Of a DNA stretch of 64,000 nucleotides, positions 1 to 64,000 are shown piece after piece. Positions within the stretch are counted from its first letter, which is position 1; each line of letters starts with the position of its first letter. Under the pieces are notes generated by a model. It was not told where the DNA came from and ran no database searches. It saw nothing but the letters and a program-made list of their open reading frames with translations. This DNA comes from Acidisoma cellulosilyticum (GTDB lineage Bacteria; Pseudomonadota; Alphaproteobacteria; Acetobacterales; Acetobacteraceae). Both the position numbers and the translations under genes were made by a program. The stretch spans positions 558,001-622,000 of the forward strand of contig NZ_JAESVA010000002.1 of assembly GCF_020621385.1 (NCBI RefSeq). The letters are read 5' to 3'.

Positions 1-352
1 GCTCGATCAGCGCGGCCAGGTGATCCTCGACCTTGTAGATGTTCGTGGGATAGGCCGGGACCGTGGACTGCGCGTCCACCACCTGCGTGGTGCCGAGCGC
101 GGTGCCGCCAAGCTGGACCACTCGTTCGGCGACGGTATCGACATGCTCGTCGATCTGATCGCGGAAACCGTCCAGCATTTCATGGATCATGATGAAGCGC
201 GGACCCTTGAGGTTCCAATGCGCCTGCTTGGTGATCAGCGCGAGGTCGATCATATCGGCCAGGCGCGCGTTCAGAATGGAGATCGCAACCGTTTTCGCGT
301 TGCTCTCCAGGTCATTATGGGTCTTGTGATTATGCATCGGCTTGGCAGCCAT
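1..352 (-). CDS. dps: Dps-type DNA-protecting ferritin-like protein (3' part outside window)
   Basis: Reading leftward from an ATG at 352, the first about 117 residues match the Dps family: a charged N-terminal tail, then the KQAHWNLKGP segment and the following helix with H...D...E spacing (FIMIHEMLDGF, DEHVDTVAER). In Dps these residues form the inter-subunit ferroxidase site. Dps proteins form dodecamers that oxidise and store iron and coat DNA in starvation or oxidative stress. The gene runs off the left edge, so its C-terminus cannot be checked. The gene on its right (ispB) is transcribed in the same direction, 66 bp away. Confidence 0.93.
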   Translation of the reverse strand, partial: MAAKPMHNHKTHNDLESNAKTVAISILNARLADMIDLALITKQAHWNLKGPRFIMIHEMLDGFRDQIDEHVDTVAERVVQLGGTALGTTQVVDAQSTVPAYPTNIYKVEDHLAALIE

Positions 353-418
353 GGAAGTCACCCTTTTCAAAAGCGGTCATCGAGCCTGAGGCAAAGGTGG
401 GTCTGGCCGCGCGGTGCG

Positions 419-1453
419 TCAATGGACCCGTTTAATCGTGTAGTTGGCTACATCCATCAGCGCGTCACGTAATGCGGAGGGCGGGAAAATCGTCAGCGCT
501 TCCTGCGCGCTGCGCACGAAACCGGCGGCCCGGTCGAGCGTCTTCTCGATCGCCTGATGACGTTTCAGCAACTGCATGGCATGCGGCAGATCGTCCTCGG
601 TCTGCTGCCCGTCTTCCAGCGTCCGACGCCAGAAGGCTCGCGCCTCCTCCGTCCCCTCGGCATAGGCGATCAGCACCGGCAGCGTGACCTTGCCCTCGCG
701 GAAGTCATCACCGACGGTCTTGCCCAGCACGGCCTCGTCCGCCGCGTAGTCCAGCGCGTCATCGACCAGCTGGAAGGCGATGCCGAGATCCAGACCGTAG
801 CTCGCGAGCGCCGTCTCCTCAGCCACAGGGCGCTCGGCGACCACAGCACCGACCTGGGCGGCGGCGGCGAAAAGGGCGGCGGTCTTGCCGCGCACGACGT
901 CCAGATAGCGCGCCTCGGTCGTCGTCAGATCATGCTGGGTGACAAGCTGCAGAACCTCGCCCTCGGCGATCGTGGCCGAAGCCGAGCACAGGATGTGCAG
1001 CACATGCAGGGACCCGTCATCCACCATCAGCTGGAAGGCGCGGGCGAACATGAAATCGCCCACCAGGATCGGCGTCTTATTGTCGAAAATCGCATTGGCG
1101 GAGTCCAGACCCCGGCGCAACTTGCTTTCATCCACGACGTCATCGTGCAACAGGGTCGCGGTATGGATGAACTCGACACAGGCGGCGAGATGGACATGCC
1201 GCTGACCGCCGGCATAGCCGCACATGCGCGCGGCGGCGAGCGTCAGCAGCGGGCGCAGGCGCTTGCCGCCGGCCGCCACGATATGGGCTGCCACCTGGCC
1301 GATCAGCGCCACCGGACTATCCATCCGGGTGACGATGGCTTGATTGCAGGCTTCCATATCCGCCTGGAGCAAAGCCGCCAGCTTCGTCAAAGCATCGCGC
1401 GGCGCGGCCAGGGCCGCATCATCTTGGTTGGAAGTTGTAACGTCGGCATTCAT
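419..1453 (-). CDS. ispB: Long-chain polyprenyl (octa/decaprenyl) diphosphate synthase
   Basis: About 344 residues of trans-prenyltransferase. The first Asp-rich motif (LLHDDVVDE, near residue 103) and the second (QLVDDALDY, near residue 228) are both intact, as is the GGKRLRPLL segment near the N-terminus. It extends farnesyl diphosphate with isopentenyl diphosphate to make the ubiquinone side chain. The exact chain length cannot be read from the sequence. The start is placed at the ATG at 1453 (MNADVTT); a longer open frame runs upstream but its extra residues are not family-like and overlap the divergent methyltransferase. Divergent spacing to that gene is about 166 bp. Confidence 0.93.
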   Translation of the reverse strand: MNADVTTSNQDDAALAAPRDALTKLAALLQADMEACNQAIVTRMDSPVALIGQVAAHIVAAGGKRLRPLLTLAAARMCGYAGGQRHVHLAACVEFIHTATLLHDDVVDESKLRRGLDSANAIFDNKTPILVGDFMFARAFQLMVDDGSLHVLHILCSASATIAEGEVLQLVTQHDLTTTEARYLDVVRGKTAALFAAAAQVGAVVAERPVAEETALASYGLDLGIAFQLVDDALDYAADEAVLGKTVGDDFREGKVTLPVLIAYAEGTEEARAFWRRTLEDGQQTEDDLPHAMQLLKRHQAIEKTLDRAAGFVRSAQEALTIFPPSALRDALMDVANYTIKRVH

Positions 1454-1619
1454 GCCCAAACTGAAGCCCTTCCTAACGCAGGTCGATCGGAGCCCGAAAA
1501 CGGGGCGCTCCGCCGGCCGGGTTATCGCCAGCCGGCTTCGCCATCGCACAAAACGCTCGCTGTCGCTACTGCCCAAGCTCGGGGCGGCTTGGCCAGGCGT
1601 GCCGAGAGGCAGGCCGGCC

Positions 1620-2384
1620 ATGGAGGCTGAAGTGCCGCCGCCGGCCGCCACCCAAGGCTATCTGCTCGGCGGCAGGATCCGTTACACACAACCGAAAGAT
1701 GGCTATCGGACGGGAATCGAACCGGTTTTTCTGGCCGCCAGCGTGCCGGCCCGGCCGGGCGAGCGCGTGCTGGAGGCAGGCACAGGCGCGGGCGCGGGGC
1801 TGTTATGCCTTGAACGGCGGATCGGTGGCCTGCACGGCATCGGCCTTGAGATCGAACCCGCCATGGCGGCGCTGGCGGCGGCGAATTTCGCGGCCAATGG
1901 ATATAGCGGTCTTGCCGCCCTCTGCGCCGATGTCGCCGCCAGCCCCCTGCCCCGCCTGCTGGGTGCCGAACCCTTCGATCATATCCTCAGCAATCCGCCC
2001 TGGCATGACGCATCAGGCACGCATCCGGCGGACGGCCTGCGCGAGCGAGCGAAGATGGCCGAGGACGGGTTGCTGGAGCGGTGGATTGCCCGGCTTGCGC
2101 CAAGGCTGAAGCCGCGTGGCACCATCACCCTCATCCTGCCGTCCCGCATGATCCCGGAAGCGCTGGCCGCCCTCGGCGCCGGGGGCTGCGGATCGCCCGT
2201 ACTCTTCCCGCTCTGGCCGCGCCCGGCACGGGAGGCGAAGATGCTGCTGGTTCAGGCGACCAAGGGCGGACGCGCGGAATGCCGGATGCTACCTGGGCTG
2301 ATCCTGCATGACGGCCCGGCCTATACGCTGGCCGCCCATGCCATTCTGCGGGACGCGGCGGCGCTGGATCTGCAACGGCGCTAG
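1620..2384 (+). CDS. TrmN6/YfiC-like N6-adenine methyltransferase
   Basis: A 254-residue class I SAM methyltransferase. It has the glycine-rich SAM motif VLEAGTGAGAG near residue 50, an acidic motif II (GIGLEIEPA) and the catalytic SNPPW motif typical of N6-adenine or amino-group methylation. Length and the N-terminal GGRIRYTQPKDGYRTG block fit the TrmN6 family, which modifies A37 of tRNA-Val1. Start chosen at ATG 1620, where family similarity begins. It is divergent from ispB. Target RNA is inferred from family only. Confidence 0.8.
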   Translation: MEAEVPPPAATQGYLLGGRIRYTQPKDGYRTGIEPVFLAASVPARPGERVLEAGTGAGAGLLCLERRIGGLHGIGLEIEPAMAALAAANFAANGYSGLAALCADVAASPLPRLLGAEPFDHILSNPPWHDASGTHPADGLRERAKMAEDGLLERWIARLAPRLKPRGTITLILPSRMIPEALAALGAGGCGSPVLFPLWPRPAREAKMLLVQATKGGRAECRMLPGLILHDGPAYTLAAHAILRDAAALDLQRR

Positions 2385-2462
2385 CCAACCACCCCACCTG
2401 ACGACACCGCTTTCGTTCTCTATAAGAAACGGCATGATCATCGGCGACCGGGGGCCCCTGCC

Positions 2463-3524
2463 ATGGCGATGCAGATATCCAAACGCAACCTGATGACCAA
2501 GGCACCGGCCGCCGGCCTGTTAATGGCGGCGGCGACGGGGCATGAGGCAGCGGCGCAATCAGATAGCCCGCTTCGCATCGTTGGGCTGGAAGAGCATTTC
2601 ATGTTCCCGGAATTCCTCGGCTATCTGGGCGAGACCAAGCAGAACATCAATCCGGCGCTGTTCGACATGGCGGTGCCGATCCTGTCGGATTTCGGCCAAG
2701 GACGGCTGGATGTCATGGACAAGAACGGCGTCGATTTCGTCGTGCTGTCCTTGTCCGGCCCCGGTGTGCAGATCGAACCGGATATAGCCAAAGCCACCAA
2801 GCTCGCGCGCCTTTGCAACGACCGGCTTGCCCAGGAAATACAAAAGCAGCCGACCCGCTATGGCGGCTTCGCCCATCTGGCGCTGCAAGACCCGACGGGC
2901 GCCGCCGACGAGTTGGAACGCTGCGTGCGCCAGCTTGGCTTCAAGGGCGCGCTGATCAATGGCGAGACCAACGGCGTTTATCTCGACGATCGCCGCTACG
3001 ACGTGTTCTGGGAGCGGGTGCAGGCGATCGGCGCGCCGATCTACATCCATCCCGGCAATCCGCCGGATAAAAGCCATATGTATGAGGGCCATCCCGAAAT
3101 GTGGGGACCGGTCTGGAGCTGGGCGGTGGAGACCTGCAGCCACGCCATGCGCCTGATCTTCAGTGGCGTCTTCGACCGCTATCCCGGCGCCATCGTCATC
3201 CTTGGGCATATGGGCGAGACTTTGCCCATCCAACTCTCCCGCCTCGACAGCCGGCTGCCGACCGCCAATCTGCGCTTCCACATCAAGAAGAAGCCATCCG
3301 AGTATGTGCGTCAGAATATCCGGATCACCACCTCGGGCGTGTTTTCCGACAGCGCGCTGCGCTGCTCGCTCGACGCCATCGGACCGGAAGCGGTGATGTT
3401 CTCGATCGACTATCCGTTCGAGAAGACCGAGGACGCGACGGGCTGGATAAAGACCGCCAAGATCAGCGAGGCCGAGCGCGTCGCCGTTGCGTCAGGCAAT
3501 GCCACGACGATTCTCAAACTCTGA
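2463..3524 (+). CDS. Exported metal-dependent amidohydrolase (ACMSD / resorcylate decarboxylase-like)
   Basis: A 353-residue amidohydrolase-2 family protein. Family residues are visible: LEEHF near residue 44 (ExH metal ligands), IYIHPGNPP, LGHMGE and the FSIDYPFE aspartate. Relatives include gamma-resorcylate and 2,3-dihydroxybenzoate decarboxylases and ACMSD, all cytoplasmic. This one carries about 30 extra N-terminal residues (SKRNLM, then an Ala/Gly-rich stretch ending AAAQ) that look like a twin-arginine-type signal peptide with a Lys-Arg pair. Substrate unknown. It stands alone: its upstream neighbour is 78 bp away and repeat copy A follows. Confidence 0.8.
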   Translation: MAMQISKRNLMTKAPAAGLLMAAATGHEAAAQSDSPLRIVGLEEHFMFPEFLGYLGETKQNINPALFDMAVPILSDFGQGRLDVMDKNGVDFVVLSLSGPGVQIEPDIAKATKLARLCNDRLAQEIQKQPTRYGGFAHLALQDPTGAADELERCVRQLGFKGALINGETNGVYLDDRRYDVFWERVQAIGAPIYIHPGNPPDKSHMYEGHPEMWGPVWSWAVETCSHAMRLIFSGVFDRYPGAIVILGHMGETLPIQLSRLDSRLPTANLRFHIKKKPSEYVRQNIRITTSGVFSDSALRCSLDAIGPEAVMFSIDYPFEKTEDATGWIKTAKISEAERVAVASGNATTILKL

Positions 3525-3547
3525 CGTATTGATCGATACGTAAACTC

Positions 3548-3575
3548 TCCCATCGGGTGATTTCGCCTGATGGGA
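3548..3575. repeat. Palindromic hairpin TCCCATC...GATGGGA
   Basis: Inverted repeat TCCCATC / GATGGGA with further G-C and G-T pairs inside, 24 bp after the amidohydrolase stop. A close relative (CCCATCGGGC / GCCCGGTGGG) lies at 14796-14821, also beside a copy of the interspersed repeat. It has no T-run, so it is a weak terminator at best. Confidence 0.6.
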
Positions 3576-3582
3576 TATCGCT

Positions 3583-3745
3583 CTAGAGTCCATCAGGTTT
3601 AGGTGGAAACGACCCCATGCCCCGTCATGGCCGGGCTTGACCCGGTCATCCAGTCCTTGGGCGCCCCAACGAATGGATGCCCGGCTCTGGGGCCGGGCAT
3701 GACGATATTAGGGACAAGCTTCAGTTAAAATCAGACAAACTCTAG
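3583..3745. repeat. Interspersed repeat copy A (core type I)
   Basis: A 163-bp element starting CTAGAGTCCATCAGG and ending CAGACAAACTCTAG. It is nearly identical to 14609-14770. The ends form an imperfect terminal inverted repeat. The core contains an inner palindrome (GCCGGGCTTGACCCGG and ATGCCCGGC...GCCGGGCAT). It has no coding capacity. Its right end overlaps the SCO1 gene: the TAG stop (3742-3744) lies inside the terminal CTCTAG. Confidence 0.9.
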
Positions 3746-4383
3746 CTGGTCGCGGCTTTGCCGATGGCGCGGCGGATGGCCGCCACCATGCCAGTCGCGT
3801 CCAGCTGCGGCGGCAGAATGGCCGCAGCCTCCCCTTGCGGGTTCATCAGATAGAAAAAGGCGGAATGGTTCATCAGATAGGCGCCGCTGCCGCCATTGGG
3901 CACCGGCTGCTTCTCGGCGAAGACGCGAAAATCGCTCTCAGCCTGGTCGATCGCCGTCTGGCTGCCCGTCAGCCCAACAAGGCGCGGGCTGAACAGCGCC
4001 ACGTAGCGGTCCATGACGCTGGGGGTATCGCGGGCCGGGTCGACGGTGATGAAAACGGGCGTGATGGCCGCCCCGTCAGGGCCGAGGCTGGTCAAGACCT
4101 GCACTGCCTTGGCCAGATCGGTCGGGCAGATATCGGGGCAGAAGGTGTAGCCGAAATAGAGGAGCGTCCAATGCCCGCGCAGATTGTCCTGTGTGAAGGG
4201 CTTTCCGCTCGCGGCATCGAGCAGCGCGAAGGGGCCGCCGACCGTAAGCCCCGTCCCCGCCCCTTGGCGCAGCAGGCCCATCAATCTTGGAAAATGCGCC
4301 GGCCCGACAAGGCTGACGACACCGACCGTCAGGATCAGCAAGGCCGCCAAGGCAAAGGATAGTCGTCTCAGGAACCTGATCAT
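3742..4383 (-). CDS. SCO1/SenC copper-binding thioredoxin-like protein
   Basis: A 213-residue protein with an N-terminal membrane anchor (LSFALAALLILTVGVVSLVG) and a thioredoxin-fold domain. The domain carries the copper-binding CPDIC motif (FGYTFCPDICP) and the distal His (MNHSAFFYLM) of SCO1 proteins. It delivers copper to the CuA site of cytochrome c oxidase or acts in periplasmic thiol redox. No oxidase gene is nearby. Start chosen at ATG 4383, immediately before the signal anchor. The frame stays open further upstream through a 12-bp tandem repeat, but that extension looks non-coding. The stop codon is supplied by repeat copy A. Confidence 0.9.
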   Translation of the reverse strand: MIRFLRRLSFALAALLILTVGVVSLVGPAHFPRLMGLLRQGAGTGLTVGGPFALLDAASGKPFTQDNLRGHWTLLYFGYTFCPDICPTDLAKAVQVLTSLGPDGAAITPVFITVDPARDTPSVMDRYVALFSPRLVGLTGSQTAIDQAESDFRVFAEKQPVPNGGSGAYLMNHSAFFYLMNPQGEAAAILPPQLDATGMVAAIRRAIGKAATS

Positions 4384-4458
4384 GCCGTCCGCCGGTATCA
4401 GAAAACGTGCGGCGCCGGGCGCCTGCCCAGGCCGCATCGCGTTGTTCTGATCCCTCGG

Positions 4459-4518
4459 AAGACTGGCCGCAAGACTGGCCGCAAGGCTGGCGACAAGATC
4501 GGCAGCAAGACCGGATGG
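4459..4518. repeat. Five degenerate 12-bp tandem repeats
   Basis: Units AAGACTGGCCGC, AAGACTGGCCGC, AAGGCTGGCGAC, AAGATCGGCAGC and AAGACCGGATGG run head to tail. They fill the gap between the MYG1 stop (4520) and the SCO1 start. On the minus strand the period keeps the SCO1 frame open (LAAS-type four-residue repeats). Confidence 0.85.
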
Positions 4519-4519
4519 C

Positions 4520-5515
4520 TCAGCCGGCGTCGGGCGCCTTGTCCGTGGCCTCGGCTTCGGCCTCGCCGATTTCCAGCGCGCGCTGGGCCATGGCCAAGGC
4601 CCCGTCGCGGCTTTTGGCGGCGCCCACGAAGCGGCGGACATGGACGAAAACCGCATCCGGCACACCGGACGTGGCGGCCAGCGCATCCCGCTCCAGCCCG
4701 GCCCAGGCGGCCGGCAGCGGCACACGCTGCGCGAAGGAATCCTTCTCCGGCGGCATGGTATCGATCATCCAATTGCCGTTGGACGCCTGACTGACGCAGT
4801 AGATGACCGGCAGATTGCGGCTGAAGACCGTGTTCTTCCAGGGCATGCCCTGCGCAAGCACCAGGATACGCGGGTCCTCGCCCGCCGCATGGGCCGCCAA
4901 GACAAGCCCGTCGGCGAAATGCCGGGCACGGAGCGCATCCACGCGCCGCCGCAAAACGCCGGACGCGAAATCAGCGGCCTCCAGAAACTCCGCATCCCCG
5001 GATTGCGGGCCGCGGGCCGTGGGGTTGTCCCAGGTCGGGTTGAAATCCCCGATCAGCCGGCCGAGACCGAGACCGTCATCCTGCAGCGGTCCGCGCAGCG
5101 AAACGCCATTATCCAATTCGTCGATACGGCGGAGGACGCTCTCGTCCAGTTCCCCCGCAATGGCGGCCGCCATGCCCGCGACCGCGTCCGGCCCGAGAAG
5201 AGCGGAAATCGCCTGCGCGCCATAGACCTGCCAGATCAGACCGGCGGCGGAATAGGGCGTGCCGTCCGGGCGTGTGGGCGCCCCGCGCTGATGATGGTCG
5301 AAACGGCTGAGGGCGGGATCGAAAACGGTGCCGACGTCCCAGACGATATCACCCGTCTCGATCAGCTTTGCGTCCCGCGTGCGCAGCAGGCGGTGGTCTT
5401 CGCCGGCTGCCTTCAGGCCGAGCGCCAGCTTGAGCACGGCATAGGCAAAGACCTCGTCACAATGGAATTTGCCGCTATGGGTCACGAGAAGAGGGCGAAG
5501 ATCGCCAGAAGACAT
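4520..5515 (-). CDS. MYG1/GAMP family DHH-type exonuclease homologue
   Basis: A 331-residue MYG1 (UPF0160) protein. Diagnostic motifs are THSGKFHCDEVFA near the N-terminus and FDHHQRGAPTRPDGTPYS (DHH) near residue 73, both metal-binding. Eukaryotic MYG1 is a 3'-5' RNA exonuclease; bacterial members are hardly studied. The start ATG at 5515 gives MSSGDLRPLLVTHSGKF, which agrees with the family start. It lies upstream of SCO1 on the same strand, 136 bp away across the tandem repeat. Confidence 0.9.
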   Translation of the reverse strand: MSSGDLRPLLVTHSGKFHCDEVFAYAVLKLALGLKAAGEDHRLLRTRDAKLIETGDIVWDVGTVFDPALSRFDHHQRGAPTRPDGTPYSAAGLIWQVYGAQAISALLGPDAVAGMAAAIAGELDESVLRRIDELDNGVSLRGPLQDDGLGLGRLIGDFNPTWDNPTARGPQSGDAEFLEAADFASGVLRRRVDALRARHFADGLVLAAHAAGEDPRILVLAQGMPWKNTVFSRNLPVIYCVSQASNGNWMIDTMPPEKDSFAQRVPLPAAWAGLERDALAATSGVPDAVFVHVRRFVGAAKSRDGALAMAQRALEIGEAEAEATDKAPDAG

Positions 5516-5615
5516 AAAGCAGGTCCGATACAGAAACAGAGTTCTGCCTATAGACTTCGCTCGCCCCGCCGCCCAGCCCTGGTTAGGGCGCGACCTTTGG
5601 TCAGGCTCCGATCGG

Positions 5616-6332
5616 TCAAGTGGGGTAGACAGCGCCGGTCATCGGTTCCACGAAGACGATTTTATCCTCCAATCCGACCAGGCCCGGGACGGTTTCCACC
5701 GCCACGCGAATGGCCGTCCTGAGCCGCTCGTCATGAATGACGCCCTCCAAGGTCGCGATGCCCCCGGCCACCCGCACATCGACATCGCTTTGCGCGAACC
5801 AGGGGGCGGCTTCCAGCGCGCCATGGATACGCGCCTCGATCTCCGCATCGGACCCCGCTGCCGGCGCGATCTCGGCCAGTTTGCGGCCGAGCGCCACGAC
5901 CAGATCGGACCGCGAGACGATGCCGATCAACCGGCCAGCCTGTTCCACCGGCAGACGGCGGACCTTGTGCTGTTCCATCAACCTGACGATCTCCGTGACC
6001 GGCGTGTCTTCTGTCACGGTGATGACGGTCTCGGTCATCAGATCGCTGACGCGGCGGCTGTGGCTATGGATGTATTGCGTGATCTCCTTACCGCTGCCGA
6101 CAAGGAATTCGAGAAAATTCATGTGCTTGCGGCCAGGCCCGTGATCCGTGCCGGTCTCCACGCGCCGCAGCAGATCGCCTTCCGTCACGATGCCCATAAT
6201 CTCGCCGGTCTTTGTCACCACCGGCACACCGGACAAACGCCCGGCCACCATCAGCCCTATGACGGTCTCGATCCTGGCGTCGGGCCCGACCGTCTCAACC
6301 GGCGTCGTCATGATATCGCGTGCCTGCAGCAT
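5616..6332 (-). CDS. CBS-pair plus BON domain protein
   Basis: A 238-residue protein with two CBS repeats (MTTPVETVGPD...GIVTEGDLL and MTETVITVTED...GIVSRSDLV). They are followed by a BON domain at the C-terminus (DVDVRVAGGIATLEG...VPGLVGLEDKI). CBS pairs sense adenosyl ligands; BON domains bind lipid or other membrane material. The protein is probably cytoplasmic: no signal peptide is visible. Start ATG 6332 is chosen because GGAGGGG lies 6 bases upstream; an in-frame ATG 15 codons earlier lacks such a site. No operon partner. Confidence 0.88.
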   Translation of the reverse strand: MLQARDIMTTPVETVGPDARIETVIGLMVAGRLSGVPVVTKTGEIMGIVTEGDLLRRVETGTDHGPGRKHMNFLEFLVGSGKEITQYIHSHSRRVSDLMTETVITVTEDTPVTEIVRLMEQHKVRRLPVEQAGRLIGIVSRSDLVVALGRKLAEIAPAAGSDAEIEARIHGALEAAPWFAQSDVDVRVAGGIATLEGVIHDERLRTAIRVAVETVPGLVGLEDKIVFVEPMTGAVYPT

Positions 6333-6556
6333 GATCCCCTCCGACATCGGTCCGGAACACAGGTCCTGACCGCGCAAGAGAATGCTGCACCCTGCGCAGG
6401 GATCTCGCCTTGATATCGATCAATAAGAGGGGAGAAAGAGAGAGCGCCTGACAACGCCCGATCTGGCCGTCGGTCTCATCTCGATGATAATTCTAGACTT
6501 TAATCTTGCGCTAGTTTGGCTCGAAACAACGAAACATCAAAAACTTACGAAGATCA

Positions 6557-6583
6557 CGGCCCGCGGCGGCGCGCCACGGGCCG
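6557..6583 (-). terminator. Probable terminator of the cold-shock gene
   Basis: Inverted repeat CGGCCCG / CGGGCCG with a GC-rich inner stem, 15 bases beyond the csp stop codon. On the minus strand it is followed by a moderately T-rich stretch after a short spacer, so it is not a textbook terminator. Confidence 0.5.
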
Positions 6584-6597
6584 CTTTCCTTTGCTGG

Positions 6598-6801
6598 TCA
6601 GACCTTGAGGTTCACGGCCGCCATCTTGCCCTTCTGGCCACGCTCCAGATCGAAGCTGACCTTCTGGCCTTCATTCAGACCGCCCAGACCGGCGCGCTGC
6701 ACGGCGGAGATGTGCACAAACACATCGGCACCGCCATCTTCCGGCTGAATGAAGCCATAGCCCTTGGTAGCATTAAACCACTTAACCGTGCCCACCGACA
6801 T
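6598..6801 (-). CDS. Cold-shock (CspA-family) protein
   Basis: A 67-residue single cold-shock domain: [16 protein letters not shown] (RNP-1 type), then DVFVHISAV (RNP-2) and the C-terminal strand. It is an RNA/ssDNA chaperone of the cytoplasm. Start ATG 6801 fits the family and has GGAGAGA upstream; the frame stays open for 39 more codons but these are not family-like. A leader of more than 100 bases with a small perfect hairpin precedes it. Confidence 0.96.
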
Positions 6802-7118
6802 CGGGTCTCTCCTCGCACCTGGCAACCCGCAACATGCGGGCCAAACTGACTTTTGTTTTGGGGGAGGCGCGCGGCGCGCGGAGACCCGCATACCGAAACA
6901 CGTGTAGCCCAGGATCAAAAGCGCCGCCCGAATCTATGACCGGTTCCAGGCCGGCTGGCTAGGTGGAAATCGCGGGGCTACCGCGGAAAAAAGAGGCGGG
7001 TACCGAAATTCGATAACCATATGCACAAATGCGATTTGCAGCTCTGCCCATGGATCATGTCATGATATCCGGCATTGCCGCGACCGATCGGGATCGAGGC
7101 GCAAGCGGAGAATCGGCG
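6802..7118. other. Divergent intergenic region with csp leader hairpin
   Basis: 317 bases between the csp start and the Rieske gene. A perfect hairpin (CCCGCA, loop ACA, TGCGGG; 6826-6840) lies just upstream of the csp ribosome-binding site and could be part of its leader RNA. A GC-palindromic run (GCGCGCGGCGCGC) lies further out. No operator or promoter for the demethylation block could be assigned with confidence. Confidence 0.5.
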
Positions 7119-8357
7119 ATGGCGGAATACGGTCGGATCAAGGCTGCTCTCGAAGCGCGGCCGCCGCGTCATTCCTTGTCCCAGTATCTCTACAATGATG
7201 ATGCGGTCTTTGCTTTCGACCAGAAGGCGATCTTTCACCGCAGCTGGATCCTGATCGGTTTCGAGATCGAGTTTCCGACCAGCGGCAGCTACCAGTCCAT
7301 CAAGCTCGGCGGCGCGCCCGTCATCATCATCCGCGGCCGCGACGGGGTGCTGCGTGGTTTCCACAACACCTGCCGTCATCGCGGCGCGGAGCTTTGCCCC
7401 GAAGGCTCCGGCAAAAGCGCGCGCCTGGTTTGCCCCTATCATCAGTGGACCTACGATACCGCCGGCAAGCTCATCTTCGCCGGGCGCATGGGCGATGATT
7501 TCGACGCCTCGGCCCACGGCCTGGCACCGATCCATGTCGAGACGCTGGAGGGCACGGTCTATGTCTGCCTGGCCGAGAACCCGCCCGATTTCGCGCCCTA
7601 TGCCCGCGCGGTCGCGCCGATGCTGGCAGCGCATGACTTCAAGAACGCCAAGATCGCCCATCAGGCAACGCTGATGGAAAAGGCGAACTGGAAGCTGGTC
7701 ATGGAAAACGCGCGGGAATGCTATCACTGCGCCGGCCGCCATCCTGAACTTGCCGTCACATTCCCGATCTATGCCAAGGGCAATTTCGAGACGGTGAGCG
7801 ATCATGAGGCGAATTTCGACGCCCGCATGGCGGAACTGGGTCTTGCCGGTGCCCCGGTCGAAGCCGATTGGTGGCAGGCGGCGCGTTTCCCGCTCAACGA
7901 AGGCATGGTCTCCATGACCATGGACGGGCAGCGTGCCGTCAGCAAGCTGATGTGCCCGATCGGCGACGGCGATATCGGCAGCCTGCGCTGGGCGCTGGAG
8001 CCGCATAGTTTCTGCCATTCGACCGGCGACTTCACCTTCATGTTCACCTGCATTCCCATCAGCACGAAGGAAACCCTCGTGCTCGGCAAGTGGCTGGTTC
8101 ACAAGGATGCGGTCGAAGGCGTCGACTACGACCTGGAAAATCTCGTGAAGCTCTGGGACGTGACCAATATAGAGGATCGCGATCTTTGCGAGCTCAATCA
8201 GCGTGGCGTCGATAGCCCCGGCTATCGCCCCGGCCCTTATTCCGAGGTTGCGGAGTCTCTGGTACAGCGCTTCACCAGCTATTACGTCGCCAAGGCGCTG
8301 GACTATATCGACGAGGTCGAGGGCGAAAGCCGGCTCGCCGCTCTGGCCGCCGATTGA
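7119..8357 (+). CDS. Rieske non-heme iron oxygenase, GbcA/carnitine-oxygenase type
   Basis: A 412-residue alpha subunit. The Rieske [2Fe-2S] ligands are CRH (C85, H87) and CPYHQW (C105, H108). The mononuclear iron site follows in ENARECYHCAGRHPEL (H203, H208). This architecture matches glycine-betaine, carnitine and stachydrine oxygenases, which hydroxylate an N-methyl group so that it leaves as formaldehyde. Start ATG 7119 has GGAG 8 bases upstream. It is the first gene of a six-gene block and overlaps the reductase gene by 4 bases. The true substrate is unknown. Confidence 0.9.
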   Translation: MAEYGRIKAALEARPPRHSLSQYLYNDDAVFAFDQKAIFHRSWILIGFEIEFPTSGSYQSIKLGGAPVIIIRGRDGVLRGFHNTCRHRGAELCPEGSGKSARLVCPYHQWTYDTAGKLIFAGRMGDDFDASAHGLAPIHVETLEGTVYVCLAENPPDFAPYARAVAPMLAAHDFKNAKIAHQATLMEKANWKLVMENARECYHCAGRHPELAVTFPIYAKGNFETVSDHEANFDARMAELGLAGAPVEADWWQAARFPLNEGMVSMTMDGQRAVSKLMCPIGDGDIGSLRWALEPHSFCHSTGDFTFMFTCIPISTKETLVLGKWLVHKDAVEGVDYDLENLVKLWDVTNIEDRDLCELNQRGVDSPGYRPGPYSEVAESLVQRFTSYYVAKALDYIDEVEGESRLAALAAD

Positions 8358-9421
8358 GCGTGGCGGACAAGCCGAACAAGGCGATCTGGCGCGGCGGAGA
8401 GGATCTGCTGCGCTGCCTGGGCGTGACGCTGGAAGCCCCCGGCGTCAAAACCTTTCGCTTCGCCCCCGTCAGCGGCGCTGTCGTGCAGTTTCACGCCGGC
8501 CAATTCGTGACGCTGCGCCTGCCGCAGGCCAGCGGCCATGTCTGGCGTTGCTTCACTATCGCGTCCTCCCCGCTGCAGGAAGACGCGATCGACCTGACCA
8601 TCAAGGCACAAGCCAGCGCGGATGCGATCAACGCGTCCGGCAGCGCCTGGATGCATCATCATCTGCAAGCCGGGATGGAGATCGCGGCGCGGTCGCCGAC
8701 CGGACCTTTCTGCCTGATGCACCCGCCCGAGCGGCCGCTGCTGCTGGTCTCGGCCGGCAGCGGCGCCACCCCCATGGCCGCCATCGCCCGTTTTCTGCGC
8801 GATATCGGGGACCGCACGCCGGTCCATTACATCCATCTCGCCCGCAGCGCCGCCGACTTCCTGTTCAAGCCCGAGATCGAGTCGATCGCGGCCGAGCTTG
8901 GCAGCTGGAAGCTTGACTGGCTGACGAGCGCCGAGCAGGGTCGCCCCTCTGCCGAAACCTTCGCGGCAATGGCCCCCGATCTTGCAGAGCGGGAGGTGTT
9001 TTGCTGCGGCCCGGCCGGCTTCATGGCGGCGATCGAGACCGCTCACGCTCAGGCCGGCGGCACGGCCGACGCCTTCCGCAAGGAGGCGTTCCTGGCCATC
9101 CCGATCCCAGAACTCGCGACCACGCATAAGGCCGAGCCGGAGCCCGGCGTGACGCCTGTCGGCTTCACGCTGCGATTCGAGCCGTCCGGCAAGACCGTTG
9201 CCATCGGGCCGGAAGACACGGTGCTGACGGCCGCCGGCAAGCTCGGCATTCCCATCTCCTATGCCTGCGGCGACGGCATTTGCGGCACCTGCCGCATCAC
9301 CAAGCTGGAAGGCGCGGTTGAGATGAACCACCAGGGCGGCATCGAGGATGACGAAGTCGCCGATGGCGAGATCCTGGCCTGCTGCGCCTATCCCCGATCC
9401 AATCTTGTCTTGAAAGTCTGA
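8354..9421 (+). CDS. Ferredoxin-NAD(P)H reductase partner with plant-type [2Fe-2S] domain (GbcB-like)
   Basis: A 355-residue electron-transfer subunit. An FAD domain (RCFTIASSP) and an NAD-binding domain (LLLVSAGSGATPM, CCGPAGFM) precede a C-terminal ferredoxin with CGDGICGTC and a distal Cys in EILACCAYP. It passes electrons from NAD(P)H to the Rieske oxygenase. Start is a TTG at 8354 that overlaps the oxygenase stop; a GTG at 8360 is an alternative. Translational coupling supports a two-component enzyme. Confidence 0.9.
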   Translation: MSVADKPNKAIWRGGEDLLRCLGVTLEAPGVKTFRFAPVSGAVVQFHAGQFVTLRLPQASGHVWRCFTIASSPLQEDAIDLTIKAQASADAINASGSAWMHHHLQAGMEIAARSPTGPFCLMHPPERPLLLVSAGSGATPMAAIARFLRDIGDRTPVHYIHLARSAADFLFKPEIESIAAELGSWKLDWLTSAEQGRPSAETFAAMAPDLAEREVFCCGPAGFMAAIETAHAQAGGTADAFRKEAFLAIPIPELATTHKAEPEPGVTPVGFTLRFEPSGKTVAIGPEDTVLTAAGKLGIPISYACGDGICGTCRITKLEGAVEMNHQGGIEDDEVADGEILACCAYPRSNLVLKV

Positions 9422-9423
9422 CC

Positions 9424-10689
9424 ATGGCTGACCCCAAAGACGGCCCTGCCTTGTCGCTGGAGACGCTGGCCATCGGCGCCGGCTACGATCCGGCCGAGCA
9501 TAACGGATCGGCCAAGCCGCCGATCTATATGACTTCGACCTTCGTCTATCCCTCCGCCGCCGTGGCGCGCGCCGTGCATCAGGCCTTTTTCGACGGCGAC
9601 GTGCCGGAGCGGTCAGGCAAGAACGGCTTCATCTATGCCCGCCTCGACCATCCGAATCTGGTCATGGCGCAGACGCGAATCGCGGCCCTCGACCGTGCCG
9701 AGGACAGCGCCCTGTTCTCCTCCGGCATGGCCGCCGTCTCCACCCTCGCCCAGTGTTTCCTGCGGCCGGGCGACAGCGTCATGCATAGCCGCCCGATCTA
9801 TGGCGGCACGGATATGTTTCTGAACACCCATATGACGCAGATGGGCGTTCATCCCTTCGGCTTTACCGATGGCGTGGATGAGGCTCATCTGGCGCAGGTG
9901 GCGGATGCTGCCATGGCGAAAGGTCCGCTGACCTTGATCATGGTGGAAAGCCCTGCCAACCCGACCTGCGCCATTGCCGATATCGCGCTGATCAGCCGGC
10001 TGGCGGACCGGATTGCGCTTGCCCAGGGCCGGCGGCCGATCATCTCGGTTGACAATACCTTCCTCGGTCCCTTCCTGCAGAGCCCGCTGGAACACGGCGC
10101 CGATCTTTGCCTGACCTCGCTCACCAAATATGCCGGCGGGCATAGCGATTTCATGGGCGGCAGCGTCAGCGGGTCTGCGGCACTCGTCGGCCGCCTCAAG
10201 AAGCTGCGCACGCTGCTCGGCAATCATGCCGATCCGCATAATTGCTGGATGCTGCTGCGCTCGGTCGAAACCATGGCGCTGCGCACGGAACGCGCGGTTG
10301 CCAATGCAAAGACGATCGCGAGCTTTTTGCGCGACCATCCCAAGGTGATCCGCATCACCTATCTGGACTTCCTGGCGGAAGGCTCCGCCGCCCGCGCAGT
10401 CTATGACCGGCAATGCGCGGGGCCTGGGTCCACCTTCTCCTTCGATGTCGAGGGTGGTGAGGCCGGCGCCTTCCGCTTTCTGGACAAGCTCCGCCTACTG
10501 CGCTTCGCGGTCAGCCTGGGCGGGACGGAAACCTTGATCTGTCACCCGGCCACGACCACCCATTACGCCGTGCCGGAGGAACTCCGCATGGCCGTGCATA
10601 TCGGCCCCGCCACCATGCGCGTCTCGATCGGCATCGAAACCGCGGCCGATCTGATCGCCGATCTTACCCAAGCGCTGGAGGCCGTCTGA
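9424..10689 (+). CDS. Cys/Met-metabolism PLP enzyme (cystathionine gamma-synthase/lyase family)
   Basis: A 421-residue fold-type I PLP enzyme. The PLP lysine lies in TSLTKYAGGHSD. FSSGMAAVS (phosphate-binding), VESPANPT and SVDNTF are also visible, and SLGGTETLICHPATTTH near the C-terminus is typical of the family. Such enzymes do beta- or gamma-elimination or replacement on amino acids with a leaving group. Its place inside a demethylation operon (2 bases after the reductase, 1-base overlap with the next gene) suggests it acts on the demethylated amino acid rather than in methionine biosynthesis; that is inference. Confidence 0.85.
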   Translation: MADPKDGPALSLETLAIGAGYDPAEHNGSAKPPIYMTSTFVYPSAAVARAVHQAFFDGDVPERSGKNGFIYARLDHPNLVMAQTRIAALDRAEDSALFSSGMAAVSTLAQCFLRPGDSVMHSRPIYGGTDMFLNTHMTQMGVHPFGFTDGVDEAHLAQVADAAMAKGPLTLIMVESPANPTCAIADIALISRLADRIALAQGRRPIISVDNTFLGPFLQSPLEHGADLCLTSLTKYAGGHSDFMGGSVSGSAALVGRLKKLRTLLGNHADPHNCWMLLRSVETMALRTERAVANAKTIASFLRDHPKVIRITYLDFLAEGSAARAVYDRQCAGPGSTFSFDVEGGEAGAFRFLDKLRLLRFAVSLGGTETLICHPATTTHYAVPEELRMAVHIGPATMRVSIGIETAADLIADLTQALEAV

Positions 10690-12242
10690 TGGAAGACGAA
10701 GACGTCGTTTCCGACTTTCACGCCATCGGCGAGAAACACACCAAAGCCGACGAGCATGCCGAGATCGTCGTCATCGGCGCGGGTGCCGCCGGGCTCGCTG
10801 CCGCCATTACGGCTGCCAAAGCCGGCGCGCAAGTGATGCTGGTGGACGAGAATCCGCTCGGCGCCGGGCTGATCGGCATGGATGTGCCGCTGCTCTTCGG
10901 CAATCGCTGGACGGCGGCGGTGCAGAACCAGGGCCGCATGCTGGAACAGGTTCTGACCGCCAATCCTGGCCTGGAAGAAGCGTTCGAACTCGGGATCGAC
11001 GTCAAGCTCGGCACCTATGCCTGGGGCGCCTTTACCGGCGGACCCAATCTGCGGTCCCTGCCTGAACCCGTCGTCGGTCTGGCGGACGAGACCCGCTCCT
11101 GGATCGTGGGCTTCCGGCGCCTGATCATCGCGACCGGCGCACGCGATCTGGTCTATGCCTTCAAGGGGTTCGAGACGCCGGGCGTGGTCGGCGCGCTGGG
11201 CCTGACCGCGCTCATCCAGACCTACGCTTCATTCAATGGCCAGCGCATCGTCATTCTGGGAACGGGCGACCTGGCGGTTGCGACCGCCACCATGGCACTG
11301 GATGCCGGGTATGATGTCGCTGCCTTGGTCGAAGTGCGGGATACGCCGCAGGCCGATGTCTCGGCGCTTATCGCGCGTGGCGTCGAGATCGTCACCGGCC
11401 ATGCCATTCTGGAAGCCCTGGGCAATGCCGAGGGCGTCACCGCTGCCCTGCTCGCGCCCGTCGCGGGTGGCGAGACCCGCAGCATCGCCTGCGACACCAT
11501 TTGCCTCGCGGTCGGGGCCGTGCCGGTGATCGACCTCGCCGATGTCGCGGGCGCCAAAATTGCGCGGAACGAGGCAGGGGCTTTCGTGCCGGGCAAGCTG
11601 CCGGCCGGCGTCTTCGTCACCGGTGACGCAGCAGGTCTGGGAACAGACGCCGCTGCCGCTGGCGTGGCGGCGGCAACCGCCGCCCTCGCCTCGCTCGGTC
11701 ATGATGTTCAAGCCAGCGCTGTGCCGTCAGAAGCGACCGCGCTGCCTGCCGACACGGACGCCTATCGCATGGACTGGATGCGCGCGCTGATGACGACCGG
11801 CGGCCAGGACGTCATCGCCTGTTCCTGCGAGGAGGTGTCGCGCCGCGACCTGCTGGACGTGCAGCCGCCGCGCTACCTGGCCGCACCCACCGACAAGCAC
11901 AACAGCCTCAAGCAACTGGCCGAGGACGGGCCTGTCAGTCAGGATCAGATCAAGCGCCTGACGCGCGCCTGCATGGGCCCCTGTCAGGCGCGTCGCTGCC
12001 GCGAGCAGGTGGCGATGATCATGGCGATCGGCACGGACCGGCCGCTCGGCTCCATCGCGCTGGCCGGCTACCGCGCGCCCGTGCGCCCGCTGCCCCTCGG
12101 CGTGCTGGCGGCGGCCTCCGAAACGCCCGGCATGGTCGAAGGCTGGAACGTCTGGTTCGGCATCCGCACCCAATGGATTCCCTATGACGATATCGGCACG
12201 GAGCGCGAAGCTGAGCGCGCCGGCCGCATGGCGCATTTCTGA
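10689..12242 (+). CDS. FAD/NAD(P)-dependent dehydrogenase subunit, HcnB/OoxA type
   Basis: A 517-residue pyridine-nucleotide-disulfide-type flavoprotein. It has an N-terminal FAD site (VVIGAGAAGLAAA), an internal NAD site (RIVILGTGDLAVA) and a C-terminal BFD-like cluster domain with CSCEE and CMGPCQARRC cysteines. This layout is that of the A subunit of opine oxidase, HcnB and the alpha subunit of heteromeric sarcosine oxidase. The partner B subunit is probably the next gene. A separate small ferredoxin subunit (HcnA type) is absent from the block. Confidence 0.85.
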   Translation: MEDEDVVSDFHAIGEKHTKADEHAEIVVIGAGAAGLAAAITAAKAGAQVMLVDENPLGAGLIGMDVPLLFGNRWTAAVQNQGRMLEQVLTANPGLEEAFELGIDVKLGTYAWGAFTGGPNLRSLPEPVVGLADETRSWIVGFRRLIIATGARDLVYAFKGFETPGVVGALGLTALIQTYASFNGQRIVILGTGDLAVATATMALDAGYDVAALVEVRDTPQADVSALIARGVEIVTGHAILEALGNAEGVTAALLAPVAGGETRSIACDTICLAVGAVPVIDLADVAGAKIARNEAGAFVPGKLPAGVFVTGDAAGLGTDAAAAGVAAATAALASLGHDVQASAVPSEATALPADTDAYRMDWMRALMTTGGQDVIACSCEEVSRRDLLDVQPPRYLAAPTDKHNSLKQLAEDGPVSQDQIKRLTRACMGPCQARRCREQVAMIMAIGTDRPLGSIALAGYRAPVRPLPLGVLAAASETPGMVEGWNVWFGIRTQWIPYDDIGTEREAERAGRMAHF

Positions 12243-12254
12243 GGGGTGCGGGGA

Positions 12255-13469
12255 ATGTCAGAGATGAAAAAGAATGCCTCGGTCATCGTCATCGGCGGCG
12301 GCGTCACCGGCCTCAGCGCCGCCTGGTGGCTGGCGCGGGACGGCGTCGATGTTTTGCTCATCGAGAAGGGTATCGTGGGCTGGGAGGCATCGGGCCGCAA
12401 TGGCGGCGGCTGCACCCATTACCAAAGCCCGCTTTTCAACGAGGAGCAGCGGCTTTGGCCGCAAATGGATGAGCTGCTGGGCTATCCGACCGAGCATCGG
12501 CAGGAGCGCGTCATCATGGCGCTGACCGAGCGGCAGCTGGCGCAATATCAGGATCACGGCGAGATCTGCGCCGCCATGGGCTATCGCTACGAGACGCTGG
12601 ACCCGAAGCAGACGCGCGAGCTGGTGCCCTTCGCCGGCGATAACGTCGTGGGCTCGGTCTATTACCACTTCGGCGGCCAGGCCAATCCGCAGCGCACCGT
12701 GCAAGCCTATGCCTGGGCTTTGCAGGATCTCGGCGGCCGCATTCTGCAGCACACCGCCGTCTCCTCCATCATCGTCGAGGCCGGCAAGGTGAAGGGCGTC
12801 GAGACCTCGCTCGGCCGCTTCGACTGCGACCATCTGGTGCTCGCCGCCGGCCCGCAGACCGGCGCGCTGCTGGAGACGATCGGCGTCTATCTGCCCGTCG
12901 CCCCGGCGCGGGCCGAGATGATCGTGACGGAACCGCTGCCGCTGATGAAGGTCGGCGGCGTCGACGGTAACGGCCTGTACGGCCGGCAGACGTTGCGCGG
13001 CAATCTGGCCTATGGCGGCGGGCCGCATGAATGGCTGGCCGATACCACGGCAGACGGCCGCCCCCCCGAAGGCGGTCCGATGAGCCGTCCCGCCACCCAG
13101 CTGCTGCAAAATCTGTCGCGCCGGTTGATGGAGCTTTTCCCGAAGGCCGGCCATGTGCGCGTCATCCGGTCCTGGGCCGGGATCATCGAGAATACGCCGG
13201 ACGGGCGCCCGGTGATCGACCGGCTGTCGGAGCCCGATAACCTGACTGTGACCACCATGAGCGGCGTCGGCTTCGGCCTGTCGCCGGCCACCGGTCACGC
13301 GATCCGCGACCTGGTGATGGACGGGGTTTGCAGTTTCACGGATATCGGCAAGCTCAGCCTCGGCCGTTTCGCGAACCTGCCGCGCGATTGGCGCGTGCGG
13401 CAGGGCTGGGTTCCGCCTATCGTGCAGGATTATGATTCAGACGGACGTGCGCAGACCGCGCAGGCTTGA
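12255..13469 (+). CDS. FAD amine oxidase/dehydrogenase subunit, HcnC/OoxB/SoxB type
   Basis: A 404-residue DAO-family flavoprotein with VIVIGGGVTGLSAAWW at the N-terminus and GWEASGRNGGG for the flavin ring. It also carries the C-terminal SGVGFGLSPATGHAI segment of glycine/sarcosine/opine oxidases. It probably oxidises a secondary amine in a complex with the preceding HcnB-like subunit. Start ATG 12255 is preferred because GAGGGG lies 8 bases upstream; a GTG at 12246 is in frame. The gap to the preceding gene is 12 bases. Confidence 0.87.
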   Translation: MSEMKKNASVIVIGGGVTGLSAAWWLARDGVDVLLIEKGIVGWEASGRNGGGCTHYQSPLFNEEQRLWPQMDELLGYPTEHRQERVIMALTERQLAQYQDHGEICAAMGYRYETLDPKQTRELVPFAGDNVVGSVYYHFGGQANPQRTVQAYAWALQDLGGRILQHTAVSSIIVEAGKVKGVETSLGRFDCDHLVLAAGPQTGALLETIGVYLPVAPARAEMIVTEPLPLMKVGGVDGNGLYGRQTLRGNLAYGGGPHEWLADTTADGRPPEGGPMSRPATQLLQNLSRRLMELFPKAGHVRVIRSWAGIIENTPDGRPVIDRLSEPDNLTVTTMSGVGFGLSPATGHAIRDLVMDGVCSFTDIGKLSLGRFANLPRDWRVRQGWVPPIVQDYDSDGRAQTAQA

Positions 13470-13483
13470 GAGGGACGAAGGCA

Positions 13484-14608
13484 ATGGCCGCCAAGGGTAA
13501 GGTTCTGATCGTCGGTGCGGGCATCGCGGGTCTTTCGACCGCGTGGAACCTGAAGCGGCGCGGTTACGATGTCGAAATTTTCGACCGGGGGCCGATCCCC
13601 AATCCGATCAGCTCCTCCTGGGACGAGCATCGCATTACCCGCCATGCTTACGGCGAGTTCGAGGGCTATGCCCATCTGATGCCCTATGCCTTCAAGATGT
13701 GGGACCGGCTTTGGAAGGATCTGGGCGCCACGCATTACGAGCCGACGGGGGCGACCTATTTCATCCATGAGGAGACGCCCTGGTATCACGGGACCTCCAC
13801 CGCTCTGACGGAAATGGGCGTCCGCTACCGCGATATTCCGCTGGCCAAGGCCGAGCACCGGTTTCCGATGTTCAATCTGGAGACGGTGACGCGGGTGGTG
13901 GAGACGGACGGCGCCGGCATGCTGTTCCCCTACCGCATCGTGCGCGGGCTGGTGAACTTCCTGGGTGCGCATGGCGTGACCTTCCATGCCTTGCATCAGG
14001 TCAGCGCGATCGACGCCGAAAAGGGCAGCCTCACCGCGAACGGCAAGACCTTTACCGGCGACTATGTCGTGGTCGCGGCCGGTGCTTGGGCGGACAAGCT
14101 GGTGCCGGAACTCCGCCAGGACGCCATGCCGTCGCGTCAGGCCGTCATCTTCCTGGCCCCGCCGCCCGAACTGACGGATGCCTGGCGCGAAGCCGGCGTG
14201 ATGGCCGATCTGGGCGACGAGACCAGCTGCTACGTGCTGCCGCCGCGCCGTGGCATGCGCCTGAAGATCGGCGATCACGTCTTCACCCGCCGCGGCGACG
14301 CGGATGAGGATCGCCGCGCGACCGACGAGGATGTGGCGCGGCTGATGCGCGTGCTGCCGAAGGTGCTGCGCAATTACGAGGGCTACCAGATCCTGGAACG
14401 TAAGGCCTGCTTCTATACCGTGACCGAGGATGAGCATTTCATCCAGAAGCCGCTGGGACCGAAGGGCTGGCTGATCAGTGCCTGTTCCGGCCATGGCTTC
14501 AAGCTGGGCGCGCTAACCGGAGAGCTTGCGGCCCAGGCCATTACCGGGGAGCGGCCGGCCGCCGAGATCACCGAAATTGCCGCCGGGCGGCAGCGTATCG
14601 CGGCCTGA
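13484..14608 (+). CDS. Monomeric sarcosine oxidase / N-methyl amino acid oxidase family
   Basis: A 374-residue flavoprotein with VLIVGAGIAGLSTAWN and the SSSWDEHRITRHAY block of the MSOX/SolA group. Cys309 in ERKACFYTVTEDEHF aligns with the cysteine that binds FAD covalently in monomeric sarcosine oxidase. It would oxidise a mono-N-methyl amino acid to formaldehyde and the free amine, with H2O2. Start ATG 13484 has a purine-rich site upstream, 15 bases after the preceding stop. Last gene of the block; repeat copy B starts directly behind its TGA. Confidence 0.88.
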   Translation: MAAKGKVLIVGAGIAGLSTAWNLKRRGYDVEIFDRGPIPNPISSSWDEHRITRHAYGEFEGYAHLMPYAFKMWDRLWKDLGATHYEPTGATYFIHEETPWYHGTSTALTEMGVRYRDIPLAKAEHRFPMFNLETVTRVVETDGAGMLFPYRIVRGLVNFLGAHGVTFHALHQVSAIDAEKGSLTANGKTFTGDYVVVAAGAWADKLVPELRQDAMPSRQAVIFLAPPPELTDAWREAGVMADLGDETSCYVLPPRRGMRLKIGDHVFTRRGDADEDRRATDEDVARLMRVLPKVLRNYEGYQILERKACFYTVTEDEHFIQKPLGPKGWLISACSGHGFKLGALTGELAAQAITGERPAAEITEIAAGRQRIAA

Positions 14609-14770
14609 TTAGAGTCCGTCAGGTTTAGGTGGAAACGACCCCTGCCCCGTCATGGCCGGGCTTGACCCGGTCATCCAGTCCTTGGGCGCCCCAACGAATG
14701 GATGCCCGGCTCTGGGGTCGGGCATGACGATATTAGGGACAAACTTCAGTTAAAATCAGACAAACTCTAG
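14609..14770. repeat. Interspersed repeat copy B (core type I)
   Basis: Nearly base-for-base identical to copy A (3583-3745), in the same orientation. It begins at the first base after the solA-like TGA (TTAGAGTCCGTCAGG) and ends CAGACAAACTCTAG. No coding capacity. Confidence 0.92.
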
Positions 14771-14795
14771 CCGTCTGATAAGACCGGACAATCTT

Positions 14796-14821
14796 CCCAT
14801 CGGGCGGGTCTGCCCGGTGGG
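14796..14821. repeat. Hairpin CCCATCGGGC / GCCCGGTGGG
   Basis: Ten-pair stem with one G-T pair and a six-base loop, 25 bases downstream of repeat copy B. It resembles the hairpin at 3548-3575 beside copy A. It has no T-run. The remaining stretch to apaG shows a second small GC palindrome and nothing else recognisable. Confidence 0.6.
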
Positions 14822-14932
14822 CCAAGGCTTGAGATTGCCGCCCCTCATCGGGCGGCGTAGGCTGCGCTTCCGGGCAGCCTAAGGGCAGCCCAACACCACG
14901 CCCGAGAAGGACCGCTTAAAGGGCGGGACGCC

Positions 14933-15337
14933 ATGACTGACGCCTATATCGAAATCACGCGGGGCATCCGCGTTACCGTTCGCGCTTTCTATCTCGATGA
15001 TCAGTCTCAACCCGACGAAGGTCGCTTCGTCTGGGCCTATCGGGTGACGATTGAAAATCAGAGCCAGCAGACGGTGCAATTGCTCAGGCGCAGCTGGCGC
15101 ATCACCAATGCCGCCGGCCGGATCCAACGCGTGCATGGCGATGGCGTGGTGGGAGAACAGCCGGTGCTCGATCCCGGTGAGAGCTTCGAATACACATCCG
15201 GCACGCCGCTCGACACGCCCACGGGCTTCATGGCCGGTAGTTATGAGATGGTGGTGCCGGCCACGGGCGACGGTTTCGAGGTCGCCATCCCGGCCTTCAG
15301 TCTCGACAGCCCGCATCAGAATTCGCGGCTGCATTAA
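14933..15337 (+). CDS. apaG: ApaG protein (Co2+/Mg2+ efflux-associated)
   Basis: A 134-residue ApaG/DUF525 fibronectin-III-like protein. It has GIRVTVRAFYLDDQS, the RRSWRITNAAGRIQ block, GVVGEQPVLDPGESF and SGTPLDTPTGFMAGSYEM. ApaG is linked to divalent-metal tolerance and Ap4A levels in enterobacteria, but its mechanism is unclear. Complete length for the family. It stands alone on the plus strand. Confidence 0.95.
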   Translation: MTDAYIEITRGIRVTVRAFYLDDQSQPDEGRFVWAYRVTIENQSQQTVQLLRRSWRITNAAGRIQRVHGDGVVGEQPVLDPGESFEYTSGTPLDTPTGFMAGSYEMVVPATGDGFEVAIPAFSLDSPHQNSRLH

Positions 15338-15363
15338 GCAGCCGCATGCCGCGCCTGGATCTT

Positions 15364-15588
15364 TCAGGCAGCCAAAATGGAAATATTGCTGGTTTTCATC
15401 CGTGAGGTCAGCGGCGCAAGACGATAGGTGCGGCTGGCGGCTTCCCGCACCAGGGAGAGATCCGCGAAACGCTGCCCGTCCAATTCCTTGAGACGGGAGT
15501 GAACCCCGACAAATCGATAGCTGTCGCCATAGAAGGCCGCGGCACCCACAAACACGCCGTCGACCTCAATCACGTAAGACTGTTTCAC
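15364..15588 (-). CDS. Small conserved hypothetical protein
   Basis: A 74-residue protein (SYVIEVDGVFVGAAAFYGDSYRF split by a turn, then a HSRLKELDGQRF block and a basic tail). I recall similar short proteins in Acetobacteraceae but no function. The GTG start at 15588 is backed by AGGAG 7 bases upstream. It is convergent with apaG, 26 bases apart. Confidence 0.65.
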   Translation of the reverse strand: MKQSYVIEVDGVFVGAAAFYGDSYRFVGVHSRLKELDGQRFADLSLVREAASRTYRLAPLTSRMKTSNISILAA

Positions 15589-15954
15589 CCTAGTCTCCTG
15601 GCGAAATCCAACTCCGCAGATACAGCCTCAAATGGGCCTGTTCTGCTTGACGAGGATTTAATCGCGGGTCGCGAATTGTAAAAGAAAACTATTTGTGACC
15701 AATCATCTATTGGTCTTTTTTGATGTCATTTGTGAAGAATGTGCGAGATCGACCCGCTATTTACCAAATCGTCACGAAAGATCATCGCGCCTGCAATCCG
15801 AAGGCAGAAAACACTCCCCAAGCCCGGGAGCTCTGTCCGGGACAAGGATCAGATTGTCCGATTCCTGCTTCGGTCAATACATCCTTCAACGAATGATAGA
15901 CAGGCGATGTCACCCCTGTTCATAGCACTGTCATCTAGCGGATTTCATTGCGGT
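15589..15954. other. AT-richer intergenic region with an orphan terminator
   Basis: 366 bases without a convincing protein gene. The part from 15600 to 15730 is clearly more AT-rich than its surroundings and ends in a strong plus-strand terminator (15697-15721), although no plus-strand gene ends here. A short RNA gene is possible; see findings. The right part, before the RHH gene, shows nothing recognisable. Confidence 0.5.
15697..15721 (+). terminator. Rho-independent terminator without an upstream gene
   Basis: Perfect seven-pair stem GACCAAT / ATTGGTC with a five-base loop CATCT, followed directly by six T. It is one of the clearest intrinsic terminators noticed in the window. Confidence 0.8.
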
Positions 15955-16170
15955 ATGTTGATTAAAAAAAGCTTCAGCATCGCGGGCCACCGGACATCGG
16001 TCGCGCTGGAGGCGGAATTCTGGGCGGTGCTGGAGCGGACGGCCCAACGGCGGGGAGACACGCTGGCAGCCCTGATCATTTCCGTGGATGCCGACCGCGC
16101 CGAGGCAAGCCCCCTCGCCTCCGCCTTGCGTCTGCGGGCCTTGCGCGACGCCGCGGAGCGGGACGCTTAG
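15955..16170 (+). CDS. Ribbon-helix-helix protein, RHH_4 type
   Basis: A 71-residue protein whose opening (KSFSIAGHRTSVALEAEFW) is the signature of the RHH_4 family. A helix with LAALIISVDADR and a SALRLRALRD tail complete it. These small proteins are probable DNA-binding regulators; targets are unknown. Start ATG 15955 is where similarity begins. It is convergent with the AsmA-like gene, 12 bases between stops. Confidence 0.8.
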   Translation: MLIKKSFSIAGHRTSVALEAEFWAVLERTAQRRGDTLAALIISVDADRAEASPLASALRLRALRDAAERDA

Positions 16171-16182
16171 CCGGGTTTGCCC

Positions 16183-19131
16183 TTAGCCGGGAGGGGTGCC
16201 GACCATCCAGGCTGCCGGGTCACGCAAGGGTCCACGCAGCACGGCCGCCGCAGGCGCGGCACCGGCAGGCTTGAGGGTGAGATCCAGATTGCAGACACCG
16301 CGCACCAGATCGACCTGCCCGGCCGCGTCCAAGGTGCCGGCGCTACCCGATATCCCGAAACTGTCGATCGCCAGCTCGCCCTGGCTGAGTGTCGCCACGC
16401 CTGTCGCTTGATCGAAGGGCGTGGCGCCCTGGAACAGCGCTTTGCTGAGTGCCGCCTCGGATAGAGCGGGCTTGGTGCCGGCGGCCGCCAAGGTCAGGCC
16501 CGGCAGGCTGCCCGAGCCGGCGGTGAAGCCAAATTTCCCTGCGAGACTCGCGAGCCAGGAGGCCAGGCTATAGCCGTGCGCCGTAAGCGTCAGCTGCCCG
16601 CTCAAATTCTTGACCTTGGACCCGTCCGGCACCCAGCTCGGCAATGCCCCGACCTGGCCGACTTGCGCAGCCTGCAACCCCAGATCGGCCTCGGCCTGCG
16701 GCGGATCGGCCATGGTCAGTTTCACGGCGCCGAAGGCATTGCCGCCCAGGAAAGACGCCCGCTCCAAGGCCAGCCTGAGCACGCCGTCGGAGACATCGAG
16801 ATTGGCCCTGATCGCACGGGCGATGGGGGTGAGATCGTCGGTAATGGCGCCGACCGAGACATCCAAGGTCGCGTTCCAGCCCTGAAACAGATCCAGCGGC
16901 AGCGGATCCTCGGTATCGGGATGCGGCAAGGGCAGAGAGGCGAAGTCCAGCGCACCGGTGACCCGACGCTCCTCGGGCGGTCCTTGCACCTGATGCGCGA
17001 GATGGCCGCTACCATGGATCAGACCAGCGCTGAACGTCAGCGGGCTGATGCTCCAATTGACGCCGTCGGAGGCGGCGTTGGCGACGACGGAGAGCGAGCC
17101 CTCCCCCAGCCAATTCTCAGACTGGCCGAAGCCCAGCGCCGTCATCAGCCGCCGCGCACTTGGGTGCTGCAAGGTCACCGCGCCCTGCCAGCGATCATGC
17201 ACTAAATCCAGCACCGGCTGGGCCGAGAAGCCAAGATCGCCAAGGCTGCCTTGCAGGTTGAGCGCCAAAGCCGCCGTCGGACCGGAGGCCGTGACGGTCG
17301 TGGTCAGCGGCTGCGACCAGACATCGGTATTGAGATCGCGCAGGGGTGCCGGCAGCAGATCGACGATGGGGGTCGCGTGCGGGGCTGTCAGCACCAGGCG
17401 TCCGCTGGCGATCGTCCCCTTCGCATCCATCGCGCCGGAGGACAAAATCTGCATCCCGTCATCCTGGGCCGCAAATTGCCGTAGATTGAGGGCGCCATTG
17501 TCGATCGCCGCATCCAGCAGCGCATGATCCAGCCGGTCGCCGCCGACCCAGACCTCATCGGCCGAAAGCTGCAGATCGGCATTTATTCCGTACAACTGGC
17601 GGGCCAGCGCATCGGGTCGCGGCGGGTCGATCAGCCAGGCGGCGGGCAACCATTGACCGAGGTCGATGCGCGCGAATGACAGGCCGGCCGAGATATGCGC
17701 GGGCTTGCCCGTGGTCAGCACCATGCCGCCGGTCATGGTGGTGTCGTTCATCAAGCCGTCGATCTCGGTCAAGGCAATCTGGCCGGGTATCGCGTCCAGG
17801 CGCGAGTCGATGGCCAGAGAGTTCAGCCCGGACAAGGCGTTCGAAAGATCGGGCAAGAGCCCGGTCTGGGCCAGCCAATGCAAGGTCACCAAAGGCGACG
17901 GCGCCGACAGCTGCACGCGGCCGCTGAAACCAAGACCCTGGGGATCATAATAGCCGGTCAGCGACAGCCCGGCCTCGCCCGGCAAAACGGCCGTCAATGC
18001 ATCGAGCCTCAGCCGCGTCGGCGAGGTCGAGAGCTTGACGCCGAAATGACGCAGCAGCCCGTCCCCATACATGGCGGCGTCGGCGTCGAGCGAGAGCGTG
18101 AGCGGCAGGCCATGGCTGCTGGCGGCCGGAAATGCCTTCAGCCAGGGCGCCAAATTCAGCTGCGGCGTATGCAGATCGACGGACAGCCGTGGGGTCGAGG
18201 TTCTGGCGGCCTTCGGTCCATCCAGCCGCAGCAGCACGTCGCCGGTCGTGGCCATGCTGCCGAGCGTCGCCGCGACATCCATCAGATGAATCGTGAGCCC
18301 GTCAGCCAGCAGTTGACCTTGCCCGTCGAAGCCGACCGGCGGGGCGGCGACGAAGGCCGAGAGATCGGCACCATGCGCGGTAAACTGACCGGACAGCTGC
18401 CCATCCTCGTTGAGCATGCCTTTGAGGTCGAGCTTGGTATCGGGCGCGGCCGTGGTCGCCAGCGTCAGATGGACCCCGGCATTGCCGTCCGACGAGGGCC
18501 AGGACAAATGCATATCGACCTGCCAGGGCCGGCCGCCGGCTTTCGCTGTCCCGTCCACCGCCAAGGCGTCATCCGCGCCGCCGGTGACGACGGAAAAATC
18601 CGCGTCCGTCACGCGCAGCGTGCCGAAGGTGAAGGTACCGTGGGTGACATCGGCCGATAATGCGGCCAGCCAAGGCGGCGGCTCGATCGCATCCGGCCCG
18701 CCCGGCAAGGGCCAAGGCAGCCGGATATCCGGCCTGTCCAGCTCGACATGGGTGACGGCGATACGACCCGTAACCAAGGCGCCGAGCGACAGGTTCAGCA
18801 CCAGCGACCCTGTCGTCATGCGCACGCCGTCACCGCCGTCATTGACCTTCACCTGTTCGGCGGTGATGGAAGGCTGCGGCAGCAGAATAAGATGAATCTC
18901 GCCGTTGATCTGCACGTCGCGGCCCAGGATTTCGCTGGCGACGGCCTGCACGGCGGCGCGATGGGCGCTCCAATCGGCGAGGCGCGGACCGAACCACAGC
19001 AGGGCAAACAGCAGCCCCAGCGCCACCACGACGAGGCCGAATAGGCGACCGCGCCGCGAGCGTCGCGCCAGCCGCGGCGCGTGGTGCGGGCGACGAGGCT
19101 CACGCGGGGTCAAAGGCGCAGGCGCTCTCAC
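16183..19131 (-). CDS. AsmA-family inner-membrane/periplasmic protein
   Basis: A 982-residue protein. It has a basic N-terminus, one membrane helix (LFGLVVVALGLLFALLWFG), then an AsmA N-terminal domain (LGRDVQINGEIHLILLPQPS) and long beta-rich repeats. The C-terminal AsmA_2-like region carries TAHGYSLASWLASLAGKFGF and ends LRGPLRDPAAWMVGTPPG. AsmA-like proteins form bridges that move phospholipid towards the outer membrane. The GTG start at 19131 is the only one near the membrane helix. No partner genes are adjacent. Confidence 0.87.
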   Translation of the reverse strand: MRAPAPLTPREPRRPHHAPRLARRSRRGRLFGLVVVALGLLFALLWFGPRLADWSAHRAAVQAVASEILGRDVQINGEIHLILLPQPSITAEQVKVNDGGDGVRMTTGSLVLNLSLGALVTGRIAVTHVELDRPDIRLPWPLPGGPDAIEPPPWLAALSADVTHGTFTFGTLRVTDADFSVVTGGADDALAVDGTAKAGGRPWQVDMHLSWPSSDGNAGVHLTLATTAAPDTKLDLKGMLNEDGQLSGQFTAHGADLSAFVAAPPVGFDGQGQLLADGLTIHLMDVAATLGSMATTGDVLLRLDGPKAARTSTPRLSVDLHTPQLNLAPWLKAFPAASSHGLPLTLSLDADAAMYGDGLLRHFGVKLSTSPTRLRLDALTAVLPGEAGLSLTGYYDPQGLGFSGRVQLSAPSPLVTLHWLAQTGLLPDLSNALSGLNSLAIDSRLDAIPGQIALTEIDGLMNDTTMTGGMVLTTGKPAHISAGLSFARIDLGQWLPAAWLIDPPRPDALARQLYGINADLQLSADEVWVGGDRLDHALLDAAIDNGALNLRQFAAQDDGMQILSSGAMDAKGTIASGRLVLTAPHATPIVDLLPAPLRDLNTDVWSQPLTTTVTASGPTAALALNLQGSLGDLGFSAQPVLDLVHDRWQGAVTLQHPSARRLMTALGFGQSENWLGEGSLSVVANAASDGVNWSISPLTFSAGLIHGSGHLAHQVQGPPEERRVTGALDFASLPLPHPDTEDPLPLDLFQGWNATLDVSVGAITDDLTPIARAIRANLDVSDGVLRLALERASFLGGNAFGAVKLTMADPPQAEADLGLQAAQVGQVGALPSWVPDGSKVKNLSGQLTLTAHGYSLASWLASLAGKFGFTAGSGSLPGLTLAAAGTKPALSEAALSKALFQGATPFDQATGVATLSQGELAIDSFGISGSAGTLDAAGQVDLVRGVCNLDLTLKPAGAAPAAAVLRGPLRDPAAWMVGTPPG

Positions 19132-19335
19132 GTCCGGCCTGCCTCATGCGTCATAACGTGATGCGTCATATGTCCTTGAACCGAAGCCGTCCCATGCAAT
19201 CCTGGCCCGGCATCAGCGCCGCTGCAGAAGGTCTCGTCATACTGGCGACCGGCATCCGCGAACAGGCGGTTATTCATCTGCGCCCCGCCACTTGTTGATA
19301 TCGCCCTCCCGCGCGCAGCGTGTTAGACCTCCGCC

Positions 19336-20142
19336 ATGCTTTGGGGAAAGATCATCGGCGGCGTCGCGGGCTTCGCCGTCGGCGGTCCTGCCGGCGCCAT
19401 TATGGGCGCCGCACTCGGCCATGCGGCCGATTCGGGCGCCATTCCGCAAATCCAAAAAGGCCTGAGAGGCTTCGCCGGAACCCGATTCGGCGCGGCCTCC
19501 GCGCCGCTCAATTCCGCCCGACTCGCTGCCATGCTCGGCCAGCGCGATCAGCTTTTTGCGATCGCCGCCGTCAGCCTCTCGGCCAAGCTCGCGAAATGCG
19601 ACGGCCCGGTGAACCGGCTGGAGATCGACGCCTTCAAGCGCGCCTTTCATGTGCCGCCGCAGAATGTGCCGCTGGTCGGGCGACTGTTCGACGAAGCGCG
19701 GTCCTCCGCCCAGGGTTTCGAACCCTTCGCCGAGGAACTGGCGCTGGCCTTCGACGACAACCGCGTCGTGCTCGATGAAGTGCTGCGTTCGCTGTTTGTC
19801 ATCGCCCGTGCCGACGGCCCGGTGAATGCGGCCGAGACGCGCTACCTGGCGGAGGTCCATCGCCTGCTGCGGCTGGACCGCTTCGCCTGGGATCAGGCGA
19901 TGAACAATCAAAGCCGCGCCGCTCGCGGCTCGGACGAAGGCGATGCCTATGCCGAGCTTGGCTTGACCCGCGCCGCCACGAATGAGGAATTGCGCGAGGC
20001 CCGCAAGAAGCTGATGCGGGAAAACCACCCCGACAGCCTGGCGTCCCGCGGCGTGCCGCCGGAATTCGTCGCCCGTGCGACGGAGCGCGCCGCCCGCATC
20101 AATGCGGCCTGGGACCGCATCAAGCGCGAGCGCGGTCTCTAA
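19336..20142 (+). CDS. DjlA-like protein: TerB domain plus C-terminal J domain
   Basis: A 268-residue protein. A Gly/Ala-rich N-terminal hydrophobic segment (IIGGVAGFAVGGPAGAIMG) leads into a TerB-like helical domain (SLSAKLAKCDGPVNRLE; IARADGPVNAAETRYL). A J domain at the C-terminus (AYAELGLTRAATNEEL, HPD in ENHPDS near residue 231) completes it. This is the layout of DjlA, a membrane-bound DnaK co-chaperone. The start ATG 19336 opens with the hydrophobic segment. Confidence 0.87.
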   Translation: MLWGKIIGGVAGFAVGGPAGAIMGAALGHAADSGAIPQIQKGLRGFAGTRFGAASAPLNSARLAAMLGQRDQLFAIAAVSLSAKLAKCDGPVNRLEIDAFKRAFHVPPQNVPLVGRLFDEARSSAQGFEPFAEELALAFDDNRVVLDEVLRSLFVIARADGPVNAAETRYLAEVHRLLRLDRFAWDQAMNNQSRAARGSDEGDAYAELGLTRAATNEELREARKKLMRENHPDSLASRGVPPEFVARATERAARINAAWDRIKRERGL

Positions 20143-20150
20143 GGCTGCCG

Positions 20151-20462
20151 TCAGTAGCCACCCATCATCGCCCGAATATAGACCATCGAGATCAGCCGCT
20201 GCAGACCTTCCAATAGAAGGATCGCGATCAGGGGGCTGATGTCGATATTGCCCAGATAGGGAATGACCCGGCGAATCGGCCTGAGGATCGGCGTCGTCAC
20301 CCGGTCCAGGAAATCCATGACCGTCCAGACCATCCTGTTGCGGGTATCGATAACCCCGAACGATGCCAGCATGCTGAACAGCGCTGCCAGAATGATCGCC
20401 CAGATATAGAGGCTGATCACCTTCTGTATGAGCCAAACAACCGTATTCAGTACGGGGTCCAT
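20151..20462 (-). CDS. YggT family membrane protein
   Basis: A 103-residue protein with two YggT-type hydrophobic segments (SLYIWAIILAALFSML; DISPLIAILLLEGLQRL) joined by the conserved DRVTTPILRPIRRVIP loop. YggT proteins are inner-membrane proteins with roles suggested in cell division and osmotic shock, not settled. Start ATG 20462 matches family length. It is convergent with the DjlA-like gene. Confidence 0.9.
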   Translation of the reverse strand: MDPVLNTVVWLIQKVISLYIWAIILAALFSMLASFGVIDTRNRMVWTVMDFLDRVTTPILRPIRRVIPYLGNIDISPLIAILLLEGLQRLISMVYIRAMMGGY

Positions 20463-20582
20463 GGAAGCCCTTCTCCGTGCGAGGCCGGAACCTAACCGCC
20501 GCCAATCAGCCATGCAACTGAGGAGCGCGGTGGCGTGCTTGACACCGAACGGCAACGCAAGCATTAACCCGCCCACGGGAAT

Positions 20583-20658
<76 letters not shown>

Positions 20659-20779
20659 TTTCCGTTTTTCATATTTCCAATTGTATCAACGACTAACGTC
20701 TGCGTGCTGAGACGCCGTCTCAACATTTAGACATAGTTCGGCCACAGCGATGTCATGGTCGCCGGGGCAATCTAGGGTC

Positions 20780-20983
20780 ATGAAAACGCGCATCCAGACC
20801 CCAGAGACCGCAGAGGCGACGCCCACCGGCCGCACGGCCCTGATGGCGGATGCCTTCTCCTCCCACGTCAGCACAGGCCATCGAATCGCGGCCCCGCCGC
20901 TGGAATGGCACGCATTGTTGCTGCGCTATCTGCCCGAGCCGCTGAGCGCCAGCCACAGCGTCAAGCGCTTCGCCTTGCGGTGA
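20780..20983 (+). CDS. Doubtful small open frame
   Basis: A 67-codon frame (MKTRIQTPETAEATP...) between the tRNA and the pentapeptide gene. It resembles nothing I know and has a poorly spaced AGGG upstream. Listed because the interval has no better occupant; it may well be non-coding. Confidence 0.25.
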   Translation: MKTRIQTPETAEATPTGRTALMADAFSSHVSTGHRIAAPPLEWHALLLRYLPEPLSASHSVKRFALR

Positions 20984-21035
20984 TGGCGAGCGTCAGAAGG
21001 GGGCGCTAAGCTTTCCCCTACCGGAACCGCAGGGA

Positions 21036-21809
21036 TTGCTCGCTTTGGACAGATCGAAGCTCGCAGCCCAACTCGCGGATCGCAAGGTCATCGCCGACGC
21101 GATCTTCACCGACATCGATTGGGCGGATGTCGAAGCCGAAGCTGCCCGCTTCTCGGGCTGCCGGTTCGAGGACGCCCAATTCACCAATACCAATATCGCG
21201 GGCGCTGCGTTCGTGCATTGCCAGTTCCCCAGCGCTCGCTTCTCCCGCGCCAATCTGATCGATACCCGGTTCACGGATTGCGTCTTCACCGCGCCGGGCC
21301 AGACGGAGAGCGGCGCCGCCTTCTTCATGAGCGAGATGCGGCAGGCGCGGTTCGCGAACTGCGACCTGTCCTTCGCGACATTCGAGCGATCCGATCTCTT
21401 CGCCATCGCCTTCGAGCACTGCAAGATGCGCGGCGCGCAGTTCACGAAGGTCGATTTCAGCCGTGCCTTCAGCCGCAAGGTGGTGCAGACCCAGGCGACC
21501 TTCCGGCATTGCAATCTCGAACTCGCGGATCTGGCCGAGGCATCGTTGCTCCATGCCGATTTTACCGGCAGCCGGCTGCGGGAGGCGGACCTCTCCGCCG
21601 CCGATCTGACGGGGGCGATTTTGCAGGAAGCCGATCTGTTCCAGGCCATCCTGACCGACGCCAAGCTGGACGGCGCGGACCTCTGCGGCGCCGAGATCAG
21701 CGGGCTGAAGTTGATGCAGCTGGCGGGGTTCGCCGGGCTGAAGATCACGCAGGGACAGCAGCATATTCTGCTCGACGGGATCGGCATCGACGTTCTGCCT
21801 GAGCCCTGA
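21036..21809 (+). CDS. Pentapeptide-repeat protein
   Basis: A 257-residue protein made almost wholly of A(D/N)LxX-type repeats such as ARFSGCRFEDAQFTNTN, CQFPSARFSRANLIDTRF and EADLSAADLTGAILQEADL. They form a right-handed quadrilateral beta helix. Length and the Cys-containing coils recall Qnr/MfpA-like DNA mimics, but many members have other or no known role. The start is a TTG at 21036 or a second TTG at 21045. It is followed 33 bases later by a phosphoribosyltransferase in the same direction, so the two may be co-transcribed. Confidence 0.85.
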   Translation: MLALDRSKLAAQLADRKVIADAIFTDIDWADVEAEAARFSGCRFEDAQFTNTNIAGAAFVHCQFPSARFSRANLIDTRFTDCVFTAPGQTESGAAFFMSEMRQARFANCDLSFATFERSDLFAIAFEHCKMRGAQFTKVDFSRAFSRKVVQTQATFRHCNLELADLAEASLLHADFTGSRLREADLSAADLTGAILQEADLFQAILTDAKLDGADLCGAEISGLKLMQLAGFAGLKITQGQQHILLDGIGIDVLPEP

Positions 21810-21842
21810 TAGCCAGAGGGCTGGCGACAGGCGGGGCAGGTC

Positions 21843-22487
21843 ATGGAAGGCTTTTGGCAGGATTTTTCGACCGCACCGGCGGTCGGGCCGGCCTATGGCG
21901 ACCGCTACAGCGTCATGCTGGGCGAAAGGGTGCTGGACCTGCCGATCCGGCCATTGCCGCAGGAGGACAAGGCCGTCGCCTCGCTCATCGCCAATCAGGC
22001 GAGCTTTGCCGTCATCGACCAATTGACGGAAGCGATGGCCGATCTGGCTGCCGGCTTTCAGCCGGATGTGGTCGTGGGCCTGCCCACCCTCGGCCTCACC
22101 TTCGCGCCCGGCATCGCCCGCGCGCTGGGACATCCGAACTATGTGCCGCTCGGCTATTCCCGCAAATTCTGGTACCGGGATGATCTATCGGTGCCGATCA
22201 GCTCCATCACCTCGCCGGACGCCGAGAAGCAGCTTTTCATCGATCCGCTGATCCTGCCGCGCATCGCGGGTCGGCGCGTTCTGGTCGTGGATGATGTCGC
22301 GAGCACCGGTCGCTCGCTGTTGGCGGTGGCCAAGCTTCTCGCTGCCTGCGATGTGACGGTCGCGGGCGCGGTCGTCGCCATGCGCCAAGGCGCGCATGAT
22401 CCGGCGGCCGATCCCTTCCCCATCGCCCATGTCTTCACGACCCCGCGCTTCACCCGCCGCGCGGACGGCTGGTGGCCCGAGCGCTAG
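21843..22487 (+). CDS. Phosphoribosyltransferase family protein
   Basis: A 214-residue type I phosphoribosyltransferase. The PRPP-binding loop is RVLVVDDVASTGRSLL near residue 143. VVGLPTLGLTFAPGIARALG earlier in the chain supplies the PPi loop. Base specificity is not evident; the family includes proteins annotated as adenine/xanthine or regulatory PRTases. Start ATG 21843 follows a GGGGCAGG sequence. The gene downstream is a pseudogene. Confidence 0.85.
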   Translation: MEGFWQDFSTAPAVGPAYGDRYSVMLGERVLDLPIRPLPQEDKAVASLIANQASFAVIDQLTEAMADLAAGFQPDVVVGLPTLGLTFAPGIARALGHPNYVPLGYSRKFWYRDDLSVPISSITSPDAEKQLFIDPLILPRIAGRRVLVVDDVASTGRSLLAVAKLLAACDVTVAGAVVAMRQGAHDPAADPFPIAHVFTTPRFTRRADGWWPER

Positions 22488-22556
22488 CACACAGGCTATC
22501 GACAGCGCTCGCCCGCTGCGGTTTGCTGATCGTCCTTAACCGGAGCCTTGCCGCCG

Positions 22557-22860
22557 ATGACCGATACACCGCACCCGGACGATGCCGCCCGCGCGGCCTC
22601 CCTGCTTGCAGCGCAGGAAAAGGCCGCGAGCCTGTTCGATGTGATCGAGCGGGAGCTGGTCCGTCCCGGCATCAGCGAAAGCGCATTATGAGCTGATTCC
22701 GGGCGACCGCATCGGGTCCTATGTCATGCCCGGCAGCACGACGCGGCTGCGCGACCGTGACGAGGCCGGGCGCGCGCTGCATTGGATTCTGGAAATTCAT
22801 CTGGTCGATCGCGACCGTCAGATCGGCGGGTTCTACGAGGAACTGCTGACGGTCGGTTAG
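22557..22860 (+). pseudogene. Internally deleted M24-family metallopeptidase
   Basis: From ATG 22557 an M24-type N-terminal helix is read (EKAASLFDVIERELVRPGIS) until a TGA at about 22690. In another frame the C-terminal end of the same family follows at once: YELIPGDRIGSYVMPGS, then ALHWILEIHLVDRD and IGGFYEELLTVG with its stop at 22858-22860. The central part with the metal ligands is missing, so an out-of-frame internal deletion has removed well over 100 residues. Repeat copy C begins six bases beyond the stop. Confidence 0.75.
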
Positions 22861-22865
22861 GCTGG

Positions 22866-23024
22866 AAGGTTTTGATAGATAATGCGTCATCCGCGCACTC
22901 GTTGCGCGGACCTACCCGGCGCGGCGCCCCGACGCCGTGTTGGCGCCTAACTGGGTAGACCCGCGGCATGAAGCCGCGGGCGACAGATTTGGGGGCGTTT
23001 CCACCTAAACCTGACAGAGTTTAA
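22866..23024. repeat. Interspersed repeat copy C (core type II)
   Basis: Almost identical to the reverse complement of copy D (48814-48983), lacking the outermost bases of one end. The core holds two hairpins: CCGCGCACTCGTTGCGCGG and CCCGCGGCATGAAGCCGCGGG (one arm each of 7 and 8 pairs). The right end CCACCTAAACCTGACAGAGT is the complement of the end shared with copies A and B. Confidence 0.92.
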
Positions 23025-23040
23025 ACAGCTAGACTTTACT

Positions 23041-23069
23041 GTCGCCCGCGCACTTGTTGCGCGGGCGAC
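23041..23069. repeat. REP-like hairpin GTCGCCCGCGCA / TGCGCGGGCGAC
   Basis: Perfect 12-pair stem with five-base loop CTTGT, 16 bases after copy C and 41 bases beyond the murA stop. A near copy is at 54735-54763 after cobT. It may also end the murA transcript. Confidence 0.85.
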
Positions 23070-23109
23070 GAGATAGAGAGTCGGGCGCGGATGACGAGGA
23101 ACGAAACCG

Positions 23110-24372
23110 CTATTCGCGGATACGCTCGATCCGCGCGCCGACGGCCGAAAGCTTGCCCTCGACATCCTCATAGCCGCGGTCGAGGTGATAGACGCGGCTG
23201 ACGATGGTCTCCCCCTTCGCGACAAGCCCCGCGAGGATGAGCGATGACGACGCGCGCAGGTCCGTCGCCATCACCTGCGCGCCGGCCAATTGCGGCACGC
23301 CGCGCACGATGGCGGAAGCGCCATGCACATTCACCCGCGCGCCCATGCGCGTGAGTTCCGAGACATGCATGAAGCGGTTCTCAAAGATCGACTCGGTGAT
23401 CATGGAGGCGCCATTGGCCACCGCCATCAGCGCCATGAACTGCGCCTGCATATCGGTCGGGAAGCCGGGATAGGGTTCCGTCATCACATCCGCGCCGTGC
23501 AGCCCGTTGCGCCGCTGCACGCGCACGCCGCCGGGCACTTCGGCAACGTCGATGCCAGCTTCCTCCAACACGCGCGCAACCGCGCCGAGATGGTCGATGC
23601 GGGCGTCACGCAGCACGACGGAGCCGCCGGTCATGGCGACCGCGCAGGCATAGGTCCCGGTCTCGATCCGGTCCGGGATGATGGCATGGGTCGCGCCATG
23701 CAGACGCTCGACCCCCTCGATCACCAGCTCGCCCGTGCCGATGCCGCCGATGCGGGCACCCATGGCGACGAGGCAATGGCAGAGGTCGATGATCTCAGGC
23801 TCGCGCGCGGCATTGCGCAACACGGTCTGACCGTCCGCGAGGCTTGCCGCCATCAGCAGGTTTTCGGTCGCACCGACCGAGACCATGGGGAAGATGATGG
23901 TCGCGCCCTTCAGCCGGCCGATGACGCGAGCCACGACATAGCCCGCTTCCAGATCGATGATGGCGCCCATCTGCTCCAACCCCTTGAGGTGGAGATCGAC
24001 CGGGCGCGTGCCGATGGCGCAGCCGCCAGGCAGCGAGACCCGCGCTTCCCCGCAGCGGGCCAGCAAAGGTCCAAGCACGAGGATGGAGGCACGCATCTTG
24101 CGCACGATGTCGTAGGGCGCCTCGGTATTGGTGATGGCGCCGCCGAGCGAGAGCACACGGCCGTCGCTATCGGTCTGTTCCACCGCGATACCGTGGCCGG
24201 CCAGCAGCTCGGCCATGGTCGCGATATCGGCGAGGCGCGGCACGCGCGTCAGCACCAGCCGTTCGTCCGTCAGCAGCCCCGCCGCCATCAACGGCAAAGC
24301 CGCGTTCTTGGCACCCCCGATGGGAATGTCACCCGCCAGCGGTTGCCCGCCGATTATCCTGATGCGATCCAT
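23110..24372 (-). CDS. murA: UDP-N-acetylglucosamine 1-carboxyvinyltransferase
   Basis: A 420-residue EPSP-synthase-fold enzyme; first committed step of peptidoglycan synthesis (adds enolpyruvate from PEP to UDP-GlcNAc). It opens [20 protein letters not shown] with the GAKNAALPL motif. The catalytic cysteine lies in [14 protein letters not shown] near residue 117, so fosfomycin sensitivity is expected. [10 protein letters not shown] near the C-terminus is also typical. It lies 29 bases after dcd on the same strand; the two are probably co-transcribed. Confidence 0.97.
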
Positions 24373-24401
24373 AAAGGCGCCGTTCTATCCGCTGCTGCCG
24401 A

Positions 24402-24956
24402 TTACATGCGGGGCAGTGCGACGCCGCGCTGCCCCATATATTTGCCGGCCTTATCGGCGTAGCTCACTTCCGGCGAGCCCTCGCCGCGCAGGAACAGGAA
24501 CTGGCAGATGCCCTCGCCCGCATAGATCTTGGCCGGCAGCGGCGTCGTATTGCTGATCTCGATCGTAACCTGGCCTTCCCATTCGGGTTCCAGCGGCGTC
24601 ACGTTCACGATGATACCGCAGCGGGCATAGGTCGATTTGCCCAGGCAGATCACCAGCACGTCGCGCGGAATACGGAAATACTCGACCGTATGGGCGAGCG
24701 CGAAGCTGTTCGGCGGGATGATGCAGACCGGCACCTTGCGATCCACGAAGCTGGACGGGTTGAAGGCCTTGGGGTCGACCACCGCCGAATCGACATTGGT
24801 GAAGACTTTGAAGTCGTCCGCCACCCGCGCGTCATAGCCGTAGGAGGAGAGGCCGAAGCTGACCACGCCGTCCCGCTTCTGGGTTTCGACAAAGGGATCG
24901 ATCATGCCGCGTTCGGTCGCGAGGCGGCGGATCTCGTGGTCGGGCAGAACGGACAT
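24402..24956 (-). CDS. dcd: dCTP deaminase
   Basis: A 184-residue Dcd: [13 protein letters not shown] start, [23 protein letters not shown] and the C-terminal [17 protein letters not shown] block with the catalytic Glu. It deaminates dCTP to dUTP in pyrimidine deoxynucleotide supply. Start ATG 24956 has GGAG about 9 bases upstream; a longer frame of 13 codons is not family-like. Upstream partner of murA. Confidence 0.96.
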
Positions 24957-25024
24957 TGAAAGAGACTCCGGGACTCGAGAAAAAAGAGAGAGCACGACAA
25001 GGCCGCGCGATACTTCCCTCTAGC

Positions 25025-25234
25025 TCAGTCTGAAATATGTGGAAATGCGTTGTGTGGTTCGGCGCCGCCGTCATCCACCGGTTGAGCTTGCGCATCCTCA
25101 TCCCGGCCACGCTCCTGCACCTTGCGGCGGCGCAGATTGGCGCGAAGTGCCGCCGCACGCTGAGCGTCACGCTTGTCTTTCGCGCGCTGGGCGTGAGGCC
25201 CCAAGACCGGGAGAGAGGGGTCGGTGTCGTCCAC
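25025..25234 (-). CDS. Small basic hypothetical protein
   Basis: A 69-residue charged protein with a run of basic helix (QRAKDKRDAQRAAALRANL, then RRRK). This pattern recurs in small conserved alphaproteobacterial proteins of unknown role. It sits 68 bases upstream of dcd on the same strand and could head that transcript. Confidence 0.55.
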   Translation of the reverse strand: MDDTDPSLPVLGPHAQRAKDKRDAQRAAALRANLRRRKVQERGRDEDAQAQPVDDGGAEPHNAFPHISD

Positions 25235-25412
25235 GGGTCAGGGATCTGACGTGGCGCCCGGCGCTTGTCAATTTCTGCCGAGCCCGAAACAGTATGAACA
25301 AGGCGCGAGATCGGCTGCGCCGCCGCAATACCTCATTGTTTGTGCTCAAGAAATAGCTTTAGCTCAAGATCGTGAGGGCAAGAGACCCGTATTCAGGCAA
25401 AGCGGAGACGAT

Positions 25413-26903
25413 ATGACGGCCAGCAAGGAGCATTTAGACCATATTGCTCGTATCGACGCCGCCGAGGCGGGTCTGAAGCACGGGCTCAGCAATCGGCAGA
25501 TCCAGATGATCGCCATCGGCGGCGCCATCGGCACCGGATTGTTCCTCGGCGCCGGGGCGCGGCTGCAACTCGCCGGCCCGGCGCTGGCCGTCGTCTATCT
25601 GGCCTGCGGCGTCATCGCCTTCCTGATCTTGCGGGCCTTGGGCGAATTGGTGATGCATCGCCCGACCTCGGGCAGTTTCGTCTCGTATTCGCGGGAATTC
25701 CTGGGCGAGCGGGCGTCCTATGTCGCGGGCTGGCTCTACTTCCTGAACTGGGCGATGACCGGCATCGTCGATATCACCGCCGTCGCGCTCTACATGCATT
25801 ATTGGCACGCCTTCGGCGACGTGCCGCAATGGGTCTTCGCCCTCATTGCCCTGGTGATCGTGACGGCAACCAATATGGTCGGCGTCAAATGGTTCGGGGA
25901 GATGGAATTCTGGTTCGCCATTCTGAAGGTGGCGGCTTTGGTCCTGTTCCTCGTCATCGGCGTTGTCGTCCTCGGCGCGGGTATTCATGTCGGCGGGCAT
26001 ACGCCCGGATTCGCCATGATTTCCCATAACGGCGGTATCTTCCCGCACGGGCTGCTGCCGGCCGTCGTCATTACCCAAGGCGTCATCTTCGCTTATGCCG
26101 GCGTGGAGATTCTGGGCGTCGCGGCCGGCGAGGCGGCGGACGCCCGCAAAATCCTGCCCCGCGCCATCAACAGCGTCATCTGGCGTATCGCGCTGTTCTA
26201 TGTCGGCTCGGTCGTGCTGCTGGTGCTGCTGCTGCCCTGGACCGCCTATCACGCCGGGCAGAGCCCTTTCGTGACCTTCTTCCATACGCTGGGAATCGCG
26301 GGCTCGGGCTCGGTGATGAATATCATCGTCATCACCGCCGCCCTCTCCAGCCTCAATTCCGGCCTCTATTCCACCGGGCGCGTGCTGCGGTCGCTGGCGA
26401 TCGGCGGATCGGCGCCGACCGGCCTGGCCGCCCTGAATGCCCAGGCCGTGCCCTATAAGGGCATTGCCGTCACCGTCATCGTCTATCTGATCGGCGTGGT
26501 GCTGAACTACATGGTGCCCAGCCAAGTTTTCGAGCTGGTGCTGAACATCGCCTCGGTCGGCGTGCTGAGCACCTGGGCCTTCATCGTCGTCTGCCAGATG
26601 AAGCTTCGCGCCTCGATCAATCGCGGCGAGAACGAGCCCGTCGCCTTCCGCATGCCCTTCGCGCCTTTCACGTCATGGCTCGCGCTCGTTTTTCTGGCCG
26701 CCGTCGTCGTCGTCATGGCCTTCGACTATCCGGACGGCACCGTCACCGTCTGCTCGATCCCCGTTCTTGCCATCATTCTCGCTGTCGGCTGGATTCTTCT
26801 GAAAAAGCGGGGAGAGGTCATGAGTTCGACCTTGCCCTCCGCCACGCTGACCCGGCGCGTCTTTGATCGCGACAAGGACAAGGATGACCGCGACGAAGAT
26901 TGA
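25413..26903 (+). CDS. ansP: L-asparagine permease (APC superfamily)
   Basis: A 496-residue, about 12-helix amino-acid permease. It is strikingly like enterobacterial AnsP throughout: GLSNRQIQMIAIGGAIGTG, GELVMHRPTSGSFVSY, YFLNWAMTGIVDITAVALYM and LSSLNSGLYSTGRVLRSLA. It imports asparagine with protons across the inner membrane. Start ATG 25413 has GGAG 5 bases upstream; the open frame extends upstream but is not family-like. No asparaginase gene is adjacent. Confidence 0.93.
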   Translation: MTASKEHLDHIARIDAAEAGLKHGLSNRQIQMIAIGGAIGTGLFLGAGARLQLAGPALAVVYLACGVIAFLILRALGELVMHRPTSGSFVSYSREFLGERASYVAGWLYFLNWAMTGIVDITAVALYMHYWHAFGDVPQWVFALIALVIVTATNMVGVKWFGEMEFWFAILKVAALVLFLVIGVVVLGAGIHVGGHTPGFAMISHNGGIFPHGLLPAVVITQGVIFAYAGVEILGVAAGEAADARKILPRAINSVIWRIALFYVGSVVLLVLLLPWTAYHAGQSPFVTFFHTLGIAGSGSVMNIIVITAALSSLNSGLYSTGRVLRSLAIGGSAPTGLAALNAQAVPYKGIAVTVIVYLIGVVLNYMVPSQVFELVLNIASVGVLSTWAFIVVCQMKLRASINRGENEPVAFRMPFAPFTSWLALVFLAAVVVVMAFDYPDGTVTVCSIPVLAIILAVGWILLKKRGEVMSSTLPSATLTRRVFDRDKDKDDRDED

Positions 26904-26970
26904 AGCCCTGTTTCAAGGGGGGTTGCGTGGCTTGTCGCGACCCCCTATGAAGCGCGCCACGCGCACCGGC

Positions 26971-27045
<75 letters not shown>

Positions 27046-27213
27046 TTTTTCGTCGGTTAGTGGACTGCATCAGACAATCTGCTGGATCCGATTTAAGGCA
27101 TTGGCTTCGGTCATTAGGCTGAGGTTTTATGCGCCGCTTTGCTGGCCTATTGTGCGTTGTGATCGCCACAGTTACAATTCGACAGACTTATAGAATAGAT
27201 TTCGGGGACCAGG

Positions 27214-27990
27214 ATGAGGCCGCACAACATTCTGGATTCCTGGAATATTTCGTTAGACAATATCCCGATCCTCGACAATGACGACGTCGAACTTTCAGAA
27301 GTCCGCCTGAACGAGGCATCCCGGTGGGTCGATGTGGTTGGCGCCTTTAGTGGCGACTGCACAATCTTCCTGGATACCAGCGCACCGATCCCCGCCAGAA
27401 AAACGGTCATCTCCCGGCTTGGGCCTAATCGGCCCTGCGAAAATGTCCAAATCGTTCTGTTGAAAAATCACTCTGACCCGCAAATAAAAGTTGGCGGCCA
27501 TAACAATAAGATATTCATTGGGCGCTTCGGATATGCTTTTTACTCAGAGATTTGCATTTGGAATAATTCTAATTTCGTCGTCGGAGATCATTCAACTTGC
27601 AATCAAGCCCGTATTGTTCTTGATAACTCAGATATCATCATTGGCCGCGACTGCATGCTTTCAGATAACATCCTGCTGCAGTCCAACGACCAGCATGGCA
27701 TCGTCTCTTTACCGGATAAAAAAATAATCAATAGCGGGCGTAGCCAAATCCACCTCGGTGAACATGTTTGGGTTGGACGGCGTTCCATTGTCATGCCCGA
27801 CGTCAAGATTGGCAGAGGGTCGGTGATCGGCTCCGGCGCAGTGGTCACACGCGACGTCGGAGAATTTTCGATATGCGTCGGCGTTCCCGCGAAAGTCGTA
27901 CGTGAGAATTGCTCTTGGTCAAGAAGCCAGGCCCTGATTAACAACCAGGAGATGACCTTCTTTGACGCGGCAGCGCTGCCCGAGACCTAA
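27214..27990 (+). CDS. Left-handed beta-helix (hexapeptide) acyltransferase
   Basis: A 258-residue protein. The last about 150 residues are hexapeptide repeats (IIIGRDCMLSDNILLQ; IHLGEHVWVGRRSIVM; GRGSVIGSGAVVTRDV; ICVGVPAKVV) as in CysE/LacA/NodL-type O-acetyltransferases. The first about 100 residues are not recognised. The gene is visibly more AT-rich than its neighbours and uses codons such as ATA, AAT and TTG freely. It lies alone just downstream of tRNA-Thr, which suggests horizontal acquisition. It probably acetylates a sugar or surface polymer, but no partner gene is near. Confidence 0.85.
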   Translation: MRPHNILDSWNISLDNIPILDNDDVELSEVRLNEASRWVDVVGAFSGDCTIFLDTSAPIPARKTVISRLGPNRPCENVQIVLLKNHSDPQIKVGGHNNKIFIGRFGYAFYSEICIWNNSNFVVGDHSTCNQARIVLDNSDIIIGRDCMLSDNILLQSNDQHGIVSLPDKKIINSGRSQIHLGEHVWVGRRSIVMPDVKIGRGSVIGSGAVVTRDVGEFSICVGVPAKVVRENCSWSRSQALINNQEMTFFDAAALPET

Positions 27991-28031
27991 TCAACGGGCG
28001 GATTGAATACGCTTTTTTCGCCAGTCCCGCG

Positions 28032-28060
28032 GGCGGGGAGGTTTTGCGGCCCTCCCCGCC
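28032..28060. repeat. Perfect GC hairpin after the acyltransferase
   Basis: GGCGGGGAGG / CCTCCCCGCC, ten pairs with a nine-base loop, 42 bases past the acyltransferase stop. No T-run follows on either strand. It may slow or end transcription, or protect the 3' end. Confidence 0.6.
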
Positions 28061-28172
28061 TCTGGTTCAAAGAAACGACGGCTTACATAGCCAGTGGCGT
28101 CGATCGCGGATCGCGATATTAGTTCGGCTTCGTTTCATTCCAACACACGATCTCGTGCGCGTCGGCGGCGGA

Positions 28173-28406
28173 TCAGCGAGGGTCGGCGTAGCCCGGCTTG
28201 ATGAACAGCGTCTCCGGCTTATCCGCGATCTCCGGCCCATAGACGCTCTGCCCCCAAGTCTCGGGCGTCACATCCTCGATGCTGACCGAGACGGATTCCG
28301 GCTTGCTGCCAAGGGTCGCGATGATGGCGTCGTTGATCGCGCGCGCAAGCGCTTCCTTTTGCGCCTGATCCCGCCCGGGAAACATCTTGATGACAGCATG
28401 CGGCAT
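28173..28406 (-). CDS. Tautomerase (4-oxalocrotonate tautomerase family)
   Basis: A 77-residue tautomerase. After removal of Met the catalytic Pro is N-terminal (PHAVIKMFPGRDQAQKEAL). The SVSVSIEDVTPETWGQSVY segment and the closing KPGYADPR agree with PptA/4-OT-like members. Start ATG 28406 is required by the N-terminal proline; the frame extends upstream. Physiological substrate unknown. Confidence 0.9.
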   Translation of the reverse strand: MPHAVIKMFPGRDQAQKEALARAINDAIIATLGSKPESVSVSIEDVTPETWGQSVYGPEIADKPETLFIKPGYADPR

Positions 28407-28475
28407 GGGTCGGTCTCCGTTCCTCAGAAAGGGATAGAACGACCCATCCAACGCGATCTGTCTACAGGCTGAGGA

Positions 28476-28925
28476 TCAAGGGGCGGAGGCGACGACGGCC
28501 GGCGCCGCAGCTGCTGTGCCACAGGCCAGTTGATAGGCATGGGAGGCATTGACGGGCAGCGCGCGCCAATGATCGCGATCATAGCTCATCGCGATCAAGT
28601 CGCCTGTGCCCATCTGGCCAGAATACATCTCGTAATAAAGCCCGCGTCGCTGGTGGGACGCACAATTATACTCGACCTGATACTTGATCGAGCGCACCGG
28701 TTGCTTGTCGATGACGCGCTCGGCCGCATAGTTTTGCATGCGCCAGATCACCGCATACTGATCCTGCCTTACCAAAGCGGACGCCGCGATATAGCGCGTG
28801 ACGTCATTCTTGGCGCCGATCTCGATCCAATGATCCGCCAGAACCTTATCACTATCCGCGCGGGCGGAAGCTGCGAACAGACAGACGGCGGAAGCGGCGA
28901 GCAGAACGCCCTGCAGCGGTTTCAT
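28476..28925 (-). CDS. Secreted surface-adhesin-E-like protein
   Basis: A 149-residue protein with a signal peptide (MKPLQGVLLAASAVCLFAAS, cut near ARA-D). Its mature domain has the HWIEIGAKNDVTRYIAASAL start, VIWRMQNYAAERV and YQVEYNCASHQRRGL blocks of the adhesin-E/CNP1-like family. Two Cys (NCAS, LACG) could form a disulfide. Probably periplasmic; true role unknown. Confidence 0.75.
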   Translation of the reverse strand: MKPLQGVLLAASAVCLFAASARADSDKVLADHWIEIGAKNDVTRYIAASALVRQDQYAVIWRMQNYAAERVIDKQPVRSIKYQVEYNCASHQRRGLYYEMYSGQMGTGDLIAMSYDRDHWRALPVNASHAYQLACGTAAAAPAVVASAP

Positions 28926-29054
28926 GGCTGACCCTCGAATAACTAGCCGAGCGCTTATATAGGATCAGGGCAGAACCCGGCGCTGCGGAATCGATGACAT
29001 CGCAGGGTTGTGACAATAAGGCGAAAAAGAGGCGATAGCCCTACCCTTTCGCGC

Positions 29055-29513
29055 TCAGTTCCGCGGCGGATCACCCGCCAGAAATCGGCTGAATGCCGCG
29101 AGAGTCGCCTCGGAGGCATAATGCTCCATGCCCTCCGCGTCTTCCTCCGCCGCCTCTTCCGGCACACCGATGGCAATGAGGAATTCGACCATCAGCCGAT
29201 GGCGGGCCCGCACGCGCTGCGCCAGTTCCTGCCCGGCCTCTGTCAAAAAGATGCCGCGATAGGGGCGCGAGGTGACAAGCCCTTCCCGCTTCAACCGCGC
29301 GATGCATTTCAGCGCCGTCGGGTGGGTGACGCCCATGCGCTTGGCGATGTCGGTCGCCCGCGCCTCGCCATGCGCGGCCATCAGATCCGCAATCAGCTCG
29401 ACATAGTCTTCCTGCACGACGCCGGAGCGGGCGGACCGCGCCTTGCCGAAACGCTCCGCCTGGGTCGGCTCCTCCGGCATGTCCGCCGGAATTTCGGATG
29501 GGTCGTCAACCAC
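29055..29513 (-). CDS. mntR: Manganese-responsive regulator MntR (DtxR family)
   Basis: A 152-residue DtxR/MntR repressor. The winged helix (RATDIAKRMGVTHPTALKCI) and the metal-binding/dimerisation half with EEDAEGMEHYAS are present, without a C-terminal SH3-like domain, as in proteobacterial MntR. It should sense Mn2+. The GTG start at 29513 gives the usual acidic tail. It is divergent from an NRAMP-type transporter gene 191 bases away, the expected target. I could not identify an operator with confidence. Confidence 0.92.
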   Translation of the reverse strand: MVDDPSEIPADMPEEPTQAERFGKARSARSGVVQEDYVELIADLMAAHGEARATDIAKRMGVTHPTALKCIARLKREGLVTSRPYRGIFLTEAGQELAQRVRARHRLMVEFLIAIGVPEEAAEEDAEGMEHYASEATLAAFSRFLAGDPPRN

Positions 29514-29704
29514 GCCGTCTTCACCACGCTCAGTTAGCAGAGACCTCTTCTAGCCGATCAAACAGGCATCCGGTCAATCTAGAGCTATGCCATCATGACA
29601 ATGCCGGGGCGCAACCTCAAAGCCCATTGACTGAATTGTACCCTTGGCTACATTTGCGAGATGATAGATCCGGTAGCGAGAGTTTGGCATGGGCTGGGTT
29701 TCGC

Positions 29705-31069
29705 ATGAGCTGTGAGGCGCCTGAATTCGAGACCGCTCCCGCCGGAGCGGGTGCGGCGCTGGCAGCCGATGAGCGTCAGCGTGCGCTGGATCGGCTGAAT
29801 ATTCTCCGCACGCGGGCGGCCGGGCGCAGCTGGCGTCTACTCTGGCTTTTGGCCGGGCCTGGCGTGCTGGTCATGCTGGGCGAGAATGACGGCCCGTCCA
29901 TGGTCTCCTACGCCACCACGGGCGCGACCTACGGCGTCGGCTTCTTTGTCCCCTTTATCCTGGCCACCTTTGCCATGTCCTACATCGTGCAGGAAATGAC
30001 GGTGCGGCTGGGCATTGCGACCGGACGTGGGCATGCCGAGCTGATCTTCCAGCGATTCGGCCCTTTCTGGGGCTATTTCGCCATGGCCGATCTCGTCTTC
30101 GGCAATGTGCTGACGCTGGTGACGGAATTCATCGCCATCCAGGCCGGCGGCCTCTATTTCGGCCTGCCCGCCTGGCTGTCGGTGGTGCTCGGCATCATCA
30201 CCATCATCGCCTCGCTGGGGCTGCGCCGCTACGCGACCTGGGAGCGGGTGTTGATGGTGCTGGCGGGCTTCAACCTGCTGTTCATTCCGGCCGCCCTCTT
30301 CGCCCATCCGGATGGGCATGCCTTGACCCATGCGCTGGTCCATTGGGGGCCGCTGCCCGGCGGCTTCAGCACCGCCTTCGTGACGCTCATCCTGGCCAAT
30401 ATCGGTGCCACGGTGACGCCCTGGATGGTCTTCTTCCAGCAGAGCGCCGTCGTCGACAAAGGGCTGACGGAAGCCGATCTGCCACAGGGCCGGATGGATA
30501 CCGCCATGGGCGCGCTGATCGCGGCCATCGCTGCCATCGCAACCGTCGTCGCGACAGCGCCCTTGTTTCACCATCACGTCGATATCTCGAACTTCGCCAG
30601 CGGCGCCGATTTCGCGACCGCGCTCCGCCCCTATATCGGCTCGACCGGGGCGACGCTGTTCGCGCTTGGGATCATCGAGGCCGGGCTGGTGGCGGCGATG
30701 ACGATTTCCACCAGTTCGTCCTATGCCTTCGCCGAAACGCTGTCCGCGCGCCACAGCCTCAATCTCAATTTCCGTGACGGCAAGCTGTTCTATGGCGCCG
30801 CGATCGTCTCGGCGGTCTTGGCCGGCGCTGTCGTGCTGATACCCGGCGCACCCCTGCTCGCCATGACACTCACGGTCAATGTCATCGCGACACTGCTGAT
30901 GGCACCCGCTTTGCTGTTCCTGCTGCTGCTGGTGAACGACCGCATGATCATGGGCAAGCTGGCGAACGGCACCCTCGCCAATATCGCCGGCGGCACCATC
31001 GTCGTCGCCATCTCCCTGGTCGGCGCGCTGTACGGTCTGATCACCGTCTTCCCCGGCTGTCTGGGCTAA
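29705..31069 (+). CDS. NRAMP-family metal transporter with atypical metal site
   Basis: A 454-residue, about 11-helix NRAMP protein. In helix 1 the usual DPGN is replaced by DGPS (GPGVLVMLGENDGPSMVSY). In helix 6 the usual MPH is replaced by TPW (NIGATVTPWMVFFQQSAVV). So the Asp is kept, but the metal-selecting Met, the His and the Asn are lost, as in NRAMP-related Mg2+ transporters. Start ATG 29705 is chosen as the last Met before the family region. The divergent mntR argues for Mn control, the site argues against classic Mn selectivity. A tiny membrane-protein gene follows 12 bases on. Confidence 0.85.
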   Translation: MSCEAPEFETAPAGAGAALAADERQRALDRLNILRTRAAGRSWRLLWLLAGPGVLVMLGENDGPSMVSYATTGATYGVGFFVPFILATFAMSYIVQEMTVRLGIATGRGHAELIFQRFGPFWGYFAMADLVFGNVLTLVTEFIAIQAGGLYFGLPAWLSVVLGIITIIASLGLRRYATWERVLMVLAGFNLLFIPAALFAHPDGHALTHALVHWGPLPGGFSTAFVTLILANIGATVTPWMVFFQQSAVVDKGLTEADLPQGRMDTAMGALIAAIAAIATVVATAPLFHHHVDISNFASGADFATALRPYIGSTGATLFALGIIEAGLVAAMTISTSSSYAFAETLSARHSLNLNFRDGKLFYGAAIVSAVLAGAVVLIPGAPLLAMTLTVNVIATLLMAPALLFLLLLVNDRMIMGKLANGTLANIAGGTIVVAISLVGALYGLITVFPGCLG

Positions 31070-31081
31070 GGAGATACCGCC

Positions 31082-31261
31082 ATGACACCCGATCCCATGA
31101 TCACCGCCCGCCGGCCCGATGGCGCGCTCGCGCCCTTGCCCCGCGCCAAGCTCAGCCGGTTCGCGCTGACGCTTCTTTATCTGCTCCGCATCTATGTGCT
31201 GATCGCGATTCCGATCGTCGCCTATGCCTTTATCCAGGCCCTGCACCAGGCGCCGCATTGA
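31082..31261 (+). CDS. Small single-pass membrane protein coupled to the NRAMP gene
   Basis: A 59-residue protein that begins 12 bases after the NRAMP stop, with GGAG placed ideally before its ATG. It has a polar N-terminal third (MTPDPMITARRPDG) and then one hydrophobic helix (FALTLLYLLRIYVLIAIPIV). The context suggests a subunit or modulator of the transporter. I know no family for it. Confidence 0.7.
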   Translation: MTPDPMITARRPDGALAPLPRAKLSRFALTLLYLLRIYVLIAIPIVAYAFIQALHQAPH

Positions 31262-31361
31262 ACCCTGCCCCGGATGCGCCCAGCTGAAGCCTCACCCATG
31301 TCTTGGCGCTGGCGAAAGCGGCCGGGTATAGAGGGGCGGATATGCGAGCGAGGAGCAGAGG

Positions 31362-32072
31362 GTGAGCGACGGATCTGCGGATAATTTTGAGGCTGACGGG
31401 CTGGACCAGTGGTCGAATACCATCGGTGACGATGAGGAATTGATCGCACTTTGGGCGGCCCTGCTGGCGGCGACGCAGGAGGCCGGGCCGAAGGAGCTGG
31501 ACGCCAGCCTCGCTCAGCATTTCGCGACGCTCGGCGCCCGCAGCCGGCGCACGACCGAAGGGCTGATCCTGGCGGTCATCGCCGCGACCGCGGCCGAAGG
31601 CCCGGCCTGGGAGGATTGGCGCGTGGTGCTGCATCGGCATTTCGCGCGTGACGAACGGATGGATCTGGCCGTCGCCGCCGCGATCCTTCTCGAATGGCGG
31701 AAGGAGGAGACGACACCGGACTGGCGTTCCTTGGCCGAGCGCGTCACCGAACGCGTCTTCCGCTCCTATATCCAGGATATGCGCAGCCTGCTCGATCTGC
31801 TCGACAAACCTGACGAAGCCGCCGCCGCCGCCGCGGGTCTTGTAATGCTCGCGAGCGAGCTATTCGACGTCGCCATCGCCATGGAAGTGGACGGTATCGA
31901 GGAGCTGCAACACTCGGTGGAATCGGCCGAGCTGATCCAGTCGGTGCAGCAACGCCTGTCCGAGAAGGCCGAGGATCAGTCGGCCCCAGTCGCGCAGAAT
32001 CTCGCCAAGGCGCAGGCGCTGATCGAGGTGACGCTGCGGCAGCTTGAGATCGGCCCCTCCGTCGTGCATTAG
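31362..32072 (+). CDS. Hypothetical helical protein
   Basis: A 236-residue acidic, Ala/Leu/Glu-rich protein with no signal peptide or membrane helix and no family I recognise. It starts with GTG at 31362 (MSDGSADNFEADGLDQW). Two hydrophobic helices (GLILAVIAATAAEG; AAAAAGLVMLASELFDVAIA) and a C-terminal coil-forming part are visible. It is in the same direction as, and 60 bases before, murJ. Confidence 0.65.
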   Translation: MSDGSADNFEADGLDQWSNTIGDDEELIALWAALLAATQEAGPKELDASLAQHFATLGARSRRTTEGLILAVIAATAAEGPAWEDWRVVLHRHFARDERMDLAVAAAILLEWRKEETTPDWRSLAERVTERVFRSYIQDMRSLLDLLDKPDEAAAAAAGLVMLASELFDVAIAMEVDGIEELQHSVESAELIQSVQQRLSEKAEDQSAPVAQNLAKAQALIEVTLRQLEIGPSVVH

Positions 32073-32132
32073 CGGGGTGGCGGGTCAGCCGGATTTGGCT
32101 GCCCCCTTCCTCTGCTGAAAGCTGAACCGTCC

Positions 32133-33710
32133 ATGGCCATGCTTCGCCGCGTCGCGACCGTCGGCGGCTATACGATGATCAGCCGGATACTGGGCTTCGT
32201 GCGCGAAATCCTCACCGCTTCGGCGCTGGGCGCTGGGGCCACGAGCGACGCCTTCTTCGTGGCGCTGCGCCTGCCCAATCTGTTCCGCACGCTGTTCGCG
32301 GAGGGCGCGTTCTCGGCCGCCTTCGTGCCGCTATTCTCGGGCATGATCGCCAAGGACGGGCGCGAGCCCGCCATGCGCTTCGCCCAGGATACCTTTTCCG
32401 GCCTGCTGACGGCGCTGACGATCTTCCTGATCTTGGGGGAGATTTTCGCGCCGGCCATTCTGCATGTCGTGGCACCCGGCTTCGACGCGGACCCCGCGCA
32501 TTTCCGCCTGACGGTGGATCTGACGCGCATCACCTTCCCCTATCTCATGTTCATCTCCCTCGCCTCCTTCCAGGGCGGATTGCTGAATGCGGTGGACCGG
32601 TTCGCCGCGACGGCCGCGACCTCGATCCTGCTCAACGTCTTCATCATCGCCGCCCTGCTGATCCACCCGGTGACGGGCCAGAACCTGTCCTGGGCGGTGA
32701 CGCTGGCGGGTATCGCACAATGCCTTTGGCTCGCCTGGTCCTGCCGCCGTGCCGGACTGAGGCTCGGCATGCCGCGGCTGCATCTGTCACCCGAGCTGCG
32801 CCGGCTGATGCGCGTCATGCTGCCGGGCGTCTTCGGCGCCGGGGCGACGCAGTTGAACCTGATGGTCTCGACCGCGATCGCCTCGCTCGCGCCGGTGGGC
32901 TCGGTCTCCTACCTCGCCTATGCCGACCGGCTGAACCAGCTGCCGCTGGGCGTCGTCGGCATTGCCGTCGCGACCGCCATTCTGCCCACGCTGTCGCGCC
33001 ATATCCGGAAGGGCGAGGATAGCGCGGCCCTGCACACGCAGAATCGTGGATTGGAGCTGGCTTTGCTGCTGACCCTGCCGGCGGCCGTCGCCTTGCTGCT
33101 GGAAAGCCATGCCATCCTGCAGGTGTTGTTCGAGCGGGGGAAATTCGGGCCGCATCAGGTGAACGAGGTGGCACCCACGCTCGCCGCCTATGCGTTCGGC
33201 CTGCCCGCCTTCGTGCTCATCAAGGTCGTCATCACCGATTTCCTGGCGCGGCAGGATACGCTGACGCCGGTGAAGGTCGCGGCCTGCGCTATGGCGGTGA
33301 ATATCGTGCTGACGATCTCGCTCGGCCTCTATTCCGGCCTCGCTCATGTCGGCATCGCGCTCGCGACCTCCATCGCCGGCTGGGTCAATGCCGGCAGCCT
33401 GATGGTCATCTCCTCCCGCCGCCGGCACTTCTCCCTCGACCAGCGCAGCCGCCGCAGCCTGCCGCGCATCATCCTGGCCGCCACCGGCATGGGCGCGGCG
33501 CTGATCGGCGTGCAGCATCTGCTGCACCCTGTCCTGGGCGCGCATCACCTGGCTGTCAGGTTGATTGCCCTTTCGTCACTTGTCGGAAGTGGGATGGCAG
33601 TCTTTGCTCTGCTATGTTTGGCGCTGGGCGTTGCACACCCGCGTGAGCTGAAGCGGATGTTGCGGCGCAAACGGGGTGAGACTGCCCCGAAAACTGAGGC
33701 TCTGCCATGA
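32133..33710 (+). CDS. murJ: Lipid II flippase MurJ
   Basis: A 525-residue MOP-superfamily protein with about 14 membrane helices. The MurJ signatures are LGFVREILTASALGAGATSD near residue 20 and LPNLFRTLFAEGAFSAAFVP. It moves lipid II across the inner membrane for peptidoglycan synthesis. Start ATG 32133 (MAMLRRVATVGGYT). It is complete and lies alone with an unknown gene before it. Confidence 0.96.
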   Translation: MAMLRRVATVGGYTMISRILGFVREILTASALGAGATSDAFFVALRLPNLFRTLFAEGAFSAAFVPLFSGMIAKDGREPAMRFAQDTFSGLLTALTIFLILGEIFAPAILHVVAPGFDADPAHFRLTVDLTRITFPYLMFISLASFQGGLLNAVDRFAATAATSILLNVFIIAALLIHPVTGQNLSWAVTLAGIAQCLWLAWSCRRAGLRLGMPRLHLSPELRRLMRVMLPGVFGAGATQLNLMVSTAIASLAPVGSVSYLAYADRLNQLPLGVVGIAVATAILPTLSRHIRKGEDSAALHTQNRGLELALLLTLPAAVALLLESHAILQVLFERGKFGPHQVNEVAPTLAAYAFGLPAFVLIKVVITDFLARQDTLTPVKVAACAMAVNIVLTISLGLYSGLAHVGIALATSIAGWVNAGSLMVISSRRRHFSLDQRSRRSLPRIILAATGMGAALIGVQHLLHPVLGAHHLAVRLIALSSLVGSGMAVFALLCLALGVAHPRELKRMLRRKRGETAPKTEALP

Positions 33711-33796
33711 GATTGACCGCAAGACTTCTGCGATTAATTCTACTTGGAAAGCAATAAAGGCCGAGCAAAAGCTGCGGCCTGGAGTGAAAGCCGCGC

Positions 33797-34663
33797 ATGT
33801 CTGACACCGCGAATACTGCGCCGAGCGTGAGTTATTTCACGGTTGGCGGCCATCCTTTGGTTCAATCCGATCCCAATACCGGTCTTTACACGGCGGCGGT
33901 CGTCGACGACTCGGGCCAGCTCGTTGTCACCTTTGAGAGCTCTCACCTCGATAGCGGTAATACCGGTTTCACGGTCGACCCTTTGGCTAGCTCGCCGTCT
34001 GCGCAACAGCCGGCGCTTGACCTGACCCAAACCGGGCTGGCCGATGCGGAAGCCGCCGGCTACAGCCCGCGTGACATCATTCTGTCCGGCCAATCGGCTG
34101 GTGCATCCGCGACAGATCAGGCCGCAGCGCAAGCCGTGCTGCCGGCGTCCGGAAGCGATACGCCGCCGCTTACCTTCATCGGCGGTTCGGGTGCGATCTC
34201 CGTCATGCGCGACGGCGGCGCCGTGACACTCTACGGCGCGGCCGGCAATACGGCGCAGACATTGCTGGAAGGCGGCTCCGGTGCCACGCATATCCACGGC
34301 GGCACTGGCGCGACGACGGTTACCGCCAGTGTCGGCGCATCAACCCTCACGGGCGACGCCATACACGGGCTGATGCTTGCCCAGGGCGATGGCACCGACG
34401 CTATTCTGGTGAGCGCCGGCGCCGGCACTGTCCTGGCGGCCGGCGGTGCTGGGATCGATGGCGCGGGCTCGCATGTCTATGACTTCGTCGATGGGCATAC
34501 CGGTGTTGGCGACATCCTCGGCAGCCTGACAGCACTGGAGTCGCTGACCTTCGGCAGCGGTCCGATCGCGTCGGACGGTGCTTCGCTGGGGTCCGATCTC
34601 ATAACCCTTTCGGATGGTACCGTCATTCAGCTCGCCGGAATCGATCGCAACATCTTCAGCTGA
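33797..34663 (+). CDS. Cysteine-free, Gly/Ala/Ser/Thr-rich probable type I secreted protein
   Basis: A 288-residue protein without any Cys. The N-terminal half has a GQSAG pentapeptide (DIILSGQSAGASATDQAA) that resembles the nucleophile elbow of class-3 lipases. The rest is repeats rich in GG, GA and GT (GGSGATHIHGGTGATTVTAS). The end, ITLSDGTVIQLAGIDRNIFS, recalls C-termini of type I secreted RTX-like proteins. No Sec signal is seen. Start ATG 33797 has GGAG upstream. No secretion genes are near. Confidence 0.6.
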   Translation: MSDTANTAPSVSYFTVGGHPLVQSDPNTGLYTAAVVDDSGQLVVTFESSHLDSGNTGFTVDPLASSPSAQQPALDLTQTGLADAEAAGYSPRDIILSGQSAGASATDQAAAQAVLPASGSDTPPLTFIGGSGAISVMRDGGAVTLYGAAGNTAQTLLEGGSGATHIHGGTGATTVTASVGASTLTGDAIHGLMLAQGDGTDAILVSAGAGTVLAAGGAGIDGAGSHVYDFVDGHTGVGDILGSLTALESLTFGSGPIASDGASLGSDLITLSDGTVIQLAGIDRNIFS

Positions 34664-34745
34664 TCCGCCGACCGTCCCTCCCGAACCGATTAAGTCAGGC
34701 CCAGGGCGCAAGGCTGCCGCCCTAAGGCGCGCTTGCGTCTTTTGT

Positions 34746-34754
34746 TGCACTGCA
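34746..34754. promoter_or_regulatory. Possible PhaR operator (TGCACTGCA)
   Basis: TTGTTGCACTGCACCA contains the palindrome TGC-N3-GCA, the core of PhaR/AniA binding sites in alphaproteobacteria. It lies 69 bases before a PHB-depolymerase-family gene, the sort of gene PhaR controls. Supported by motif and position only. Confidence 0.4.
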
Positions 34755-34822
34755 CCATGTTCGCTGTAACGAATAGCGACGCTCAGCGCCGCCAAACCCC
34801 GTGACAGTCAGAGTTCCGTGTG

Positions 34823-36022
34823 ATGGCTCTCCTCCTCGGCCAGGATAGCTTCTTTGGTCAGTTGCTGAATTTCGCGCCCCACCCGCTGGTGCAAGCCATG
34901 CTGGATAATGAGGGTGAGGAGGATCATGCCTTGACCGTGACACGCGATTTCGGCGCCAATCCGGGCAATCTCCGCATGCTGTCCTTCCGGCCGGAGGGAC
35001 TGCCAGATCATGCGCCGCTGGTCGTGGTGCTGCATGGCTGCAAGCAGACGGCTGGCGTGTATGACCGTGGCACCGGCTGGTCCCAGCTTGCCCGGCAATT
35101 CGGCTTTGCCCTGCTGATGCCCGAGCAGCGGCGCCTCAATAATCCGCAGGGATGTTTCGACTGGTTTCAGTCCGAGGATGTCAGTCGCGATTCGGGTGAG
35201 GTCGCGTCCATCGCCAGCATGATCCGCGTCATGCTGCGCGACCATCGGCTCGATGCCAGCCGCGTCTTCATCACCGGGCTTTCGGCCGGTGGCGGCATGA
35301 CGGCTGCCATGCTGGCGACCTATCCCGAACTGTTTGCCGGCGGCGCGATTATCGCCGGCCTGCCTTTCGGCAGCGCCGACGGCATGCATGAGGCTTTCGG
35401 CGTGATGGGCCAAGGCCGCATCCGGAGCGCGCAGGCATTGGGGGATCGCGTCCGCGCGGCCTCCGCCCATCAAGGGCCTTGGCCGAGCGTCGCTATCTGG
35501 CAGGGTGATGCCGACACCACCGTCAATCCGGTGAACGCGACCGAGCTTGTGAAGCAATGGACCGATATCCATGGCGTCAGCGATGCCAAGCCTGAGGAGT
35601 CCCTGATCGGGTTCGTCAGCCACAAGGTCTGGCGCAGCCCGACCGGCCGTTTGGCGGTCGAGCTTTATGTGGTTCCGGGCCTGGGCCATGCGACGCCGAT
35701 CGACCCGATGGCGACACCCGCCGCCGCCCGCTGCGGCTCCGTCTCGGCCAGCCGCTATATTCTGCCGGCCGGCATCTCCTCCACCTATCGTATCGCCGAA
35801 AGCTGGGGCCTGACGGGCGAAGGCCTGTCACGCCGCCGCAACAGCAGTTGGGACAAGGGGCCCGGCACGCCTTTCGGCGGCCATCCGCTGTGGCAGAACC
35901 TGCTGCCGGGTGGATCGACCGGATTGAAGGAGATCACCGCCGAATTGACGGCGCCGGACACGCTGCTCGGCCGCGTGTTGCGCTCCACCGGCCTGATCGA
36001 AGACGGCAAGCGCCGCAAGTAA
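34823..36022 (+). CDS. PHB depolymerase family esterase (LpqC type)
   Basis: A 399-residue alpha/beta hydrolase. Oxyanion segment LVVVLHGCKQTAGVYD, the nucleophile elbow ITGLSAGGGMTAAML, an Asp in IWQGDADTTVNP and a His in PGLGHATPID form the triad. The sequence resembles intracellular/secreted PHB depolymerase-like and feruloyl-type esterases. No signal peptide is visible, so a cytoplasmic role on polyhydroxybutyrate is plausible. Start ATG 34823; a GTG codon precedes it directly. With the phasin at 54.8 kb it suggests polyester storage. Confidence 0.85.
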   Translation: MALLLGQDSFFGQLLNFAPHPLVQAMLDNEGEEDHALTVTRDFGANPGNLRMLSFRPEGLPDHAPLVVVLHGCKQTAGVYDRGTGWSQLARQFGFALLMPEQRRLNNPQGCFDWFQSEDVSRDSGEVASIASMIRVMLRDHRLDASRVFITGLSAGGGMTAAMLATYPELFAGGAIIAGLPFGSADGMHEAFGVMGQGRIRSAQALGDRVRAASAHQGPWPSVAIWQGDADTTVNPVNATELVKQWTDIHGVSDAKPEESLIGFVSHKVWRSPTGRLAVELYVVPGLGHATPIDPMATPAAARCGSVSASRYILPAGISSTYRIAESWGLTGEGLSRRRNSSWDKGPGTPFGGHPLWQNLLPGGSTGLKEITAELTAPDTLLGRVLRSTGLIEDGKRRK

Positions 36023-36446
36023 CCGTCTCAGACGATATCCGGATCTATGCGCGGATAGATCAAACCCGCCGCATGTGAGGAAGTCGCGTTATCATCACTG
36101 TCGAACGGAACGCCGGCAAGAGCGTCGTCCGTCTATGTTGACAATGCATCCAAATCCGCGAGCATGCCGGCGGAAACCTTCGTCGACAACGTCACCCGCA
36201 CGGGCTTCGACAATTGGGAGAAGCATCAGGCGCTTTACCCGGATGCGGACTCAACCCCCGACATGACCTATCCCCGCGGGCAGTCGCACCGCCAATTGCC
36301 GCCACCGACCCAGCAGCAGTTGGGCCAAAGGGCAAGGATCGTCATGGCTGGCGCCTCGCCAGCGTTTTGCGCCGCAACGGGTAGACCCGCGGCATGAAGC
36401 CGCGGGCGACGAATTTGGGGGCGCTCCCAACCAAACCTGACCGACC
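36023..36446. other. Intergenic stretch with a possible gene remnant and a partial repeat
   Basis: 424 bases. Around 36074-36270 one frame gives a hydrophilic peptide (ETFVDNVTRTGFDNWEKHQA) that looks protein-like but has no good start and runs into the repeat; it may be a decayed small gene. The right end is repeat copy E. Nothing else is recognised. Confidence 0.4.
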
Positions 36447-36450
36447 CTAA
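36379..36450. repeat. Interspersed repeat copy E (half of core type II)
   Basis: Only the half with the CCCGCGGCATGAAGCCGCGGG hairpin is present, followed by a diverged end (CCAACCAAACCTGACCGACC). Its last bases contain the TAG stop codon of the leftward SDR gene. Confidence 0.85.
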
Positions 36451-37508
36451 GGAATAAGCTTTTCCGCCCGCAGCCGTGCAAACAGCGTGAAGAAGGCATC
36501 GTCCGTCGGCTGATAAGTGGTGAAGCCCAGGCGGCGGCTTTTGGACATATCCGTCACCACCTCGATCGGGCGGCCAAGGTCGGCATCCGTATGCCAGGGC
36601 GAGATCAGGCGGCCGATCTCGGCTTCGACCAAACCGTGTTTCGCCGCGATCTCGGCCCAGATTGTGCCGTCATCCGCCATCTGGCTTTCCAGGGGTCTCA
36701 CGACACCGTCGAAGGGCTGAGCTTCGATGCCGAACCAACCCGCGATCCGTTCCCACATCCAGCTCCAGCGGAACACATCGCCGTCGACCACGTTGAAGGC
36801 CTCGTTCGCGGCGGCCGGCGTGGTCGCGGCCCAGAGCAGATGACGGGCGAGAATATGCGCGTCCGTCATATCCGTCAGGCTGCTCCATTGCGCGGGCGAG
36901 CCCGGAAACTGGAAGGGCCGGCCGGTCGCGCGGCAGATCGTGGCATAGACGGCGAGCGTGGTGCCCATGTTCATGGCATTGCCGACCGCCTTGCCGATGA
37001 CGGTATGCGGGCGATGGACGGACCAGGTGAAGCCGTCGCGTTGTGCGGCCGCGAAAACCTCATCCTCCTGCGCGTAGTAGAAATTCTCGATATCCAGGCG
37101 CGGCTGCTCCTCCCGGAAGGGCGTCGCCGGCAGGCTGCCTTTGCCGTAAGCCTCGAACGGCCCCAGGTAATGCTTCAGCCCGGTGACGAGGGCGACATGG
37201 CGGACGGAGCCCGCCGGGCGCAGCGCATCCAGCAGATTGCGGACCATGGCGCTGTTGATGCGGATATTCTCGGCCTCCGTCGCCTGGCGCAGCCAGGTCG
37301 TGATGAAGACATGGCTGGGTGCCTGTCCGGCCAGCGCCGTCTTGAGCGAGGCTGGGTCCAGCAGATCGGCCGCGACCTTCACCATGCTGGCCGGGCCTTC
37401 CGGCCGGCGCGCGAGGCCCGCGACCTGCCATCCGGCCTCCGTCAGCACCTCGGCCGTCGCGCCGCCTATGATACCGCTCACACCCGCGATCAAAGCTTGG
37501 CCTGTCAT
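36447..37508 (-). CDS. SDR-family reductase, PRISE (5-beta-reductase/iridoid synthase) type
   Basis: A 353-residue extended SDR. The N-terminal glycine motif is GVSGIIGGATAEVL. The active-site region VALVTGLKHYLGPFEAYGKG, the FYYAQEDEVF stretch and SVHRPHTVIG are those of progesterone-5-beta-reductase-like proteins that reduce enones with NADPH. In bacteria the substrates are unknown. It is divergent from an HxlR regulator 96 bases away, which probably controls it. The stop is inside repeat copy E. Confidence 0.85.
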   Translation of the reverse strand: MTGQALIAGVSGIIGGATAEVLTEAGWQVAGLARRPEGPASMVKVAADLLDPASLKTALAGQAPSHVFITTWLRQATEAENIRINSAMVRNLLDALRPAGSVRHVALVTGLKHYLGPFEAYGKGSLPATPFREEQPRLDIENFYYAQEDEVFAAAQRDGFTWSVHRPHTVIGKAVGNAMNMGTTLAVYATICRATGRPFQFPGSPAQWSSLTDMTDAHILARHLLWAATTPAAANEAFNVVDGDVFRWSWMWERIAGWFGIEAQPFDGVVRPLESQMADDGTIWAEIAAKHGLVEAEIGRLISPWHTDADLGRPIEVVTDMSKSRRLGFTTYQPTDDAFFTLFARLRAEKLIP

Positions 37509-37604
37509 GACGCCTCCTGATTTCTTGTTCTTGCTTCACATAGTCAGACATCGGCGATCGGGCTAGAAGGCACCCGGAAGGGACATAGAGACCCTGAGGT
37601 AACC

Positions 37605-38003
37605 ATGCCAGACTCCATGATGACAGCACCGCCGGCCGATGACGATTGGCGGGAAGATTGCGCGCCGCGTCGCGTGCTTGAGATTTTCGCCAGCAAATGG
37701 ACGAGCATGATCCTGCATGCCCTGGAAGCGCGGCATGGCGGCACCGCGCGGACGGGCGTCCTGCTGCGCAGCCTGCCCGGCATTTCCAAGAAAATGCTGA
37801 CCCAGACGCTGCGCGACATGGAGGCGTCAGGCCTGGTCCAACGCCGCGTCTACGGCACCGTGCCGCCGGCGGTCGATTACACCCTGACCCCGCTCGGCTA
37901 CCGTTTCGTCGAGCCGATCGCGCTGCTCTATGCCTGGGGCCGACAGAATGCCGATGCGCTGGATGCTTTCACGGCGCAGCGGCAGCGGGCGGACGCGGCA
38001 TGA
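37605..38003 (+). CDS. HxlR-family transcriptional regulator
   Basis: A 132-residue winged-helix protein: RRVLEIFASKWTSMILHAL, LPGISKKMLTQTLRDMEASG (recognition helix) and YTLTPLGYRFVEPI. HxlR proteins often respond to aldehydes or other electrophiles through Cys; one Cys (EDCAPRR) is at the typical N-terminal place. It is divergent from the PRISE reductase, and its TGA overlaps the ATG of the GFA gene, so the two are translationally coupled. Confidence 0.9.
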   Translation: MPDSMMTAPPADDDWREDCAPRRVLEIFASKWTSMILHALEARHGGTARTGVLLRSLPGISKKMLTQTLRDMEASGLVQRRVYGTVPPAVDYTLTPLGYRFVEPIALLYAWGRQNADALDAFTAQRQRADAA

Positions 38004-38446
38004 CGACGCCGCGCGAACCGGGCCAGTTGCGCGGTCGCTGCGTTTGCGGTGCCGTCCGTTTCACGGTCGCGGATGCGTTTCTCTATGCCGTCAATTGCCA
38101 CTGCTCGGGCTGCCGGCAGGTCACGGGCTCCGCCTTCAAACCCCTGGCCGGGATCGGGCGAGACCAACTGGCCTTCAGCCAAGGTGCGGACGCTCTGATG
38201 ACCTTCGGGGACGCGACCGGGCATGACACGCGCTGCGCGCGGTGCGGGTCCTTCCTCTTCGCTTTGGTCCAGGACGGCGCCTTCGTTCATGTGGCACTCG
38301 GCGTGCTGGAAGACTGCCCCACCATCCGTCCCGCCGCCCATATCTTCGTGGGGTCCAAGGCGCCCTGGTTCACGATCACGGATGATCTGCCCCAATATGA
38401 GGGACATATCCCCTCACCCGAACCGAAAGAACCAGACCATGGGTGA
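38000..38446 (+). CDS. GFA-family zinc protein (glutathione-dependent formaldehyde-activating-like)
   Basis: A 148-residue CENP-V/GFA fold protein. Zinc ligands are visible as GRCVCGAVRF, NCHCSGCRQVTGSAF and RCARCGSFLF. Few members are proven to act on S-hydroxymethylglutathione. ATG at 38000 overlaps the HxlR stop, and the end overlaps the next gene, so it is the middle of a three-gene chain. Confidence 0.9.
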   Translation: MTTPREPGQLRGRCVCGAVRFTVADAFLYAVNCHCSGCRQVTGSAFKPLAGIGRDQLAFSQGADALMTFGDATGHDTRCARCGSFLFALVQDGAFVHVALGVLEDCPTIRPAAHIFVGSKAPWFTITDDLPQYEGHIPSPEPKEPDHG

Positions 38447-38741
38447 GAAGAAAAAGCAGCGCCTGGCCGAAGCCGAGGCAAAGCGGACATTGGCGCTGAT
38501 GCCCGAGATGCCGGATGGAGACGATACGAAAAGCGCGGTGCCCCCGGCCGAGCCTGTTGCTGCGGCCGAAACCGCGCCGTCCGCGCATCCGGAAGAGATG
38601 AAGGCCAGCGTCAGCTTGCGCATCGGCGAGACGATCAGCCTGACGGCCACGGCCCGCGCGACCCCGGCGGGGCTGGTCGCCAGCGCCTTGATAACAGCCG
38701 CCGTCATGGTGCCGCTGATCTGGATCAGCCGCAGGCGGTAA
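38439..38741 (+). CDS. Small tail-anchored membrane protein
   Basis: A 100-residue protein: basic start (MGEKKKQRLAEAEAKRT), an Ala/Pro/Glu-rich linker, then a C-terminal membrane helix (ASALITAAVMVPLIWI) ending in SRRR. It overlaps the GFA stop by 8 bases. No family recognised. Confidence 0.6.
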   Translation: MGEKKKQRLAEAEAKRTLALMPEMPDGDDTKSAVPPAEPVAAAETAPSAHPEEMKASVSLRIGETISLTATARATPAGLVASALITAAVMVPLIWISRRR

Positions 38742-38750
38742 GGCCGCCGC

Positions 38751-40688
38751 TCAAAAACCCCACTGCACCTGACGGCTATTGCCCTGTTGCAGGTTGCGGT
38801 AGCGCGCCATGGCCATCAGCGGAAAGAACAGCCGATAACCGTGGTAGCGGAGGTAGAAGACCTTCGGGAAGCCGACGGCGTTATAGGGTGCCTCGTCCCA
38901 CTCGCCGTCATCCTTCTGCACTGATTGCAGCCAGGCGATGCCGCGCGCGACGGCGGGATGATCCGCCTGCCCGGCCGCCATCAGGCCCAGCACGGCCCAG
39001 GCCGTCTGGCTCGGCAGGCTTTCGTGATACTCGCCCGGCGGCGCGCCTTCGAAACTGGCGCAATCCTCACCCCAACCGCCTTCCGGCCGCTGCTTCGCGA
39101 TCAGCCAGTCGATCGCCCGCGTCATCATCGGGTCATCCTGCGGGACGCCAGCCGCGTTGAGCGCGCAGAGCACGGACCAGGTGCCGTAGATGTAGTTGGT
39201 ACCCCAGCGGCCGAACCAGCAGCCGTCCTTCTCCTGATCGGCGCGCAGGAAATCGAGCGCGCGGGCGATCACGGGCAGGTCTTCCGCATGCCCAAGCTGA
39301 GCGAGGAAGGATACGCAGCGCGCCGTCACATCGGCTGTCGGCGGGTCAAGCAAGGCGCCGTGGTCGGCGAAGGGGATATGATTGAGGAAGTCGTGGTTGT
39401 TATCGGCGTCGAAGGCGCCCCAGCCGCCGTTCTTGCTCTGCATGCCGACCACCCAGGCGCGTGCCCGTTCGATGGACTCCGCATGGGCCGGATCGCCGTT
39501 GCGATGGAGCAGCATGCCGACCACGGCCGTGTCGTCCACATCCGGGTAGTGGTCGTTATTGTATTGGAAAGCCCAGCCGCCCGGCGGCAAGTCCGGCTTG
39601 ACCTCGGCCCAGTCGCCACGCAATTCGGTGATCTGTTTGGCCTTGAGCCAATTGGCCGCGGCCTCCACCCCCGCCGCACCCAGGCCCTGGGACTCGGCCA
39701 GGGCATGGGCGGCGAGCCCCGTATCCCAAATCGGCGAAAGACAAGGCTGGCAATAGGCTTCCCCGTCCTTGACCGTCACCAGCTTCTGCACGGATGTCCA
39801 GGCGATCGCGAAATCCGGATGATCCGGCGCATAGCCCAGCACGTCGAACATCATCACGGAATTGGCCATGGCCGGGTAGATCGCGCCCAGCCCGTCCTCG
39901 CCGTTCAAACGCTCCTGCACCCAGGCGACGGCGGCATCGACATGCTTCTGCCGGCGACCTTGGGAGATGCGCGGCTCCACCGCCTGCAGCACGCCGTCGA
40001 CCGCCTTGAAGAAATGCCCCCATTGGTTGCGATAGGGGCCGCGAATCCAGTCATTGACCCGGTCGGGCGGCGTCGCGAACAGCTCAGCCACATGAATGTC
40101 GCGCGGATTGCGCGCGCGGGGCTTCAGCGCCATCAGCACCAGCAGCGGCACGATGACAGTGCGCGACCAATAGCTCACCTTCAGCAGATGGAAGGGGAAC
40201 CAGCGCGGCAGGCCCATGATTTCGATCGGCATCACCGGCACGGCGCGCCAGGGCACTTCGCCGAACAGCGCCAGCTGAATGCGGGTGAAGACATTGGTCC
40301 GCTCGGCCCCGCCAGCGGCGAGGATCGCTTTGCGGGCACGAGCCATATGCGGCGCGTTGATATCGTCGCCGATCGCCTTGAGGGCGAAATAGGCCTTCAC
40401 GCTCGCCGAGATATTGAAGACGCCGCCGTGGTAGAGCGGCCAACCGCCGTGATCGCCCTGGATGCGGCGCAGATAGACGCCGATCTTCTGCTGCAGCGGC
40501 GCGTCGATCCGGTCGAGGTAATGTTCCAGCAGCACATATTCGGCCGGGATGGTCGCATCAGCCTCCAGCTCGAAGACCCAATGGCCGTCACCGTTCTGAC
40601 GTGACGTGAGCGCGCCTTCGGCGCGTTCGATCGCCGCAGTCAGATCATCGGTCGCAATTGTGGTGTCGAGCAGAATATCGTGCGGCAT
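38751..40688 (-). CDS. shc: Squalene-hopene cyclase
   Basis: A 645-residue class II triterpene cyclase. The protonating DVDDTA motif is near residue 383. QW repeats are visible as QNGDGHWVFE, QGDHGGWPLYHGG, QSKNGGWGAFD, QEKDGCWFGRW and QRPEGGWGE. It makes hopene/hopanol from squalene at the inner membrane. It is the last gene of the hpnABCDE-shc operon, 7 bases after hpnE. A convergent small gene ends 9 bases away. Confidence 0.97.
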   Translation of the reverse strand: MPHDILLDTTIATDDLTAAIERAEGALTSRQNGDGHWVFELEADATIPAEYVLLEHYLDRIDAPLQQKIGVYLRRIQGDHGGWPLYHGGVFNISASVKAYFALKAIGDDINAPHMARARKAILAAGGAERTNVFTRIQLALFGEVPWRAVPVMPIEIMGLPRWFPFHLLKVSYWSRTVIVPLLVLMALKPRARNPRDIHVAELFATPPDRVNDWIRGPYRNQWGHFFKAVDGVLQAVEPRISQGRRQKHVDAAVAWVQERLNGEDGLGAIYPAMANSVMMFDVLGYAPDHPDFAIAWTSVQKLVTVKDGEAYCQPCLSPIWDTGLAAHALAESQGLGAAGVEAAANWLKAKQITELRGDWAEVKPDLPPGGWAFQYNNDHYPDVDDTAVVGMLLHRNGDPAHAESIERARAWVVGMQSKNGGWGAFDADNNHDFLNHIPFADHGALLDPPTADVTARCVSFLAQLGHAEDLPVIARALDFLRADQEKDGCWFGRWGTNYIYGTWSVLCALNAAGVPQDDPMMTRAIDWLIAKQRPEGGWGEDCASFEGAPPGEYHESLPSQTAWAVLGLMAAGQADHPAVARGIAWLQSVQKDDGEWDEAPYNAVGFPKVFYLRYHGYRLFFPLMAMARYRNLQQGNSRQVQWGF

Positions 40689-40695
40689 CGTGGTT

Positions 40696-41958
40696 TTATA
40701 TTTGCCTCATCAGCATGCGCGCGGCGGATTCGCCGGAAAGAATACTGCCTTCAATCGTGGACGGCAGCCCTGTATCGGTCCAGTCGCCCGCCAGGGCAAG
40801 GTTTGCAAGTCCTGAGCCGCTGGCGGCTGGCCTGCGTTTTTGTTGCAGTGCGGTGGCAGCGAAGGTCGCGCGCTTCTCGCGCACCAGCCGATAGGCGGGC
40901 ATCGACTCGGGCAGATCTGGGTAGGCCGCGCGGCAATCGGCCCAGGCGCGGGCCGCCATGACCTCACCCGGCATCTCCGCCCAGCGATTGGCCGCGCTGA
41001 TGGTGACGGAGACGATGCCCGGTTTGACGAAGACCCATTCGGCCAGGCCGCCGACGATTCCGGTAAAAGGCGCCTCACCCGGCGCAACCTCAGCCAGAAA
41101 GTGGATATTGGCGATCGCCTCGAAGGCGTCCGGCACCGTCAGGTCCGGCAGCAGCCCACCTGCAACGGGCGCCGGCACGGCCAGGATGACGCTGTCCTGC
41201 GGCCCGACCTTCACCGCGCCATCGGCGAAATGCAGGATTGAGACGCGATTGCCGGCGCGGTCCAGGGACAGCAGGCGCTGGCCGAGCCCGACCTTGGCAC
41301 CACGGGCCGACAGCCAAGCGATCGCCGGGTCGATGAAACTCTCGGTCAGCCCTTCGGCCGGCACCAATGGCAGGCAGGCGGCCCCGCCCGCGCCCAATGT
41401 CTGGGCCACAATCGCCTGCATCAGCGGCGCATAGGCCTCGTCCGGCATCGTATTAAGGCCGGCAATGGCCAGCGGCTCCAGCAACCGGCGATAGACCGGG
41501 CCGGCATCGCCGATTGCCGCAGCCACAGAGCCGCTCGCTTTGCGAAGACGGAGAAGAGAGAGATAGTCGCGCCAGGTCGTGCCCGGCACGCGGCGCTTGC
41601 GGTCAAAAATCCAGAGCGGAATCCGCCCCGAATCGAGCCGCAACACCCAGCGCAAGCCGTCCGTCCGGTCGATGAAGGGAAAGACCGGTGTTTTCGGTCC
41701 CACCATCGTCTGCCGCGCGCCGATGCGGTCCAGATAGCGCATGGCGCCGGGATTGCCCGACAGCAGCAGGTGATTGCCGTTGTCGATGCGGCAGCCGAGT
41801 TCCCGGTCGAAATAGGAGCGGCAGCGCCCGCCGGCCTGCGGGCCAGCTTCATGCACCGTCACTGGCCTGCCCGTCTCGGCCAGCACCATGGCGGCCGACA
41901 GACCCGCAAGCCCGGCGCCGATGACGTGGACCCGACCCGCTTGTCCGCCGGCCGCCAT
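40696..41958 (-). CDS. hpnE: Hydroxysqualene dehydroxylase
   Basis: A 420-residue flavin amine-oxidase-like protein: VHVIGAGLAGLSAAMVLAE at the start and GNHLLLSGNPGAMRYL, with the closing LALAGDWTDTGLPSTIEGSI. HpnE reduces hydroxysqualene to squalene. Start ATG 41958 is two bases after the hpnD stop, so it is preferred to an in-frame ATG 45 bases earlier inside hpnD. Confidence 0.93.
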   Translation of the reverse strand: MAAGGQAGRVHVIGAGLAGLSAAMVLAETGRPVTVHEAGPQAGGRCRSYFDRELGCRIDNGNHLLLSGNPGAMRYLDRIGARQTMVGPKTPVFPFIDRTDGLRWVLRLDSGRIPLWIFDRKRRVPGTTWRDYLSLLRLRKASGSVAAAIGDAGPVYRRLLEPLAIAGLNTMPDEAYAPLMQAIVAQTLGAGGAACLPLVPAEGLTESFIDPAIAWLSARGAKVGLGQRLLSLDRAGNRVSILHFADGAVKVGPQDSVILAVPAPVAGGLLPDLTVPDAFEAIANIHFLAEVAPGEAPFTGIVGGLAEWVFVKPGIVSVTISAANRWAEMPGEVMAARAWADCRAAYPDLPESMPAYRLVREKRATFAATALQQKRRPAASGSGLANLALAGDWTDTGLPSTIEGSILSGESAARMLMRQI

Positions 41959-41960
41959 GC

Positions 41961-42833
41961 TCAAGCCGTCAGCATCCGTACGGCGAAGGCCAGCTTTTTC
42001 CATTTCGGCAGGCTCACCCGCTCAGCCGGGCGCAGGAAATTCGTGCGCTCCATCTGGGTCAGCAGCGCCTTATAGGGGGCGGCCATCAGCCGCGCCGGTT
42101 TAATGGCCTTCTGGTTGCACAGCGCCATCGCCTCCTCGGCCCCCGCATAATGGTCCCGCGCCAGGGCCGCGACGCGCTGACAGACGCGCGGCAGGCCGGG
42201 GGATTTCAAAGCCACCTGCGGATTGGGCGGCACGCTCTCCTCCGCCAGCCATTCGCGCGGCAGATAAAGACGCGACCGCTCGGCATCCTCCCCCACATCG
42301 CGCAGGATATTGGTCAGCTGCAAGGCACGGCCCAGGCAATAGGCGACGCGGTCAGCGGCGGGCGAGCTATCGCCGAAAGCGCGGACGGAGAGACGACCCA
42401 CCGCGCTCGCCACCCGGTCGCAATAAAGGTCGAGCACGGCCATCGCCGGGGCCACGATCTCCCGCTCCGCGTCCATCTGCATGCCGTCGATGACGGCCAG
42501 AAAGTCGATCGCCCGCAGGTCGAAGGCGCGGGTGGAGAGCAGCATCATGCGCGTCAGCGCGCTATCGGTGCGGCCTTCCAGCAGCGCATTCACGCGGTCA
42601 CGCCAGCCGTCCAGCATTTCCCGTTTCGCGACCAGCGCGCCGGGTTCGTCGGCGATATCATCCACCACGCGGCAGAAGGCATAGACGGAATAGACGGCCG
42701 CGCGCCGATCCGGCGGCAGCATCCGCATCCCCCAATAGAAGGAGGAGCCGGAGCGGCGGACCAGCGTCTCGATCTCCTCCAAATCGGCGGGCTGCGCGCC
42801 CAGCGGCGGCACCGGCAGCTTCGCGAGGCTCAT
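41961..42833 (-). CDS. hpnD: Presqualene diphosphate synthase
   Basis: A 290-residue squalene/phytoene-synthase family protein with the two Asp-rich motifs CRVVDDIADE and LTNILRDVGEDAE, and the SSFYWGMRMLP start region. HpnD condenses two farnesyl diphosphates to presqualene diphosphate. Its ATG overlaps the hpnC stop (ATGA). Confidence 0.95.
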   Translation of the reverse strand: MSLAKLPVPPLGAQPADLEEIETLVRRSGSSFYWGMRMLPPDRRAAVYSVYAFCRVVDDIADEPGALVAKREMLDGWRDRVNALLEGRTDSALTRMMLLSTRAFDLRAIDFLAVIDGMQMDAEREIVAPAMAVLDLYCDRVASAVGRLSVRAFGDSSPAADRVAYCLGRALQLTNILRDVGEDAERSRLYLPREWLAEESVPPNPQVALKSPGLPRVCQRVAALARDHYAGAEEAMALCNQKAIKPARLMAAPYKALLTQMERTNFLRPAERVSLPKWKKLAFAVRMLTA

Positions 42834-43681
42834 AGCGCGTAGCCCAGCGCGCCGAGCAGCGCGAAGACGGCATCGGGTTTGGTGACCTTCACGCGCCCGG
42901 CGATGGGGTCCTGCCGCTGCAGGCGCTGCGTCAGACGGCGGGAGATTTTGAGGATCACCCCCGTCTCCAACCGCAACCGCCGGTCGCGCACGCGGCGCGG
43001 CAAAGCCGCACCTTCGGCGTTCAGCCTGTCGCATTGCGCCAGCAGGGCGTCGAAGACGCGCCGCAGACCAGGGGTTTCGGCGCGGCCGGGAAGATCGGAG
43101 ATATCGGCGGAATAGGCTGTCATGAGATCCTGAGGCAGGTAGCAACGGTCCAGCGCGGCCAGATCCTTCTGGCAGTCCTGAAGATGGTTCAGCACCTGCA
43201 AGACGGCACACAGCGCGTCCGAAGGCGGAAAGGTCGTCTCGCTCTCGCCATGGACGGCCAGGACAAAGCGCCCGACCGGCATCGCGGAATAACGGCAGTA
43301 ATTGTACAGCTCATCCCAGGTCGCATAGCGCGTCTTGGTCGCGTCCTGGCGGAAGGCGATGAGCAGATCGGTCGCATGGGCAGGGTCAACACGGGTCTCG
43401 GCCAGCGACACGCGCAGCTTGGCGGCACTCGGCGATCCGCCGATGCGGTTTCCGAGCAGCACATCCTCCATATGGTCGAGGCGGCGGATTTTCTCCCCGG
43501 CCGACAGATCGGGGCTGTCCCCGATATCATCGGCATTGCGGGCGAAATCGTAATAGGCGTGGACGTGACGGCGCAGGTCAGGCCGGATAAGGCCGCCGAC
43601 CGGAAAATTCTCGTCCGCCTTGTCCTTGCCGGACCAGCTTTCGACATTCTCGAAATCGGCCTTGGACAGCTCAGCGCTCAC
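42830..43681 (-). CDS. hpnC: Hydroxysqualene synthase
   Basis: A 283-residue paralogue of HpnD. ENFPVGGLIRPDLRRHV, YDFARNADDIGD and LNHLQDCQKDLAALDRCYLP are diagnostic. HpnC turns presqualene diphosphate into hydroxysqualene. It starts with a GTG at 43681 that overlaps the hpnB TGA (GTGA), preceded by AGGGCGG. Confidence 0.94.
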   Translation of the reverse strand: MSAELSKADFENVESWSGKDKADENFPVGGLIRPDLRRHVHAYYDFARNADDIGDSPDLSAGEKIRRLDHMEDVLLGNRIGGSPSAAKLRVSLAETRVDPAHATDLLIAFRQDATKTRYATWDELYNYCRYSAMPVGRFVLAVHGESETTFPPSDALCAVLQVLNHLQDCQKDLAALDRCYLPQDLMTAYSADISDLPGRAETPGLRRVFDALLAQCDRLNAEGAALPRRVRDRRLRLETGVILKISRRLTQRLQRQDPIAGRVKVTKPDAVFALLGALGYAL

Positions 43682-44820
43682 GATCCGCCCTCGACATAGA
43701 CCCGGTTCTTCCACATCACGCTTCGCCCCCGCATGTGATTGACGGCGGAGCCGACGGTCGCTGCCATGTAGAACAGAGCGATGAGGGGGAGAAAGATCCC
43801 CCAGAGCGGCGAGAGGTGATAGCGCCGGATGCTGGGCACATAGCTGCCCGCCATCAGCACCCAGGCGATCAGGCCGAAGGCGCGGGCCGCACCATGGCCG
43901 AAGATGGCGGCGGCCGGCGGCAGCAGCCAGACCAGCAGCATGCCGAGAATGGTGCCGAGAAGATTGAGCGGCGAGAAACCGAGCTGGACATAGGCCGAGC
44001 GCGCGATCATGGCCCAGATATCCGCGAAATGCGGATAAAGCCGGATGGAGCGCGCGCGCGTGGTATGGCCGAGCCAGGTCCGGCCACCGCTTTTCTTGAC
44101 CGCGCGACCCAGCGTCACGTCATCGATCAGCGCGCCGCGCATGACCTCGATCCCGCCGATCCGATCAAGCGCCGAGCGGCGGATCAACACCGTGCCGCCG
44201 GCCGCCCCGCCCACTTTGCTTTTCGGGTCATCGACCTTGGCGAAGGGGTAAAGCAGCTGGAAGAAATAGACGAAGGCCGGCACCAGCGCGCGCTCGGCAA
44301 TGCTCTCGCAATTCAGCAGCACCATCTCGGAGACCATGTCGTAGCGGCCGCCCTCGGCCTTGGCGACAAGGCGGGCGAGATGATCCGGCTCATGCGCGAT
44401 ATCGGCATCGGTCAGCAGGATCAGGTCAGCTGAGGTCGCGGCGACGCCCTGCCGCACGGCCCAAAGCTTGCCGCTCCAATCCGCCGGCTTATCCGCGCCG
44501 GTGATGACGGTCAGCGGGTTGGGCGCGCCTTCCGCCGCGCGGCGGGCGATGCCAGCCGTGCCGTCGGAACTGCCGTCATCGACCAGAAAGACGCGGACCG
44601 CGGCACCACCGGGCAAGACCTGCCGCGTCAGCGAACCGATGGCGGCGCCGATACTCTCCGCCTCATCCCGCGCGGGCACAACGATATCGACCGCCGGCAG
44701 GCGCAGGCCGACCGGCGCCGGCGGCAGAATGGGCCCCGCCTGCCAGTAGCGGCCGTGGAAGACGATCATCCCGCACCAGATCAGGAGAGCCAGAAGCGTC
44801 AGCGCCGTGAGCAAAGTCAT
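43678..44820 (-). CDS. hpnB: Hopanoid-associated glycosyltransferase HpnB
   Basis: A 380-residue membrane GT2 protein: an N-terminal helix, then a catalytic domain with DIVVPARDEAESIGAAI, VFLVDDGSSDGT and LTDADIAHEP (DxD-like), and three C-terminal helices. HpnB is tied to hopanoid loci but its acceptor is unproved. ATG 44820 overlaps the hpnA stop (ATGA). Confidence 0.93.
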   Translation of the reverse strand: MTLLTALTLLALLIWCGMIVFHGRYWQAGPILPPAPVGLRLPAVDIVVPARDEAESIGAAIGSLTRQVLPGGAAVRVFLVDDGSSDGTAGIARRAAEGAPNPLTVITGADKPADWSGKLWAVRQGVAATSADLILLTDADIAHEPDHLARLVAKAEGGRYDMVSEMVLLNCESIAERALVPAFVYFFQLLYPFAKVDDPKSKVGGAAGGTVLIRRSALDRIGGIEVMRGALIDDVTLGRAVKKSGGRTWLGHTTRARSIRLYPHFADIWAMIARSAYVQLGFSPLNLLGTILGMLLVWLLPPAAAIFGHGAARAFGLIAWVLMAGSYVPSIRRYHLSPLWGIFLPLIALFYMAATVGSAVNHMRGRSVMWKNRVYVEGGS

Positions 44821-45821
44821 GCCTTGAGATAGCCGTGCTGGTCGAACCACTGAATGGCATCGCGCACGGCATCGATCGCCGGGCGATAGGTATAGCCGAG
44901 CGTCTGTTCGGCCTTGGCGGAAGAGAAATACATCATCTTCTTCGCCATTTTGAGATGGTCGCGGGTCAGCCGCGGCTCCTTCCCCGTAACCCGCGCGACC
45001 TGCTCGGCGATCACCGCCGCCGGCATCAGCGGCGCGATCGGCAGCCGCACCCGGCGCGGGGACTGGCCGACCACTTTATCCACCAGACCCAGCACTTCGC
45101 TCATCGGGATATTCTGGCCGCCGAGGATATAGCGCTCCCCGATTTCACCATGGTCGAGCGCCATGAGATGCCCGGCCGCGCAGTCATCCACATGCACGAC
45201 CGACAGGCCGGTATCGACATAGGCCGGCATGCGGCCGAGCGCCGCGTCCCGGATCATCACGCCGGTCGGCGTCGGTTTGACGTCCCCCGGACCGATGGGC
45301 GCTGCCGGATTGACGATGACGACGGGAATGCCTTCGTCGGAGAGTTTCAGCGCCATCTGCTCGGCCAGAAACTTGGATTTCTTGTAGGTGCCGACGACTT
45401 TGTCATAGGTGATCGGCGTGTTTTCCGTGGCCGGCGGCCCGCCCTTGGGGTTGAGGCCGAGCGCCGCGACGCTGCTGGTATAGATGATACGTTCGACCCC
45501 GGCGGCGTAAGCCAGGCGCAGTAAATTTTCGGTCGCCTGCACATTGGTCGCGATCATGGCCTCGGGGTTCGGTACCCAGATACGATAATCTGCTGCAACA
45601 TGAAAGACATAGCGGCAGTCTTTCACAGCATGGGCGAGGCTCTCATTGTCATTCAGGTCGCCTTCGACGAACTCGGCATGCAGATCGGTCAGGTGTTTGC
45701 GCGACGATGTGCCCCGCACCAGCAGGCGCAGGGGATGGCCCCGCGCGGCCAGCGCCCGGGCCACGGCAGCGCCCACGAAACCGGTCGCACCGGTGACGAG
45801 GGTCAGATTGTCTCGGGCCAA
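44817..45821 (-). CDS. hpnA: Hopanoid-associated sugar epimerase/reductase HpnA
   Basis: A 334-residue extended SDR: LTLVTGATGFVGAAVARAL, HVAADYRIWVPNP, IYTSSVAALG and the YKKSKFLAE catalytic motif. It is the first gene of the hopanoid operon. The start is a TTG at 45821 with GAGGAGGAA just before it; no ATG fits as well. Function in hopanoid side-chain formation is known only by association. Confidence 0.92.
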   Translation of the reverse strand: MARDNLTLVTGATGFVGAAVARALAARGHPLRLLVRGTSSRKHLTDLHAEFVEGDLNDNESLAHAVKDCRYVFHVAADYRIWVPNPEAMIATNVQATENLLRLAYAAGVERIIYTSSVAALGLNPKGGPPATENTPITYDKVVGTYKKSKFLAEQMALKLSDEGIPVVIVNPAAPIGPGDVKPTPTGVMIRDAALGRMPAYVDTGLSVVHVDDCAAGHLMALDHGEIGERYILGGQNIPMSEVLGLVDKVVGQSPRRVRLPIAPLMPAAVIAEQVARVTGKEPRLTRDHLKMAKKMMYFSSAKAEQTLGYTYRPAIDAVRDAIQWFDQHGYLKA

Positions 45822-45979
45822 GGCTTCCTCCTCAATACAGTATCCGTGCACATGAATTGGCGCGCCCTCATGGGGCCGGTATAGAAGCCACCGACGCCCC
45901 TGGCGCAAGCGCGTATCCAAGGCAAGAGACAATTGATTGACCATTCCAAGACCCGGTTCCCGGGTACGGCAGCACAGGC

Positions 45980-46981
45980 ATGAAGCGGCTTTCCTTTGTG
46001 TTCATGCTGGGCGGAATCCTGCTTGGCATCGCCATCGTCTTCGGCTTCGGTGCCCGGCATGTGCTGGAAGCGATGCTGTCGGTCGGCTGGTGGGGCTTCG
46101 CTGAGCTGACCCTGGCGCAGCTCCTTATTTCCATCCCGCTCGCCTTCGCCTGGCTGATCATTCTGCCGCACCGAACCTGGCAATTGCTGCCGCGTCTGTA
46201 TTGGGGACGGCTGGTGCGTGAGGCCGGCGGGCGCTTTTTGCCCTTTCTGCCCGTGGGCGGTTTCGTCATCGGCGCCCGCGCCGTCTCCCTCACCGGTCTG
46301 CCCATGGCGCTGTCGGCGGCCTCGACCCTGGTCGATGTCGCGGCCGAGTTCACGGCCGAGGTCATGTTCGCGGCGCTCGGCCTTGGCGTTCTCCTGGTCT
46401 GGCAACCGCATTCGGACCTGATTCTGCCGGTCGGCGCCGGCATTCTGGTGGCGGCCGTCGCTGCCGCGATCTTCATCGCGCTGCCCGGCCAGGGCACGCG
46501 GCTTCTGCAGAAGCTCGCCGCCCGCATCGGCAAGGGCGAGGGGCGCGCGCTCGGCTCGCTCGACAGCATGGCCAGCCAGTTCGACGCGATCTACGCCCGC
46601 AAGAGCGCCATCATCGGCGCGGTTCTGCTGCATTTCCTGGCCTGGCTCGGGTCCGCCTGCCAGTCCTGGCTCGCCTATCATCTGCTCGGCGCGCAGATCA
46701 CCGTCAGCCAAGCGCTGGCAATCGAGGCTTTGCTGCGCGCGGCCCTGAGCATGACCTTCTTCATTCCCGGGGCGGCCGGCGTGCAGGAAGCCGCCTATGC
46801 CGGGCTTGGCGCCATTTTCGGTCTGCCGGTCGAGATTTCCGTCGCTGTCTCCCTGCTGACGCGCGCCCGCGATCTCGTCATCGGCCTGCCCGCTTTGCTG
46901 CTGTGGCAATATCTGGAATTTCGCAAGCTGAAGACAAACGGCAGCGGCAAGCTGCCCGACCTCGGGACCGCCGCTTCCTGA
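45980..46981 (+). CDS. hpnL: HpnL-like polytopic membrane protein
   Basis: A 333-residue protein with about eight hydrophobic helices and the flippase-like/LPG-synthase TM fold. FLPFLPVGGFVIGARAVSLTG and FFIPGAAGVQEAAYAGLGAI are typical of HpnL. In hopanoid producers HpnL is proposed to help place hopanoids in the envelope. It is divergent from hpnA across a 158-base gap that probably holds both promoters. Confidence 0.87.
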   Translation: MKRLSFVFMLGGILLGIAIVFGFGARHVLEAMLSVGWWGFAELTLAQLLISIPLAFAWLIILPHRTWQLLPRLYWGRLVREAGGRFLPFLPVGGFVIGARAVSLTGLPMALSAASTLVDVAAEFTAEVMFAALGLGVLLVWQPHSDLILPVGAGILVAAVAAAIFIALPGQGTRLLQKLAARIGKGEGRALGSLDSMASQFDAIYARKSAIIGAVLLHFLAWLGSACQSWLAYHLLGAQITVSQALAIEALLRAALSMTFFIPGAAGVQEAAYAGLGAIFGLPVEISVAVSLLTRARDLVIGLPALLLWQYLEFRKLKTNGSGKLPDLGTAAS

Positions 46982-47087
46982 CGGACCGGCGGTTTGAGCG
47001 TTTCAGCTTAGGTCTGAAGCGCCTCCTACGCCGTCAAGCCCAGGGAAGACGGTTGCTCGGCGCTGTTCCAATGACCTCCGACAAACC

Positions 47088-48407
47088 CTAATCCAGCTTG
47101 ATCGGTGCCCGCACGCGGGCATTGAGCCAATCCAGGAACCAGACGATACCGCCGCGCCAGAAGCCGAAAATTTTCTGCTGATGGCTGCGATAGAGCATTT
47201 CGTGACTGAACTGGGCCAACCGCCCTCGAAAGGTGATGCCCTTGAACAGGCCAAGCCGCCCGAGCGAGCCGAAAGCGTCGTAATCGGCCAGCGACACCAA
47301 CATACCCATGTCGTGATAGGCGAAATCCGGAATCGGCGTCCCCTTGTCGATCAAGGCCGGCAGATGCAGCACCAGATGCCGGGCCTCCTGATGCGCGACC
47401 TGGGCGGTGGGCGGTAGCGGATGGGCGGCGCCCGCCGGTTTCAGCGTCGCACAGTCGCCGACCGCGAAAATGGCCGGGTCCCGCGTCGTCTGCAGATTGG
47501 GCAGGATCGCCAATTGATTGCTGCGCACGGCTTCCAACCCGTCCAGATCGGCCAGCAGGCCCGGCGCCTTCACGCCTGCCGCCCAGACTTTTAGGCTAGC
47601 GGCAACCTCGGACCCGTCCGCAAGCGTAAAGCCGGCTTCCGTCGCCGCACTCACTTTAGCATTGGTCATGACCTTGATGCCGATGGCGGTCAGCCGGCGC
47701 TCGGTCGCCGCCGAGATATCCTCGGGGAAGCCCGCCAGCAGACGGGGCCCCGCTTCCATCAGCGTGACGGTCATCAGGCCCGACAGCCCATGCGCGCCGA
47801 GACCAGTTGAGATATCCAGAAGCTGGATGAGTTCGGCCGCCAATTCCACGCCGGTGGCACCGCCCCCGACGATCGCGATCGACAGCGGTTGCTCGAACGC
47901 CACCGACTGCAGCATGCGCGTGCGGATTTCGTGATTGAAAGCGATGGCCTCGCGCCGCGAATCGATGGTGCGGCAATGATCCTTCACACCGGGCGTGCCG
48001 AAATCATTGGCCTCGCTGCCGATCGCGAGCACCAGCGCGTCATAGGCGATACGGCGCTCGGGGATGACAAGCCGCCCGTCCGCCGCGTGCAGTGGCGCGA
48101 CGACGATCGCCTTCGCCGCACGGTCCAGCCCGGCCAGCGCACCGGCCTGATAAGCGAAGCCGGCGTCTCGGGCTTGTTTGACGAAGGCGAGGTTCTGCTG
48201 CGCTACATCCCGCGTGCCGGCGGCGATGGTGTGCAGGATCGGCTTCCAGACATGGGCGAAATCGGCGTCGACCAGCGTGATCTCCGGCGCTGGCTTGCCG
48301 CGGCGCCGCGCCGGACCCCATTTGCGGCCGAGCGTCGTCGCGATTTCGATCCCGGCGACACCGCCACCCACGATCACCAATTGATAAGACTTGCCCGACG
48401 CCGGCAT
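47088..48407 (-). CDS. ndh: Type II NADH dehydrogenase (NDH-2)
   Basis: A 439-residue two-dinucleotide-fold flavoprotein. FAD site YQLVIVGGGVAGIEIATTLG, NADH site SIAIVGGGATGVELAAEL, and IFAVGDCATL near the C-terminal third are intact. The C-terminal amphipathic end (GFWRGGIVWFLDWLNARV) would dock it to the membrane. It passes electrons from NADH to ubiquinone without pumping protons. It is convergent with hpnL. Confidence 0.93.
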   Translation of the reverse strand: MPASGKSYQLVIVGGGVAGIEIATTLGRKWGPARRRGKPAPEITLVDADFAHVWKPILHTIAAGTRDVAQQNLAFVKQARDAGFAYQAGALAGLDRAAKAIVVAPLHAADGRLVIPERRIAYDALVLAIGSEANDFGTPGVKDHCRTIDSRREAIAFNHEIRTRMLQSVAFEQPLSIAIVGGGATGVELAAELIQLLDISTGLGAHGLSGLMTVTLMEAGPRLLAGFPEDISAATERRLTAIGIKVMTNAKVSAATEAGFTLADGSEVAASLKVWAAGVKAPGLLADLDGLEAVRSNQLAILPNLQTTRDPAIFAVGDCATLKPAGAAHPLPPTAQVAHQEARHLVLHLPALIDKGTPIPDFAYHDMGMLVSLADYDAFGSLGRLGLFKGITFRGRLAQFSHEMLYRSHQQKIFGFWRGGIVWFLDWLNARVRAPIKLD

Positions 48408-48497
48408 CGGCTAAGCTCCATCCATTAAAACCGAACAGAGACTTGGCTATGGTTCCGATAACGTCGAGGGCCAGATCCCGCAGAGCAGGCCTTCTAG

Positions 48498-48791
48498 TTA
48501 AGAATAATTCGCAACTTCATCGCACCAGGCAGCCGCACGACACAGACCCTTCGGCTATTCGCTTCAGCCACCGGCCAAGAAATCGACCAATCCAAGCGGT
48601 GCCTGATCGCCGAGGCAGAGGCGACCGTCGCCGCGCAATGGCGGCAACTGGACCCCGCAGCCTATCCATTCGTGCGACAGGTCGCGACAGAGATGCGGGC
48701 GCACGACGACCAAGCGCAATTCCTGGCCGGCATCGACCTCATTCTGGCCGGTATCGCAACCAAGCGTTCGACGGTCAAAGGCCGATCTTGA
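48498..48791 (+). pseudogene. Remnant of a TetR-type regulator C-terminus
   Basis: From a stop at 48495 to a TGA at 48789-48791 one frame reads QTLRLFASATGQEI, then AAYPFVRQVATEMRAHDDQ and FLAGIDLILAGIATKR. This resembles the last third of TetR/AcrR regulators. No DNA-binding half or usable start precedes it. Repeat copy D begins 23 bases later. Confidence 0.5.
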
Positions 48792-48813
48792 ACGCGGTCG
48801 CCGCGCAGGATCC

Positions 48814-48983
48814 TTAAACTCTGTCAGGTTTAGTTGGAAACGCCCCCAAATCTGTCGCCCGCGGCTTCATGCCGCGGGTCTACCCAGTTAGGCGCCAACA
48901 CGGCGTCTGGGCGCCGCGCCGGGTAGGTCCGCGCAACGAGTGCGCGGATGACGGATTATCTATTAAAACCTGACAGACTCTAG
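48814..48983. repeat. Interspersed repeat copy D (core type II, most complete)
   Basis: A 170-bp element, inverted relative to copy C and almost identical to it. Left end ACTCTGTCAGGTTTAG and right end (read inward) CTAGAGTCTGTCAGGTTT form a terminal inverted repeat sharing TCTGTCAGGTTT. The core has the CCGCGGC and CCGCGCA hairpins. Confidence 0.93.
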
Positions 48984-49026
48984 TTCAGACTGCTGCGCAG
49001 AATCGTTAATTCAGACTGCTGCGCAG
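48984..49026. repeat. 26-bp-period duplication of the SirB1 gene end
   Basis: TTCAGACTGCTGCGCAG occurs at 48984-49000 and again at 49010-49026. The second copy is the last codons of the SirB1-like gene; the first is an extra copy lying between its stop and repeat copy D. Confidence 0.9.
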
Positions 49027-49830
49027 TCGGCGCATCACGGCACGCGCGCGGTCGGAATCGGCGCCGGGCGGAATCAGATCAACCACCCGCCCCATGCAAC
49101 GGACGGCCGCCGCGATCTGGCCCATCTGCTGATTGATCCCCGCCGCCTGCTGCCAAAGGTTGATGTCACCCGGTGCGAAGCGGAGCATGTCCTCCACAAC
49201 GCGCAGGGCGCCCGCGAGGTCGCCCGATTGTTCGCGGCGGTAGCTGATATTCTGCTGCAGCCGGATCAGCACTTCCCGCTTCGTCATACGCACGGTCAGC
49301 ACCGGCGCAGCTTTCGCACGGCGACGCCCGTCGCCGATGCGCGCCAGCATGCCTTCCAAATCCTCGGGCTCCAGAATGCGGCCGCCGGCAAAGATATCCA
49401 GCAGCGCCTGCCCGTCATCGCCGTCCAAGCCGAGCACGAAATGGCTGGGGAAATTAATGCCGTAGCAATCCCAGCCGGCCACTTCCGCGCAATGCAGCCA
49501 GATGATGCCGAGACCGATCGGCATACCGCGCCTGCGCTCGGTCACCGCGATCAGGTTCAAATTCTGCAAATCGTCATAGGTCTCGTAATCGCCGCTATAG
49601 TCGTGGCGGCAGCCGAGCATGCCTGAGAGCGCTTCCGCCTGATCCTGCGCGCTGCTGCCGGCCCAAAGCTGCAATTCCGCCGCTTCGCGGGCAAGAAGCG
49701 TTAGATGTTTCTGAGCGCGCCGCCAATCGGCACCCGGCGCATCAAGCCGCGCCAGCAGCAGCGCCGTATCCGCGAGCGCGATTTCATTATCCGGCAGTTG
49801 CCCCACAGCATCGAGCGCCGCACGGATCAT
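49006..49830 (-). CDS. SirB1-family (transglutaminase-like plus TPR) protein
   Basis: A 274-residue protein with a transglutaminase-like N-terminal half and a TPR-like C-terminal half. Diagnostic stretches are DLQNLNLIAVTERRRGMPIG, GINFPSHFVLGLDGDD and LLDIFAGGRIL. The catalytic Cys/His set of true transglutaminases is not evident; the family's role is unknown. Start ATG 49830, but the frame is open further upstream and an earlier non-ATG start is possible. Confidence 0.88.
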   Translation of the reverse strand: MIRAALDAVGQLPDNEIALADTALLLARLDAPGADWRRAQKHLTLLAREAAELQLWAGSSAQDQAEALSGMLGCRHDYSGDYETYDDLQNLNLIAVTERRRGMPIGLGIIWLHCAEVAGWDCYGINFPSHFVLGLDGDDGQALLDIFAGGRILEPEDLEGMLARIGDGRRRAKAAPVLTVRMTKREVLIRLQQNISYRREQSGDLAGALRVVEDMLRFAPGDINLWQQAAGINQQMGQIAAAVRCMGRVVDLIPPGADSDRARAVMRRLRSSLN

Positions 49831-49930
49831 GGCGGCAGCCTGATCATCCTGACCGCCCGGAGAGGGCTGTTCGCGATCGTCGCTCAGGATCGGTCTCCTT
49901 CATCTGGCGCCGATCCTATCGATGGATCGG

Positions 49931-50395
49931 CTAGAGCGGCAAGGGCGCTGCCTTGATCTGCTCCATAGCGAATCGGCTGGTCACGTTGCGCAAAGGCACT
50001 GCCGCGATCATGCGCCGGTAGAATGCATCATAGGCGCTGATATCGCTCACGACGACATGGAGAAGATAATCCACATCGCCACCCATACGCCATGCATCGA
50101 CGATTTCGGGCGTCTGCTCAACCAGGGCCGCGAATTTCCCCAGCCAATCGGCCGAGTGGTCCGTCGTCTCCACCGAGACGAAGACCGAGACCGGCAAGCC
50201 CAGCGCCTTTTGATCCAGCACGGCGACCCGCGCCTTGATGACGCCGTCCTTCTCCAACCGGCGGATGCGCTTCCAGCAGGGCGTCGGGGTGAGATGGACT
50301 TCGGCGGCAATTTCGGCGAGCGACAGGGATGCATCGCGCGCGATGAGGCGAAGGATGGCCCGATCGGTTTCGTCCATCGACACGGCTGCGGCCAT
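49931..50395 (-). CDS. Lrp/AsnC-family transcriptional regulator
   Basis: A 154-residue regulator: helix-turn-helix MDETDRAILRLIARDASLSL / VHLTPTPCWKRIRRLEKDG and a C-terminal RAM ligand domain (DVDYLLHVVVSDISAYDAF). It probably responds to an amino acid. It is not beside an obvious amino-acid gene; its neighbour on the right is bolA, 170 bases away. Confidence 0.92.
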   Translation of the reverse strand: MAAAVSMDETDRAILRLIARDASLSLAEIAAEVHLTPTPCWKRIRRLEKDGVIKARVAVLDQKALGLPVSVFVSVETTDHSADWLGKFAALVEQTPEIVDAWRMGGDVDYLLHVVVSDISAYDAFYRRMIAAVPLRNVTSRFAMEQIKAAPLPL

Positions 50396-50564
50396 GAGCG
50401 CCCAACTCTCTGATCAAACAATGCGGAGCGACCTGCCCCGTTTGATCATTCCATCAGATTATCGAACCGGCGGAAACATAATTTTCTCCGGCCCAGCCAT
50501 ATGGTCTTACGATATAGAAAAACTATCCGCGAGCGCCCCCAAATTTAGGACGCGCTTAGCGTTC

Positions 50565-50864
50565 TTAGCTTTGGATGGTGCCGGCAATCTCCGCCGGCGC
50601 GCGCAGGGTCAGCGACAGCGCATGCAAACCGCCTGCGAACTCATCGGCCAATGCTTCATTGACAGCGCGGGCGCGGGCGACCCGGTTCATGCTGGCAAAA
50701 CAATCGGCGACCATGGTGACGTTGAAATGAGATTCGCCGCCCTGCCCGGCACCGCCCGGATGACCAGCGTGACCGATATGGCGGGCGCTATCGTCCTCCA
50801 CCACCAGAGACAGCGGCACGAAGGCGCGCGACAAGGTATCGGTGATGCGGGTCTGGCGGCTCAT
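50565..50864 (-). CDS. bolA: BolA-family protein
   Basis: A 99-residue BolA: VVEDDSARHIGHAGHPG, ESHFNVTMVADCFA and the RARAVNEALADEFAGGLHAL helix with the conserved His. BolA proteins pair with monothiol glutaredoxins through an Fe-S cluster. ATG 50864 matches the family start. It is divergent from the J-domain gene, a common alphaproteobacterial arrangement next to cobS/cobT. Confidence 0.94.
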   Translation of the reverse strand: MSRQTRITDTLSRAFVPLSLVVEDDSARHIGHAGHPGGAGQGGESHFNVTMVADCFASMNRVARARAVNEALADEFAGGLHALSLTLRAPAEIAGTIQS

Positions 50865-50973
50865 GGCAGCGATTTTCGCCGAAATCACGGGGGGAGTTCA
50901 ACTCCCCCGATTGCCGTCCTGCCGTGCAAGTGCGGTGTTGCCAAGGGCAGTCGGTTTTCACCATATAGCGGCC

Positions 50974-51579
50974 ATGACAAACCGACGCGTCCCCCGTGCG
51001 AGGGCCTACGCGCCCGACCCGGATGCGCCGGGCCGGCTGTGCGATTCACCCGGTTGCGAAGAACTGGGCTGCTATCGCGCACCCAAATCGCGCCTCGCCC
51101 TTAACGATTACTTCTGGTTCTGCCTGGACCATGTTCGCGCCTATAACGCGAAATGGGACTACTACAAGGATATGACGCCCGGGCAGATCGAGCAGCAGCT
51201 GCGGGACGATGTCTCCTGGCAGCGGCCGACCTGGCGATTGGGCAGCAATGGCGGCACGCATGCGGCGCAGGAGGAATTGCTGCGCGATCCGCTGCTGCAT
51301 ATGGACGGCCGCCACCCGCATTCGCATGCCTTTCGTGAAGCGATCGAGGTTCCGGCCGAGCTGCGCCAGCCGCTCGGCGTTCTCGGTCTCACCTGGCCGG
51401 TGACCATGGATACCGTGAAGGCGCGCTACAAGGCACTGGCCAAGAAACATCATCCGGATGCGACCGGCGGCGGCGACGGCGCGGCGGAGGAGCAGATCAA
51501 GGCCATCAACGGCGCCTATACGACGTTGAAGCGGCATTGGCCGGCGGATGACAGGCAGCCGGCCACGGCCCCGCCCTGA
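50974..51579 (+). CDS. DnaJ-like protein with C-terminal J domain
   Basis: A 201-residue alphaproteobacterial J-domain protein. A Cys-containing N-terminal part (RLCDSPGCEELGCYRAPKS) leads to DYFWFCLDHVRAYNAKWDYY and a J domain at the end (LGLTWPVTMDTVKARYKALA; HPD in KKHHPDAT). It is a presumed DnaK helper. Start ATG 50974 gives the usual short basic N-terminus. Confidence 0.9.
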   Translation: MTNRRVPRARAYAPDPDAPGRLCDSPGCEELGCYRAPKSRLALNDYFWFCLDHVRAYNAKWDYYKDMTPGQIEQQLRDDVSWQRPTWRLGSNGGTHAAQEELLRDPLLHMDGRHPHSHAFREAIEVPAELRQPLGVLGLTWPVTMDTVKARYKALAKKHHPDATGGGDGAAEEQIKAINGAYTTLKRHWPADDRQPATAPP

Positions 51580-51712
51580 CACGCCGGAACCGTCAGCGCG
51601 CTTAGGCCGGACCGCATGGGCTGGGCTGACATTGGCTTTCTGCGCAGCCTGCGGGTTGCGATGCGCCCCCACTCCGCTAATCTGACATGAGCATGACAGG
51701 ACAGTCTTTTCG

Positions 51713-52723
51713 ATGACGAATGCCGCAAATTCCGAAACAGATATTGCGAAGAGCCTCAGCTTTCTCGGTTCGCCCGACGTTAAGGTGAATGTGCGTGAGA
51801 CTTTCGGCATCGATTCCGACCTCGTCGTCCACCGCTTCGACAGCAAAACCGAGCATGTGCCGGATATCGATCCGACCTATCAATTCGATCGGGAGACGAC
51901 GCTCGCGATCCTGGCCGGCTTTGAATACAACCGCCGCGTGATGGTGCAGGGCTATCATGGCACCGGCAAATCGACGCATATCGAGCAGGTCGCGGCCCGC
52001 CTCAACTGGCCCTGCATCCGCATCAATCTCGACAGCCATATCAGCCGCATCGATCTCATCGGCAAGGATGCGATCGTCTTGAAAGACGGTCAGCAGATCA
52101 CGGAATTCCGCGAAGGTATTCTGCCCTGGGCGTTGCAGCACCCCGTCGCGCTGGTCTTTGACGAATATGATGCCGGCCGGCCGGACGTGATGTTCGTCAT
52201 TCAGCGTGTGCTGGAAGTGGCCGGGCGGCTGACGCTGCTGGATCAGAATCGCGTCATCCATCCGCATCCCGGCTTCCGTCTGTTCTCGACGGCGAATACC
52301 GTGGGCCTGGGCGATACGACCGGCCTTTATCATGGCACCCAGCAGATCAATCAGGGCCAGATGGACCGCTGGAGCATCGTCGCGACGCTGAACTATCTGC
52401 CGCATGCGCAGGAGACGGCGATCGTGATGGCGAAGCTCGGCATCGACCCGAAGGACGGGCCGGCCAAGCGCCGTGTGGAAAGCATGGTCGCGCTGGCCGA
52501 CCTGACGCGCGCGGGTTTCATCGCGGGCGATATCTCTACCGTCATGTCGCCGCGCACGGTCATCACCTGGGCCGAGAATACCAATATTTTTGGCGACCTG
52601 ATGTATGCCTTTCGCGTCACCTTCCTGAACAAGTGCGACGAGGCCGAGCGCCAGACCGTGGCGGAATATTACCAGCGCTGCTTCAACGAGGAACTGGCCA
52701 CCGGGCTTCGCCGCGCGAGCTAA
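51713..52723 (+). CDS. cobS: Aerobic cobaltochelatase subunit CobS
   Basis: A 336-residue AAA+ ATPase. Walker A is GYHGTGKST near residue 80; Walker B lies in [14 protein letters not shown]. With CobT it drives CobN-dependent Co2+ insertion into hydrogenobyrinate a,c-diamide in aerobic B12 synthesis. CobN is not in the window. cobT follows after 111 bases. I see no B12 riboswitch upstream. Confidence 0.96.
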
Positions 52724-52834
52724 GGCATAAAAGTTTTTGGTTCTTTTTTCAAAAGACGCAAAAACTTTCGGTCTCTAACGTATTGATAAGGTTCGATTCA
52801 TAGTGCTGAGTGGATCAGACCCCAGGGGCAGGCT

Positions 52835-54709
52835 TTGAGCGGAACCAAGGACGGACAGGAACGAGCGGAAGCGTTCAAGCGCGCGACGGCCGGCACCATT
52901 CGCGCGGTCGCCGGCCAGCCGGAGCTGGAAGTCGCCTTCCAGGCCGGTCCGGCCAGCCTGACCGGTAAGCGGGCGCGCCTGCCCTCACCCACCCGCGGCC
53001 TGCCGCCTGCCGAAATCACCCGCATTCGTGGCGCGGCGGATGCGGTGGCGCTGCGGTTGAAGCATCACGACAGCGCCGTCCATTCCGCACGGTCGCCCGC
53101 CAGCCGCGAGGCGCGGGACGTCTATGACGCGTTGGAACAGGCCCGCGTCGAAATCGTCGGCAGCCGCCATATGGCCGGGGTCGCGGCCAATTTGCACCAG
53201 AAGCTGGTCGAGCAGATCGAGGCCGAGGGCCTGGACCGCATGACGAAGATGGAGCAGCTGCCGCTGTCCTCCGCCTTGTCGCTACTGGCGCGGGAACGGA
53301 TGTCCGGTCAGCCGGTGCCGGCGGGGGCCGAGCGCGTGCTGGCACAATGGCGCGACGCGGTGGGGGCGGACGCCGCCGCCGCTTTGACCGACATGGCGGC
53401 CAATGCCGACGACCAGCAGGCCTTTACCCGCGCGGCCCGCAAGCTGCTGCAAGCCTATGATCTGGCCGACGCCGAGATTGAAGCCGAGCCGGAGGAGCAG
53501 CCCGAGGGCGGCGACGACGCGCCGGAGGAGAATCCGCAGCAGGACGCCTCCTCGGAAGGCGAAAGCCAGTCGCAATCCGAAGCCGAGGCCAGCATGTCGG
53601 CCGATCCGCAGGATATGGACGGCGAGGCCTCGGCCGAGGAAGCGACCGAAGGCGAAGAGGATGAGGCGATGGAGGCCGAGGGCGACGAACGCCCCGGCGG
53701 CCAGCAGCAGACCAAGGATCGCGGTCAGGAAGACAATCAGTACCGCGCCTATGCCAAGAATTTCGACGAAGAGATCGAGGCATCGGAGCTGTGCGATTCC
53801 GAAGAATTGTCCCGGCTCCGTCAGCAGCTGGATCATCAGCTACAGCATCTGCAGGGCGTCGTTTCCAAACTCGCCAACCGGTTGCAGCGCAAACTGCTGG
53901 CCCAGCAGACCCGCGCCTGGGATTTCGATCTGGAAGACGGGCTGCTGGATGTCAGCCGCCTTGCCCGCGTGGTGACGACACCGACCGCCTCCCTGTCCTA
54001 CAAGCGCGAACGCGACACCGATTTCCGCGATACCGTGGTGACGCTGCTGATCGACAATTCCGGCAGCATGCGCGGAAGGCCGATCACGGTCGCGGCAATG
54101 TGCGGCGATATTCTGGCCCGCACGCTGGAACGCTGCGCGGTGAAGGTGGAAGTGCTGGGCTTCACGACGCGCGCCTGGAAGGGCGGGCAAAGCCGCGAGC
54201 GTTGGGTGCAGGACGGCAAGCCCCGCAACCCCGGCCGTCTGAACGATCTGCGCCATATCATCTACAAATCCGCCGACGCGCCCTGGCGGCGCAGCCGCCG
54301 CAATCTCGGCTTGATGCTGCGCGAAGGGCTGCTGAAGGAGAATATCGACGGCGAGGCGCTGAACTGGGCCTACCGTCGCCTGCTGACGCGGCCCGAGCAT
54401 CGCCGCATCCTGATGGTGATCAGCGATGGCGCACCGGTCGATGATTCGACCCTCTCGGTCAATCCCGGTAATTACCTGGAAAAGCATCTGCGCCAGGTGA
54501 TCCATGAAATCGAAAGCCGCAGCGCCGTGGAACTGGTCGCGATCGGCATCGGCCATGACGTGACGCGCTACTATCGCCGCGCCGTCACCATCGTCGACGC
54601 CGAGGAACTGGGCGGGACGATGATGCGTCAGCTGACATCGCTCTTCGATGAGACGGGCGGCGAAAGCTGGGGTCGCGTCTCGGGTGAGCGGACCCCCGCG
54701 ATCGTCTGA
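52835..54709 (+). CDS. cobT: Aerobic cobaltochelatase subunit CobT
   Basis: A 624-residue CobT. An N-terminal helical half precedes a long acidic linker (residues about 205-310, mostly Glu, Asp, Ala and Gln) and a C-terminal VWA domain with the MIDAS motif DNSGSMRG near residue 405. It partners CobS. The start is a TTG at 52835. A REP-like hairpin follows 26 bases after the stop. Confidence 0.96.
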
Positions 54710-54734
54710 GAACGAGCAGCGGTCTGGATAGGCC

Positions 54735-54763
54735 GTCGCCCGCGCAGGCGTTGCGCGGACGAC
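54735..54763. repeat. REP-like hairpin after cobT
   Basis: GTCGCCCGCGCA / TGCGCGGACGAC, 12-base arms with one mismatch and loop GGCGT, followed by TTTAT. It is nearly the same as 23041-23069. It lies between convergent cobT and the phasin gene and may end both transcripts. Confidence 0.8.
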
Positions 54764-54778
54764 TTTATCGAATGAAAT

Positions 54779-55204
54779 TTACTTCTTCTCGACCGCTGCC
54801 TTGACCTCGTCCACCGCTTCCAGGAAGCGGCTATGGACCAGGCCAAGCGCTTCGGTGCTGGACTTGCGCAGCAGGTCCTCGACCTCTTTCAGATCCGAGA
54901 CGCTTTTCTCGTAAGCGGTCTTGAGCATTTCGGTCTGAATGACCGCGCGCTCCTGCGGGCTGGCAGTCGTCGCCAGCACGCGGGCCGCCTCGGTCGCGTC
55001 GGCCACTTGGCGGCGGATCACTTCGACCTGCCGCTGCGTGATGGCCTGCGCGCCTTCGAAGATGAGCTTGTTGGCGGCGGTCAGCGCCGCAAGGTTGCGC
55101 TTCTGCGTCTCGACCAGCGCCGTCACGGCCGGAAAGGCCGGCAGCATGTTCAGAGACGTGAAGTATTTGGTGATGTCGGCGGGGAAATTCGGCAGATCGG
55201 ACAT
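54779..55204 (-). CDS. Phasin family protein
   Basis: A 141-residue all-helical phasin: LVETQKRNLAALTAANKLIF, EGAQAITQRQVEVIRRQVAD and the coiled LKEVEDLLRKSSTEAL end. Phasins coat polyhydroxyalkanoate granules. Start ATG 55204 has an excellent AGGAGG upstream. With the PHB-depolymerase-type gene at 34.8 kb it suggests PHA storage. Confidence 0.92.
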   Translation of the reverse strand: MSDLPNFPADITKYFTSLNMLPAFPAVTALVETQKRNLAALTAANKLIFEGAQAITQRQVEVIRRQVADATEAARVLATTASPQERAVIQTEMLKTAYEKSVSDLKEVEDLLRKSSTEALGLVHSRFLEAVDEVKAAVEKK

Positions 55205-55389
55205 CGCTTTACCTCCTGGGGGCAGGCTTTTTGGGCAGACAGGCCGCTTCCGGCCTGGCGGGACGAATTGGCTCGTCTCCGCCCGCATAACGCGCCCTCG
55301 GGCCCTCTCTGGCAAGCGGCGGGCGGACATGACATGCAACCGTCAACACGATCGTGACGGCGCCTGGACAAGCGGCAACAGGGGCCGCG

Positions 55390-56037
55390 TCAGAAGGCCG
55401 GATCGGCGGGCGGCGGCGCCGTGAAGGGCATCTCATCGCTGCCGATGCCGGATGAGGCTTCCTCCTCCTCAGGCGTCTTGTCACCCAGATAGCGCGCCAG
55501 CATGCCGGCCCGGTCCAGCGCCTTATCGGTCGCCGTCATGGTGCTGGAGAGATCCGGACTGTCATCCTGGGTCCAGGCGCGCACGGCATAAAGCCAGACG
55601 CCCAGCAGGCCCTTGACGCGCAGCTTGCCGCGCAAGCCACCGGCCGGAATGCCCGCGCCTTCCAGCAGCCAGCCCATGCTGCGGGTCGACAGCCGCGTCA
55701 GAACAAGGCCGAGCATGGGGTCGAAGCGGGCGGCATCCAGTACCGCCGTAACACCGGCGCGATGCGCCTGCAGCACGTCAAAGCGGCGCATGATGATATC
55801 GAACAGACGATCCTTGACCGGGCCTTCCGTCGTGGCACCCGTCAGCGCCGCCTGATCGGCGATGCTGCCGAAACGGATCAGCACGTGCAACTTGGTGGGG
55901 AAGCGGGCGCGGGCGCGCGGCAGATCGAGAGCGGCCGTGCGCGCGGCCTCGACGATGCTGACGCGGGCCCAGCCGCGCTCGCCCGCCTGGGCGAAAACCG
56001 CGGCCACCAAGGCTGCATCGAATTCACTGTCGGTCAT
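55390..56037 (-). CDS. TetR-fold protein (TetR regulator or COQ9-like)
   Basis: A 215-residue helical protein: an N-terminal helix-turn-helix-like part (GWARVSIVEAARTAALDLPRA shortened) and a C-terminal part with LLGVWLYAVRAWTQDDSPDL and STMTATDKALDRAG. That C-terminal block is shared by TetR regulators and COQ9-type lipid-binding proteins, so either role is possible. ATG 56037. A gene for another ubiquinone factor (ubiK) lies 800 bases away. Confidence 0.7.
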   Translation of the reverse strand: MTDSEFDAALVAAVFAQAGERGWARVSIVEAARTAALDLPRARARFPTKLHVLIRFGSIADQAALTGATTEGPVKDRLFDIIMRRFDVLQAHRAGVTAVLDAARFDPMLGLVLTRLSTRSMGWLLEGAGIPAGGLRGKLRVKGLLGVWLYAVRAWTQDDSPDLSSTMTATDKALDRAGMLARYLGDKTPEEEEASSGIGSDEMPFTAPPPADPAF

Positions 56038-56093
56038 GCTGATCTGCCCTCAATCACGGTCGCTTATCTTGGCATTCCTATTGCGACAAAGAA

Positions 56094-56121
56094 GGGGCAG
56101 AGGCGTTGCCACCCCTGCCCC
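56094..56121 (-). terminator. Probable terminator of the YbjN gene
   Basis: GGGGCAG / CTGCCCC stem with a short inner GG/CC; on the minus strand it is followed by TTCTTTGT. It lies 29 bases past the YbjN stop. Confidence 0.5.
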
Positions 56122-56149
56122 CATTCATCGCAAGCCTAACCTTCGGCTG

Positions 56150-56653
56150 TCAGGCCTCGCCCACGCATTCCAGCATGGCAGCACGCAGCGCCTCCTCCGG
56201 CGGTTTGCCGCCGGCGATCACAAACTGGAAGGCGGGGAAGAAGCGCTCGCATTCGGTGATCGCGATATCGACCATATCCTCCATGCTTTCGAGCGACGCA
56301 CCCGGCGCGCCGCGCAGCAGCACGGCATGACGGAAGACGGGCATGCCGTCATCGGCGTCCATGCCGAAATGGCCGATCCACAGATGCGTATTGGCCAAAG
56401 CGAGCAGCTTGTAGAAATCAGCCCGGCGCTTCTCGGGCACCTTCATGTCGAAGGCGCAAGTGAAGTGCATGGCCGAAATTTCGGAAGACCAGTTGAAATA
56501 AAGACCGTAATCCGACCATTGGCCCGGCGCCTCGGCCGCCATCTCGGCATCGTTGCGGCGTTCGAAAGCCCATTCATTGGTTGATACGATCTGCTCGATC
56601 ACATCGAGCGGATTTTTGACGCTGGCGTGAGCGGCAATGCTGCTTGCAGACAT
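56150..56653 (-). CDS. YbjN domain protein
   Basis: A 167-residue YbjN-like protein: NPLDVIEQIVSTNEWAFERR, HFTCAFDMKVPEKRR, LWIGHFGMDADDGMPVFRHA and AITECERFFPAFQFVI. The fold resembles type III secretion chaperones; YbjN affects motility and stress in enterobacteria, with unclear mechanism. Start ATG 56653 has GAGGAGA upstream. Confidence 0.9.
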   Translation of the reverse strand: MSASSIAAHASVKNPLDVIEQIVSTNEWAFERRNDAEMAAEAPGQWSDYGLYFNWSSEISAMHFTCAFDMKVPEKRRADFYKLLALANTHLWIGHFGMDADDGMPVFRHAVLLRGAPGASLESMEDMVDIAITECERFFPAFQFVIAGGKPPEEALRAAMLECVGEA

Positions 56654-56854
56654 CGAAGGTCTCCTCGGTGCTGGGAGGAAGGCCGGATCGGCGGTGAGAC
56701 GTTGCCGCTGCCGGATGATGGGCTCCCCGATGGATCCCAGTTCCGACGTCGCGAATCGCCGCCTCCGTAAAAACACTAGGGGCTCTACGGCGCAAACCGC
56801 AAGTAAAGCCCGCTCGTGCAAAGGCTTATGGGCTAAACTGCCACAAAACCCTCA

Positions 56855-57247
56855 TCAGGCAATGGGCGAAACCGGGCTGCCGCCATGGGCGTCACCGGAT
56901 GCGTCCGGCGGCGCATCGCTCGGCACGGCCGGCGGCAGGTCCTGCGGGAAGGCCGTGATCGGGTCGACCACAGGGGTTTCCGACGGTGCCGTGCCTTCCA
57001 AAGCCGCCACGCGGGCTTTCAGCGCCGCGATCTCGACCTCGGCCGTTTCCAACGCCAGACGCGTATTGGCGGCCAGGTCCTGCACGGCGGCAAGCTGTTC
57101 GCCGCGGGCGATGTCGAGCTTGTGAATGACAGCCTCAACCCTTGCCGTGAAAACAGCTTCGGCCTCGTCGCGCAGGCCGGTAAAGGCGGAGAAAGCGCCC
57201 TGCGCCACCCCTGCCAGATCATCCATGAAGCGGCCGCGCTCCTTCAT
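56855..57247 (-). CDS. ubiK: Ubiquinone biosynthesis accessory factor UbiK
   Basis: A 130-residue UbiK/BMFP protein: MDDLAGVAQGAFSAFTGLRD, then a coiled coil (VEIAALKARVAALE), followed here by a Pro/Asp-rich tail. UbiK helps the soluble Ubi complex. The start is ATG 57247, with AGGAGGA upstream; ATG 57226 is possible. Divergent from lgt. Confidence 0.88.
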   Translation of the reverse strand: MKERGRFMDDLAGVAQGAFSAFTGLRDEAEAVFTARVEAVIHKLDIARGEQLAAVQDLAANTRLALETAEVEIAALKARVAALEGTAPSETPVVDPITAFPQDLPPAVPSDAPPDASGDAHGGSPVSPIA

Positions 57248-57445
57248 ATTCGTCCTCCTGCCTTCCACCCCAGGGGTGGGTTGCGTATAAGCCGCCGCCA
57301 TGAACCGGAACCTGAGGTCCCAGCCGCTGGCGGCTCAGCCCGTTCCTAACAGACTTGTGTCGCCGAGGGCAGTATACATGGGTCGAGACCGACCGCTGAC
57401 CAAGACCGGCCGCAGCATCCCACAAGCGCGAGGCCTGGCTTCCCT

Positions 57446-58261
57446 ATGAAACCCTTGGTTTTTCCGGACTTTAACCCGATCCTGGTCAAGATCGGGCCTT
57501 TCGCCATCCATTGGTATGCCATCGCCTATATCGCCGGACTGGTGATCGGCTGGCGTCTGGTGCGGCGCTTCGTGACCTGGGCGCCCACCGCCGCCACCCC
57601 GCTTCTGGTCGATGATTTCCTGTCCTGGGCGACGCTCGGCGTCGTGCTGGGAGGGCGCAGCGGCTATGTGCTGTTCTATCAGCCGGGCGCCTTTTTCGCC
57701 CATCCGCTGAGCATCTTCGCGGTCTGGGACGGCGGCATGAGCTTCCATGGCGGCATGCTGGGGGTGGCGGCCGCCATCATCTGGTTTTGCCTCAAGCACC
57801 GCCTCAATGTCCTGGCCTTCGCCGACCGCATCGCGATCGTGGCCCCCATCGGCCTTGGCTTCGGGCGCCTCGCGAATTTCATCAACGGCGAATTATGGGG
57901 CCGTCCGGCGCCGGCCGGCTGGCCGGGCGCGATGATCTTTCCGCGTGTCGACCAGATCCCGCGCTTTCCGAGCGAGTTGTACGAAGCCTTCTTGGAAGGG
58001 CTGTGCCTCTTCGTCTTCATGCTGCTGATGGCACAATCGGAGACGAGGCGCCGCCATGCCGGCGCGCTGACGGGTTTCTTCCTGGTCGGTTATGCCGTTG
58101 CCCGCAGCATCGGCGAATGCTTCCGCGAGCCGGACGCCTTCCTGGGCTTCCTGTTCCAGGGGCTGACCATGGGCCAGCTGCTCTGCGTGCCGATGCTGCT
58201 GGCCGGCATCGCGCTGCTGATCTACGCCTATAAAAGCCGGCCGATCCCGGTGACCGCTTGA
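57446..58261 (+). CDS. lgt: Prolipoprotein diacylglyceryl transferase
   Basis: A 271-residue, seven-helix enzyme: HWYAIAYIAGLVIGWRL, LGGRSGYVLFYQ, MSFHGGMLG and the GRLANFINGELWGR signature. It moves diacylglyceryl from phosphatidylglycerol to the lipobox Cys of pre-lipoproteins. It heads a run of four overlapping genes, of which the fourth is a lipoprotein. Confidence 0.97.
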   Translation: MKPLVFPDFNPILVKIGPFAIHWYAIAYIAGLVIGWRLVRRFVTWAPTAATPLLVDDFLSWATLGVVLGGRSGYVLFYQPGAFFAHPLSIFAVWDGGMSFHGGMLGVAAAIIWFCLKHRLNVLAFADRIAIVAPIGLGFGRLANFINGELWGRPAPAGWPGAMIFPRVDQIPRFPSELYEAFLEGLCLFVFMLLMAQSETRRRHAGALTGFFLVGYAVARSIGECFREPDAFLGFLFQGLTMGQLLCVPMLLAGIALLIYAYKSRPIPVTA

Positions 58262-59253
58262 CGGAGGAAACGCCGGAGCGGCTCGATCGGTTCATGGGTC
58301 GCGCCAATGCGGCCTATTATGCGAACCACGATCCCTTCGGCGATTTCACGACCGCGCCTGAAATCAGTCAGATCTTCGGCGAGCTGATCGGCGCCTGGGC
58401 CGCTGTGGTCTGGGGGCTTATGGGCAGCCCGGCGGCGGTGATCCTGGCTGAAGCCGGACCCGGTCGCGGCACGCTGATGGCCGACGCGCGGCGGCTGACA
58501 GCGCGCGTGGCGCCCGATTTCCATACCGCTTGCCAGGTCCATTTCATCGAAACCTCCCCCCGCCTGCGCGCCGAACAGGCCAAACGCGTGCCGGACGCCG
58601 CTTGGCATGACGATCTCAGCAGCCTGCCCGACGGGCCGCTGATCCTGGTCGGGAACGAGTTTCTGGACGCGCTGCCCATCCGCCAGTTTCGGATCAGCGA
58701 CGGCCAGTGGTTTGAGCGCCATGTGCGCGGCACGGCATTCCTGGACATCGCCTGCCCATCGCCACCCGCTCTGCCGGCGGATGAGGCGGATGAGCAGGGC
58801 ATTCTGGAACAGAACGAGCCGGCGGAACGCTTTGTCGCGGCGCTGGGCCATCGCATCGCGTCGCAAGGCGGCGTCGCGCTGCTGATCGACTACGGCTCGG
58901 CCCAAAATCCCGGCGACAGCCTGCAAGCGATTCGGGGAAAGCGCATGGCGCCACCCCTGGAACAGGCGGGCGAAGCCGATCTGACCGCGCTGGTCGATTT
59001 CGGTGCGGTCGCCCGGGCGGCCCGGCGCGGCGGTGCCGACGTGCAAGGCCCGGTCACGCAGGGTGCCTTCCTGACCGCACTCGGCCTGGTGCCTCGCGCC
59101 ATCAAACTTGCCGCCGGTCGGCCGGAGACGGAAGCCGCCGGCATCATGGCGGCCGCACGACGGCTTGCCGAACCGACCGCTATGGGCCGATTGTTCAAGG
59201 CCATTGCCGTCACGGCGCCCGGCTTCCCGCCTCTGCCAGGATTTTCCGCATGA
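58258..59253 (+). CDS. MidA/NDUFAF7-family SAM methyltransferase
   Basis: A 331-residue DUF185 protein: DPFGDFTTAPEISQIFGELI, SAM motif LAEAGPGRGTLMAD, VGNEFLDALPIRQF and the LLIDYG segment. NDUFAF7 methylates an Arg of a complex I subunit. The start is a TTG that overlaps the lgt stop by four bases. Confidence 0.92.
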   Translation: MTEETPERLDRFMGRANAAYYANHDPFGDFTTAPEISQIFGELIGAWAAVVWGLMGSPAAVILAEAGPGRGTLMADARRLTARVAPDFHTACQVHFIETSPRLRAEQAKRVPDAAWHDDLSSLPDGPLILVGNEFLDALPIRQFRISDGQWFERHVRGTAFLDIACPSPPALPADEADEQGILEQNEPAERFVAALGHRIASQGGVALLIDYGSAQNPGDSLQAIRGKRMAPPLEQAGEADLTALVDFGAVARAARRGGADVQGPVTQGAFLTALGLVPRAIKLAAGRPETEAAGIMAAARRLAEPTAMGRLFKAIAVTAPGFPPLPGFSA

Positions 59254-60014
59254 CCTTGCCTGTCGTGACCGCCCCGTCCCTGCCCGTTCCACACGGTTTC
59301 TTCACGCGGGCGGGCGGGGTTTCCACCGGTCCCTATGCCAGCCTGAACTGTAGCTTGTCCGGCGGCGACGACCGGGCGGCGGTGCTGGAGAACAGAGCCC
59401 GCGTCGCCCTTACCCTGGGCGCCAGGCCCGAAAATCTCGTCGGCCTGACGCAGGTTCACGGCATCGACGTCGCAACCGTCACGACCCCCTGGGCACCGGG
59501 TGACGGCCCGCGCGCGGACGCCATGGTGACGAAGACGCCCGGCATCGCCCTTGGCATCGTCACCGCCGATTGCGGGCCGATCCTGTTCGCCGATGCTGAG
59601 GCCGGCATCGTCGGCGCCGCCCATGCCGGCTGGCGCGGTGCGGTTGCCGGCATTCTGGAGGCGACGATCGATGCGATGCTGGCGCTCGGTGCTGAGCGGT
59701 CGCGGATTGCGGCCGTCGTCGGCCCCTGTATCCGCCAGCCGTCCTACGAAGTGGCGGCGGATCTGAGAGACGCAGTGCTCGCGCATCATGCCGCCGATGC
59801 CCGGTTCTTCACGCCTGGACGGCCCGAAAGGTGGATGTTTGACCTTAGTGGCTATTGTGCTGCACGCCTGACCCAGGCAGGGGTTGGGCATGTCTCGATC
59901 ACCCCAGGCGACACCGCCGCTGAGGCGGATCTGTTCTTCAGCCACCGACGCCGCACGCTATCCGGCGGCGGTTCGATCGGGCATCAGATTTCGGGAATTC
60001 TATGCGACGCCTGA
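59250..60014 (+). CDS. pgeF: Peptidoglycan editing factor PgeF (YfiH, laccase-domain)
   Basis: A 254-residue Cu/Zn-type oxidoreductase fold: PHGFFTRAGGVSTGPYASLN, TQVHGIDVA, IVTADCGPILFAD, GAAHAGWRGAV and VGPCIRQPSYEV carry the conserved Cys and His. In E. coli it removes wrongly loaded L-Ser UDP-MurNAc. ATG overlaps the midA stop (ATGA). Confidence 0.94.
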   Translation: MTLPVVTAPSLPVPHGFFTRAGGVSTGPYASLNCSLSGGDDRAAVLENRARVALTLGARPENLVGLTQVHGIDVATVTTPWAPGDGPRADAMVTKTPGIALGIVTADCGPILFADAEAGIVGAAHAGWRGAVAGILEATIDAMLALGAERSRIAAVVGPCIRQPSYEVAADLRDAVLAHHAADARFFTPGRPERWMFDLSGYCAARLTQAGVGHVSITPGDTAAEADLFFSHRRRTLSGGGSIGHQISGILCDA

Positions 60015-60991
60015 CTTTGTCCTTCCGTTACGGGGTAATGGCCCTGCCGCTGGCGCTCGCTGCCTGCGGCGATTTTCCACAGCCGATGATGGGCCATCCC
60101 GGCCGGATGGGCGCGATACTCGCCCATCCGCCGCCGCAACGCCTGGTGATCCCGGTGCCGATGCGCGCGCTGCTGGACGACAAATCCGCGGCCGCCTTCG
60201 CCGGCGATATGGCCGATGCCCTGGCCGCCCAGACCGTGCCCGCGATGGCGCAGAAGCCGCAGCGCGGCGACTGGGTGCTTGGCATCTCCGCGACCATGGC
60301 GGGTAATCAGGTGACACCGACCTATACCGTCTTCGATCCGCGCGGCCATGTTCAAGGCCGTGAATCCGGCCAGCCCGTGCCAAGCCAGGCATGGGCCGAT
60401 GGCGACCAGCCGACCCTGACGGCGGAGGCCAATGACGCCGGCCCGAAGATCGCCAATCTGCTGTCGAATATCGATGCGGCGCTGAAGGAAAACGATCCGA
60501 ACAGCCTCTACAACCGTCCGCCGCAGCTGGATTTCAGCAAGGTCACCGGCGCACCGGGCGACGGCGATACCGCCCTGGCAAGGGAAATGACCAAGGATAT
60601 CGGCGCGCTCGGCGTCATCGTCGTCGACCAGAAACGCGATGCCGATTATCTCATGCGCGGCCAAGTGAAGACCGTCACCGTAGACGCCAAAACCCAGCGT
60701 ATCGAAATCTACTGGATCATCGATACGTCGGACGGCAAGGAAATCGGCCGCGTCGCGCAGCTGCATGACATTCCGAAAGGCTCGCTCGACAGTTTCTGGG
60801 GCGATGTCGCGGTCGTCGCGGCACAGCAGGCGGCCGGCGGGGTCAAGGAAGTGCTCGACAATAATATCGGCAAGCGCGCCTACGCCAAGAAAGCGTCGCC
60901 CGCACCGGCTGCCGGAAAGCCCGCCGCAGGCGGCGCTGCCGGCAAGATCGATCTATCGGTTCCGCCGTCAGACACCGCCAATCCGTCATGA
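60002..60991 (+). CDS. Putative lipoprotein of unknown function
   Basis: A 329-residue protein with a lipobox signal (RYGVMALPLALAACGD; Cys22). Its mature part has no known motif apart from a repeated alpha/beta feel (DYLMRGQVKTVTVDAKTQRI; YWIIDTSDGKEIGRVAQLHD), and it ends in an Ala/Pro-rich tail. The start overlaps pgeF by 13 bases. As the last gene of the lgt run it is itself an Lgt substrate. Confidence 0.82.
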   Translation: MRRLTLSFRYGVMALPLALAACGDFPQPMMGHPGRMGAILAHPPPQRLVIPVPMRALLDDKSAAAFAGDMADALAAQTVPAMAQKPQRGDWVLGISATMAGNQVTPTYTVFDPRGHVQGRESGQPVPSQAWADGDQPTLTAEANDAGPKIANLLSNIDAALKENDPNSLYNRPPQLDFSKVTGAPGDGDTALAREMTKDIGALGVIVVDQKRDADYLMRGQVKTVTVDAKTQRIEIYWIIDTSDGKEIGRVAQLHDIPKGSLDSFWGDVAVVAAQQAAGGVKEVLDNNIGKRAYAKKASPAPAAGKPAAGGAAGKIDLSVPPSDTANPS

Positions 60992-61115
60992 AGACGACGC
61001 TTGACACAGGCGCGCGGGACTGTGGACTGCCCGTATCTGCGTGGACACATCGCACCCGCGTTGCTAGAAGCCGGCCGCAAGAAGCCAATCCGGCGATGCT
61101 GACGGAACCTGCCGC

Positions 61116-62048
61116 ATGAAAATCGTTGCCTGCAACAGCAACCGTCCTCTGGCGGAAGCAGTCGCCGCCGCGCTGAACCTTCCGCTCACCAAGGCTTCGG
61201 TCCGACGCTTCGCGGATATGGAGATTTTCGTCGAAATCCATGAGAATGTCCGCGGTGAGGACGTGTTTGTGGTGCAGTCGACCGCCTATCCGGCGAATGA
61301 TCACCTCATGGAACTGCTCATCACTTTGGATGCGCTGCGCCGCGCCTCCGCCAAGCGCATCACCGCCGTCATCCCCTATTTCGGCTATGCGCGGCAGGAC
61401 CGGAAATCGGGCTCGCGCACGCCGATCAGCGCCAAGCTGGTGGCCAATCTCATCACCGAGGCTGGCGCCAACCGTGTGCTGACGATGGATCTGCACGCGG
61501 CCCAGATTCAGGGCTTCTTCGATATCCCGGTCGATAACCTTTATGCCGCGCCGCTCTATGCCCGCGATATTCAGGAGCGTTATGCCGGCCGCAACCTGAT
61601 GATCGTCTCGCCCGATGTCGGCGGCGTGGTCCGCGCCCGCGCGCTGGCCAAGCGCCTGGACGTCGATCTGGCCATCATCGACAAGCGGCGTGAGCAGGCG
61701 GGCGTCTCGGAAGTCATGAACGTGATCGGCGACGTCGAAGGGCGGGACTGTATCCTGGTCGATGATATCGTCGATTCCGGCGGGACGCTGTGCAATGCAG
61801 CGGCGGCCCTGATCAAGGAAGGCGCCCGGTCGGCGAGCGTCTATACGACCCATGGCGTGCTGTCGGGTGGGGCCGTTGCGCGCATCGCCTCCTCCCCCAT
61901 CGAGATGATGACGATCACGGACAGCATCATCGCCACCGAAGCCGTGCGGCTGGCGAGCAATGTCCGCCAGGTCACCATCGCACCGCTATTGGCCGAAGCC
62001 ATGCGCCGTATTTCGGACGAAAGCTCCGTCAGCTCGCTCTTCGATTAA
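61116..62048 (+). CDS. prs: Ribose-phosphate pyrophosphokinase
   Basis: A 310-residue PRPP synthetase: [59 protein letters not shown] and the PRPP loop [15 protein letters not shown] near residue 210. It makes PRPP for nucleotides, His and Trp. Start ATG 61116. Confidence 0.97.
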
Positions 62049-62059
62049 GGATCATCCCC

Positions 62060-62632
62060 ATGACGCAGCTGACGCCAGTCGCCTTCTGGTTCCTTCGCCA
62101 TGGCGAAACGGACTGGAATGCCCAGAACCTGAGCCAGGGCGATATCGATATTCCCTTGAATGCGACCGGGCGGGCGCAGGCCTTGCGCGCCGCCGAGCTG
62201 ATGCAGGGCCATGCGATCGCGACCATCGTCGCCTCCACCTTGTCCCGCGCGAAGGATACGGCAGAGGCCGTTTCCGCCGTCACCGGGATTGCGGTCCAGA
62301 CCGATGACGGGCTGCGGGAAGTGAAGTTCGGCGAGCAGGAAGGCCAGCCGATGGGCGATTGGTACGATGACTGGATCGCCGGCACCTATACGCCGGACCG
62401 GGCCGAGACCTTCGCAGGCCTGCGGGAACGCGTGACGCTCGCTATCAACCGCGCGCTGGAAAAGCCGGCACCGGTTCTGGTCGTCGCCCATGGCGCCTTG
62501 TTCCGCGCCGTGCGCGCAGCGATGGGGCTGGAACCCAATGTGCGCACGCCGAACGCCATGCCGATCTTCTGCGAGCCGCCCAAGGCCGAAGGTGAACCCT
62601 GGACGCTGACGCCGGTCGAGACAGGGGTTTAA
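62060..62632 (+). CDS. Histidine phosphatase family protein
   Basis: A 190-residue phosphoglycerate-mutase-like protein: phospho-His motif WFLRHGETDWN, acid-base region FGEQEGQPMGDW and second His in VVAHGALFRAV. Its substrate is not evident; the short length speaks for a phosphatase rather than a mutase. ATG 62060 follows the prs stop by 11 bases. Confidence 0.88.
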   Translation: MTQLTPVAFWFLRHGETDWNAQNLSQGDIDIPLNATGRAQALRAAELMQGHAIATIVASTLSRAKDTAEAVSAVTGIAVQTDDGLREVKFGEQEGQPMGDWYDDWIAGTYTPDRAETFAGLRERVTLAINRALEKPAPVLVVAHGALFRAVRAAMGLEPNVRTPNAMPIFCEPPKAEGEPWTLTPVETGV

Positions 62633-62682
62633 ATCTTCTCCGACAGGCCGATCGCGCTCTATGCTAGACTGCGTTAATTGCC

Positions 62683-62898
62683 ATGGCGGTGAACGACATG
62701 CGGTCTACCGTTTCTATAGACGATCTCCTGTATGAGAAGGCCAGCAAGGTCAGCGGCATTGAGGAGCAATCGGCGGTCATCAACGAGGCCCTGAAAGCTT
62801 TGATCGAGCGCGAAAGCGCTCGGCGCCTGGTTCAGCTTGGCGGAACCGAGCCCGGCTTGCTGCCGCCCGACCGGCGGCGACCTGTTTCTGCTTCTTGA
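62683..62898 (+). CDS. VapB-like antitoxin
   Basis: A 71-residue protein: MRSTVSIDDLLYEKASKVSG then INEALKALIERESARRLVQLGG, typical of RHH-type (DUF2191) VapB antitoxins. Start 62683 or 62698. Its TGA overlaps the toxin start by four bases. Confidence 0.87.
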   Translation: MAVNDMRSTVSIDDLLYEKASKVSGIEEQSAVINEALKALIERESARRLVQLGGTEPGLLPPDRRRPVSAS

Positions 62899-63272
62899 TC
62901 CTGGTTGATACCTCCGTCTGGATCGATCACCTGCGGATCGAGGATAGGACGCTTGCCGGTTTGCTGAATTCCGGCGTTGTTATCTGTCACCCTTTCATCA
63001 TCGGAGAGATTGCGCTTGGCAGTCTTCGTAACCGGCGGCGCGTGATCGATGCTCTCCAAGGGCTCGCTTCTCTGCCCAGCGTGGATGACGCGACGGTGCT
63101 GAGTTTCATCGAGCAACTGGGGTTAGGAGGACGCGGTATCGGCTATGTCGACGCTCACCTGATGACAGCGGCAGCAAAAACCGCAGGCACAACCATCTGG
63201 ACAAGAGACCGTCGACTGAGGAATGTCGCGCACGAACTGTCGCTGGCAACGCCAGACAATCTGCTGACCTGA
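62895..63272 (+). CDS. VapC-like PIN-domain toxin RNase
   Basis: A 125-residue PIN domain. Acidic residues for metal are visible in LVDTSVWIDHL (D5), FIIGEIALG (E), GYVDAHLM (D) and WTRDRRL (D). It probably cuts tRNA or rRNA when VapB is lost. The start is a TTG inside the last codons of vapB. It is convergent with the next gene, 3 bases apart. Confidence 0.9.
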   Translation: MILVDTSVWIDHLRIEDRTLAGLLNSGVVICHPFIIGEIALGSLRNRRRVIDALQGLASLPSVDDATVLSFIEQLGLGGRGIGYVDAHLMTAAAKTAGTTIWTRDRRLRNVAHELSLATPDNLLT

Positions 63273-63275
63273 CTA

Positions 63276-64000
63276 TCAGGCGTCCTGACACACCGGCTTC
63301 GTGATCCGGTAAAGTCCGACATCGATGGCACTCGCGCGGAACCCTGCCTCGCAATAGGCGAGATAATAATCCCAGCGGCGGCTGAAGGCCTCATCCATGC
63401 CTTCGGCCCGCAGCCGCGGCGTCGCCGTATGGAAGCGACGGCGCCATTCGGCCAGCGTTTCGGCGTAGCTGAGACCGAAGGTCTCCACGCTGTCCAGCGT
63501 CAGCCCGACGCGGGCGATTTCCGCCTGCATGATCGATATCGTCGGCAGCATGCCGCCGGGAAAGACATAGAGCTGGATGAAATCCGGCACTCGCAGATAG
63601 GCCTCGAACTTCTCCTCCGAAATCGAAATCACCTGCAGCACGGCGGTGCCGCCGGGCGCCAGGCAGTCCTGCAGCCGCTGGAAATAGAGCGGCCAATAGT
63701 CGCGGCCGACTGCTTCCAGCATTTCGATGGAGACGACGCGGTCGAACTGGCCTTCGACATCGCGGTAATCCTGCAAGCGCAGATCCGCCTGGCCGGCCTG
63801 GACCGAGAAGGCCAGCCGGTCGCTGGCATAGGCGAGCTGCGCCGGGGAGAGCGTCAGTCCGGTGACACGACAACCCCGTTGGACCAGACGTTCGGCGAGA
63901 CCGCCCCAACCGCAGCCGATCTCCAACACCTCTTCCCCACCATCGATATCGAGCAATTGCAGAATGCGATCCTGCTTCGCCGTCTGCGCCTGTTCCAGCG
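63276..64000 (-). CDS. Cyclopropane-fatty-acyl-phospholipid synthase-like methyltransferase (5' end outside window)
   Basis: At least 240 C-terminal residues of the CFA/mycolic methyltransferase family: LEQAQTAKQDRIL at the edge, SAM motif EVLEIGCGWGGLAERL, GLTLSPAQLAYA and VSIEMLEAVGRDYWPLYF. FIQLYVFPGGMLPTISIM also fits. It would add a methylene to membrane lipid double bonds. The start lies beyond base 64000. Confidence 0.9.
   Translation of the reverse strand, partial: LEQAQTAKQDRILQLLDIDGGEEVLEIGCGWGGLAERLVQRGCRVTGLTLSPAQLAYASDRLAFSVQAGQADLRLQDYRDVEGQFDRVVSIEMLEAVGRDYWPLYFQRLQDCLAPGGTAVLQVISISEEKFEAYLRVPDFIQLYVFPGGMLPTISIMQAEIARVGLTLDSVETFGLSYAETLAEWRRRFHTATPRLRAEGMDEAFSRRWDYYLAYCEAGFRASAIDVGLYRITKPVCQDA

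Follow-up and report, generated by a model that had tools for sequence, protein, structure and literature searches.

Organization and conservation of the gene block

The window, i.e., the whole 64,000-nucleotide stretch of DNA that was analysed, derives from an Acidisoma host and carries a block of six plus-strand genes at 7119–14608. The first gene (7119–8357) encodes a Group V-type Rieske oxygenase, recognized by its C-x-H...C-x2-H cluster motif, its ENARECYHC mononuclear-iron motif and its position in trees, and proposed to carry out a first N-demethylation. There is an alternative ATG at 7029, but 7119 is preferred as the start because it is preceded by GGAG and fits with the relatives. 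The second gene (8354–9421) starts with TTG, overlaps the Rieske gene by 4 bases and encodes a Rieske reductase with FAD, NAD and 2Fe-2S domains. It is followed by genes for a PLP enzyme of the cystathionine gamma-synthase/methionine gamma-lyase family, a proposed beta/gamma-lyase (9424–10689), an HcnB/OoxA-like flavoprotein with a SO_alpha_A3 region (10689–12242), an HcnC/OoxB-like DAO flavoprotein proposed to be the amine dehydrogenase of a second N-demethylation (12246–13469), and a monomeric sarcosine/N-methyltryptophan oxidase-like enzyme proposed for the last one (13466–14608). The last enzyme keeps the Cys context ACFYT...DEHF, which we take to be the covalent flavin site. The HMM families are, in gene order, Rieske plus Ring_hydroxyl_A, the FAD/NAD/2Fe-2S reductase domains, Cys_Met_Meta_PP, Pyr_redox_2 plus SO_alpha_A3, DAO and DAO. 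The HcnB/HcnC-like proteins matched the generic DAO, Pyr_redox_2 and SO_alpha_A3 profiles only, and the last gene scored 190.9 bits against the N-methyl-L-tryptophan oxidase model NF008425, below the cut-off of 257. All six reading frames have the composition of real genes (third-position G+C 0.78–0.84, second-position 0.44–0.52). The initial annotation named the same six enzymes, with gaps of at most 15 bases and several overlaps; the junctions are in fact tighter than that (-4, +2, -1, +3, and -4 bases).

All six genes are kept in five of five Acidisoma genomes, the window's own included, and the block is found partial or rearranged at seven further alphaproteobacterial loci, each with the PLP gene beside the Rieske gene. 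A block so conserved is not a product of chance. The PLP enzymes of these 12 loci form a clade of their own (support 100/100, stem 0.66), and at every one of them a clade Rieske gene lies upstream of the PLP gene with only the reductase, where present, between the two. HcnB-HcnC is present at 11 of the 12 loci, the monomeric oxidase at eight and the reductase at six. The core is therefore the Rieske-PLP pair, accompanied by HcnB-HcnC in 11 of 12 cases. In one relative, L166, the pair occurs without the other block genes, and a search of the genome G908, which has the Rieske and PLP genes, gave no close HcnC (best match 31%). HcnBC does not appear to be specific to the pathway, since HcnC relatives of about 60–65% are also found at loci without PLP gene (L130, L133–L137, and L139–L141).

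The association of Rieske and PLP genes claimed in the initial annotation is borne out by these 12 loci, 11 of which (the window's included) were found from the PLP side and one, L031, from the Rieske side. Among 398 genomes from the phylum (E 1e-120) there were four PLP matches of at least 58% (the host, G391, G773, and G691), all with an adjacent Rieske gene; 385 genomes from the class (same threshold) gave the host, G391 and G075, and 200 genomes of one order (E 1e-135) gave G391 and G908, again with the Rieske gene adjacent. Rieske, HcnB/C and monomeric oxidase genes were absent from all 12 PLP loci outside the clade (L113–L120 at E 1e-5, L167–L170 at 1e-20). Absence of the PLP gene from the block in relatives had been named in the initial annotation as evidence against its interpretation, and here the outcome is divided. 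Among the 80 Rieske-first matches listed, four were at least 50% identical, and the PLP gene is kept in two of them (L029 and L031) and missing in two (L030 and L032), whose draft genomes lack a clade PLP enzyme altogether (best matches 47% and about 35%); none of the remaining 76 listed (at most 48% identity) had the gene. Three stretches of viral contigs match a pattern, but no relative of the PLP enzyme is encoded in them.

A divergent, orthologous LysR gene is found at all seven non-Acidisoma loci (48–80% alike over about 300 residues), whereas two control LysRs matched at 25–42% over 67–152 residues only. Neither a LysR gene nor a transporter adjoins the Acidisoma blocks in the gene calls inspected. 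A 423-aa protein next to the Rieske-PLP pair in L166 was initially read as a serine hydrolase; since its domains are those of an aspartyl protease and PDZ, it no longer counts as evidence for esterases.

The Rieske oxygenase and the PLP enzyme

Group V Rieske enzymes, which act on quaternary amines, are described as having a Cys-X-X-Cys pair by their mononuclear iron as a hallmark (PMC10952381). This pair is present, as ECYHC, in the window Rieske and in all 11 other block Rieskes. Group Va (CntA type) is described as having an aromatic residue at CntA position 203, and Group Vb (GbcA/Stc2 type) as having Asn (PMC7948474). All 12 block Rieskes have Ala or Gly there and thus neither the Va nor the Vb residue, and further catalytic-domain positions are altered as well. 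L030 and L032 have Ala there as well, whereas of the 13 other reference loci 12 have Asn and one, L130, has Ser. At the diagnostic position the Rieske of this pathway thus matches neither of the two classes of quaternary-amine oxygenases that have been published. The block Rieskes together with L030 and L032 make up a separate set (support 100/99, and 99/99 in a second tree). In the comparison with GbcA, CntA, and Stc2 called for in the initial annotation, where a firm place among proven glycine betaine or carnitine enzymes would have counted against its interpretation, the window Rieske falls outside GbcA and Stc2, CntA being compared pairwise only. The 12 block Rieskes do not form one clade without L030, though a tree in which they do is not rejected (p-AU 0.112). 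The best NCBIfam match of the window Rieske is the GbcA model NF058607, at 428.9 bits far below the cut-off of 670. This model may be narrow, because neither the 10 block genomes nor the 14 control genomes contain a gene that passes it.

The PLP enzyme of the window scores 512.6 bits against NF005455, the PRK07049 cystathionine gamma-synthase family (cut-off 504), and 300.9 bits against the methionine gamma-lyase model TIGR01328, below its cut-off of 549.7. Its nearest solved relative is 5ijg (439 bits), and the fold is therefore not in doubt. Active-site columns show that Tyr59, Arg61, Tyr114, Asp186, Lys211, and Arg375 (methionine gamma-lyase, MGL, numbering), to which we ascribe catalytic roles in PLP elimination, are kept in 12 of 12 clade enzymes, while L132 and L166 have Ala in place of Ser208. 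There are 14 clade-specific positions relative to nine relatives. Throughout the clade, Gly takes the place of MGL Cys116 and Val occupies position 339. As we take Cys116 to be diagnostic of methionine gamma-lyase, and Glu at 339 of cystathionine gamma-lyase/synthase, these residues indicate that the enzyme is neither a typical methionine lyase nor a cystathionine enzyme. Almost every PLP relative from outside the clade has these two residues as well.

Proposed pathway and candidate substrates

The block looks like a conserved degradation pathway of unstudied status. The sequences themselves establish the families, the kept catalytic residues, the conserved linkage, the regulator, the formaldehyde genes of one relative and a second Rieske of the Asn type in most block genomes looked into, while the order of steps, the flavoenzyme acting at each, the action of the PLP enzyme last and as a lyase, and the substrate are our inference. 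On balance we slightly favor a dedicated oxidative N-demethylation pathway for a trimethylammonio amino acid other than glycine betaine, ending in PLP-dependent beta/gamma-elimination. Such a pathway would operate alongside the system of glycine betaine type that these genomes also have. A first methyl group would be lost as formaldehyde through the Rieske oxygenase and its reductase, and a second through the HcnB/HcnC pair. Removal of the third would fall to the monomeric sarcosine-oxidase-like enzyme or, in some relatives, to an oxidase of the SoxBDA type. This would expose a primary amine able to form an external aldimine with the PLP enzyme, which would expel the beta or gamma substituent as the leaving group, with formation of ammonia and a 2-oxo acid.

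The stepwise N-demethylation already suggested in the initial annotation gains support from several neighboring genes. The loci L165 and L132, both without the monomeric oxidase, carry soxB/soxD/soxA genes; the L165 SoxB scores 662 bits (cut-off 529), while SoxA scores 1021 and 1084 bits in L165 and L132, under the model's 1164, and the gamma subunit is assigned from position alone, the 180-aa L165 protein having no Pfam match. An S-(hydroxymethyl)glutathione dehydrogenase gene (FrmA, 640 bits, cut-off 544) follows HcnC in L132, and in L031 and L131 the block has genes for betaine transporters of the OpuAC type next to it. Against the favored pathway stand G908, without a close HcnC, the near Rieskes L030 and L032, without a clade PLP enzyme, the occurrence of HcnC relatives without PLP gene, the Acidisoma blocks, without adjoining LysR or transporter in the gene calls inspected, the lack of a single block Rieske clade that leaves out L030, and, in L132, the LysR gene's neighbors, which encode an HD protein and a dioxygenase resembling TmpA (358 bits, cut-off 400).

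Of the more specific alternatives a sulfur betaine, the example given in the initial annotation, survives best, although it too is unlikely. Here the PLP enzyme would be a C-S lyase freeing a thiol from demethylated methionine, S-substituted cysteine or similar, as in the family chemistry of CGS/MGL enzymes. Genes for a PhnD-like binding protein and a FA_desaturase protein are found beside the last oxidase in L031 and L164 (47% and 51% alike between the two loci), and sulfur-acquisition genes lie within about 10 kb in 8 of 11 annotated plasmid records; 12 records had been opened from the 221 and 86 matched by the PhnD-like and FA_desaturase proteins, and the unannotated L209 was dropped. This plasmid context hints at sulfur without deciding what the substrate is. 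The eight loci represent about three island types, are not independent and were picked by hand rather than at random, and the PhnD/desaturase pair occurs in only 2 of 22 sequences searched, which comprised the 12 block loci together with sister loci and relatives lacking the PLP gene. Furthermore, Cys116 of MGL is not kept, and ergothioneine, a common sulfur betaine, offers no leaving group for CGS/MGL chemistry.

It is improbable that the block acts on deacylated DGTS, glyceryl-O-(N,N,N-trimethyl)homoserine, or on homoserine betaine in free form, the PLP enzyme splitting the bond between oxygen and gamma-carbon or dehydrating homoserine to give glycerol, 2-oxobutanoate, and ammonia. DGTS is found in mosses, algae, and fungi, and we know of no other N-trimethyl alpha-amino acid that is abundant in nature and bears a gamma-oxygen leaving group. 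Dihydrorhizobitoxine is likewise a homoserine ether. Its formation is attributed to the C-terminal portion of RtxA, which shares 41% identity with an O-acetylhomoserine sulfhydrolase (PMC3222319); this gives a CGS-family precedent for O-alkyl homoserine chemistry. A 2023 review calls enzymes that cleave the ether bond of DGTS not identified but presumes that they exist (PMC9892843). If the DGTS head group is the substrate, the block would put a name to such an enzyme. That the block degrades the DGTS head group and that the PLP enzyme is this missing ether-bond breaker, gamma-eliminating glycerol after loss of the three methyls, is a narrower proposal and a long shot. The Gly116 and Val339 of all 12 PLP enzymes agree with a homoserine ether, although they are shared with nearly all relatives outside the clade, and a hydrolase gene of the CocE type comes after HcnC in L138 and after the PLP-less Rieske gene in L032. 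CocE is however present at only 1 of 12 block loci, lipase, glycerol or 2-oxobutanoate genes are not consistently linked in the gene calls inspected, ethers are poor leaving groups, and the PhnD/desaturase pair of two loci suggests another direction. DGTS synthesis by the block hosts themselves was rejected, as BtaA (PF11899) was absent from all 10 block genomes searched (N. capsulatum and the Pseudoxanthobacter MAG lay outside the search), and use of DGTS would therefore be scavenging. Searches of the open-licence PMC literature brought up no report of bacteria degrading the DGTS head group.

Glycine betaine is an unlikely substrate because a second, Asn-type Rieske is found in six of seven block genomes looked into, including that of the host (G000, G004, G075, G391, G691, and G773); it is absent from the G908 stretch taken. 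Its neighbors are DMGDH-like and SoxA/SoxB genes in G391 and G691, SoxA/B/D and reductase genes in G773, a reductase gene in G000 and G004, and a reductase gene plus dgcAB-like genes, named by eye, in G075. G075, G391, G691, and G773 thus own a second cluster of the glycine betaine type, and SoxB of L165 is one of two copies that are about 52% alike. It is accordingly very doubtful that the block is a glycine betaine pathway in which the PLP enzyme acts on glycine or formaldehyde, e.g., by aldol-type condensation to serine. The TmpA/TmpB-like pair in L132, expected to yield glycine betaine, the SoxB/A genes of L165 and L132, the OpuAC transporters and GbcA as best NCBIfam match (429 bits) would fit with it, but that score is set against a cut-off of 670, which no gene of the block or control genomes passes, and the Asn is replaced in every block Rieske along with the other catalytic-domain changes. 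Finally, it is most improbable that the PLP enzyme acts first, cutting a conjugate with a free amino-acid end to release a quaternary amine for demethylation by the other five enzymes. In favor of this order, no part of the block is more tightly linked than the Rieske-PLP pair, which stands alone in L166, and PLP enzymes require the primary amine that betaines lack; against it, we know of no abundant conjugate of this type and saw no gene specific to one.

Comparison with known systems

No published operon of this kind was found in the open-licence PMC literature, where a route to the carbon, nitrogen, and methyl groups of a beta- or gamma-substituted betaine, if that is the substrate, is likewise undescribed. 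We know of no PLP enzyme in any other betaine pathway. A close parallel is glycine betaine catabolism (gbcAB-dgcAB-soxBDAG), which shares the Rieske oxygenase and reductase, the later flavoenzymes and, near some loci, OpuAC transporters, whereas the block has HcnBC in place of DMGDH/DgcAB and the PLP enzyme in addition. Its Rieske lies outside the Pseudomonas/Halomonas GbcA group, with 43–46% identity to L034, L045, L050, L068, and L094. The stachydrine demethylase Stc2 (PDB 3vca, 366 bits) is also a Group V Rieske with the CxxC pair, but belongs to a separate clade, and its Asn, Arg260, and Trp305 are Ala/Gly, Gln, and Phe in the block Rieske. With MGL and PRK07049 the PLP enzyme shares the catalytic Tyr, Arg, Lys, and Asp, and differs by its own clade and its linkage to a Rieske gene at 12 of 12 loci. 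The TmpA/TmpB trimethylaminoethylphosphonate pathway touches the block at 1 of 12 loci, L132, where the TmpA-like score is below the model cut-off and TmpB is identified by position and HD domain only. A PLP-less plasmid operon of Paracoccus/Ancylobacter shares Rieske, reductase, HcnB, HcnC (61–65%), and betaine-type transporter genes with the block, but it has a GlxA regulator, MmgE/PrpD and nitrilase-type genes and no PLP gene in the stretch, and its Rieske, of the Asn type in L139 and L140, is 41–45% identical to that of the block.

The six-gene block and its linkage

Six open reading frames on the plus strand at 7119-14608 follow one another with junctions of -4, +2, -1, +3, and -4 bases, and HMM scans assign them to a Rieske oxygenase, a 2Fe-2S/FAD reductase, a Cys/Met-metabolism PLP enzyme, HcnB-like and HcnC-like flavoproteins, and a monomeric sarcosine-oxidase-like enzyme. 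The Rieske protein carries the motif for its cluster as well as ENARECYHC, the one for mononuclear iron, and the last oxidase retains the cysteine context of the covalent flavin site. Upstream of the block is a gene identified by eye as cold-shock, and downstream one identified in the same way as apaG; no regulator or transporter was recognised next to the Acidisoma blocks among the called genes. Elsewhere in the window are a minus-strand gene run resembling a hopanoid cluster (38751-45944; squalene-hopene cyclase-like and hpn-like ORFs, by eye), tRNA-Ala (cgc; 20583-20658) and tRNA-Thr (ggt; 26971-27045).

All six genes are found in 5/5 Acidisoma genomes (the window and L109-L112), and at the closest named locus, that of Acidisoma silvae, all six are 86-96% alike. 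Among the best 80 of 594 Rieske relatives, taken from a Rieske-first scan of named genomes, the PLP gene was present at two loci, L029 (A. silvae) and L031 (a Pseudoxanthobacter MAG); the other two of the 80 at or above 50% Rieske identity, L030 and L032, are without it, and neither draft genome encodes a PLP enzyme of the block's clade. An HcnC scan of 385 genomes of the class led to G075, whose locus L131 has all six genes, and to G391, where L132 has Rieske, PLP, HcnB, and HcnC; a plasmid search with the PLP enzyme led to Novosphingobium capsulatum (L138), and PLP-first genome scans to G773 (L164), G691 (L165), and G908 (L166), with G391 and G075 recovered again. All of the 12 clade loci except L031 were also reached by PLP-first search of a collection. 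The six-gene block of the initial annotation is confirmed, and strengthened, by the reading frames, their HMM families and this recurrence in relatives.

The Rieske gene is directly upstream of the PLP gene at all 12 loci, HcnB and HcnC are present at 11, the monomeric oxidase at eight and the reductase at six. Of the four loci that lack the monomeric oxidase, two have soxB/soxD/soxA, immediately after HcnC in L165 and about 5 kb off on the opposite strand in L132. L166 consists of Rieske and PLP genes without flavoproteins, adjoined by LysR and a TonB receptor, and no close HcnC was found in the G908 genome. At 12 PLP loci outside the clade (L113-L120, L167-L170; PLP 43-51% identical), no Rieske, HcnB, HcnC, or monomeric oxidase gene occurred in the stretch taken. 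Identity to the window enzyme is about 58% or higher within the clade and at most 52% for other PLP matches (E 1e-120, scans of 398 and 385 genomes), a clean gap. HcnC is less specific to the block than the PLP enzyme, because relatives of about 60-65% occur without the latter (L130, L133-L137, L139-L141). One of these, L130 (G000:C11:42000-61500, genes 6415-11546), is a second cluster in the genome of the window, with Rieske (43%), HcnB (40%), and HcnC (60%), and next to it are genes that by eye resemble those for a nitrilase and an ABC transporter. A sister operon is carried on plasmids of Paracoccus (L140, L141) and on pB of Ancylobacter polymorphus (L139), and comprises Rieske, reductase, HcnB, HcnC, a GlxA regulator, MmgE/PrpD, a nitrilase-type gene and a betaine-type transporter.

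A divergent LysR gene lies opposite the Rieske gene at 7/7 non-Acidisoma loci; these regulators are 48-80% alike across about 300 residues, and two control LysRs gave matches of 25-42% across only 67-152 residues. OpuAC-type transporters flank the block at L131 and L031, and the L131 binding protein has just one solved relative at E 1e-8, a glycine betaine/proline-binding protein. In L132, HcnC is followed by S-(hydroxymethyl)glutathione dehydrogenase and an ORF that by eye resembles S-formylglutathione hydrolase, which would fit production of formaldehyde.

The PLP enzyme, proposed order of steps and candidate leaving groups

The window PLP enzyme exceeds the PRK07049 family cut-off, and in the PLP tree the 12 enzymes form their own clade (stem 0.66). 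The methionine gamma-lyase residues Tyr59, Arg61, Tyr114, Asp186, Lys211, and Arg375 are retained in 12/12; Cys116 is replaced by Gly and position 339 is Val, two features shared with almost every relative outside the clade. With this residue pattern the clade enzyme looks like an active elimination enzyme, not a typical methionine lyase and, by the usual residue rules, not a cystathionine enzyme either. Fourteen positions are fixed in the clade (11 or 12 of 12) and absent from nine relatives, among them 241, a position lining the neighbouring active site.

As formation of the PLP aldimine requires a primary amine, the demethylations would come first and elimination by the PLP enzyme afterwards. 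Stepwise demethylation of a quaternary amino acid, as initially proposed, is well supported, and the subsequent lyase step is plausible. Sulfur and oxygen are candidate leaving groups. A sulfur betaine as substrate appears unlikely; in its favour, a PhnD-like binding protein and an FA_desaturase gene adjoin the block in differing arrangements at L031:16484-18369 and L164:2502-4343, and their homologues lie near sulfur-acquisition genes in 8/11 annotated plasmid records opened, representing about three island types. An oxygen leaving group, with the DGTS head group as substrate, likewise seems unlikely; in its favour, this head group carries exactly a gamma-ether, there is precedent in the CGS family for a product of this kind (PMC3222319), and a review gives the enzyme cleaving the DGTS ether as unidentified (PMC9892843). 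Against both counts a pair at L132:2217-3976 (minus strand), right after the block's LysR: a TmpA-like dioxygenase, which scores 358 bits against a cut-off of 400, and an HD-domain protein, together expected to make glycine betaine.

The PhnD-like/FA_desaturase homologues recur in rhizobial islands carrying sulfur-acquisition genes. On a Rhizobium daejeonense plasmid (L214:8980-16676) they are followed by a gene annotated hutH, which falls under both HutH cut-offs (474 of 524 and 454 of 539 bits), and a molybdopterin hydroxylase; this is possibly a histidine-betaine (ergothioneine) lyase pathway.

Glycine betaine and the type of Rieske oxygenase

Glycine betaine itself is an unlikely substrate of the block, to judge from the separate second clusters with an Asn-type Rieske in most block genomes fetched. 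Seven were considered, and in six (G000, G004, G075, G391, G691, G773) there is a further Rieske bearing the Asn motif; none occurs in the stretch taken from G908, which was chosen for DMGDH/Sox genes. In G391 and G691 the second cluster contains a DMGDH-like gene with SoxA/SoxB. That of G773 has SoxB/D/A plus a reductase, that of G075 a reductase along with large genes that look by eye like dgcAB/etf, and those of G000 and G004 a reductase beside the Rieske gene. The SoxB of L165 and that of the other cluster in G691 are only about 52% alike.

Group V Rieske oxygenases are described as having a cysteine pair at the mononuclear iron (PMC10952381), and a diagnostic position separates Group Va, with an aromatic residue, from Group Vb, with Asn (PMC7948474). 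The cysteine pair is present in the block Rieske, and the diagnostic position is Ala or Gly in 12/12 block Rieskes, Ala in L030 and L032, and Ser in L130. At the positions of Stc2 Arg260, Tyr301, and Trp305 in the catalytic domain, the block Rieskes have Gln, Glu (Asp in L165), and Phe, and they share a Trp-Trp-Gln run; the changed positions would line the pocket. On sequence grounds the block Rieske is assigned to a third type. The 12 alone were not recovered as a clade, L030 falling among them in one of two trees, and constraining them together was not rejected (p-AU 0.112). CntA, compared pairwise only and outside the tree, is a weak match (124 bits). With L030 and L032 included the block Rieskes group together with support of 100/99 and 99/99, and the tree placement sought by the initial annotation puts them outside both Stc2 and the GbcA of Pseudomonas/Halomonas.
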